NCBI RefSeq assembly: GCF_009295515.1
Contig: NZ_RQVV01000001.1
Location: 1 to 35,407, forward strand
Length of the DNA stretch: 35,407 bases
Source: Erwinia endophytica
Lineage (GTDB): Bacteria; Pseudomonadota; Gammaproteobacteria; Enterobacterales; Enterobacteriaceae
Reading direction: 5' to 3'
In this document: one piece after another, positions 1 to 35,407 of the stretch
How the letters are laid out: each line of letters starts with the position of its first letter
Numbering within the stretch: the first letter of the stretch is position 1
The notes under the pieces: model-generated
Database searches by the model: none
The model's input: only the letters and a program-made list of their open reading frames with translations
Told to the model about the DNA's origin: nothing
Made by a program: the position numbers and the translations under genes

Positions 1-144
1 AAGTGAGTCACCGCCTGGCCAGAAGTGACCCACGGGAAAAAGCCGGCTTTGCCAGAGGGAGTGACCTTACCACCCGTATGCGCAACAGGGCATCGCCATA
101 CAATAATGAGCGAAACAGGCCACACCATCCGGTCCTGCCCCTGC

Positions 145-713
145 TCAGGATTTATCTTCCTTAATTAATTTGTGCAACAGGGCCATCACCTGGACCACTT
201 CCTTCGGCGACAGAGCCCCATCTTTTGCCCACTGTACACGTCCGTCTTTATCCAGCACCACGATGGTTGAACTCTCCGCTTCCAACTGCCAGTTTTTTCG
301 CCCCACTCCCTCGCTGTCGATAACAAATTGCGCCCAGGGGTAATGTATTTTGTTTTTTTCAGTTTTGCTACGAACGAACATGCCAGTACCGGGGAAGATA
401 TCATCGGCGTTGACAATGGTGGTGGGTTGAAAGCGGTCTGCAGGTAAATTCGCCGTCGCAACGGCTTTAATCAACAATGAATTTTTTTTTTAGCGGATTT
501 TCGCCCAGCGATGTACTGCATAATACGGACCTTGCCTTCCAGCTGTGAACTCTTCCAGCTTTTATAGGTCACCTCACCATTATTACCCAGCTCTAACTCG
601 CCCAGGTTCGAAATGGTTACCGGTGTGATGCGTTGACCAACGACAAAATTATGCGCTGACGCCATCAGTGGGCAAAGGAGAAGAGAAACGACCAGCAATC
701 TACGTAAAATCAT
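145..713 (-). pseudogene. ytfJ: YtfJ family protein, frameshifted
   Basis: Two minus-strand reading frames together make one YtfJ-like periplasmic protein of about 185 residues. The N-terminal part starts at 713 (MILRRLLVV..., with an AGGAAA ribosome site) and has a signal peptide ending near MASAHNF. It runs through QYIAGRKSAKKK and then hits a stop. The C-terminal part (LLIKAVATANLP ... VVLDKDGRVQWAKDGAL) continues in another frame. The break is exactly at a run of ten T (482-491, ten A in the coding strand). Eleven A would restore AKKKNSLLIKAV, which matches the E. coli YtfJ pattern as I remember it. So it is a pseudogene, a sequencing error in a homopolymer, or a gene read by polymerase slippage. 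YtfJ has a thioredoxin-like fold and no firmly known role. Confidence 0.85.
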
Positions 714-955
714 AATGTTTCCTTTTTTTGCAGGCACTCCAACTATCGGCTGTCTTTTAAGTATATAGCCAAAATAGTTCAAAATGCAGGACAAAAACGC
801 TGAAGCGTATTTGAACAGTATGACCACTGCCAACGCAGGGGCACCCCGTCAGGAAACGAATAACTCAGCCGACGAGCCATTCCCTGGCCCTGACTCAGAG
901 GTCGGTGATGAGGGGCGCTTGTATAGCCCAACACATCTGCAACCTGAAATATGCA

Positions 956-974
956 GGGGACAGGATAAGTCCCC
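956..974. terminator. Small hairpin downstream of the CHAD-like gene
   Basis: GGGGAC and GTCCCC face each other around a 7-base loop just past the stop of the 996-1832 gene. There is no clear T tract, so termination is only possible. I see no convincing gene in 714-995. Confidence 0.3.
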
Positions 975-995
975 TCACCTGATTAGCTGACAAAC

Positions 996-1832
996 TTACA
1001 CAGAATAGCGCTCCAGCAGCAGTTCCAAAGGCTGGCGAATATTGTCATCTAACATCGCAGGTTCATCATATGGCTTTCGCCCTGCCAGTTTATCTGCCAC
1101 CATCACATCATGACGATCGCCCATCAACCCATTGATATTGGATAAAAATCGGGAAATTTTGTAGGCTTCCTGATTGCCAGGATCGATGGATCTCAGCGTG
1201 TCATAGTAAGACACTTGCTGGCTAATAATTTTACGCACATCATGGAATTCCTCTCCGGTTAGTTTCGGCCTGGCAACCAGCGTCCGTAACGCGTGTATTT
1301 GCCTCTGACGATGTGCAACAAAGCCATCTTCCCTGTCCAGGCGGGGATGACGTAGATGATAATGGACCAGCTTCCAAATTGGCATACTTAAGTAAATACG
1401 CAGGATCTTCCCGTAAAACGAAATATTATTTTTATTTCGATTACGAAAGGCATCCTGAAAATGCCCCAAAACTACCGTCGTGTGGCGAAATAAAAAGCCG
1501 GACTCATGATTTTGACTGTAGAGTCGTTGAGCAAAGCGTAAATGCTTATAGCGTGCACGGATATACTTGAATTGCATCCGCTCGGCCTCTGATAACTCAT
1601 CGCCTTTTAATAATTTATGCACTAATCCCAGCAATTCTGAGCGCTTAAAGCCTTCTTCCCAAAATTGCAGGCACAATGCATAATTTTTTTTAATGTTTTC
1701 CTGGGAGCAATGCAAATTAATAGACTGCGGTAAGGTGGTATCTTCATTGACAACATCATCCTCTTCAACCGCAGTAAATAATAACCTAATGGTTTCAGGT
1801 GGGAATTTTTCCCATTTTTTACTGCTAATCAT
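996..1832 (-). CDS. Hypothetical protein, possibly CHAD-like, partner of flippase
   Basis: A 278-residue protein I cannot assign with certainty. It is rich in charged and helical sequence and has no signal peptide or membrane span. The C-terminal half contains FHDVRKIISQQVSYYDTLR and LSNINGLMGDRHDV, which resemble the histidine/arginine-rich helices and the L..LG..D pattern of CHAD domains, a fold that binds phosphate-rich polymers. That similarity is by eye only. Its ATG overlaps the stop of the upstream flippase gene by four bases (ATGA), so the two are translationally coupled and probably work in the same envelope process. Confidence 0.6.
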   Translation of the reverse strand: MISSKKWEKFPPETIRLLFTAVEEDDVVNEDTTLPQSINLHCSQENIKKNYALCLQFWEEGFKRSELLGLVHKLLKGDELSEAERMQFKYIRARYKHLRFAQRLYSQNHESGFLFRHTTVVLGHFQDAFRNRNKNNISFYGKILRIYLSMPIWKLVHYHLRHPRLDREDGFVAHRQRQIHALRTLVARPKLTGEEFHDVRKIISQQVSYYDTLRSIDPGNQEAYKISRFLSNINGLMGDRHDVMVADKLAGRKPYDEPAMLDDNIRQPLELLLERYSV

Positions 1833-3286
1833 TTATTAATCTCTACGGGGGCGGTAAAGCCCAGTAAACTGCGATGACGATAAACCCATAAAGTCGGAAT
1901 AAGAGACAAAATCACATCTAAACATTGCCCCCCGAAATAAGCAAAAGCAGAACCTTTCACGCCAAAAGCATGAGACAGTACGACTAAAAGCACGATATAA
2001 GATACAGAAGCCAGTATCTGTGCTGATAAGTAAACCCGCTGTTTACCGGCCATAAACAACAAAGATTCTTGCGGAAAGCCCACCATGGACACGATAATGG
2101 CGCTTAACATAATTTGAATCAAATCATATGCTTGCAAATACTTATAACCAAACACCAAGGATATTAATGGTTTACCAACGCTTATCACAGCAACAGCGAC
2201 AATGATACCAATGCCTCCGGCTAAAATTGCTGATCTAAGCCCCAGCACCCAGGGCCTTTTAGTGCGTGGGTCTAATCGCATTATCTCCGGATAAAAACTC
2301 TTCTCCAGCAATTTAGCCGGTGCGCCTGCCGCATCAAAGAAAGTCATCGCAATTTTAAACAGCCCTGCGGCTGCCGGACCTAAAATAATCCCAACTAAAA
2401 CAGTACTGCATGAGTTGCGAGCGGCCCAAATAGAATGCGAAATATTTGTCGTCCAGACAAAATCCCAGGCACCTTCTATTCTACGTGCGGTTTTTAATAA
2501 CCCGGGTTTTAATGCACCATGAATATTCCTGCGGCGCAATTCACGCGCAGAAAACCACCAAAACAGCGTGCCGCCGAAGAGGTTTGAGGCATACCACGTA
2601 ATCACAAATCCGGTAAAACCAAAGTTACCGAAATAAGCGATGATACTGCCGACAGCAATCAATAAAGGCTTGATCGCTTGCTGGATGGCAATCAAATCAA
2701 AACGATCAAGTGCGCGTAAAATACCTGTCGGGGTAGATGAGGTCATAGAAGGTATTAACGTACAGTAAAGCAGTGCGAGCTTAAAACTTTTTGCATCAAG
2801 CCCCAGCGAATGGGACAACAGTGGCAACAGGAGCATTCCACCCAGTATCGCAACGGCCCCGCTGGCAATATCCAGACCGAAAGAGAATGAAACCACATCG
2901 CGGAAACGTTGAAAATTTTTGCTATGCAGCGCTGGGGTGCCAAACTGAACCACGAATTGCCACGTCTGGAACTTGATAAAGTCACTGACCGCTTTGGTAT
3001 ATGACTGAATGACGATAAGCACGCCAAACATCTCAGGTGACATGCCCTTACCAGCACAAGACAACGCGATTAAGCCCAGTAAGGCACTCGCGACATTCCC
3101 TGAACCTAAATAGGCAGTATTACGTATGATGGTGCGGAAAGCGCCATCAGAAAACCAATGCTTCATGTTAAAAACCAGCCATACTAGCCATTTCTGCCAG
3201 ACTCGGTATCTCTCAAGTGAGCAGCAGGATAAACCAAATTCAAACCAACCTAAAGGCTTTTGATCCTGGTCAATAATGGCTGTCAT
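1829..3286 (-). CDS. Wzx-like polysaccharide/lipid flippase (MOP superfamily)
   Basis: A 485-residue membrane protein with about 12 hydrophobic segments spread over its whole length. The organisation (for example LGSGNVASALLGLIALSCAGKGMSPEMFGVL near the start and GPAAAGLFKIAMTFFDAAGAPAKLLEKSFYPEI mid-protein, quoted as two separate stretches) is typical of oligosaccharide flippases of the MOP/Wzx type. These move lipid-linked glycans from the inner to the outer leaflet of the cytoplasmic membrane. The ORF start at 3286 gives an N-terminal extension of about 45 residues before the first membrane segment; an internal ATG may be the real start. It overlaps the downstream CHAD-like gene. No glycosyltransferases are adjacent, so the substrate is unknown. 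Confidence 0.75.
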   Translation of the reverse strand: MTAIIDQDQKPLGWFEFGLSCCSLERYRVWQKWLVWLVFNMKHWFSDGAFRTIIRNTAYLGSGNVASALLGLIALSCAGKGMSPEMFGVLIVIQSYTKAVSDFIKFQTWQFVVQFGTPALHSKNFQRFRDVVSFSFGLDIASGAVAILGGMLLLPLLSHSLGLDAKSFKLALLYCTLIPSMTSSTPTGILRALDRFDLIAIQQAIKPLLIAVGSIIAYFGNFGFTGFVITWYASNLFGGTLFWWFSARELRRRNIHGALKPGLLKTARRIEGAWDFVWTTNISHSIWAARNSCSTVLVGIILGPAAAGLFKIAMTFFDAAGAPAKLLEKSFYPEIMRLDPRTKRPWVLGLRSAILAGGIGIIVAVAVISVGKPLISLVFGYKYLQAYDLIQIMLSAIIVSMVGFPQESLLFMAGKQRVYLSAQILASVSYIVLLVVLSHAFGVKGSAFAYFGGQCLDVILSLIPTLWVYRHRSLLGFTAPVEINK

Positions 3287-3821
3287 CAGGCGACGAGAGT
3301 GGCAACGCTCAGCACAACAGCGCGGAGGCCTTCATTGAACCCACCAAAGTGGCGAGCTTGTTACCTCCCCCCTTGCAGGCAAGGCGATAAAACGCGACAA
3401 AGAGGACTTCAGGCCGCATCATCGGGTCAGCAAATGACGCTCAATACGCTGATATGAGTAAATCATTCGGCAAACACCAACGCACCTGTAGACTGGTGTA
3501 GGCTGGGTGTATCGTAGTGAAACAGAATCGGTGCTCACTGGTGACAAAACGACCAGCATCTGGCGATGGGTCATGACTCATGTCCTGCCTGATAAGTGGG
3601 CAACCGCGCTTCATTGGTACTGGATGTGCGGGTAATGGCCGTATAGCACGACAAAGCCATTGTACACTATCAGTATCATCTATATGATTAAAAAACCTAG
3701 TGACATTGTCCTGCGACACAAACCAGTTGAATGCGTATTCATCGTTTTCTCAAGCGATGGTCAACTGTGATTTGACAAATACTCAGTATCCTTTTTTGAT
3801 AATGTTGGATGTTCTTAATAT
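3287..3821. other. Intergenic region between flippase and LptF-like gene
   Basis: About 535 bases between divergent genes. The reading frames in it show no recognisable protein. The only element I can support is a promoter-like sequence near the right end (3772-3803). Some of this may be gene debris. Confidence 0.5.
3772..3803 (+). promoter_or_regulatory. Candidate sigma-70 promoter for the LptF/LptG-like pair
   Basis: A perfect -35 box TTGACA (3772-3777) is followed 17 bases later by TTTGAT, overlapping GATAAT (3798-3803). The LptF-like ATG is at 3822. The -35 is strong and the -10 is ambiguous. Confidence 0.45.
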
Positions 3822-4892
3822 ATGCACTTGATTGAACGCTACATCATGGTTGAAACTCGCCGATTAGTGATGATCATTGTAGGGTTTCTAATCTTCATTT
3901 TTGCAAGTTATTCAGCCCAACGCTATCTGACTGATGCGGCCAATGGCATTTTAGCCCTACAAGCCGTGTTCTATATTGTTTTCTTCAAAGTGTTGATCTC
4001 ACTGGAGATGCTGCTCCCTGTCGGCCTGTATGTCTCTGTGGCCGTTGCGTTGGGTCAGCTTTATCATGACTCAGAGATAACCGCCATGTTTGCCTGTGGC
4101 TCCAGCCCAATAAGGCTGTATAAAGCGGTTCTGATCCTCGCCATTCCGCTCGGCATACTGGTCACGCTGCTGTCTATGTACGGCAGACCGTGGGCCTATG
4201 CGCAAATCGATCAGTTAAAAGCGCAATCTCAATCCGAACTTGATGTCAGCCATTTGCAACCGAAAAAGTTTAACCTTAGTGATAACGGCAGAATGGTCCT
4301 GGCCCAACAGAGTGATCCAGCCACTAATCATCTCTCTGATGTCCTGATTTTTATACCCTCTGATAACAAAACCACCGTTTTTAGAGCTCAATCACTGGAC
4401 GTCATTGATCCTTCATCCTCCACGCCTGCAGTAACACTGCACGCTGGTACGGCGTACCATCTGGATCACAAAGGCAGCAATGACAACGAGCAAATTTATA
4501 ATAATTTTAATTTGCACCTTAAACCACAAACCCAGAATACCGAGACAAGAAGTAAGTCTGCATCAATAGCCGCATTATCACATTCTACCGATCCTGAGGA
4601 TACCGCAGAATTGCAATGGCGTGAAAGCCGTGGCGTCAATGCCATCCTGATGGCACTATTGGCGGTCTCCTTAAGCCGGACCAGACCCCGTCAGGGACGT
4701 TTTGCGAAACTTCTTCCCCTGGCGGTATTATTTACGCTCATTTTTTATGGCGGTAATGTCTGTCGCACATTGGTTGCTAATAATACCCTCCCCGCTATCC
4801 CTGGCGTATGGTTAGTTCCCTTTATCATGTTGATTGGGGTATTGATACTGATCGCACGCGAATTCTCATTACTGCAGAAATTATCTCGATGA
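3822..4892 (+). CDS. LptF-like permease of LptB2FG-type transporter (divergent paralogue)
   Basis: A 356-residue protein with the YjgP/YjgQ (LptF/LptG) layout: N-terminal membrane segments, a soluble periplasmic beta-jellyroll-type domain in the middle (roughly residues 140-260), then C-terminal membrane segments. The start MHLIERYIMVETRRL aligns with E. coli LptF MIIIRYLVRETLKS. The coupling-helix stretch LYHDSEITAMFACG matches LYTESEITVMHACG, which contacts the LptB ATPase. Overall identity to E. coli LptF looks low, and pepA, its usual neighbour, is absent. I infer a second, accessory copy rather than the housekeeping gene. It overlaps the LptG-like gene by four bases. Confidence 0.8.
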   Translation: MHLIERYIMVETRRLVMIIVGFLIFIFASYSAQRYLTDAANGILALQAVFYIVFFKVLISLEMLLPVGLYVSVAVALGQLYHDSEITAMFACGSSPIRLYKAVLILAIPLGILVTLLSMYGRPWAYAQIDQLKAQSQSELDVSHLQPKKFNLSDNGRMVLAQQSDPATNHLSDVLIFIPSDNKTTVFRAQSLDVIDPSSSTPAVTLHAGTAYHLDHKGSNDNEQIYNNFNLHLKPQTQNTETRSKSASIAALSHSTDPEDTAELQWRESRGVNAILMALLAVSLSRTRPRQGRFAKLLPLAVLFTLIFYGGNVCRTLVANNTLPAIPGVWLVPFIMLIGVLILIAREFSLLQKLSR

Positions 4893-5968
4893 ATATTTTC
4901 AGCCGCTATTTAATACGGAACCTGTTTATAGGTTTTGCTGCCGCTGCCGCATTGTTGGTTCCGCTTTTTACCACCTTCGACTTTATCAATGAGCTCGAGG
5001 ATGTTAGCGCTGGCGGATATCGTTGGACCCAGGCCCTTTTGGTGGTCATCATGAGATTGCCAAGATGGTTTATCGATCTGGGGCCTTTTATTGCGTTACT
5101 CGGCGGGATTGTCGGACTTGGTCAACTGTCAAAAAGCCAGGAGTTAACCGCGATGCGCACTGCTGGTTTTTCAATTTTCAGCATTGCCCGGATCGTTTTA
5201 TGTTCAGGTTTAATGTTGACGCTGGCATCAGGTGTATTAGATGAGTGGGTTGCCTCCCCCTTACAGCAACGCGCATTACAACTGAAAAACGCCACACTGG
5301 CCCAGGCGGAGCATACCGTTAATACCAGCAATGCCTTGTGGGCCAGACGAGACAATGAATTTGTTACGGTCAATGCCTTAGATGAGCAAAATCAACCTAT
5401 CGGTATTGAGATATTTCACTACAAGCCTGATCTTTCGCTGGATTACTATATTTATGCAGAAAAAGCCACCGTCCAGGATAATGGAATATGGATTCTGCAT
5501 GACGTTAATCAGAAAAACTGGGCGAATGGAAAAGAAGCCGTAGAATCGAAAGACAGTTTGCAATGGCAATCCATTTTCACTGATACCAGTCTGAAAGAGC
5601 TCAGTATGCCCAGTGATAGTTTTTCCATTAAGCAACTTAATCATTACATTCGCTATTTGCAAAATACCGGTCAACCCAGCCTGGAGTTTAAACTCGCGTT
5701 ATGGCAAAAACTGGGGCGCCCAATTTTAATCATGGCAATGATTTTACTGACTGTGCCATTTACCTTCAGTAATCCCCGCGCACCGGGTTTAGGCAGCCGT
5801 TTAGCCATTGGTGTGATTATTGGATTATTCACTTATATCAGCTACAAAATTATCGTTAACCTGGGCTTGTTATTAGCTCTCAACGTACAGTTAACCACCC
5901 TGGTCCCACCGATTTTGTTGCTGATCATCGCCCTTGTGCTGGTCTACCGATTTGATAAGCAGCATTAA
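4889..5968 (+). CDS. LptG-like permease of LptB2FG-type transporter (divergent paralogue)
   Basis: A 359-residue protein starting at MNIFSRYLIRNLFIG. The ATG at 4889 overlaps the LptF-like stop (ATGA), and an upstream in-frame ATG lies inside the LptF-like gene and is unlikely. It has the LptG plan: paired N-terminal membrane helices, a periplasmic domain (NALWARRDNEFVTVN corresponds to the LptG motif QQGLWAKDGNNFVYI), and C-terminal helices (GSRLAIGVIIGLFTYISYKI). The coupling-helix glutamate is kept in SQELTAMRTAG. Together with the LptF-like protein it would form the membrane part of an ABC extractor of LPS or a similar lipid, using an LptB encoded elsewhere. Confidence 0.8.
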   Translation: MNIFSRYLIRNLFIGFAAAAALLVPLFTTFDFINELEDVSAGGYRWTQALLVVIMRLPRWFIDLGPFIALLGGIVGLGQLSKSQELTAMRTAGFSIFSIARIVLCSGLMLTLASGVLDEWVASPLQQRALQLKNATLAQAEHTVNTSNALWARRDNEFVTVNALDEQNQPIGIEIFHYKPDLSLDYYIYAEKATVQDNGIWILHDVNQKNWANGKEAVESKDSLQWQSIFTDTSLKELSMPSDSFSIKQLNHYIRYLQNTGQPSLEFKLALWQKLGRPILIMAMILLTVPFTFSNPRAPGLGSRLAIGVIIGLFTYISYKIIVNLGLLLALNVQLTTLVPPILLLIIALVLVYRFDKQH

Positions 5969-5990
5969 GCCTCCGGTTATGAGCGAATGA

Positions 5991-7175
5991 TCAGTACTCT
6001 TCCTCATCATCCCCGCCATTCTGGTGCAGGATCAGTGCATAACGCGCTATCGCCTGTTTCAGCCGGTGTTCGATTTTTCCCCGCAACACCAGAGAGTGAG
6101 GATTGTCCTCTAACTGACGCAGTAACTCCTCTACTGGTACCATTTCCTCCATGGGTTGCTGAATCGTCACCAGTCTCGCTTTCAGTTCAGCTACCGACAT
6201 CGTCTGGGTACGCTGGAACTCCGGGGAATTCAGTTCGGCATTCAGACGCTGTAGCCTGAAATGCGCTGTCCGCCATAATTGCATCTGTTCGCCAGGCAGC
6301 GCCATGTCAGTAATCGCCTGCTGCCAGTTTTCATAATATCTCCCCTGTTGCGGGGTAATTTGCTGTGCCAGATGGGCCAGTCTCTGCACTTTACCAGGAA
6401 CTGGCTGCATCAGTTGATATCCCCACAGCGCCATCGCTCCGAATAACGCCATGACGATCATACCGGCAAAAAAACCCCGGCTACGCTCCCAAAAACTAAA
6501 ATTCACATTGAGCGTAGAACTCGTTACATCACGCGGAACATAAATCAGCGGGGTGAAATCATCACTATAACGATGAGTGGGGATTTGGCCCCTATCCATA
6601 TTCGGTTTTTCAGCCTGTGCTTCGGCCAGTATGGTCGGCTGCTGTTCCTGCTCAGGACGCTGCAAGCGGCTAACCGCACTGCTGACCTGTACCTTCAGTC
6701 GGTCAAGCTGTGACAGATGTTTCTGTGCCAGTTTCTCCAGCGTTTCAATATTCTGATCAAGCTGCGTTTCCAGCCGCAGCAGCAAGGAAAGATCATCCTG
6801 CGTCAGTTTCATCACCAGCAATACATGCTGCAAACCCGTACTCAGCCAGGTCACGATCGCCAGACGCGCAGGCAGAGGATGGGGCCACAGGGTTGACCAC
6901 TGATACTTCATCATCGCAGTGACGATTTCTAATCCCTCACACAGGCCGGCCAGACCCGCTCGCCAGGCACGGGCCAACGTGTACCAGGCCACACTTTGCA
7001 AGTCCATGCCATTGAGCCGGAATAACGCAATCGCTAGTTGCTCTACCCGCAGCCAGTCAACCTCATCACGTCCTGTATGGCCCTGCTTACCTATTTCAAG
7101 GCGCAGTGCGATGAACTCTGGCAATGCGCGAGGATCGCCCCCAGTGCGCAGAATATTCGGAGTAGGTGTTGTCAT
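5991..7175 (-). CDS. VasL-type (ImpA N-domain) type VI secretion protein, orphan
   Basis: A 394-residue protein. Residues about 10-110 show the ImpA/TssA-type N-terminal domain (ILRTGGDPRALPEFIALR ... KYQWSTLWPHPLPARLAIVTWLS). A helical linker follows, then one membrane helix (about 235-256, GMIVMALFGAMALWGYQLM) and a C-terminal VasL-like helical region ending in an acidic tail. TssA/VasL-like proteins cap or prime sheath assembly of the type VI secretion system. The ATG at 7175 has a good AGGGAAG ribosome site. No other Tss gene is in the window, so it is an orphan or a fragment of a dispersed system. It is convergent with the LptG-like gene (22-base gap). Confidence 0.8.
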   Translation of the reverse strand: MTTPTPNILRTGGDPRALPEFIALRLEIGKQGHTGRDEVDWLRVEQLAIALFRLNGMDLQSVAWYTLARAWRAGLAGLCEGLEIVTAMMKYQWSTLWPHPLPARLAIVTWLSTGLQHVLLVMKLTQDDLSLLLRLETQLDQNIETLEKLAQKHLSQLDRLKVQVSSAVSRLQRPEQEQQPTILAEAQAEKPNMDRGQIPTHRYSDDFTPLIYVPRDVTSSTLNVNFSFWERSRGFFAGMIVMALFGAMALWGYQLMQPVPGKVQRLAHLAQQITPQQGRYYENWQQAITDMALPGEQMQLWRTAHFRLQRLNAELNSPEFQRTQTMSVAELKARLVTIQQPMEEMVPVEELLRQLEDNPHSLVLRGKIEHRLKQAIARYALILHQNGGDDEEEY

Positions 7176-7446
7176 TAGTCAGCTTCCCTGTAACCTGAAA
7201 GAATCCGCATCCTTTGTTATTATAATTATCGCTTAATACCTGCAAATGCAGAAATTGTTAATTCCTTTAATTATTAATTGTCTTATTTTTATGTGCCATT
7301 TCTTAAAATGTAGTATTTTTGCTACTTATTTTAACTTGTGTAGAAATATTAAATATCTATATGCCTGATAAACATCTCCCTGTTCAATACTGGGTCATGG
7401 TTCCAGTAAGGAGAGCATGATGTGAGATATTCGATCGGTTCAACGT

Positions 7447-7460
7447 GGTGCAAACGCACC
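7447..7460. promoter_or_regulatory. NtrC-like half-site pair upstream of sigma-54 promoter 1
   Basis: GGTGC-AAAC-GCACC is a perfect inverted repeat about 90 bases upstream of the -24/-12 promoter at 7543-7558. Each half matches the NtrC half-site core (GCACC/GGTGC), but the two halves are in the opposite order to the classic GCACC...GGTGC arrangement. Tentative. Confidence 0.3.
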
Positions 7461-7512
7461 GTCTTACAGCACGTAACGCCTATCCCTTTGTCATGACAAA
7501 ATCAACTCATTG

Positions 7513-7532
7513 TTAATTAACCGATTAATTTA
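7513..7532. promoter_or_regulatory. Putative TetR operator, copy 1
   Basis: Matches 18 of 20 positions of the palindrome TTAATTAATC-GATTAATTAA found at 17068-17087. It ends ten bases upstream of the -24 element at 7543. Confidence 0.6.
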
Positions 7533-7542
7533 AATTCCTGAC

Positions 7543-7558
7543 TGGCACAAAGCTTGCA
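7543..7558 (+). promoter_or_regulatory. Sigma-54 promoter 1 (-24/-12)
   Basis: CTGGCAC-N5-TTGCA matches the sigma-54 consensus YTGGCAC(G)N4TTGCW at every strongly conserved base, with the correct GG-GC spacing. The predicted start is near 7569, about 68 bases before the ATG at 7637. Two copies of the AT-rich palindrome flank it, the second on the predicted start. Confidence 0.8.
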
Positions 7559-7561
7559 AAT

Positions 7562-7581
7562 TTAATTATTCAATTAATTAA
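7562..7581. promoter_or_regulatory. Putative TetR operator, copy 2
   Basis: Matches 18 of 20 positions of the reference palindrome at 17068-17087. It covers the predicted sigma-54 transcription start (about 7569), a position fit for repression. Confidence 0.6.
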
Positions 7582-7636
7582 ATCCATGCCACTGATCGGG
7601 CAGGGTTCAGACGATGCCAATGACAGGAGAAAAGTT

Positions 7637-8116
7637 ATGACGGTTGATGACGCGATCGCGCTTTTCGATCAGCAACGAGAAAAGATCTGGTTCGAGCAAC
7701 CCGCCGAAATCGCGGCGCTGGGTCGGGGAGAGGTTCCACGAGGCACCGGTGCCCGGGGTCAGTATCTCAGTACGATTATTTTTGCTGAAGGTGAAGCCCG
7801 CACGCTGGCTGACGAAATGCTGTGGGGTTTGATCCGGGTAGCGGAGGATAACCCGGAGACAGCGGATTTAAACACCCTGCAGATGCTCATTAAAGAGATC
7901 ATCGGCTATAAAGCTGACTTCTTTGATTTCGTCAGCCTGCCGCAAGCCGCAAAATTACTGCACACTTATGTGCAGGTTGCCGCCGACTGTCAGACTCTGG
8001 ACGAGCTGGTGCGCCTGTCGCATGCGGCGCTTTCCTGGGCTAACCGCCTGCATATGTGGGTCGATTTTATTCTTCCATGGGGGCTGGGTGACGGCTTCCG
8101 TCGCGTCAAAGCCTGA
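7637..8116 (+). CDS. Small helical protein, possibly cucumopine-synthase C-domain-like
   Basis: A 159-residue, mostly helical, soluble protein. I chose MTVDDAIALFDQQREK at 7637, which has GGAGA eight to twelve bases upstream (ACAGGAGAAAAGTT); an in-frame ATG at 7586 would add 17 residues of non-typical sequence and lie almost on the transcription start. Recognisable spots are LSWANRLHMWVDFILPWGLG near the C-terminus and IKEIIGYKADFF in the middle. I do not firmly recognise the family. Because the next gene is DUF3830-like, and cucumopine synthase as I recall joins a cyclophilin-like domain to a C-terminal helical bundle, this may be the separate helical subunit. First gene of the two-gene unit driven by sigma-54 promoter 1. 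Confidence 0.8.
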   Translation: MTVDDAIALFDQQREKIWFEQPAEIAALGRGEVPRGTGARGQYLSTIIFAEGEARTLADEMLWGLIRVAEDNPETADLNTLQMLIKEIIGYKADFFDFVSLPQAAKLLHTYVQVAADCQTLDELVRLSHAALSWANRLHMWVDFILPWGLGDGFRRVKA

Positions 8117-8131
8117 CAGCCAGGAGAAATC

Positions 8132-8557
8132 ATGAAATTACAGATGAGTGTGGCAGACAAGAAAGTCTGCGTAATTGAAGTGTGGGATGACAAGGTCCCC
8201 AATCTGTGTAAAGTACTGCGTGAAAAATTGCCGATGAAAAGCGTGCTGCAGCACGGCAAACTGATCGGCGATATGGTGTTTTTCACCATGCCGATCGTCG
8301 CGCCATGGGAGAATAAATACAAAACCGAAGAGGTCGGCAAACTGCGCCGTGAGCAGTACGGCCAGGTGACCGGCGCAGTATGCTATTACAGTCCGCGTCA
8401 GCAATTTTGTGTGGTCTACGGTGATGATACCGCTGACGAACCGCTGCCAATTTCATACATTGGCGAAGTAGTGGAAGGCACCCTGGAACTGCGCGTTACC
8501 GGGTTGGAAACCTGGTTTGATCAGGGGCGGGTGGTAGAACTGAGCATTATCGGCTAA
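8132..8557 (+). CDS. DUF3830-like (cyclophilin-fold) protein
   Basis: A 141-residue protein with a predominantly beta pattern. The segments MKLQMSVADKKVCVIEVWDD, SVLQHGKLIGDMVFFTMP, QVTGAVCYYSPRQQFCVVYGD and SYIGEVVEGTLELR resemble DUF3830, a cyclophilin-like fold also present in the N-terminal part of cucumopine synthase. It lies 15 bases after the helical gene with an AGGAGA ribosome site, so the two are co-expressed and may form one enzyme. In other bacteria DUF3830 genes often sit in amino-acid or amide catabolic operons. Function unproven; the family call is by eye. Confidence 0.7.
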   Translation: MKLQMSVADKKVCVIEVWDDKVPNLCKVLREKLPMKSVLQHGKLIGDMVFFTMPIVAPWENKYKTEEVGKLRREQYGQVTGAVCYYSPRQQFCVVYGDDTADEPLPISYIGEVVEGTLELRVTGLETWFDQGRVVELSIIG

Positions 8558-8562
8558 CGCCG

Positions 8563-8587
8563 ACAGGCCGGTAAGTGACCGGCCTGT
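8563..8587. terminator. Bidirectional hairpin terminator between convergent genes
   Basis: ACAGGCCGGT and ACCGGCCTGT form a perfect 10-bp stem with loop AAGTG, between the ends of the DUF3830-like gene and the MetX-like gene. The T tract is poor (TTAT), but the position and perfect stem support a shared terminator. Confidence 0.65.
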
Positions 8588-9591
8588 TATTCCAGTAAAT
8601 CCCGCATGGCTTGTTCAATCTGCGCGGTTTCGTCCACAAAGCGTCCCGGCGCGCCGGCACAGTGGCCAAAAGGAGAAATGATTGGCCTGAACTCGCCATG
8701 TCTGAGCTGTTCACATTCGATTTCCCCCTCTTCCAGGGTGAAATAACGGTCGGTATTGCACGGCATCACCATCGTCCGGGCAGTAATGGCCGCCAGTGCC
8801 GCGTTAAAATCACCACGATATGCCGGAAGTTCAGCAATGTTGGCCTGCTGCCAGCTAAAGAGCATGGCCAGCAGATCGTTGGCATCCCAGCGCTGATGAT
8901 CCCGCGCCCAGTCATCCAGCAACGCCTGTTGGCTGTCGAAGCCCAGTTTCCGCCACAACCGCTCACGGAAAAATTGTGCTGAATATGCCCAACCCGCATA
9001 ACAACGACCAAATGCATCCAGTCCCTGTAAAGGCGGCTGAGTATAGCGCCCATTCTGCCAGAGTGGGTCGGCCTGGAGCGCGGACTTCACCCCATCCAGA
9101 AATACCTGATTCAGTGGCCAGCAACGGGCGGAACCACAGACAGCCAGCAGATTTTGCACGCGATCCGGCCAGGCGGCGGCCCAGTGCCAGGCCTGCATCG
9201 CCCCCATTGACCAACCGCTGGCGAGCGCTATCTTTTCGACGCCCAACGTCTCAATCAGCAGCGAATACTGCGCATTAATATTATCGATCAACGTAACCGG
9301 CGGAAACCGGCTGCCGGGCTGTGTGAGCGAGTTACTGGGCGAAGTCGAAACACCATTACCGAACATGTTGATCAGCACAATATACCAACGGGCGGGATCG
9401 AGCGCTCGCCCTGGGCCAATCAAGGGATAATAACTCTGGTGCGTCCCCGTGTAGTAACTGAACAGTACCACGGCGTTGTCCCGTGCCCCGTTGAGTTGCC
9501 CAAAAGACTGCCAGCCGATCGTCGCCTGCTCCAGTACCCCGCCATACTGCAAACAGAGGTCGCCTGTTCGATGAAATCCCTGCGTGTTCAT
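8587..9591 (-). CDS. MetX-like alpha/beta hydrolase (homoserine O-acetyltransferase family)
   Basis: A 334-residue alpha/beta hydrolase with the layout of the homoserine acetyltransferase family: an N-terminal strand region (QSFGQLNGARDNAVVLFSYY), an oxyanion/loop segment (NMFGNGVSTSPSN), and the nucleophile elbow GWSMGAMQ with Ser128. The likely acid is Asp281 (CNTDRYF) and the histidine is His310 (SPFGHCAG). Many such proteins are acyltransferases or hydrolases unrelated to methionine synthesis. The location in the TetR/sigma-54 cluster suggests it acylates or hydrolyses a pathway intermediate. It is divergent from the TetR gene and shares the operator-containing region 9592-9680. An SD-like GGGAGCGGG lies before the ATG. 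Confidence 0.8.
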   Translation of the reverse strand: MNTQGFHRTGDLCLQYGGVLEQATIGWQSFGQLNGARDNAVVLFSYYTGTHQSYYPLIGPGRALDPARWYIVLINMFGNGVSTSPSNSLTQPGSRFPPVTLIDNINAQYSLLIETLGVEKIALASGWSMGAMQAWHWAAAWPDRVQNLLAVCGSARCWPLNQVFLDGVKSALQADPLWQNGRYTQPPLQGLDAFGRCYAGWAYSAQFFRERLWRKLGFDSQQALLDDWARDHQRWDANDLLAMLFSWQQANIAELPAYRGDFNAALAAITARTMVMPCNTDRYFTLEEGEIECEQLRHGEFRPIISPFGHCAGAPGRFVDETAQIEQAMRDLLE

Positions 9592-9611
9592 GCTGATCCC
9601 GCTCCCGAATA

Positions 9612-9639
9612 TGATATAATTAATTAATCAGTTAACTTA
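9612..9639 (+). promoter_or_regulatory. Extended -10 promoter and TetR operator, copy 3
   Basis: TGATATAAT (9612-9620) is an extended -10 element (TGnTATAAT) reading toward the TetR gene. A 16/20 match to the reference palindrome (9620-9639) begins at its last base. This lies between the divergent MetX-like and TetR genes, as expected for autoregulation. Confidence 0.55.
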
Positions 9640-9680
9640 ATCTTACGCGTACTCAACGCCGGCGTCATAAGGGTGACCAG

Positions 9681-10310
9681 ATGAAGGAAACGACAAATTC
9701 CCGCAGTGAGACCGGCAGGAAAGCCAAGAAATCCCAGAGCGAAGTGGCTGAACTGTTGCAGTCGTCTGCCTTCGAGCTGTTTGCGCATCAGAATTATTCC
9801 TCCGTCAGGATCAAAGATATCGCTACGGCAACCGGGTTGAATTCGGCCTTGATTTATTACTATTTCGGTTCCAAAGAAGACCTGTTCGTCAAGGTTATCG
9901 AAACCACGGTGGAGAACGCCTTCCGCAAGTTCGACAACGTTATCGGCAGCGAAAATAGTCCGAAAGATATTCTGTTCCTGTGGATCGAAATCCACATCCT
10001 GCAGTTTCATCTCCTGCAGAAACTGGCAAAAATCAGTCTCGATTACTCCAGTACCAATGGTCGGATCCCGTCTATTGATAAAGCGATCAAAAAGTTCTAC
10101 GAGAAAGAATCCGTGATCCTGAAGAACACCATCAAAGAAGGCATCGCCGCCGGACAGTTCCGCGAAGTAAACCCGGCGGATATGGCGATGCTTATCTCAA
10201 CCTTTCTTGACGGCGTACTGTTTCGCAACGTGATGTTCCCTACGTTCAAATACAAACATGCCATTCAGGTCATGCGCGAGTTTGTATTCGAGCAGCTTGA
10301 ACCACGCTAA
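9681..10310 (+). CDS. TetR/AcrR family transcriptional regulator
   Basis: A 209-residue repressor-type protein. The N-terminal helix-turn-helix is clear at about residues 43-63 (RIKDIATATGLNSALIYYYF followed by GSKEDLF), the signature of TetR regulators. The remaining helical domain (IEIHILQFHLLQKLAKIS ... LISTFLDGVLFRNVMFPTF) would bind the inducer and dimerise. It starts with a basic tail of about 18 residues. It is divergent from the MetX-like gene and embedded in the catabolic cluster. I infer that it binds the AT-rich palindrome present at five sites (7513, 7562, 9620, 17068, 21413) and controls the whole cluster, and that its ligand is a pathway compound. Confidence 0.9.
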   Translation: MKETTNSRSETGRKAKKSQSEVAELLQSSAFELFAHQNYSSVRIKDIATATGLNSALIYYYFGSKEDLFVKVIETTVENAFRKFDNVIGSENSPKDILFLWIEIHILQFHLLQKLAKISLDYSSTNGRIPSIDKAIKKFYEKESVILKNTIKEGIAAGQFREVNPADMAMLISTFLDGVLFRNVMFPTFKYKHAIQVMREFVFEQLEPR

Positions 10311-10386
10311 ACCCAACGACAAATCATTCGCTCTGAATAACGGCGCGCATGGTGTCTGCATGACTGACAACCTGTGCCTGTTCTAC

Positions 10387-10413
10387 GTAGCTCACTGACT
10401 GTCAGTCAGCTAC
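10387..10413. terminator. Hairpin between convergent TetR and reductase genes
   Basis: GTAGCTCACTGAC and GTCAGTCAGCTAC are near-perfect inverted repeats (12 of 13) around one base. It lies about 75 bases past the TetR stop. It has no T run, so it is either a weak bidirectional terminator or a protein-binding palindrome. Confidence 0.45.
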
Positions 10414-10545
10414 GCTCATTCTGACTAACCCGTCCACAGGCAGCGGACATGCAGCAGCACCTTAAGAGCCAGAGATGGCTCAGCCGTTTACAGACGGAGA
10501 CCGGGCGCCTGCGAACGATTGCGCTGGGGTGACCTCAAAAATCCA

Positions 10546-11463
10546 TTATTCCGGCGCATCAATCACCAGAACAGCTGACAATGCCCGCGAACAACAGGGC
10601 ATCACCCGTCGCTGCGCCGCTTTTTGCTCATCGGTCAGATAGCTATCGCGATGATCGGCCTCACCCGCGACCATATCCAGCGCACAACTGCCACATTGCC
10701 CGACACCACAGGAAATCGCCACATCATACCCTGCGGCAATCAGCGCCTCCGCCATCGTCTGCTGACCACTGACCCAAATCCTGCGCGAGTCATCCGCTAT
10801 CTCCAGCCAAAAACCCCGCTCCGACTCCCGCCATGCCAGTGAAAATGATTCGGCAAAAATCCGCTCATCAGCAACGCCCTGCACCGCCAACGCCTCCCGC
10901 GCCGCCGCCATAAAAGCACCGGAACCGCAGAGATATACCGCCGTTTGCGGCGTCAGTTCGCTAAACAGGCTGTCTTCAATCGAAGTGTGCGTCTGCACCC
11001 CCAAATGCGCCAGGGAACCAAACACATTTAACGTCTCGCTGCGCCCCACGTAGTGAAACGCGAACGGTCTGGCGCAAACTTCCGCCATCGCCAACAGTGG
11101 CGTAATCCCAATCCCTCCCGCCAACAGCAACAACGGACGATCGCCACTCGCCAACGGAAAATGATTCACTGGCCCACTGGCCGACAATACCGTGCCGGGA
11201 TGCGCATGTTCCTGCAACCACAATCCTCCCCCCCGGGAATGGCGAGTGACCAGTACCGCAATACAATAACGGTGCTGTTCCATCGGCGAATTATACAGCG
11301 AATATTGTCGTACCCATCCATTGCCCAGCTGTAGCGCGATATGCGCGCCAGCAGTAAACGGCGGTAACTCGCCGTCCTCCGCCGCCCGAAGCTCCAGCAG
11401 CAAAACACCGCCGTTCTGTACGCGCTGCGTCACCCGCAGCGCTAACGTCTGACTGTTACTCAT
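10546..11463 (-). CDS. PDR/VanB-type ferredoxin reductase (Rieske oxygenase partner)
   Basis: A 305-residue, three-domain reductase. A flavin-binding barrel carries RQYS (52-55), an NAD(P)H domain carries LLAGGIGITP (113-122), and a C-terminal plant-type [2Fe-2S] domain has Cys252, 257, 260 and 290 (CGVGQCGSC ... MPCC). This is the order of phthalate dioxygenase reductase and VanB, which pass electrons from NADH to a Rieske oxygenase. The start at 11463 lies one base after the GS-like stop; an upstream start would lie within that gene. It is the last gene of the ten-gene run and the obvious partner of the Rieske oxygenase three genes upstream. Confidence 0.92.
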   Translation of the reverse strand: MSNSQTLALRVTQRVQNGGVLLLELRAAEDGELPPFTAGAHIALQLGNGWVRQYSLYNSPMEQHRYCIAVLVTRHSRGGGLWLQEHAHPGTVLSASGPVNHFPLASGDRPLLLLAGGIGITPLLAMAEVCARPFAFHYVGRSETLNVFGSLAHLGVQTHTSIEDSLFSELTPQTAVYLCGSGAFMAAAREALAVQGVADERIFAESFSLAWRESERGFWLEIADDSRRIWVSGQQTMAEALIAAGYDVAISCGVGQCGSCALDMVAGEADHRDSYLTDEQKAAQRRVMPCCSRALSAVLVIDAPE

Positions 11464-11464
11464 C

Positions 11465-12832
11465 TCAAAAAATCGTACTGTAACGGTCAATTTCCCACTG
11501 ACTGACATGCAGATGATAGCTGTTCCATTCCTGCAGCTTGTATTTCACAAACTCATCTTTCAGCGCCTTGCCTAACGTCGCTTCAACAAAGGGATCGCTG
11601 TCGAAGGCTTGCACCGCCTCCAGCAGATTCTGCGGCAGGAAATCAATACCGCGCGCTTTGCGTTCCTCTTCACCAATCGCGTAGAGATTATCCTCATTGG
11701 GTTGACGCGGATCGATTTTCTCGCGGATGCCTTCCAGCCCGGCAGCCAGCGCCAGTGTTGCGGCCAGATATGGATTGACGGCACCGTCGGCGTTACGCGA
11801 TTCACAGCGTCCGCCGCCAGCCGGTACGCGAACCGCATTGGTCCGGTTGTTGGAGCCCCAGGAATTGAATACCGGCGCCCAACTGAAGTAACTCATCGCC
11901 CCCTGACGCACCAGACGTTTATAGCTGTTTACCGTTGGCGCGAAAGCGGCGCATAAGGCGCGACCATGTTTAAGCAGACCGCCGATAAAGTGATAACCGG
12001 TTTCGCTCAGTCCCAGCCCCCACGGATCGTCCTGGCTACCCGGCTGATGCCTGAACAGGTTGGCACCGCTCTGCAAATCGTACAGCGACATGTTGAAATG
12101 CGCACCGGTGCCAGTCTTATCCGCAAACGGTTTCGGCATGGTCGTGGCCACCAGCCCCAGCTCTTTGGCATAGTGTTTGGCCATGAAGCGGAAGAAAATA
12201 AAACGATCACAAGAGGTCAGCGCATCAGCATAATTAAAATCAAACTCGTACTGCGAGTTGCCATCTTCATGATCGAGGGAATAAAGATCCCAGCCCAGTG
12301 CGTTAATTGTGCTGGAAACCTTATCAAGCCACGCGAACTGATCAACAAACCCCTGCAGGTCGTAGCACGGTTTAACCAGTTTGTTGTCTTTCTCCGGCAC
12401 GGTCAGCGAGCCGTCAGCTTCCCGCTTCAACAGATAGATTTCACATTCAATCCCCAGATTGAAACCAAACCCCATCTCGTTAGCCTGCTGCAAAACATTT
12501 TGCAGCGCTACGCGAGTACTGAGATCATAAGGTTTGCCCTGAAAATGGTTATCCGCCGGCATCCAGGCGATTTTCGGCTCCCACGGCAACTGGATGATAT
12601 GATCGAGATCCGGAACCGAGGTCAGCTCATCCTCGTTGGGTAACTGACCCAGACCATCCAGAGCGTAGCCGGTATAACGTTCCGATCCGGTCGCCATCTG
12701 GCTGAGATGTTCAATCGGCACCACTTTGCCCTTCGGTACACCGTGAATATCCACCCACGCGCCAATGCAATATTCCACGCCCTTCTGCTTCAGTGACTGT
12801 TTAATTTCTGCAATCTGTCCAGCTGTTTTCAT
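11465..12832 (-). CDS. Glutamine-synthetase-like gamma-glutamyl ligase (type III/GlnT-like)
   Basis: A 455-residue protein of the glutamine synthetase superfamily. It has the N-terminal beta-grasp region ([15 protein letters not shown]), metal-binding glutamates (GIECEIYLL, Glu129 and Glu131; Glu189 in DHEDG), [10 protein letters not shown] with His245, and the substrate region [18 protein letters not shown] followed by [17 protein letters not shown]. It resembles the type III/GlnT-like and gamma-glutamylmethylamide synthetase branch more than the housekeeping GlnA. Such proteins attach glutamate to an amine, as in aniline or methylamine use. In this cluster the substrate amine may come from, or be, the imported compound. 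Gaps of 9 bases upstream and 1 downstream imply one operon. Confidence 0.88.
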
Positions 12833-12841
12833 TATTCTGCC

Positions 12842-13828
12842 TCAGTTATGTTCGACGATCGGGTGCGGGACATACGGCGCTTCTAACTGGCCGATCTCCT
12901 CCGCAGTAAGGGTCAGTTCACTGGCGGCGACCGCCTCTTCGAGATGGAGGAATTTAGTCGCGCCAATCACCGGCGCGGCCACGGCCTGGCGGGTAAACAA
13001 CCAGGCCAGCGCGATCTGCGCTTGCGACACGCCGCGTGCCCTGGCAACAGCCGTCACCGCCTGGATAACCCGGCGGTCAGCTTCATCCGTCGCTTTATAG
13101 AGGAAATCGGCATAGGCGTCTTTCCCACCACGGGCGCTGCTCTGCTGCTGTTCAAGCGGACGGGTCAAACGCCCCCGTGCCAGCGGGCTCCACGGCGTGA
13201 CCCCGACGCCTTCGCTGGCGCACAACGCCAGCATTTCGCGCTCTTCCTCGCGGTACAGCAGATTAAGGTGGTTCTGCATGGCGATAAAACGCGCCCAACC
13301 GTGGTATTTCTGCACCTGCAACGCTTTACTGAACTGCCAGGCATACATCGACGAGGCGCCGAGATAACGCACCTTGCCCGCTTTCACCAGGTCGTGCAGC
13401 GCTTCCAGCGTCTCTTCCAACGGCGTCTCGTAATCCCAGCGGTGAATCTGATACAGATCGATATAATCAGTACCAAGGCGCCGCAGGCTATGGTCGCATT
13501 CGGCAAAAATCGCCTTACGTGATAGCCCCTTGCTATTCGCTCCCTGACGCATTGGGTTATATACCTTGCTGGTTATCACCACGTCATCCCGATTGGCAAA
13601 ATCCCGCAGCGCCCGCCCCAGGACTTCTTCACTGGCGCCTTTGGCGTAGATGTTCGCGGTATCGAAGAAATTAATCCCCAACTCCAGCGCTTTTTTGATA
13701 AATGTACGGCTCTGTTCTTCGTCGAAGGTCCAGCTGTAACCGCTGGCCGCAGGCGGCGCATAGGTCACGCAGCCCAGGCAAAGGGCAGAGACTTCCAGAC
13801 CGGAATGGCCCAGCTTAAGCGTTCTCAT
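12842..13828 (-). CDS. Aldo/keto reductase
   Basis: A 328-residue NADPH-dependent AKR of the Tas/YajO-like group. The catalytic tetrad is visible: Asp56 and Tyr61 in FFDTANIYAKG, Lys88 in VITSKVYNP, His129 in YQIHRWD. The C-terminal cofactor region VAAPVIGATKFLHLEEA is typical. It would reduce a carbonyl intermediate, or oxidise an alcohol, in the pathway. The ATG at 13828 lies nine bases after the Rieske stop. Confidence 0.9.
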   Translation of the reverse strand: MRTLKLGHSGLEVSALCLGCVTYAPPAASGYSWTFDEEQSRTFIKKALELGINFFDTANIYAKGASEEVLGRALRDFANRDDVVITSKVYNPMRQGANSKGLSRKAIFAECDHSLRRLGTDYIDLYQIHRWDYETPLEETLEALHDLVKAGKVRYLGASSMYAWQFSKALQVQKYHGWARFIAMQNHLNLLYREEEREMLALCASEGVGVTPWSPLARGRLTRPLEQQQSSARGGKDAYADFLYKATDEADRRVIQAVTAVARARGVSQAQIALAWLFTRQAVAAPVIGATKFLHLEEAVAASELTLTAEEIGQLEAPYVPHPIVEHN

Positions 13829-13837
13829 ATTGAGTCC

Positions 13838-15013
13838 TTATACCGCCAGTTTACGTTTCAGATAATTGGCAAAGTGCCAGACAGAGGTTTCCAGATGGCT
13901 CAGTCGTCCTGGTCTGGCTAGCTGTGAACGGCTGCCGCGCTGCTGCGCGGCGTTGATTTCCAGATCTTCCGCGACGATGGTCAACACGCCATTGCGCATC
14001 TGTTCCACCGTAGCCGGGAAATCCTCTCGCGCGGCAGATTCTTTTGAAACCAGTACCACACGGTGCCACTTAGACATGGATTTGTTCAGCGGCAGGATCA
14101 CGTTAATGGTCACCCGATCAGGGTTCAGCGACATCAGGCAAGTTGGATAGAGCAGATAGAGATCACTGCGGCGCAGATCGTCCTCTTCCAACCCGTCAAA
14201 GGGCACCAACCCTGCGGTGAGAATTTCGCTCAGTTCTCCCCTTTTGCGTAACGGCTGATGACAGACGGTCCAGCCCGGCGTATCCTCGCCAATCCAGGTC
14301 AGACGCCCCGGAAAGCTGTCCTCCAGCGTGGTACGGTGTACACCCGCGTGGTGATAACATTCGATAAAGGTCTCCACCGCCATCTTCCAGTTAAAGGGAC
14401 AGTCGTAGTCGAGGGTGAAGGCACACTGCAACGTCGCCAGATGATACTTATTCAGTACGGGCAACAGTTCGCTAAAGCGCTCGCTGAGTGACTCGACAGT
14501 GGCGGAGAAGGTGACGAAAATCATCCCGGCGATGATCTCATGGCGAATCTGCGGCAACTGGCAGTCCTGGCGAACAAAACCCTCGGCCTGTTGCATAGAT
14601 GGCGCGCCGGTCAGCCGGCCTTCAGTGTCATAACTCCAGTTGTGGAACGGGCAGACAAACACGGATGCATTGCCGCTGCCGCTGACGATCGGCACCCAGC
14701 GATGCAGGCAAACATTGGACATCACGCGGACACCTTCGCCCTTGCGAACAATCAGCAACGGCTCGCCCACCACATCGAGCGTGAAGTAGTCGTTTTCATT
14801 CGGCAACTGCCCCAAATGACCGACAAACAGCCAGTCTTCACGCAGCACCTTCTGTTCTTCAAGACGATAAAAATCATCGCTGTTATAAGCATCCGCTGGC
14901 AGCGTCTCGGCCCGCCCCGCATTGTCGCTTTGCTGAGCCAGGATACGATGGGCGATCGCCTCACCATCATCAAAACGGCAGGCAATTTTCTGTTCATTGT
15001 GCATAACATTCAT
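13838..15013 (-). CDS. Rieske non-haem iron oxygenase, alpha subunit (GbcA/CntA-like)
   Basis: A 391-residue oxygenase. The Rieske [2Fe-2S] ligands are Cys102-x-His104 (CLHRW) and Cys121-x2-His124 (CPFHNW). The mononuclear iron site is His221 and His226 in ECYHHAGVH plus Asp351 (AEDLEI). Glu218 stands where most ring-hydroxylating oxygenases have the electron-bridging Asp. A glutamate there is known for carnitine oxygenase CntA/YeaW and is common in relatives acting on quaternary amines, so N-dealkylation or C-N bond cleavage is a fair guess. The start at 15013 or 15004 (which has GAGG nine bases upstream) is uncertain. It follows the LLM gene stop at once, and the reductase is encoded three genes downstream. 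Confidence 0.92.
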   Translation of the reverse strand: MNVMHNEQKIACRFDDGEAIAHRILAQQSDNAGRAETLPADAYNSDDFYRLEEQKVLREDWLFVGHLGQLPNENDYFTLDVVGEPLLIVRKGEGVRVMSNVCLHRWVPIVSGSGNASVFVCPFHNWSYDTEGRLTGAPSMQQAEGFVRQDCQLPQIRHEIIAGMIFVTFSATVESLSERFSELLPVLNKYHLATLQCAFTLDYDCPFNWKMAVETFIECYHHAGVHRTTLEDSFPGRLTWIGEDTPGWTVCHQPLRKRGELSEILTAGLVPFDGLEEDDLRRSDLYLLYPTCLMSLNPDRVTINVILPLNKSMSKWHRVVLVSKESAAREDFPATVEQMRNGVLTIVAEDLEINAAQQRGSRSQLARPGRLSHLETSVWHFANYLKRKLAV

Positions 15014-15015
15014 CC

Positions 15016-16089
15016 TCAACGGGCCATGGCTGGCGTGAGATCAACGGTGATTTTACCCAGTTCGGCTTCCAGCAACGGGACAACCCGCTCGCCAAACAGC
15101 TCAAGAGAGCGGCGCGCCTGCGCCAGTGGCATATCACCAAACTGGAAAAAGCAGTTGTAGTGACTCGGCTTGATTGCGCGGACTTCACTAATAATCCGTT
15201 CAGCCACGGTCTCGGGGTCGCCAAACATCAGGTTGTCGCAGACCTGGTCGAGAGAAGGCTCTCCGGCAAAAGGCGGTGCCGCAATAAACGCCTCGTCGGT
15301 GACCTCAGTATTCCCCTGCAACGCGGCAATCATTCTGGCGACAAACATCGCCCGCCCCGCCGCTTCACGCGCGGCACTCCGGCTGTCGGTGACGTGAATA
15401 TATTGCTGCACCGCTACCGGCATATCGCCATCCAGCCCGGCCTCATACCAGCTCTCGCGGGCATCACTGACCATTTGCCGTAATTTGTGCGTCCCGCGAT
15501 AACCGGCGGTCATAAACGGTGTGGCCTGCCAGGGGGAGAACGCTTTCAGTACGGCCGGATTCGTCGAGGTGATGTACAGCGGCGGCAACGGCTGCTGTAG
15601 CGTGTTTAACAGGAAATGGGTCTGCAACGGCGCGCCGTGACGATCAACCGAGACGGTTTCCCCACGGGTTAACGCATCGCTGACCAACTGCCAGTGCGTC
15701 AGCAGTTGTTCTGTACGCGCTTCCACATCCAGCCCGTAGCGATCAAACTCCCAGGCCTGATAGCCACTGCCTATCCCCAACACCAGCCGTCCTTCAGTCA
15801 GGCGATCAGCCAGCGCTATCTCCTGCGCGACTCGCATCGGATGGTATAGCGGCAACACCATTACCGCGGTACCCAGTCTGATCCGGCGGGTATATCCCGC
15901 CATATGCGCCGCCATCATCAGTGGTGAAACACTGATCGAATAGTTAGTGAAATGGTGTTCAGCAAACCAGGCGGTATCGAAACCGATCGCCTCAGCCAAC
16001 TGAATCATCTGTCGCGTATCGTGGATAACGCCCTGTAGCCCGCCCGCGTTATCTTTGAAAGACATTAAGTTAAATAACCCCAGCCTCAT
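15016..16089 (-). CDS. LLM-class flavin-dependent monooxygenase
   Basis: A 357-residue luciferase-like monooxygenase. The start MRLGLFNLMSF, the segment FDTAWFAEHHFTNYSISVSP, and AVMVLPLYHPMRVAQEIALA followed by LVLGIGSGYQAWEFDRYGL are the usual TIM-barrel landmarks. These enzymes use FMNH2 and oxygen from a separate flavin reductase to oxygenate small molecules, often cleaving C-N or C-S bonds or acting on imines or amides. None of the neighbours is an obvious flavin reductase. The specific substrate is unknown. Confidence 0.88.
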   Translation of the reverse strand: MRLGLFNLMSFKDNAGGLQGVIHDTRQMIQLAEAIGFDTAWFAEHHFTNYSISVSPLMMAAHMAGYTRRIRLGTAVMVLPLYHPMRVAQEIALADRLTEGRLVLGIGSGYQAWEFDRYGLDVEARTEQLLTHWQLVSDALTRGETVSVDRHGAPLQTHFLLNTLQQPLPPLYITSTNPAVLKAFSPWQATPFMTAGYRGTHKLRQMVSDARESWYEAGLDGDMPVAVQQYIHVTDSRSAAREAAGRAMFVARMIAALQGNTEVTDEAFIAAPPFAGEPSLDQVCDNLMFGDPETVAERIISEVRAIKPSHYNCFFQFGDMPLAQARRSLELFGERVVPLLEAELGKITVDLTPAMAR

Positions 16090-16125
16090 GTTCTTCCCCG
16101 GTTAAAAAGCAGTTGAAAGGGTGCG

Positions 16126-17019
16126 TTACCGCCCCCGACCTTTGCTGTAGTGTTTTTCTATGCGGGTCTGTACCGCGCTGAGCAGCGTGGTGGCGACCAG
16201 ATACCAGATGCAGGTAACAATCAATAAAGGAATGTTTTCATAGGTTCTTGAATAAATGGCCTGGGCGGAATAAAGCAGATCAGACAGGGAGATAACACTC
16301 ACCAGCGAGGTGGTTTTCAGCATCCCGATCACCTGATTTCCGGTTGGCGGAATAATAAATGGCACCGCCTGCGGCAAGGTGACGCGTTTCAGATACTGCC
16401 CTTTGCGCATCCCTAATGCGCGCGCCGCCTCCTGTTGCCCCTCGTCCACCGAGGCGATCCCGGCACGAATAATTTCCGCCATGTAAGCTGACTCATTCAG
16501 TCCGAGGCCAAGGATCGCCGCAGTCCACGGGGTGATCAGATCATTCATACTGCCGTGCCACAGCGAAAATACACCGGGAATAGCAATGTTTACCGTGGGA
16601 TAAAGCGCGGCCAGGTTGTACCAGAAAATCAGTTGAACCAGCACTGGCGTGCCGCGGAAAAACCAAATCCAGCTACGGCTGAAACCGGCTAATAGCGGGT
16701 TGGAAGACAGTCGCATCACCGCCAGCAACACCCCTAATACAATCGCCAGCAGCATGATCACCAATGTCAGCCAACTGGTCGTCAGCAGTCCACTCAGGAT
16801 CGTTGGCGAAAATAAGTATTTGCCCACTGTCGCCCAGCCAAAGTTCTCATTGGTTATCATCGAATCAGCCACCAATGCGATCAACGCGGCGATCACCAGC
16901 GCGGACAACCACCGGCCGTAGTACCGTGACGGCACCACTTTTACCTCATCATAGGGCCACGGATTGTCTTTGGTGGCTTTCAATCTGCTGTCGTGCAGCG
17001 CCTGCTGGTTATCGGTCAT
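16126..17019 (-). CDS. Polar amino-acid-type ABC transporter permease
   Basis: A 297-residue HisM/GlnP-family inner-membrane permease with five to six hydrophobic helices and a soluble N-terminal tail (about 35 residues). The EAA loop that contacts the ATPase is clear: EAARALGMRKGQYLKRVTL followed by PQAVPFIIPP. The ATG at 17019 has AAGAGA upstream and is preferred over the ATG at 17043, which has no ribosome site. Only one permease gene is present, so a homodimer is likely. An 87-111 base gap holding the perfect palindrome separates it from the ATPase gene. Confidence 0.9.
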   Translation of the reverse strand: MTDNQQALHDSRLKATKDNPWPYDEVKVVPSRYYGRWLSALVIAALIALVADSMITNENFGWATVGKYLFSPTILSGLLTTSWLTLVIMLLAIVLGVLLAVMRLSSNPLLAGFSRSWIWFFRGTPVLVQLIFWYNLAALYPTVNIAIPGVFSLWHGSMNDLITPWTAAILGLGLNESAYMAEIIRAGIASVDEGQQEAARALGMRKGQYLKRVTLPQAVPFIIPPTGNQVIGMLKTTSLVSVISLSDLLYSAQAIYSRTYENIPLLIVTCIWYLVATTLLSAVQTRIEKHYSKGRGR

Positions 17020-17067
17020 CGCTATTCTCTTTTCGTTACGCATGGTAAATCCGTACTGAAATTCGAA

Positions 17068-17087
17068 TTAATTAATCGATTAATTAA
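17068..17087. promoter_or_regulatory. Perfect 20-bp palindrome, putative TetR operator inside the operon
   Basis: TTAATTAATC-GATTAATTAA is a perfect palindrome with 10-base arms in the gap between the ATPase and permease genes. On the minus strand TTGACT stands just upstream of it with AT-rich -10-like sequence inside it, so it may cover an internal promoter. The local AT content contrasts with the GC-rich genes on both sides. Confidence 0.7.
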
Positions 17088-17130
17088 CATCGTGAGTCAG
17101 TGAAGTCAATGGCCTTTACTACCTTATCGA

Positions 17131-17901
17131 TTACAAAATTCGTGTGAGGAAATCCCGCGTGCGCGGATGTGCAGGGGTACTGAAAATGGTCTGGGGCGCC
17201 CCGGTTTCCACGATGGCGCCGTTATCCATAAACGCCACTTTTGATGCCACATCACGGGCAAAAGACATCTCATGGGTGACAATCACCATCGTCATCCCCT
17301 CTTCGGCTAAACGGCGCATGACTGCCAGTACTTCTCCCACCAGTTCGGGATCCAGTGCCGAAGTCGGTTCATCAAACAACATCAATGTCGGTTTCATCGC
17401 CAACGCCCGGGCTATCGCCACCCGCTGTTGCTGCCCGCCGGACAGCGCCGATGGGTAGGCATGATAGCGGTGGCTCAGTCCAACGCGATCCAGTAACGCT
17501 TCAGCCTCCTGACGGGCCTGCGCTTTCGGGATCTTTTTCACCGTCACGGGCGCTTCCATCACATTTTCCAGCGCAGTCATATGTGCGAACAGATTGAAAC
17601 GCTGGAACACCATACCGATGTGCATGCGCTTACGTGCCACTTCCGCTTCTTTCAGCTCGTACAGGCGATCACCTTCCCGCCGGTAACCCACCATCTCGCC
17701 ATCAACATACAACGCGCCGCCGTCGATCTTCTCCAGATGATTAATACAGCGCAGGAAGGTCGACTTGCCCGAGCCGGAAGGCCCGATCAAACACACCACA
17801 TCTCCACTATCGATAGTCAGATCAACGCCTTTAAGGATCTCGACACCGTTAAACGATTTCCTCACCTGGTGCGCTTCCACCACCGTGGTTGTTGCTGCCA
17901 T
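17131..17901 (-). CDS. Polar amino-acid ABC transporter ATP-binding protein
   Basis: A 256-residue GlnQ/HisP-type ATPase. Walker [10 protein letters not shown] is at 40-48, the signature LSGGQQQR at 153-160, Walker B LMLFDE at 173-178, and the switch histidine in [14 protein letters not shown]. It couples ATP hydrolysis to uptake with the permease and binding protein in the same operon. It starts 18 bases after the SDR stop, so transporter and enzyme genes are interleaved. Confidence 0.93.
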
Positions 17902-17919
17902 AGCTTTCCCCCTGTCTGG

Positions 17920-18720
17920 TTACTGCGTCATATACCAGCTACTGATTCCGCCGCCGTCCACCACCAGCATCTGTCCCGTTATGTAGCTGGCGGCACTGGA
18001 TGCCAGGAAACAAACGGTTTGCGCAATTTCTTCCGGCGTACCGGCTCGCTTAAGTGGTAAGCGAGCCACCTCGGCGGCCAGTTCCGGCTCCTGCTGTTGC
18101 CAGTCTGAATCTGCCGGACGGACCGGCCCCGGGCTGACACCGCAAACGCGGATCCCCAGCGGCGCCCACTCCAGCGCCATTTGCTGCGTCAGATTGACGA
18201 TTGCCGCTTTTGCCGGGCCGTAAGCCCCGGCGTTGGGATAACAACGGTGCGCAGAGGCGCCGGCAATATTGATAACCACCCCGCCCCTCGACATGCGTTT
18301 GACCACTTCCGTGGTCACCACAAAGGTGCCGTTAAGATTAGCGTTAACCACTCGCTGCCACTGTTCATCCGTCAGTGAGAGCAGCGGTGCATGCGCGTTG
18401 GCGCCGGCATTGTTGACCAGCAGTTGAATGCCGCCCAACACCTGGTTGATGTCCTGTATGGCGGCGGTGACTTCTGCCCGAACCGTCATATCCGCCAGCC
18501 AGAAACCGGCTTTCACTCCCTGGCCGCGCAGCAAATCAACCGCCTGTTCCGCCGATTCACGGTCCGACCTGACCAGTAATGCAATATTGACGCCATAGCT
18601 GGCGAGTGTCTGCGCAATCGCCAGTCCGAGGCCTTTTGAACCGCCGGTTATCAGCGCGGTTTTTCCGCTCAGACCGTGCATAATCAGCGCCTGCGGATAA
18701 CGTGCGGTTAACCCGAGCAT
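17920..18720 (-). CDS. Short-chain dehydrogenase/reductase (SDR)
   Basis: A 266-residue classical SDR: cofactor loop TGGSKGLG at 25-32, NNAG at 103-106, catalytic Ser156 (AGASAH), Tyr167 and Lys171 (YGPAK), and the C-terminal ITGQMLVVDGGG. The ATG at 18720 has a strong GGAGGA ribosome site inside the end of the flavoprotein gene, giving a 13-base overlap; a further ATG at 18681 is possible. NAD(P)-dependent oxidation of an alcohol or reduction of a ketone in the pathway is inferred from context. Confidence 0.9.
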   Translation of the reverse strand: MLGLTARYPQALIMHGLSGKTALITGGSKGLGLAIAQTLASYGVNIALLVRSDRESAEQAVDLLRGQGVKAGFWLADMTVRAEVTAAIQDINQVLGGIQLLVNNAGANAHAPLLSLTDEQWQRVVNANLNGTFVVTTEVVKRMSRGGVVINIAGASAHRCYPNAGAYGPAKAAIVNLTQQMALEWAPLGIRVCGVSPGPVRPADSDWQQQEPELAAEVARLPLKRAGTPEEIAQTVCFLASSAASYITGQMLVVDGGGISSWYMTQ

Positions 18721-20378
18721 GGTTGTTCCTCCGGATAGATTTCGCTGGGGTGACGTGCCGCGTCGGCGACGTCTGCAGCCAATGTTCGCCCACAGATATA
18801 GCCCCACGTCAGGTTAGGCCCCAGCGTGGTGCCCGCGCCAACGGCCCGCGTACCAATGGGATTCGCCATCCCCACTCCCGCGCAGAACAGCCCCTGGATG
18901 ATCCTGCCATCCTGATGACGCACCCGCCCCTGTTCATCCGTACGCGGCCCGCCCTTGGTGGCCAAAAAGGTTCGGTTGAAAGGCACGGCGATAAACGGCG
19001 CGCGTTCAATTGGTAGCAGACCGCCGCGCAACCGCGTATCACTTTTACCGTGCGCCGAAGAGAGATGGCGCTGAAAATCCTGATCTTCGCCATGCGGGCA
19101 GAAACCGTTAAAACGGTTGACGGTCTCCTGCAGCGCAGCCACCGGTAACGCCAGTTCAGCCGCCAGTTCACTCAGTGTGTCGGCCTTACGCAGCCACCCC
19201 GGGCTACGCCAGGCGTAATAACGCAGTAACGGCGACCGTCTCAGCAGACGGGCATCGGCAATCATCCACACCGGCAACTGCAGCGGCATCCCGTGCTGAT
19301 CACGCTGGTCCAGCGCTTCGCCGAGGTTAAAGGTGAACTCATTGACAAACCGCCTGCCATGCCGGTTAACCAGAATGGCATTCGGCTCATATTGAAAAAA
19401 CACCGACAGGCCATAAGGCTCGCCCATGTAGCGCGCCGGAATGCCGCCGCCCATATTGGCCTGATCCATATGCGCCAGTGCGGCACCAATCTCTTCAGCC
19501 ATGCGATGACCATCGCCGGTATTGCTACGCGGACTGGCGATAAAATCCGTCGCGCCAGGAAAATGCGCGGTGCGCCGTTGCGCGTCCCATTCGAATCCAC
19601 CACAGGCCAGCACCACGCCTCGCGTGGTACTCACCTGCAACAGCTTGCCATGCTGGCTGAGTACTGCGCCGCTGACCTGGTGATCACCACGGGTGAGCAG
19701 CTTCACCACCTGCGCATCGGTTTCAATCCGACAACCAAGCCGACGACACCCTTCCAGCAGCCCGGTTATCAATGCCGCACCTTTGGTACGCGTACGGGTC
19801 AATGCCCGCCAGGCCAGTTTAGGCGCCATTCGCAGACTTTCACGCAGCGGATGGTGCCAGATATCCAGACCAATCGTTTCGTGATAGGTATACAACTGCG
19901 GCAAGGGCGAAGGCCGAATTTTCCAGCGTTTTTCCGCCAGCGTACTGGCCCGCAGCGGCAAGGGCGCAACCATCCGCCCCCACGCTTTTGCTCCGGCAAT
20001 CTCCGCCAGCGGATCGCCTTCAGAGGTCAGCGCAAAGCGCAGCGGCGTATGCTGTTCCACAAACTGCAGCATTTCACCCGCGCTGTCGACGAAGGCCTGC
20101 CAGAGCGGCGACTCGGTTGCCGCCCAACCCGGCGGCGCACTGTCGGACAGATAACGCATCACCTCCGCTGACGAGTCAACGATGCCGGCTGCCCGGGCAT
20201 GATGGTTAACCGGAACCCAGGTCGCGCCGCCGGACATCGCTGTGGTGCCCCCCAACCAGACAGATTTTTCCGCGACGATAACCGACAGCCCCGCAGCAGC
20301 GCTGCGCAACGCGGCACTGAGCGCCGCGCCACCGGAGCCGACAACCAGCACATCGCAGTGCAGTCTGTGCTCATCCAT
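18708..20378 (-). CDS. FAD-dependent flavoprotein (fumarate reductase/KSTD-like)
   Basis: A 556-residue soluble flavoprotein. The FAD dinucleotide fold is at the N-terminus (VLVVGSGGAALSAALRSAAA, then EKSVWLGGTTAMSGGATWVP) and the second FAD motif is near the C-terminus (LFCAGVGMANPIGTRAVGAG). This matches the fumarate reductase flavoprotein / 3-ketosteroid dehydrogenase family, which inserts or reduces C-C double bonds next to a carbonyl. There is no signal peptide and no cytochrome domain. It lies ten bases downstream of the binding-protein gene, ahead of the SDR gene. Confidence 0.9.
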   Translation of the reverse strand: MDEHRLHCDVLVVGSGGAALSAALRSAAAGLSVIVAEKSVWLGGTTAMSGGATWVPVNHHARAAGIVDSSAEVMRYLSDSAPPGWAATESPLWQAFVDSAGEMLQFVEQHTPLRFALTSEGDPLAEIAGAKAWGRMVAPLPLRASTLAEKRWKIRPSPLPQLYTYHETIGLDIWHHPLRESLRMAPKLAWRALTRTRTKGAALITGLLEGCRRLGCRIETDAQVVKLLTRGDHQVSGAVLSQHGKLLQVSTTRGVVLACGGFEWDAQRRTAHFPGATDFIASPRSNTGDGHRMAEEIGAALAHMDQANMGGGIPARYMGEPYGLSVFFQYEPNAILVNRHGRRFVNEFTFNLGEALDQRDQHGMPLQLPVWMIADARLLRRSPLLRYYAWRSPGWLRKADTLSELAAELALPVAALQETVNRFNGFCPHGEDQDFQRHLSSAHGKSDTRLRGGLLPIERAPFIAVPFNRTFLATKGGPRTDEQGRVRHQDGRIIQGLFCAGVGMANPIGTRAVGAGTTLGPNLTWGYICGRTLAADVADAARHPSEIYPEEQPCSG

Positions 20379-20388
20379 CGGCCCCCCC

Positions 20389-21279
20389 TTACAGCGGCTG
20401 AGTACTGGTCAGGTTAATCCCCGGTCTTTCCAGTTTCATCGGGCTGAGGTGCCACTTGTCCATCACACGGTCATAAGTACCATTTTGAATCAGTACCGCC
20501 ATCGCTTTGTGCAGCACATCCGCCAGTTGCTGGTTCTGATGCGCGACCACGATCCCCAGATAGTATTTCGGCATTAACGGCATGTTGATAGTCCGGATTG
20601 GCTTCGGTGCTTTGCGCTTAATATCATCGACGGACGCGGCATCATTCAGCACAAAATCAACCCGACCAGCATAAAGTGCGAGCAGCACCGCATCCGCTGA
20701 AGCCAGAGTGACTTTCTGAATGGCGGGCTGGCCATTTTTAGTGCAGTTAGGTGAGTAGATTTCATCAATCGCATGCTCGAAGTCAGTCCCGGTCTGCAAA
20801 CCGACCTTCAGGCCGCACAGCGTCAGTGGGTCGGCTTTGATGGTTTTTTCCGTCGCCAGGGTATACACCTCACTGGTGGCGTAGGCGTAATTGACAAACG
20901 TCACTTGTTTTTCCCGCTCCAGACTGTCGGAAATACACTCCACGGCCAGATCAAAGCGGCCGCTCTTTACCCCTGGGATCAAGCCATCAAAGTCGATCGA
21001 AACGGGTTTCACCGTCACCCCCAGCACCTGCCCCAGCGCGTTCCACAAATCCGGCTCGAAACCAACCATCGTTTTGTTATCTTCCGCAAACGATTCACAA
21101 GGTGGATAGTGCGCGTCTGTGACCAGGTTGAGGGTTTTACTACTGCGGATTTTTTCAGGCAATTGCGCGTGCAGCGCGGCATCCATCGCCAGTGGTTTAT
21201 CGGCTGCAGAGACAGACAGCGAAAAAGCGCCAAAACAGCAGGCAGTGATGGCGCTTAGTAACAATGTTTTCATTCTCAT
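20389..21279 (-). CDS. Polar amino-acid ABC transporter substrate-binding protein
   Basis: A 296-residue periplasmic binding protein with a clear signal peptide (MRMKTLLLSAITACCFGAF, cleavage near SVSAADK). The family-3 pattern follows: LNLVTDAHYPPCESF, MVGFEPDLWNALGQVLGV, FDGLIPGVKSGRFDLAVECIS. It captures the substrate for the permease and ATPase encoded downstream. It is the first gene of the ten-gene operon. The leader is about 100 bases from the predicted sigma-54 start, and a second in-frame ATG lies two codons in. Confidence 0.92.
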   Translation of the reverse strand: MRMKTLLLSAITACCFGAFSLSVSAADKPLAMDAALHAQLPEKIRSSKTLNLVTDAHYPPCESFAEDNKTMVGFEPDLWNALGQVLGVTVKPVSIDFDGLIPGVKSGRFDLAVECISDSLEREKQVTFVNYAYATSEVYTLATEKTIKADPLTLCGLKVGLQTGTDFEHAIDEIYSPNCTKNGQPAIQKVTLASADAVLLALYAGRVDFVLNDAASVDDIKRKAPKPIRTINMPLMPKYYLGIVVAHQNQQLADVLHKAMAVLIQNGTYDRVMDKWHLSPMKLERPGINLTSTQPL

Positions 21280-21392
21280 GCTGTTAACTCCGGATAAGAA
21301 GGCGTTACGCCTGAAGGCCCTGATGATAAAAAAGCAATAAGCGAATCAGAACGTTGCCAGTCACCCACTCCGCACGTTCCTGGCTGAATATT

Positions 21393-21408
21393 TGCAATGC
21401 CCGTGCCA
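21393..21408 (-). promoter_or_regulatory. Sigma-54 promoter 2 (-24/-12), full consensus
   Basis: On the minus strand ATGGCACG-N4-TTGCA matches the sigma-54 consensus TGGCACG-N4-TTGCA completely with correct spacing. The predicted start is near 21382, with the binding-protein ATG at 21279. A palindrome copy (21413-21432) lies just upstream of the -24 box. Confidence 0.88.
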
Positions 21409-21412
21409 TTTT

Positions 21413-21432
21413 TTAAATAACTAGTTAATTAA
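21413..21432. promoter_or_regulatory. Putative TetR operator, copy 5
   Basis: TTAAATAACT-AGTTAATTAA: arms are inverted repeats at 9 of 10 positions, and it matches 15 of 20 positions of the reference palindrome, with the outer arms conserved. It lies four bases upstream of the -24 element, like copy 1 at promoter 1. Confidence 0.5.
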
Positions 21433-21493
21433 TTACTGAACAAGACGTTGCCTGCTATTGCATTTTTCTGTATCGAGAAACAGCGGTTAAATG

Positions 21494-21532
21494 ATCACCA
21501 CAACGGTGCAATATGCCGCATTTTCTGGTGCA
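21494..21532. promoter_or_regulatory. NtrC-like enhancer upstream of sigma-54 promoter 2
   Basis: ATCACC-N5-GGTGCA (21494-21510) matches 10 of 12 bases of the NtrC consensus TGCACC-N5-GGTGCA. A second GGTGCA half-site (21527-21532) lies 22 bases further on, about two helical turns. The pair is 90-130 bases upstream of the -24 element, the usual enhancer distance for NtrC. Confidence 0.5.
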
Positions 21533-21688
21533 GCGTAGATCAGCAGGCAAACCGTTTATCCGCCATCAAAAACCCTGACGGCTTCACATTTCCTGGTCGT
21601 TCCACGGACACTTGACGGAATCTCGTCTAAAGTTTGTTTCAACGTCAATCGGTTACGGATCACCGGATCCAGACATGGAGAACTAGCA

Positions 21689-23356
21689 ATGCAAAGTGTC
21701 GCAAAACGTCAATGGAAAACCATTCTGGCATTCCCCCTGTTGGTCGCTACGCTAAGTCCGTTAAATACAGTCAAAGCCGCCGAACCACAGCAGCACATGC
21801 TGAGTGATGCGCCACAGCCGCCCGATATTCGCTTAGGGCCATTGTTCCATGCCGTTCAGGCGGCAAAAATTTTCCCTGACCAAAAAACCTTTGCGGATGC
21901 CATTCCCAAAAGTGACCCCAGCTCAATCCTCGCTGACTGGCAAATGCAGAAAACTCAGCGCAATTTCGATCTGCGTTACTTTGTGACGACCAACTTCATC
22001 CTGCCAGCCAACCGTGAAAAATATGTACCGCCCGCCGGACAAAGCCTGCGTGACCACATTGACAGTCTGTGGCCGGTACTCACCCGTAGCGCCATCCAAA
22101 CCAATCAGTGGGATTCATTGTTGGCGTTGCCAAAACCCTATGTGGTGCCTGGCGGCCGCTTTCGCGAGGTGTATTACTGGGATAGCTATTTCACCATGCT
22201 CGGTCTGGCCGAAAGCGGCCACTGGGATCTCGTGCAAAATATGGTCGAGAATTTCGCCTCATTGCTGGATCAATATGGCCACATCCCTAACGGTAACCGT
22301 AGCTACTATCTGAGTCGGTCCCAGCCGCCATTCTTCAGCATGATGGTTGATCTGCTGGCGCAGCATCAAGGCGACAGCGTCTACACCAGGTATCTGACTG
22401 AAATGAAAAAAGAATATGATTACTGGATGGCTGATGCCGACAAGCTCAAACCAGGCGAAGCCAGCCAACGTGTCGTGAAACTGCACGATGGCGCCCTGCT
22501 TAACCGCTACTGGGATTCACGTGATGTTCCACGCACTGAATCGTATATGGATGATATCGCTACCGCGCAAAAAGCGGCCGCGCGCACTCACCGCGAGTTG
22601 TACCGTGACCTGCGGGCCGGTGCGGCTTCAGGCTGGGATTTCAGCTCACGCTGGTTCGCCACACCAGGTGATATTTCCACTATCCAGACCACCCGCATTA
22701 TCCCGGTCGATCTCAACTCGCTGATGTTCCATCTGGAGCAGACCCTCGCCCACGCTAACCAGTTAGCAAAAAACACCGAAGCCAGCCAACGTTTCGAGCA
22801 TCTGGCGCAGCAACGTCAGGAGGCAATCAACCACTACCTGTGGGATAACCAACATGGCTGGTATGCCGATTATGACTGGCAGAAAGCTGCTGTTCGTCCC
22901 CAACTGACCGCGGCAGCCCTGTTTCCTCTTTATTTGCAAGTGGCAACGGACGAACAAGCCGCCAAAACAGCGACAGCGGTACAGACTCAGTTGGTGAAAG
23001 AAGGCGGGCTGGTGACCACGACCCAACACAATGGCCAACAATGGGATGCGCCCAATGGGTGGGCGCCGCTGCAGTGGGCTGCTGTCGAAGGCCTTAACCA
23101 TTACGGTAAACAAGCGCTGGCGAAGGACATTGCCTTGCGCTTCCTGAAAAATGTGCAAACCACCTACGATAAGGAACACAAGTTGGTAGAAAAATATGTG
23201 GTTGAGGGACTGGGCGGCGGCGGCGGCGGCGGCGGCGAATATCCTCTGCAGGATGGTTTTGGCTGGACCAATGGCGTGACACTTAAACTGCTGGATCTTT
23301 ACTGTCCGAAAAACATCACCTGCAATAACGTCAGTGATATCACCCAAGATCAATAA
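21689..23356 (+). CDS. treA: Periplasmic alpha,alpha-trehalase
   Basis: A 555-residue GH37 trehalase with a signal peptide (cleavage near VKAAEPQ). It has both family signatures: [15 protein letters not shown] (154-168) and [10 protein letters not shown] (about 451-460), plus GWDFSSRW (near 315), which carries the catalytic Asp, and EKYVVEG (near 501) with the catalytic Glu. It splits trehalose to glucose in the periplasm. GGAGA lies eight bases before the ATG. Eight consecutive GGC codons (23213-23236) extend the glycine loop before [13 protein letters not shown]. The length is normal, so the gene is likely intact. Confidence 0.96.
23213..23236 (+). repeat. (GGC)8 microsatellite inside treA
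   Basis: Eight GGC codons in a row give eight glycines in a loop that is glycine-rich in the family anyway. Slippage would change glycine number in frame. Confidence 0.85.
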
Positions 23357-23384
23357 TATACCGGCAGTGTTCAGATGCGTGCAA

Positions 23385-23417
23385 AAAAGGGAGACCATGA
23401 GGCCTCCCTTCTCTTTA
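23385..23417. terminator. Rho-independent terminator after treA
   Basis: AAGGGAG ... CTCCCTT forms a 7-bp stem preceded by A6 and followed by a T-rich tail. It lies between the convergent treA and YmgE-like genes and may serve both. Confidence 0.7.
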
Positions 23418-23428
23418 TTCCAGGAGTA

Positions 23429-23677
23429 TCAACTTTTGATTTTGCGGTAAATCCACAACACCACAATGGCGCCAATCACTGCGACCACAAAGCTGCTAAA
23501 GTTAAAACCATCTACCTTACCATGACCAAACAGAGTGCTGATCCAGCCCCCGACTACCGCACCAACAATCCCCAGGATAATGGTAATTATCAACCCACCG
23601 CCATCACGGCCCGGCATAATCCATTTAGCAATAATTCCAGCGATTAGACCGAAAATGATCCAGAACAAAACACCCAT
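23429..23677 (-). CDS. GlsB/YeaQ/YmgE family stress-response membrane protein
   Basis: An 82-residue protein with three hydrophobic helices and the family motifs (LFWIIFGLIAGIIAKWIMPG, ILGIVGAVVGGWIS, VVAVIGAIVVLWIYRK). The transglycosylase-associated/GlsB family is induced by stress, and its biochemical role is unknown. AGGAG lies seven bases before the ATG. In E. coli a paralogue (ymgE) also lies near treA. Confidence 0.9.
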   Translation of the reverse strand: MGVLFWIIFGLIAGIIAKWIMPGRDGGGLIITIILGIVGAVVGGWISTLFGHGKVDGFNFSSFVVAVIGAIVVLWIYRKIKS

Positions 23678-23821
23678 TTACTGCTCCTGTATTTTCTACT
23701 GTTAAGACAGCTATAGTATAGGTCAGAATTCTAACCCCGTGATTTAAAGCCAAACTTTTTTAAAAAAAAGCCTAAAAAGCGGACGACAATACAGAGAAAA
23801 CTGGGCAGACAATGGTTTAAA

Positions 23822-24484
23822 TCAACTCATTGACGATGATCCCATAGAGCGGTAAGCCGTGTTGACTTTCCAGAGATAACGCGAAGCCTGGGCTGCCGGA
23901 TGCTTATTCTGGACGTACTGATAAAACGCTTCCGGAGTCATTGAATTGATCATGGCAATCGCCCGATCCCGATCACGCGAGAAGATCCTTAGCAACGCGC
24001 CCGCGCCATTGGCATAAGCAACAATTGTCGCATAGCGCAATGTCTCCGGGTTACGAATGCCTGCCAGCGACTGCTCCTGCAATATTTTCAAGTACGCCGT
24101 GCCAATATCAATGTTCTTTACTGGATCACGTAACTCAGAACTGGTTGGTTGGCCATGCCGTCCCTGCACCCGATACACTTCACGTCCCGCTGTAGAGGCT
24201 TTAATCTGCATCAATCCAATAGCATTCGACTTGCTGACCACGGTGGGATTACCGCCTGACTCAACCATAATTATTGCATCAACCAGTTTCGGGTCGATGC
24301 CATAATTATGGGCCGCATTTTCGGTAAACAGCGACCAGCCCTGCGCCTCTTTTTCTTCTGGCTCCTCTGGAACCTGGGGGAGCAGAAACCTCTGCTGCTG
24401 GATAACAGTCTGTTTAGGGGGTTCACTGGCACACCCCGCCAGCATCAGCACACCCAATATGACCACTGATTTCACGCTTCTCAC
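23822..24484 (-). CDS. emtA: Membrane-bound endolytic murein transglycosylase E
   Basis: A 220-residue lipoprotein. The signal peptide ends in the lipobox LAGC (15-18). The SLT-type catalytic domain has the active-site Glu75 in VESGGNP, followed by SKSNAIGLMQIKAS and YANGAGALLR. It cleaves peptidoglycan glycan strands from the outer membrane side. The start is GTG at 24484 with GGAGG eleven bases upstream. It is divergent from ldcA as in E. coli. Confidence 0.93.
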   Translation of the reverse strand: MRSVKSVVILGVLMLAGCASEPPKQTVIQQQRFLLPQVPEEPEEKEAQGWSLFTENAAHNYGIDPKLVDAIIMVESGGNPTVVSKSNAIGLMQIKASTAGREVYRVQGRHGQPTSSELRDPVKNIDIGTAYLKILQEQSLAGIRNPETLRYATIVAYANGAGALLRIFSRDRDRAIAMINSMTPEAFYQYVQNKHPAAQASRYLWKVNTAYRSMGSSSMS

Positions 24485-24764
24485 GCTATATTTTTCCTCC
24501 GAGCCTTCGCCTCGCGCTTATGATAACTGCCATCGGCCAACAGAAAATTACCGTAACTCCGAATTTCTACTGTCAGACGGTGACTTCAGACCGACTTTTC
24601 GTCATTATCAGCCGTATTAGATCGCCAGTGACGTAAAATGGTTCATCTGCACTGCGTAAAAATCACACAATTTGCAGCAAAAGGCGAATTTTTTTATCCC
24701 TGAGCATCTGAAGGTTGTTGAAAAGCAGCCATTCCTGTGCTGCATTGAAGGTAAAGTGAAGATT

Positions 24765-25697
24765 ATGTCAGTGACTCCCCGTTCTTTCCATCTGATTGCG
24801 CCTTCTGGCTATTGTCATAACCAACAAGCGGCACAACGGGCCGTTGGACGACTGCAAAACCAGGGACATGTGGTCGAAAACACAGCAGTGATTTCGCGCC
24901 GCGAGCAGCGTTTCGCCGGCAATGATGCCGAGCGCCTGGCGGACTTACATCAGTTGATCCAACCTGACTGCCAGGCGGATATTGTGCTGGTCGTACGCGG
25001 CGGCTACGGCGCAACTCGCCTGCTCCCCCATTTTGATGCAACCGCTCTGGCTGCCCGTTTGGCGACACATCCTCTGGCCATTTGCGGCCACAGCGACTTT
25101 ACGGCAATACAACTGGCTTTACTGCAGCAAGGTGCCATTACCTTCAGCGGCCCGATGCTGGCAGGCAACTTTGGCGCAGAAACGTTATCTGATTTCACTG
25201 TTGATAACTTTTGGCGCGCGCTGACGTCGCCTGAATTGACTATTGAATGGCAGGCTGAGCGGCAAATACCGCAAATTGCTGTCTCTGGCACTGTATGGGG
25301 CGGTAATCTGGCCATGCTCTGTTCGTTGATTGGTACGCCCTGGATGCCGCAAATTGAAGATGGCATTCTGGTGATCGAGGATGTGAACGAGCATCCATTC
25401 CGCGTGGAAAGAATGCTATTGCAACTGGCACAGACGGGCGTACTGACCCGACAGAAGGCCATTGTAACTGGGAGTTTTACGGGGGCAACATTGACGGATT
25501 ATGATCATGGCTACGACTTCGACAGTGTCTGGGACTTGATTCATCAACTCACCGGTCTGCCGCTGGTCAGTGGACTGAAATTTGGCCATCACTGGCATAC
25601 TGTCACATTGCCGCTGGGCGCTCAGGGGCATTTGCAGGTTAATGGCACCCACAGCACACTAACGCTCTCAGGGCATCCGACACTGCCAGCGGTTTGA
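24765..25697 (+). CDS. ldcA: L,D-carboxypeptidase (murein tetrapeptide carboxypeptidase)
   Basis: A 310-residue S66-family peptidase. The nucleophile Ser110 is in CGHSDFTA, with the glutamate region LVIEDVNEHPFRVERMLLQL and the histidine region KFGHHWHTVTLPLGA. It removes the terminal D-Ala from recycled murein tetrapeptides in the cytoplasm. The ATG at 24765 (SD GTGAAG) gives the family length (E. coli about 304); the upstream ATG at 24672 would add 31 atypical residues. Confidence 0.95.
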   Translation: MSVTPRSFHLIAPSGYCHNQQAAQRAVGRLQNQGHVVENTAVISRREQRFAGNDAERLADLHQLIQPDCQADIVLVVRGGYGATRLLPHFDATALAARLATHPLAICGHSDFTAIQLALLQQGAITFSGPMLAGNFGAETLSDFTVDNFWRALTSPELTIEWQAERQIPQIAVSGTVWGGNLAMLCSLIGTPWMPQIEDGILVIEDVNEHPFRVERMLLQLAQTGVLTRQKAIVTGSFTGATLTDYDHGYDFDSVWDLIHQLTGLPLVSGLKFGHHWHTVTLPLGAQGHLQVNGTHSTLTLSGHPTLPAV

Positions 25698-25864
25698 AGG
25701 ATAAAGGATATCGTCTGCGCGACATGAATAAGACGTGATGGTGTTTACCGGTACGAACTCTCTCACATCTGCAATCAGTTCTTGCCTGCCAGTGTCGCGT
25801 TTTGAGTGAAGCCACTGGGCAAAGGTGAATAAATCCTTTTTAGATCCAGGCGTCTGCTGAGGTG

Positions 25865-26065
25865 CTATTCTTTCGCTCGCTGGGCTATTTCGGCATACAG
25901 CAGCTCATAAACCCGGGCCGCATGGGCTGAACTGTCCTTCAACATCTTGATCGCCTCTTCCAGCGATTGCGGTTCAATCTGCCCCACAATACGCCAACCC
26001 AGCGCGATATTTTTCGCTTCTTCCAGTCGATCGGGCTGATGTTCTTCAAACGCAGCGTCTGACAC
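25865..26065 (-). CDS. Small hypothetical protein (66 aa)
   Basis: A soluble, helical 66-residue protein (MSDAAFEEHQPDRLEEAKN ... EEAIKMLKDSSAHAARVYEL). The start is GTG at 26065 with GAGGA eight bases upstream, which supports a real gene. I do not recognise the family. It lies convergent to ldcA and divergent from the small membrane protein at 26451. Confidence 0.7.
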   Translation of the reverse strand: MSDAAFEEHQPDRLEEAKNIALGWRIVGQIEPQSLEEAIKMLKDSSAHAARVYELLYAEIAQRAKE

Positions 26066-26450
26066 TAAATTTTCCTCATTTGAGTTTGGGCCCTATTCTA
26101 CGGCCCCCCTGGTCATCTCAACCTTTGATTTTTCCAGCAAGAGCGTTTTGACGTTTTTTGGTGAAAAAGCGCCTTTAGCGCCTAAAAACAGACCTCTGGC
26201 TCCAATATATCCTAAATAATTTGATCTGCGACACAAAAATGCCTGGGCACTCTTGCACAACGATGGCGCGCCCCTCACCGGGATGAACAGTCAGAGCACA
26301 TCACATGATCAGCAAGCAAACCTACTGGCACGACACAATCAGTTTCCACTCTTTCCCATCATCCGCCAGTAATTGACAATAATCACCTATTGAACGAAAA
26401 CGCTTTCCCACTGATACTGTTAAGCTAAAGTTTGCTATTGAGGACAAAAA
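26066..26450. other. Divergent intergenic region
   Basis: It holds the GTG gene's ribosome site on the left and a candidate promoter (TTGAAC 26390-26395, 17 bases, GATACT 26413-26418) for the small membrane protein on the right. I see nothing else definable. Confidence 0.4.
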
Positions 26451-26588
26451 ATGAGACGTAACCTGATCTATTTACTGTTTCTGTTGATGGCGATAGCAAT
26501 TCTGCTTACGGTAGCAAACTCTGTACCCTTGAAACTGAAGATTGAAGCGTGGATCTATAACGTTGCTTTATTTATTCTTAATCGCTGA
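26451..26588 (+). CDS. Small single-span membrane protein (45 aa)
   Basis: The ATG at 26451 follows AGGA by seven bases and opens a 45-codon frame: MRRNLIYLLFLLMAIAILL, then TVANSVPLKLKIEAWIYNV, ending ALFILNR. The positively charged N-terminus and hydrophobic stretch (5-24) make a typical inner-membrane small protein, and a plausible promoter ends about 30 bases upstream. It looks like known regulatory microproteins in shape only; I cannot name it. Confidence 0.6.
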   Translation: MRRNLIYLLFLLMAIAILLTVANSVPLKLKIEAWIYNVALFILNR

Positions 26589-26764
26589 ATGTTATAACGT
26601 ATACAAGTGCATTCCTTATATGAATATAGATCATGTCGGCCAGATAATCTGTTTGTAGAAACAGGAATTTAAAAATAATCCCTGAGGAAAATACATTAAA
26701 ATCACATTGTCGCTTTACGTTAAAGTGTATCGCTGTAATAGATCCAGTATTTAATTTCATCAAA

Positions 26765-26791
26765 AACCGTTAACCTTCGTGGTTAACGGTT
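26765..26791 (+). terminator. Hairpin with TTCGT loop
   Basis: AACCGTTAACC-TTCGT-GGTTAACGGTT is a perfect 11-bp stem about 175 bases after the small membrane protein. The T tail is weak. Confidence 0.5.
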
Positions 26792-26830
26792 CCTTGTTAT
26801 TTCATTCCGGGTAAAATGCTAACCCGTTAT

Positions 26831-26869
26831 AAAAAAAGCATTCAGCAATCACTTCACTGAATGCTTTTT
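26831..26869. terminator. Bidirectional rho-independent terminator
   Basis: An A7 tract, GCATTCAG, an 11-base loop, CTGAATGC and T5. It reads as a terminator on both strands and ends the minus-strand GT9 gene. Confidence 0.85.
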
Positions 26870-26914
26870 CGAAGTTCGCTTATTTTTCACATATCAATGG
26901 ATATGATTTTAATT

Positions 26915-28015
26915 TTATTTAAATGCCATCGCCTCTATCGCGGACATGACTTCTTGAGCAGTAATAACAACCACAGGCTGATGAGCAAACGCGGAAGGAA
27001 CCTCACGCTCACCGGGTAACACTCTGATAACAGTATGTAAGCCTGGATCTTGCAGAGGTCCAGTATGCTCCGGATTTGCGGTAACAAACAAGCTCACTGT
27101 AGGGACCTGCAATGCAACGGCTATATGCAGCGGTCCGGTATCACCTGTGACCAGAACGTCAAATTCAGCAATTTTTTCGACCAGTTCCTTGAGATTTAAA
27201 TCGCCCACATAACACGTAATATGATTACACTCATCATCGGTCATATCAGCCAAAAAAGCATCAGCTAAATGAGCTTCTTTAGGAGACCCAATAAGAGCAA
27301 TTCGATATTGTCGTCCGGAAGAAAATAATAATCTTGCCAATTCTTGAAAACGGTGAATTGGCCAACATCTTAATAACTCTGACGCCCCCAACTGAAAAGC
27401 AACCACTATTTCAGTTGTTTCTTTGGTCTTGTTATTTTTGCGACCAATCGGTATGGACATTGAAACATCATCTTTATCACACCCCAGAAGACTCACCAAT
27501 GAAAGTTTTCGCTCAATTAAATGGCCATCAAATTCAGGCCCGGAAATAGCGGTCACCCAAGATTTTAAACTGATATCCTTATCGTTGTAGCTATCTTTCA
27601 AAATATATTGGCAGCCAGATAAAGACACACAAAGCACATCATAAGGGCTTTTAGAATGAAGTAATATTGCTAATTCAGGCTTATTCTTTCGGAGTTGACG
27701 AATTAACCCGGGTAAACTCGCCACCTTTTGATCCCAATAAATGACATCTGAGAACCACGGACTCTCTTCAACCAGTGACTTATTTTTATGGCTGGAGACC
27801 AATACTATTTTTGCTTTTGGATAGCGTTTTTGAACAGAACGTATTGCTGGTGTGTTAAAAAGAAAATCACCGAGAGCGGTAGTTGAAAAAACCACAATAC
27901 TCTCGAAATCCAAATCCCTGATCCTAATATGGTTATTCTCTTTACCTTTTCTGAAGCGTTTACATATAGAAATGACGCATTTTGACAGAATCATTTTAAA
28001 ACTATTGCCAGCCAT
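26915..28015 (-). CDS. Glycosyltransferase family 9 (heptosyltransferase-like)
   Basis: A 366-residue GT9/heptosyltransferase-like protein. The N-terminal STTALGDFLFNTPAIRSV matches the family's GALGD..l..p..r.l motif, and near residue 290 VTGDTGPLHIAVAL matches the donor-site TGxxGPLHIA motif. The family adds heptose, and some members other sugars, to the LPS inner core at the cytoplasmic membrane face. Base composition is more AT-rich than the metabolic genes, as is common for LPS genes. It stands alone, so the sugar and acceptor are unknown. An ATG seven codons in is an alternative start. Confidence 0.88.
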   Translation of the reverse strand: MAGNSFKMILSKCVISICKRFRKGKENNHIRIRDLDFESIVVFSTTALGDFLFNTPAIRSVQKRYPKAKIVLVSSHKNKSLVEESPWFSDVIYWDQKVASLPGLIRQLRKNKPELAILLHSKSPYDVLCVSLSGCQYILKDSYNDKDISLKSWVTAISGPEFDGHLIERKLSLVSLLGCDKDDVSMSIPIGRKNNKTKETTEIVVAFQLGASELLRCWPIHRFQELARLLFSSGRQYRIALIGSPKEAHLADAFLADMTDDECNHITCYVGDLNLKELVEKIAEFDVLVTGDTGPLHIAVALQVPTVSLFVTANPEHTGPLQDPGLHTVIRVLPGEREVPSAFAHQPVVVITAQEVMSAIEAMAFK

Positions 28016-28591
28016 GTTTTCATCTTCAACTTATCAGCCGATCTTAAAAAAGTACCCCGAACATACCTTTCGAGTACTAAGCTGGGATCGATAATAACAC
28101 AACCTATCATTCGCTGTTCCTGATAGTCGCTAACTTTGGAGAAACACCATCTGCCCCCGGCAGAGAAACCGTAAAAAAAACAAAAACATGATAAATATCA
28201 ATTTATTATCTTGTCGTCAACCGGTGATGTCGCATGCTATGGGCCCCTCAGCAGCAGCGTTGACTGACGCTATCTCGGCTCATTGCTGATCATCAGATGA
28301 CAGCCATTATGCATTGCTATACCACCGTCAGTACCGCTTGCCATGAACTGTAGAACGAAGGGGCGCCATCCGACGAATGAGGTGCAGATATCTATCGGGC
28401 CTGGTGCTTTAAGCCGGGGTTATACAGGCTTACTTATGCTTTCAGAGACGGTGGCAAAAACCTCGTATCATTGATCCAGCCCGGTCAGCCCCGTAGCCAC
28501 ACCTTGCCCGTACCGGAGAATCGACGGATGAATATTTAGACATCTACGCCAGGCCTTTCCCCCTGGGTTTCTAACCTCAACGGGCAATTTT
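28016..28591. other. Intergenic region without recognised genes
   Basis: The first 200 bases are AT-rich and probably hold the GT9 promoter. 28230-28560 is more GC-rich and shows no open frame I recognise on either strand; it could be a decayed gene. Confidence 0.4.
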
Positions 28592-28605
28592 TTGATTTTT
28601 ATCAA
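28592..28605. promoter_or_regulatory. FNR box
   Basis: TTGAT-TTTT-ATCAA is a perfect FNR consensus palindrome, about 160 bases upstream of the YmiA-like ATG. It suggests control by oxygen level. Confidence 0.6.
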
Positions 28606-28762
28606 AATACCAGCATATTCCCACTCAACGCATTACTCACAATCCATCTTTCTCTGGTTGTTTACTTTTCGTTCAGAAGCGATGGTTTATGTTGTGTACA
28701 AATTCAGAGGCCATCTGCTCTGTACGAAAGAACACACTACACGTCTAAATGGCAGAACCACT

Positions 28763-28912
28763 ATGAAAAACATCGCAATACAATCAAAAAATATTATCCG
28801 TTATAACGGCACCAGCCATACCAAACGGAAAGCCTGGTTAATGGTTATCGCCGGTTCTGGACTGACATGGGCAATAATAGCGCTGATGGTATGGGTAATC
28901 TATTTCCTGTAG
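28763..28912 (+). CDS. YmiA-family small membrane protein
   Basis: A 49-residue protein starting MKNIAIQSKNIIRYNG. The C-terminal KRKAWLMVIAGSGLTWAIIA followed by LMVWVIYFL matches the E. coli YmiA pattern (KRKAWL...W...ALLIW). It has a single membrane span with a basic N-terminal tail. A longer frame from 28592 starts inside the FNR box and is unlikely. Function unknown. Confidence 0.7.
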   Translation: MKNIAIQSKNIIRYNGTSHTKRKAWLMVIAGSGLTWAIIALMVWVIYFL

Positions 28913-28928
28913 CAGGCTATAATTTAAA

Positions 28929-28951
28929 TCTTTCCAGTATTACTGGAAAGA
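28929..28951 (+). terminator. Hairpin after YmiA-like gene
   Basis: TCTTTCCAGT-ATT-ACTGGAAAGA is a perfect 10-bp stem 17 bases after the stop. There is no T run directly after it. Confidence 0.5.
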
Positions 28952-29213
28952 CAGGGGGATTTTCAATACATATTTTTAATATGACATCCCCATGCCTCTA
29001 CACCGGGATATTGTGCTTAACTATGTCATCAGCGCTATTTTACCCAGCGATTTTCACGTCTGTATTAAATCTAATTTAAACAAAATGGTTGATTTTTTCA
29101 CTATCGAATAACGCTGTAGTAAGCGATGGTCTTGACGCGCAGGGTGATAGTCGCGTGAAAATGATTTAACTCAACATTGCCGTAATGGAATTCCACGGGT
29201 TGATCTACAAATG

Positions 29214-29481
29214 CCTTCAGCCTGCCGGTACGGCAGTGAACAGAACACGAATCCCTCCACGCTTTTTTTGATTTTTCTAAGCTGCCTGTACGGCAGTGAA
29301 CGTTCCGGGGTGAGTAAGAGCCACATTGTGGATTTTCTAAGCTGCCTGTACGGCAGTGAACGCAAACTCTCACGCACGGACTGTAGATGTCGTTTTCTAA
29401 GCTGCCTGTACGGCAGTGAACTGTTCGCGGCTCAATCCGGCGTGTTCCATCAGTTTCTAAGCTGCCTGTACGGCAGTGAAC
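29214..29481 (-). CRISPR. Type I-F CRISPR array, five repeats, four spacers, no cas genes
   Basis: Four identical 28-base repeats at 29274-29301, 29334-29361, 29394-29421 and 29454-29481, plus a degenerate repeat at 29214-29241 (about seven mismatches). On the minus strand the repeat begins GTTCACTGCC and ends CTTAGAAA, the standard I-F repeat of Pectobacterium and Serratia. Spacers are exactly 32 bases. The degenerate copy at the low-coordinate end marks the leader-distal end, so the array is transcribed leftward from a leader right of 29481. No cas gene is in the window. Confidence 0.97.
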
Positions 29482-29615
29482 AGGACTAAAAATAACATAT
29501 TCTGCTGTATTTTCTATAAAAAAATACCCTTCTTCATCAAATACCCTTTTTCCAACAGCATTCTAACATCACAATAAAATCAAATGGTTAGAGTGGCCCC
29601 AAAAAAAAGGGTTAA
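29482..29615 (-). promoter_or_regulatory. Probable CRISPR leader
   Basis: AT-rich sequence directly upstream of the first repeat on the minus strand. Read on that strand it contains AACCC followed by a run of T (about 29593-29607) and two copies of AAGGGTATTT. This AT-rich, T-run character fits an I-F leader. Confidence 0.6.
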
Positions 29616-29820
29616 AAATAAGGTTTTCAAATGGCGATGCACTGTTACTGGGTAAGATCAAGCAGAGCGTTGCCATGATGGTCGAGGTGAAGGATGAAAG
29701 ATTATCGGGAGGTAAAATAATGTGGTCATATTATGTCCTACTTTGCAGAAAAGTTGGTTTTCAGACAGGAATAAAAACGAGAACATATCCCCCTAAACAT
29801 CCTCTGCAATATGCAACGTA

Positions 29821-29988
29821 CATATTCTTGATGGCAGCACAACTAACCAATTGATATTTAATAAACTTAGCGCCATCCATCAGACGTTCAAAGTCATAGG
29901 TTACGGTCTTGGCGGCAATAGCCCCTTCCATTCCTTTAACAATCAGGCCAGCGACTTCGAACCAGCCCATATGACGCAGCAGTATACT
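29821..29988 (-). pseudogene. icd: 3'-end fragment of isocitrate dehydrogenase gene (att-type remnant)
   Basis: The minus strand encodes [39 protein letters not shown] and AKFIKY...AAIKNM, the C-terminal end of Icd (E. coli: [19 protein letters not shown] ... LMDGAKLLKC ... AIIENM). The rest of icd is absent, and the normal stop after KNM is lost. Phages of the phage 21/e14 type integrate in the 3' end of icd and leave such a copy at one junction, so this is probably an attachment-site remnant marking the border of the island that continues to the right. Confidence 0.85.
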
Positions 29989-30217
29989 TGCGATCTCATG
30001 TTAACAATATGAATAATATAATTATTCTAGTGAATACGATTCATTTTAATGACGTAAATCCGCCACATGTAACCGCTTGAACAACAGTTGCTTAGTGTCA
30101 GTTTTGGGGAAGGGTTTGAATTTATTTTCCAGTCCCATCAAACTATCTCCTACATTGTTGCCCATGAATCGTTTATGAGGAGAAGTTCACTTTGTCCAAG
30201 GTAAAATCGACATTTTC

Positions 30218-30577
30218 ATGCTAAAGCTCTTCGTTAGGTACTCATCAATTGGCGTGATCAATACGCTCGTGCACTGGCTGGTATTTGTAGTGTTTTACTT
30301 ACAAGGTGCCAGTCAGTTGATCGCAAATCTGGCTGCTTTTTGCGTTGCCGTAACCTTCTCATTTTTTTTCAACGCACGCTGGACATTCAATACCGAACCA
30401 ACGACCATTCGCTATGTCCTTTATGTATTTTTTATGGGTTCCGTTGCGGCCGGAGTTGGCAGGTTGGCCGACCACGCACATTTTGCCCCATTGATTACTC
30501 TAATAACCTTCTCCTTAACCAGCCTGATATCAGGCTTTTTTTATTCCAATTTCATTGTTTTTAGGGTGAAAAAATGA
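30218..30577 (+). CDS. gtrA: GtrA-family bactoprenol-linked glucose flippase
   Basis: A 119-residue protein with four hydrophobic helices: [20 protein letters not shown] at the start and [13 protein letters not shown] in the middle are GtrA hallmarks. It flips undecaprenyl-phosphate-glucose to the periplasm for O-antigen modification. The ATG at 30218 has only weak ribosome-site support. Its stop overlaps gtrB (ATGA). Confidence 0.92.
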
Positions 30578-31500
30578 AAATTAGTCTGGTTGTTCCCGTT
30601 TTCAATGAAGAAGACGCAATACCCATATTCTACCGAACAGCAAGGGAAAAGCTTTCCCTCTACAATCTCGAAATTATTTTTGTCAATGACGGCAGTACCG
30701 ATGCCACGGAGCAGATTATCAACTCGCTGGCAAAGGCTGATCCTTCCGTCAAACCAGTAAATTTTGTCCGTAATTTTGGAAAGGAACCCGCCCTATTGGC
30801 AGGGCTGGAACATGCAACGGGTGATGCTGTTATCCCGATAGATGTCGATCTTCAGGACCCCATTGATACCATTCCCTTACTGATAAACAAATGGCAGGAA
30901 GGTTGGCCTGTGGTGCTGGCAAAACGCAGTGACAGAAGCAGTGACAGTCACTTTAAACGTAAAACAGCGGCATGGTTTTACAGGCTACATAATAAAATCA
31001 GTACACCCCGGATTGAGGAAAATGTCGGTGATTTCCGTCTTCTTTCCCGCGAGACAGTCGATAACATCAAGTTACTTCAGGAACGGAACCTGTTCATGAA
31101 AGGTATCCTCAGTTGGGTAGAAGGCGAGGCTACCGTAGTGGAATATACCCGCTCGGAACGTTCTGTTGGTCAGACTAAATTCAATGGCTGGAAGCTCTGG
31201 AATCTGGCGCTGGAAGGTCTTACCAGCTTTTCTACATTTCCGCTCAGAGTCTGGACCTATCTCGGTCTGAGAGTCGCCGTTCTTTCTTTCCTATACGGAG
31301 CATGGATGATTATTGATAAACTGGTATGGGGGAATCCGGTGGCGGGTTATCCATCTATACTGGTGTCAATACTTTTTCTCGGCGGTGTACAACTGATTGG
31401 GATAGGAGTGCTGGGTGAGTATATTGGCCGAATTTATATTGAGACCAAGCAAAGACCTCGATATTTAGTTAAGAGACCAAAAGGACTAAGTGATGTTTAA
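30574..31500 (+). CDS. gtrB: GtrB bactoprenol glucosyltransferase
   Basis: A 308-residue GT2 enzyme. The motifs are [13 protein letters not shown] at the start, [21 protein letters not shown] (metal-binding Asp residues) and [10 protein letters not shown], followed by two C-terminal membrane helices ([35 protein letters not shown]). It transfers glucose from UDP-glucose to undecaprenyl phosphate on the cytoplasmic side. It is translationally coupled to gtrA and overlaps the next gene. Confidence 0.95.
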
Positions 31501-33013
31501 AATAAATTCAAAAAAAGCGATAATTTTCCTGTTATTATTAATTGCGTGTTTAATATCCTCTTATGTTTTGACGGCGAGATACTTTCCTGTAGAACCAGAC
31601 GCAGCAAACAGCCCTCTGGTCTGGAGGGCATTTCTTACAGAGGGATTTTCCGCTTTTAAAGATTGGGCACCTACACCTGATAATTGGTACTTCACTACAT
31701 ACCCAATGAATTTCTTTTTTTTCGCTTTAATGGGTAATGATGGGAAAATACCTTTAATCCTATCCACTTCTATCTTCATCGGTTTAACATCTTTTATACT
31801 ATCCTCCGTTATCTATTCAATAAACAAAAGCTGGGCCTCACTCATTGTATTAACCAGCCTTCTTTTATTTCCTGCTTACGTTTATACCTTTGGGTTCGCT
31901 GCGCACCCTTTTTCACACTATTCCACGAACTTCTTTGGGGTGTTAACCTTTGGGCTGGCTTTCTGTAATTTAAATAAAAAATCACCATTAGTGGCAATAA
32001 TATGTACCATTATTGCTATTTTTGCATCAGCTTCCGATCCCTGGTTTCTGGCAACGTATTTTCTTCCTTTACTTTTAACACATTTGTTTTTCACATGGAA
32101 AAAAGAAATTCCAATAAAAATCTCTATAGTTTTTCTAGTGGGTTTCATTATAAGCATGACTCACTTATTACCTAAAATGCTGGGCTTGCCTATTCAGCGA
32201 TTTAAAATCATGCCATATGAGCAATGGTGGGTAAATGCCGAGTGGACTGTCCAGGTATTAGGTAAGAGTATGAACTTATTCTTCACCCAAAGTCCTATCG
32301 CCTATACAACCTCTTTCTTAGTATGGTCTGTCATATACTTATATTCGCTCATAACTTGCTTAGATAAAGGAAAAAAATCACTTTTTATTTGTCTGTTTAG
32401 TTTTCTCACAGTTTCCGGAATAATCTCATCATTCATTATCAGCTATGATTCACCTGCTGACATAAGTGCGAGGTTTTTTGTAAATGCTGTTTGTTTTATA
32501 ATACTTTTGACAGCACTGAGACTTTCATTCTCAAAAAAACACCTTATCGCCGTTGCATTTCCCTTATACATAGCATCATCTATCTATTCTTATCATATGA
32601 ATGAAACTCCGTTATACAACCAAGAAGAACAAACATATGATTTTATTGCCTTCCTGAAAAAAAACAATCTCAGTTTTGGTTATGGTGACTACTGGAGGTT
32701 TTCTAATACTGTTAATTGGCTGTCATTAGGGGAAATACATATTTCTCCTGTTTTATTTGATGAAAACACACACCGCATTAAGTTTAACAAGCCTCGACTT
32801 CAAACCATGAAGTCATGGTTAACTGATAATTATGCGAAAGATGCTCCAATTCGTCAGTTTGTAGCAATTCCAGCAATTGAAAGCGCAGTACCAGATTCAC
32901 CAGACAATTTAAAAATTGAGGCATTACGAAATCAGCTTGGTAACCCTGATGAAACCTTCATCTTTCAGGGAATGACAATATTTACCTATAACCACAAGAT
33001 ATCATTGAACTAA
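31493..33013 (+). CDS. GtrC-type O-antigen glucosyltransferase (serotype-specific)
   Basis: A 506-residue membrane protein with about 10-11 hydrophobic segments and a C-terminal soluble tail, as in phage type-specific Gtr glucosyltransferases. The ATG at 31493 (AAGGA seven bases upstream) overlaps the gtrB stop by eight bases. It would move glucose from the flipped carrier to a specific O-antigen sugar, so it sets the modification and varies between phages. It is markedly AT-rich. I cannot assign a named type. Confidence 0.85.
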
Positions 33014-33062
33014 TTTTTACATGCTATGTATACCAATAAAAAGGCATACGTAGCATTTTTTA

Positions 33063-33425
33063 CTATATTGGCTTTTCGGGCCACGCAATCGCTTCATAGC
33101 TCAGTTCATCAACTGTGCTGGTAAAATCTAGCTCTTTCAACTTTTGAATATAAACCATCCATTTAATCAAGTGGCCCTTATTATTATCACTGATCATGTC
33201 AAGCTGGAGTTCTGTGCGCCAATCTTCAATTATACTGTTGGCTTCGGCCAGTAAGATCTGACTCTGAGACTCTGCTCGTTCTTGCCAATTGACAACAGGT
33301 TCGGTCAAAACTGGCCCACCATTGTCGTCTGCTATAATAATGTTACCATCATTCCTACCCTGCATTAGTTCATTGTATTCTGACTGTGTTATTTCAACAG
33401 CATCGGCAGGCCAGCCTGAATCAGA
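33063..33425 (-). pseudogene. Tail fibre assembly protein (Tfa), N-terminally truncated
   Basis: The open frame begins just after a stop (TAA at 33426-33428) with no start codon before 33365. The sequence WPADAVEITQSEYNELMQG, VNWQERAESQSQILLAEAN, IKWMVYIQKLKELD and ending AWPEKPI is the C-terminal part of the Caudovirales tail-fibre assembly (Tfa) family, which normally has a longer N-terminal portion. It follows the tail-fibre fragment as in P2/Mu-like tail modules. Confidence 0.8.
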
Positions 33426-33495
33426 TTAAACATAAGGATATTTTATGCTCCTCTGAAAAAAACATTATTTCTTGCACTATAGAAAATCTTCATAT

Positions 33496-34290
33496 TCAAT
33501 ATCCAATTGCAATCCAACGATAACCAATTGCGCCTCCCGTGGTTTTTGCAGTAAATTGACTGTTATTTTCAGGTTCCAGATAAACTACACTACCTAGATT
33601 AATATTGGTACCAAGCGTTCCCAAAATCGCGACGCATGTATTGGGAAAGGCGATATTAAAATTATGTACTTCAACATTTGATGAACTATTCGATCCGCCC
33701 CTCATCTGAATAATCATTCCTGTCACATTATCCTTCCTCCATCCCCCGCCAAGGTTTGCAGAAGAAGGAGGGTTATTAGGACTGTAAACACGCTGACTCA
33801 TTTCATTAAGGGTATTTCCGGTATTCAACGAACCAGCACCAGTAATATCCACTCACCCAAGTTCTTTTGTATTATCGCCATTAACGGTACGAAATATGAA
33901 GCCACCAAGTCCACTGCCTGCATTGCATATAAGGTCAGATTCCCCCCTCCCTGATTGCTCATTCCATGCTATATAAATTCCCTGAGATCCAGCGCCAAGA
34001 GAATGATTATTGACAAAGAGTCCTGGCGTTGTAATCCCTTTACTGCCTACTGTTCCACCCTCAGCTGGAAATGCCCCACACTGCCCTGCTGTTGGTGGAA
34101 ATCTCTCGCAAAATACCTTCCCTAACGAACTTTCATCTACCTGAACAATCAGCTTTGAACCATCCCAGCCCAGGTAAACCTTATTCGTCGCTATTCCTGT
34201 GCCGCCGCCCTGTTGCACCGCACCAACATCGTCGGCCGTAAGCAAAACATTTCCATTGGCATCTGCTCCTGTACTGTTAACTGCTAACTG
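33496..34290 (-). pseudogene. Phage tail-fibre C-terminal part with in-frame stop
   Basis: Two frames are in the same phase and separated only by TGA at 33853-33855: ...NTKELG, stop, VDITGAGSLNTGNTL (the second starts with GTG). Together they encode TGADANGNVLLTADDVGAVQ, VYLGWDGSKLIVQVD, GFIFRTVNGDN and the terminal IGYRWIAIGY, a pattern of phage tail-fibre tips. The upstream end is cut by a frame-breaking heptamer repeat and IS debris. It lies just before the Tfa fragment. Confidence 0.8.
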
Positions 34291-34305
34291 CTAACTGCTA
34301 ACTGC
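34278..34305. repeat. TAACTGC heptamer, four tandem copies
   Basis: Four perfect copies of TAACTGC at the broken upstream end of the tail-fibre fragment. As 7 is not a multiple of 3, each copy shifts frame, and one copy creates a stop. Confidence 0.9.
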
Positions 34306-34436
34306 TCTCACTTTTCCAAAATAAGCCGCGATGGGGTTAATAACATTGAAAAAAACTTTTGACTGCTCAAGCAGGCAACAAATTGGGACGCCCGCTACTA
34401 AATAGCTTCGCAAAATAGTAGATCACTTAAAGGGAA

Positions 34437-34499
34437 CTCAGCCCGGATTGTGCGATCTGATCAATCGCCAAAAAGAAACAAACCACCAACCGGACTGAG
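34437..34499. repeat. Short inverted repeat near IS debris
   Basis: CTCAGCCCGG (34437-34446) and CCGGACTGAG (34490-34499) are inverted at 9 of 10 positions. They lie beside the IS5-type remnant and may be an old element end or hairpin. Confidence 0.4.
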
Positions 34500-34526
34500 C
34501 GATGCCGATCATAGCAGCTATCCCCG

Positions 34527-34688
34527 ATGAAGAACGATTACAGAAAACGCAATGTCGTGGAACGTTGTTTTGCGATACTAAAAGAAAATCGTCGTATTGC
34601 AACACGCTCAGAAAAAACAGCAAGAAACTACCTGAGTATGCTAAAACTGGGAGCTGTCAGGCTGTTTTTAAAGCGGTTGTTAAGTTAA
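34527..34688 (+). pseudogene. IS5-family transposase C-terminal remnant
   Basis: The frame MKNDYRKRNVVERCFAILKE, NRRIATRSEKTARNYLSMLK, LGAVRLFLKRLLS matches the C-terminal end (RN.VER.F..LK..RRIATRY.K.A.NYL) of IS5-type DDE transposases. The E of VVER is the likely catalytic glutamate. The upstream part is missing or in another frame (PIIAAIP, then a shift). GGGACACACCCT right after the stop may be the IS end. Confidence 0.75.
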
Positions 34689-34733
34689 GGGACACACCCT
34701 AAATCACCAGAATCAAGCGCAGCTTTATTACCC

Positions 34734-35407
34734 TTATACAGCTGGGAAAGTGCCGGGAACCCTATTCCCCATCGTCAGCTGTAAGGTACTTGCGCCCGTG
34801 TTGTTCTGCGACGGGTAAACGACGATTGGCGTTTTTAACACCCAATCCACAGAGCTGTTCAGAAAGAACGCCGATGGCAGTTCAAGGGTCAGTGCGTGCG
34901 CTGAACCACCAGCGGTGCCTGACGTGTAATAACCACTCTGGATGTGCGCTATTTGTGGAAAGCCATTTTCTGATCCGCGAGTCGCAAAGTTGGCGATCAC
35001 ATCCTTCAGAGACCATCCTTTTGCCGCAGTACCCTCCTGCCCGTGAATAACGGTCAGGTTATCGCCGCTAACCGAGATAAGATGGCAAATCTCGAAAGCG
35101 GTTTCACCCGCATTTGTTTGAACCGCCCCGGTTTTCCGGGAGAGTGTTTTGTCTGTGAACTCAGGCTGCCAGATCACTGCTCCCGATGGAAGCGTAACAG
35201 GCTTTTTCCGCTTCGGCGGGGGGATATGGCCGAGACGTTCCAGAAGCCTGCGATTGTTGTACCAGTCCACCCATGCCAGCATAGCCAGCTCCACTTCGCC
35301 GCGGGTCTTCCAACTCTTACGGTGTATCACCTTCGCTTTGTAAAACCCGTTGATGCTCTCCGCCATCGCGTTATCGTATGTGTCACCTGTGCTGCCCGTT
35401 GACGCCA
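34734..35407 (-). pseudogene. Chimeric ORF: IS3-family transposase end fused to tail-fibre fragment (partial)
   Basis: One open minus-strand frame runs off the window edge. At 35217-35407 it encodes the end of an IS3-family OrfB: STGSTGDTYDNAMAESINGF, with the catalytic E of AESINGFY, then ELAMLAWVDWYNNRRLLERL and GHIPP. From about 35216 to 34734 it continues in frame as phage tail-fibre sequence (VTLPSGAVIWQPEF, ISVSGDNLTVIHGQEG, VYPSQNNTGASTLQLTMG). The last 15-25 residues of the usual transposase are missing. An IS3 element probably inserted in or deleted into a tail-fibre gene. No RBS or start belongs to the fusion itself. Confidence 0.85.

Follow-up and report, generated by a model that had tools for sequence, protein, structure and literature searches.

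The gamma-glutamylation pathways for aniline, putrescine and isopropylamine combine a glutamine-synthetase (GS)-like ligase with oxidising enzymes and a hydrolase. In the cucumopine-catabolic region of plasmid pAtAG67 and the like region of pRi2659, fused Cus-type proteins are encoded in a degradative setting together with an amino-acid importer, histidine-degradation (hut) genes and oxoprolinase A/B, and plasmid pRi1724 carries a split pair (riorf22/riorf23 in print; relatives of cus/mis) in which the barrel gene precedes the helical gene, beside an amino-acid importer and adjoining oxoprolinase genes. The solved and characterised relatives McbB and KslB (PDB 9ns6, 9k0a and 3x27) are, according to the available parts of the reports on them, synthases that close rings. 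The accessible portions of the literature on cucumopine, mikimopine, Pictet-Spengler enzymes, homarine and oxoprolinase describe no reverse Pictet-Spengler enzyme in opine catabolism, and ring opening is reported there for no member of the McbB/KslB family.

The window, a stretch of 35,407 nucleotides of Erwinia endophytica (contig NZ_RQVV01000001.1), contains an island that can be compared with each of these systems. Like the gamma-glutamylation pathways, the island encodes a GS-like ligase, oxidising enzymes and a hydrolase, but its hydrolase is of the MetX-like or creatininase type, and none of the glutamine-amidotransferase type was seen. It shares an amino-acid importer and Cus-type proteins with pAtAG67 and pRi2659; unlike them, it has the Cus-type protein in two parts, lacks hut and oxoprolinase genes nearby, and holds Rieske, luciferase-like (LLM), FAD, short-chain dehydrogenase (SDR), aldo/keto reductase (AKR) and GS enzymes with sigma-54/TetR-type sites. 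The pair of pRi1724 is also split into barrel and helical parts beside an importer, but its helical part is only 24.8% identical to that of the island, its gene order is the opposite, and the island has no oxoprolinase nearby. Both folds of KslB and McbB are found in the island pair, with the helical-then-barrel order of KslB and a glutamate aligned with that of McbB, whereas the island pair consists of two separate subunits in an importer/catabolic setting.

Organization of the island

The ten minus-strand genes, the MetX-like hydrolase gene, the tetR gene and the two-gene plus-strand unit form one island (Table 1). All of them were intact open reading frames of the families named in the preliminary description. 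The ten-gene run extended from the reductase gene to the binding-protein gene, with internal gaps of -44 to 87 bases. The GS-like ligase scored 632.7 bits against TIGR03105 (type III glutamate-ammonia ligase), above the curated cut-off of 469.6, and its nearest solved chain was glutamate-methylamine ligase (9qur). For the Rieske oxygenase, carnitine monooxygenase was the nearest among the solved chains; its assignment as a glycine-betaine monooxygenase (GbcA) was rejected, with 123.5 bits lying far under the NCBIfam curated cut-off of 670. Among the island ORFs, an importer was present and no exporter was seen, nor was an N-methylglutamate enzyme or a gene for a sigma-54 activator.

Table 1. 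Genes, promoters and putative operators of the island (window coordinates)
Feature	Position	Strand	Remarks
Palindromic operator 1 (putative)	7513..7533	+	directly upstream of the -24 box of the pair's promoter
Sigma-54 -24/-12 promoter, two-gene unit	7543..7558	+	TGGCACAAAGCTTGCA
Palindromic operator 2 (putative)	7562..7582	+	directly downstream of the -12 box of the pair's promoter
Helical-bundle subunit, split Pictet-Spenglerase-type enzyme	7586..8116	+	PF18631 Cucumopine_C; likely start ATG 7637
Cyclophilin-like barrel subunit (DUF3830)	8132..8557	+	invariant Glu103 aligned with McbB Glu97
MetX-like alpha/beta hydrolase	8587..9591	-	PRK07581 subfamily; present in 17/21 island loci
Palindromic operator 3 (putative)	9620..9640	+	between metX-like gene and tetR
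TetR-family regulator	9681..10310	+	present in 21/21 island loci
Fe-S flavin reductase, optional	10546..11508	-	presumably serves the Rieske oxygenase; likely start near 11466
Type III glutamine-synthetase-like ligase	11465..12832	-	glutamate-methylamine ligase family; TIGR03105, 9qur
Aldo/keto reductase (AKR)	12842..13828	-	
Rieske oxygenase alpha subunit	13838..15019	-	carnitine monooxygenase is nearest among solved relatives; probable start ATG 15004
Luciferase-like (FMNH2) monooxygenase (LLM)	15016..16089	-	
Amino-acid-type ABC permease	16126..17043	-	
Palindromic operator 4 (putative)	17068..17088	+	gap between ATPase and permease genes
Amino-acid-type ABC ATPase	17131..17901	-	
Short-chain dehydrogenase (SDR)	17920..18807	-	likely start near 18681
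Ketosteroid-dehydrogenase-like FAD enzyme	18708..20378	-	
Amino-acid-type periplasmic binding protein	20389..21279	-	
Sigma-54 -24/-12 promoter, ten-gene operon	21393..21408	-	TGGCACGGGCATTGCA
Palindromic operator 5 (putative)	21412..21432	-	directly upstream of the -24 box of the ten-gene operon

Sigma-54 promoters and shared palindromes

TGGCAC-N5-TTGC occurred without mismatch at 7543 (+) and 21394 (-). At a tolerance of one mismatch, 3 matches were counted in the window and 3.5 were expected from shuffles, so the motif by itself proves little, and its placement and conservation weigh more. Of 26 loci (window included), 20 had a best -24/-12 match scoring at least 10 ahead of the binding-protein gene. 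Ahead of the helical-bundle gene, 13 of 23 loci had one scoring at least 9.5, comprising 13/13 enterobacterial loci and 0/10 others. Upstream of tetR, which served as a built-in control, a score of 10 was reached in 0/25 loci, the best being 8.5 (L023 and L106 are near-duplicates). Putative NtrC sites were counted by consensus with no shuffle control: ahead of the binding-protein gene, GCACY-N-RGTG occurred at a distance of 214-244 bases in 7/26 loci (window included) and of 52 bases in an eighth (L030), and the everted GTGCA-N-TGCAC occurred at the promoter of the pair in 7/23 loci.

The palindrome consensus TTAATTAATCAGTTAATTTAA, which was picked after the sites of the window and of its relatives had been viewed, matched with up to 4 mismatches at five places in the window, all within the island (operators 1 to 5 of Table 1), and had 0 such matches in each of 20 dinucleotide shuffles of the window. 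A copy at the same tolerance was found upstream of the binding-protein gene in 14/26 loci, of the helical gene in 10/23 and of tetR in 13/25. Across the 4.23 Mb genome, the degenerate form with 0-1 mismatch gave 7 matches, all at the five island places; with up to 3 mismatches it gave 26 matches versus 34 for the reversed control. Both kinds of site proposed in the preliminary description are thus borne out, the two sigma-54 promoters by exact matching, placement and conservation upstream of the binding-protein and helical genes, and the shared palindromes by five copies confined to the island and their recurrence upstream of the relatives' genes.

Conservation of the gene set

Among the 80 loci listed of the 93 Rieske pattern matches, 21 kept 10-13 of the 13 core genes, two kept 7 and 5, and the other 57 kept 4 or fewer, with the identity cut-off for core-gene calls set gene by gene (55% for the ATPase). 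Chance neighbourhood of the genes was ruled out by these 21 loci. The near-full island was carried by Enterobacterales, Pseudomonas and Alphaproteobacteria, and although the gene order differed among them, the set was still together. Co-occurrence in other genomes, which had been suggested as a check on the idea of a single pathway, was observed, and together with the promoter and palindrome sites it supports one co-inherited catabolic unit. The reductase, earlier counted as a fixed part of the set, is outside the core, since two of the 21 island loci have one that passes the cut-off; the matches of L028 and L034 were weaker or split.

The helical, barrel and LLM genes were each present in 18 of the 21 island loci, and the MetX-like and ATPase genes in 17. 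GS was among the most conserved enzymes, with an identity of 71-97% in 19 loci and 49-50% in the other two, and the conservation of the pair nearly equalled it (62-95% in the 18 loci where it was present). The pair was absent from three island loci; in L034 it may lie outside the retrieved sequence. Kaistia and Acidisoma silvae showed no helical-bundle match genome-wide and retained ten of the other eleven genes, which implied that the rest of the island can function without the pair. L043, L045 and L053 also had the MetX-like, GS and Rieske genes but lacked the pair, and a creatininase-family hydrolase replaced the MetX-like one in three relatives.

A Rieske search of 198 genomes of the family yielded 49 matches; four of these were close orthologues (the window's own counted), with one further fragment in a decayed island. 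Sampling for the helical-bundle gene returned the window's own copy alone in the order (1/394) and the phylum (1/398), 5/296 in the class of a Streptomyces genome, 2/308 in the class of a Rhodobacterales genome and 2/35 in the family of a Frankia-like genome. The names of many carriers refer to bark beetles, maple sap, dead wood or mangrove.

The two-gene pair and its relatives

The DUF3830 and helical genes encode, as separate subunits, the two halves of a predicted Pictet-Spenglerase of the McbB/KslB/cucumopine-synthase type, a relationship that the preliminary description had missed. The helical subunit contained the PF18631 domain with the family fold, and the other subunit contained the cyclophilin-like barrel domain of the family (predicted model, pLDDT 74.7). 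The barrel fold alone is unspecific, as TM1367 tied with KslB and McbB, and the barrel sequence profile reached KslB in the PDB only at an E value of 1.5. Glu103 of the barrel aligned with McbB Glu97, which we take to be a catalytic-type glutamate, in an alignment that hinges on a two-residue gap. The genes were 15 bases apart in the window, and each of the 18 island loci holding them likewise had two distinct ORFs.

Relatives of the pair include the cucumopine/mikimopine synthase family as well as genes on opine plasmids that adjoin importers and hut genes. Outside the island, hut genes were found near relatives of the pair in 8 of the 14 loci examined, mostly with importers. These eight include pAtAG67 and the Frankia-like genome, in which the pair was 66-71% identical and adjoined by an importer, and the oxidative genes were absent. 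The six other Cus-type loci (L125-L128, L136 and L138) had no hut genes in the examined stretch, and on S. medicae plasmids hut genes lay about 12-14 kb from the Cus-type gene. Within the fetched surroundings of the 22 island loci (window included), hut genes were found in none, and oxoprolinase A/B genes likewise in none; a complete hut-type opine cluster was thereby ruled out for 22/22. The presence of hutU in carriers is weak evidence because most of the genus carries it; the one carrier without hutU (G054) has a decayed island, and the copy of G948 contains a stop. Of the earlier suggestion that the compound is opine-like, the kinship to cucumopine/mikimopine synthases and opine-plasmid genes speaks in favour, and no particular substrate was supported.

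Proposed pathway and alternatives

Sequence analysis indicates one conserved gene set with an amino-acid-type importer and two promoters of sigma-54 type next to copies of the shared palindrome, and, with the predicted model, a two-subunit relative of McbB/KslB that retains the aligned glutamate. We give roughly even odds (about 0.5) to the view that the island serves to break down a cyclic, opine-like amino-acid conjugate whose ring is opened by the pair in a retro-Pictet-Spengler reaction. We infer the substrate, the reaction direction and the order of the oxidative steps as follows. The amino acid would most likely be histidine or a derivative, with its amine and side-chain ring closed onto a carbonyl partner. 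The compound would be captured by the binding protein, and the pair would protonate a ring carbon and reverse the Pictet-Spengler reaction, so that an aldehyde or keto acid is released together with an amino acid bearing the amine. Should the product be histidine, it would be passed on to the hut genes of the chromosome. Glutamylation of an amine may be the task of the GS-like ligase, the MetX-like hydrolase may take off the glutamyl tag or open an amide, and the Rieske, LLM, FAD, SDR and AKR enzymes would oxidise the remainder. TetR, on the palindromes beside the -24/-12 boxes, would block sigma-54 polymerase until the compound or a product appears. Counting against this reading are the island loci without nearby hut or oxoprolinase genes (0/22), the six Cus-type loci with no hut gene in the examined stretch, the ring closure by McbB and KslB, the equal likeness of the barrel fold to TM1367, the two carriers without the helical subunit, and the five redox enzymes, whose order and need it leaves unaccounted for.

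The strong conservation of GS, its passing of the type III cut-off and its proximity to glutamate-methylamine ligase would also fit degradation of an N-methylated or aromatic plant amine, in which the ligase glutamylates either the amine itself or methylamine set free by a Rieske demethylase, and the pair has a side role. In aniline pathways a GS-like ligase acts ahead of a Rieske enzyme, and the carnitine monooxygenase likeness, the three loci with MetX-like, GS and Rieske genes but no pair and the missing helical subunit in Kaistia and Acidisoma silvae point the same way. We consider this unlikely, however, as no N-methylglutamate enzyme was seen among the island ORFs, the Rieske enzyme falls far under the GbcA cut-off, and the pair has the same palindromes and almost the conservation of GS.

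Rieske and LLM reactions can release aldehydes, and the pair might run forwards, joining an amino acid to a reactive aldehyde or keto acid that the pathway generates, for detoxification, as a signal or as an alkaloid. McbB and KslB are synthases in the reports as far as available, but the island has an importer and no exporter was seen, and the hut genes and importers at related loci indicate a degradative setting, which makes this direction rather improbable. It is most improbable that the operon and the pair are two independent units adjacent by chance, as the three loci without the pair (L034 with the reservation above) and the Frankia-like genome might suggest, since palindromes and promoter type are common to both units and the set stays together despite its rearrangement across the three groups.

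Biological implications

If the pair opens the ring of an imported conjugate, bacteria far from Agrobacterium may carry "opine lyases", that is, reversed two-subunit Pictet-Spenglerases that split an amino acid off a cyclic alkaloid, and the island would be a new pathway for a compound perhaps derived from woody plants or wood-living fungi; we offer this tentatively. An alkaloid-forming enzyme family would then have been put to use in breakdown, and the DUF3830 and cucumopine-synthase-related families would gain a testable function. Opine-type nutrition would reach beyond the plasmids of Agrobacterium to the chromosomal islands of plant-associated bacteria, and the island also provides a candidate sigma-54/TetR-type sensor for a compound yet to be found.

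Gene content and setting of the island

The source genome comprises 4.23 Mb in 61 contigs, and the window is a piece of enterobacterial chromosome. The island of about 13.9 kb, which consists of the ten-gene minus-strand operon, the MetX-like hydrolase gene, tetR and a two-gene plus-strand unit (the pair), has a type VI secretion gene on one side and a trehalase gene on the other. The G+C content was 0.565 in the operon, 0.525 in the rest of the island, and 0.468 and 0.451 in the flanks. The gene families named in the preliminary description were confirmed for the island genes, with one addition: the helical gene of the pair matched Pfam Cucumopine_C (1.6e-46), and its partner encodes a DUF3830/cyclophilin-like protein. 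The pair is of the split Pictet-Spenglerase type, which strengthened the earlier suggestion of an opine-like compound. The binding protein aligned to amino-acid binders across its entire fold, in keeping with a ligand that would contain an amino-acid part.

Conservation and transfer

An alignment of 20 Rieske relatives, drawn from 68 hits, served as the query against one genome of each species, and 13 core genes were scored at each locus, with the reductase excluded and the identity cut-offs chosen by us gene by gene. Among the 80 matches listed, 21 loci contained 10-13 of the 13 core genes, two contained 7 and 5 (a 9-kb contig and a decayed Sodalis-symbiont island), and 57 contained at most four. 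The proposal of a single catabolic cluster held up in this co-occurrence check. The set was common to Enterobacterales, Pseudomonas and Alphaproteobacteria with the gene order rearranged, and the closest named carrier among the matches listed was Pantoea sp. BAV 3049 (Rieske protein 89%). Within 20 kb, the trehalase gene was present in 2/21 island loci and the two left-flank genes in none of the 21, showing that the flank genes did not travel with the island over this distance. The Rieske gene was found in four of the 37 genomes of the genus, the source genome counted. Patchy presence, odd G+C and varied gene order point to horizontal transfer of the island.

The reductase exceeded its cut-off in 2/21 island loci, and the MetX-like gene was absent from four. 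In three MetX-less loci (Kaistia, Acidisoma silvae and Methylobrevis), a creatininase-family gene adjoined the glutamine-synthetase-like (GS) gene, which suggests that a different enzyme may serve the same hydrolytic step. The flavin reductase gene following GS in a Pseudomonas locus (L031) fits an FMNH2-dependent luciferase-like monooxygenase (LLM). The helical subunit was absent from the whole genome in two carriers, Kaistia and Acidisoma silvae. In the decayed island of Candidatus Sodalis endolongispinus (L067/L112), the Rieske match was truncated, the LLM and FAD matches were fragmented, and the pair was absent from the stretch examined. Three betaproteobacterial loci (L043, L045, L053) combined MetX-like, GS-like and Rieske genes without importer and pair, possibly representing a related but simpler amine pathway.

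Control elements

A sigma-54-type box scoring at least 10 was located upstream of the binding-protein gene in 20/26 loci, and one scoring at least 9.5 upstream of the helical gene in 13/23, all 13 of them enterobacterial. Before tetR, the score stayed below 10 in all 25 loci. The Rhodobacterales-type loci L039, L046, L051 and L062 had the box at neither the binding-protein nor the helical gene. From position and co-conservation, TetR is predicted to bind the island's five palindromes. Since the island showed no gene for a sigma-54 activator, NtrC or another activator from outside was assumed.

Palindromes of the island and other features
Feature	Position	Strand	Description
Palindromes 1 and 2			At the pair's promoter, one immediately before the -24 box and the other immediately after the -12 box
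Operon palindrome			At the operon promoter, directly upstream of the -24 box
Intergenic palindrome			Between metX and tetR
Intergenic palindrome			Between ATPase and permease genes
Small CRISPR array	window 29274-29481	-	Four Rfam CRISPR-DR4 repeats, 60-base spacing; no cas gene recognised by eye among window ORFs of at least 180 aa
Gene pair	window 30574-33013	+	Bactoprenol-type glycosyltransferase gene, then large membrane protein gene; resembles O-antigen glucosylation modules (by eye)
ORF at window edge	window 34734-35405	-	Seems an IS3-type transposase end fused to a tail-fibre-like stretch (by eye)
Fused Cus-type gene	L136 10114-11100		On a Rhodococcus plasmid; its neighbours include peptide-type importer and C45 peptidase genes

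Cus-type genes and histidine degradation

Cucumopine and mikimopine contain histidine-derived parts (PMC9103826), and McbB is described as condensing tryptophan with oxaloacetaldehyde (PMC7024544). The neighbourhoods of Cus-type (cucumopine synthase family) genes outside the island were examined through their annotations and through tblastn searches with hut (histidine-degradation) and oxoprolinase proteins in 14 hand-picked, non-random loci; the plasmid matches comprised 6, 7 and 16 records listed, among which nine places were examined. Genes of the hut set lay nearby in 8/14 loci, or 7/13 if Sinorhizobium medicae is counted once. In a Frankia-like genome, placed at zero branch length from Frankia canadensis P0113, hutH, hutU, hutF, hutI and an allantoate-amidohydrolase-like gene adjoined an importer and pair with identities to the window of 51% (binding protein), 54% (permease), 62% (ATPase), 66% (helical) and 71% (barrel). 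An alphaproteobacterial locus carried hutH, hutU, the split pair, oxoprolinase A/B, importer and RpiR; Paraburkholderia phenoliruptrix pSYM an importer, fused Cus and hutH, U, D, I, F and G; and Sodalis praecaptivus pHS1 the split pair, hutH, importer and oxoprolinase. Sodalis praecaptivus seems to possess both systems, a chromosomal window-type island and the riorf22/23-type pair with hutH on pHS1 (L107, L134); riorf22 and riorf23 are reported as mis homologs outside the T-DNA (PMC4242671). In two alike S. medicae plasmids, one split pair was separated from hut genes by about 12-14 kb; hutH was annotated in the first, and hutI was detected by tblastn in both. Both pAtAG67 and pRi2659 contained two fused Cus genes, hutC, H, F, I, G, U and D, oxoprolinase and importers; pAtAg67 is described as an octopine/cucumopine-catabolic plasmid (PMC10745273).

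No hut gene was found in the stretch examined at L125 (actinobacterial), L126 (the McbB locus), L127, L128, L136 or L138. The last is pRi1724, where the split pair occurred with importer and oxoprolinase; according to PMC6733357, oxoprolinase-type genes within an opine region may serve to open opines of the lactam type. The fused protein of L136 likely serves a different substrate class.

Retro-Pictet-Spengler cleavage by the Cus-type enzyme is the simplest reading of gene contexts that place it beside importers and histidine-degrading genes. However, hut and oxoprolinase genes were found in none of the 22 island loci, window included, in the stretch examined, which counts against a histidine link for the island. 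The lack of the helical subunit in Kaistia and Acidisoma silvae also limits the cleavage reading. Our literature searches, which were not directed at the full gene set, found no description of it. The island is a real, conserved catabolic unit, and since five redox enzymes and the GS-like ligase are also kept, its substrate may differ from the histidine opines.
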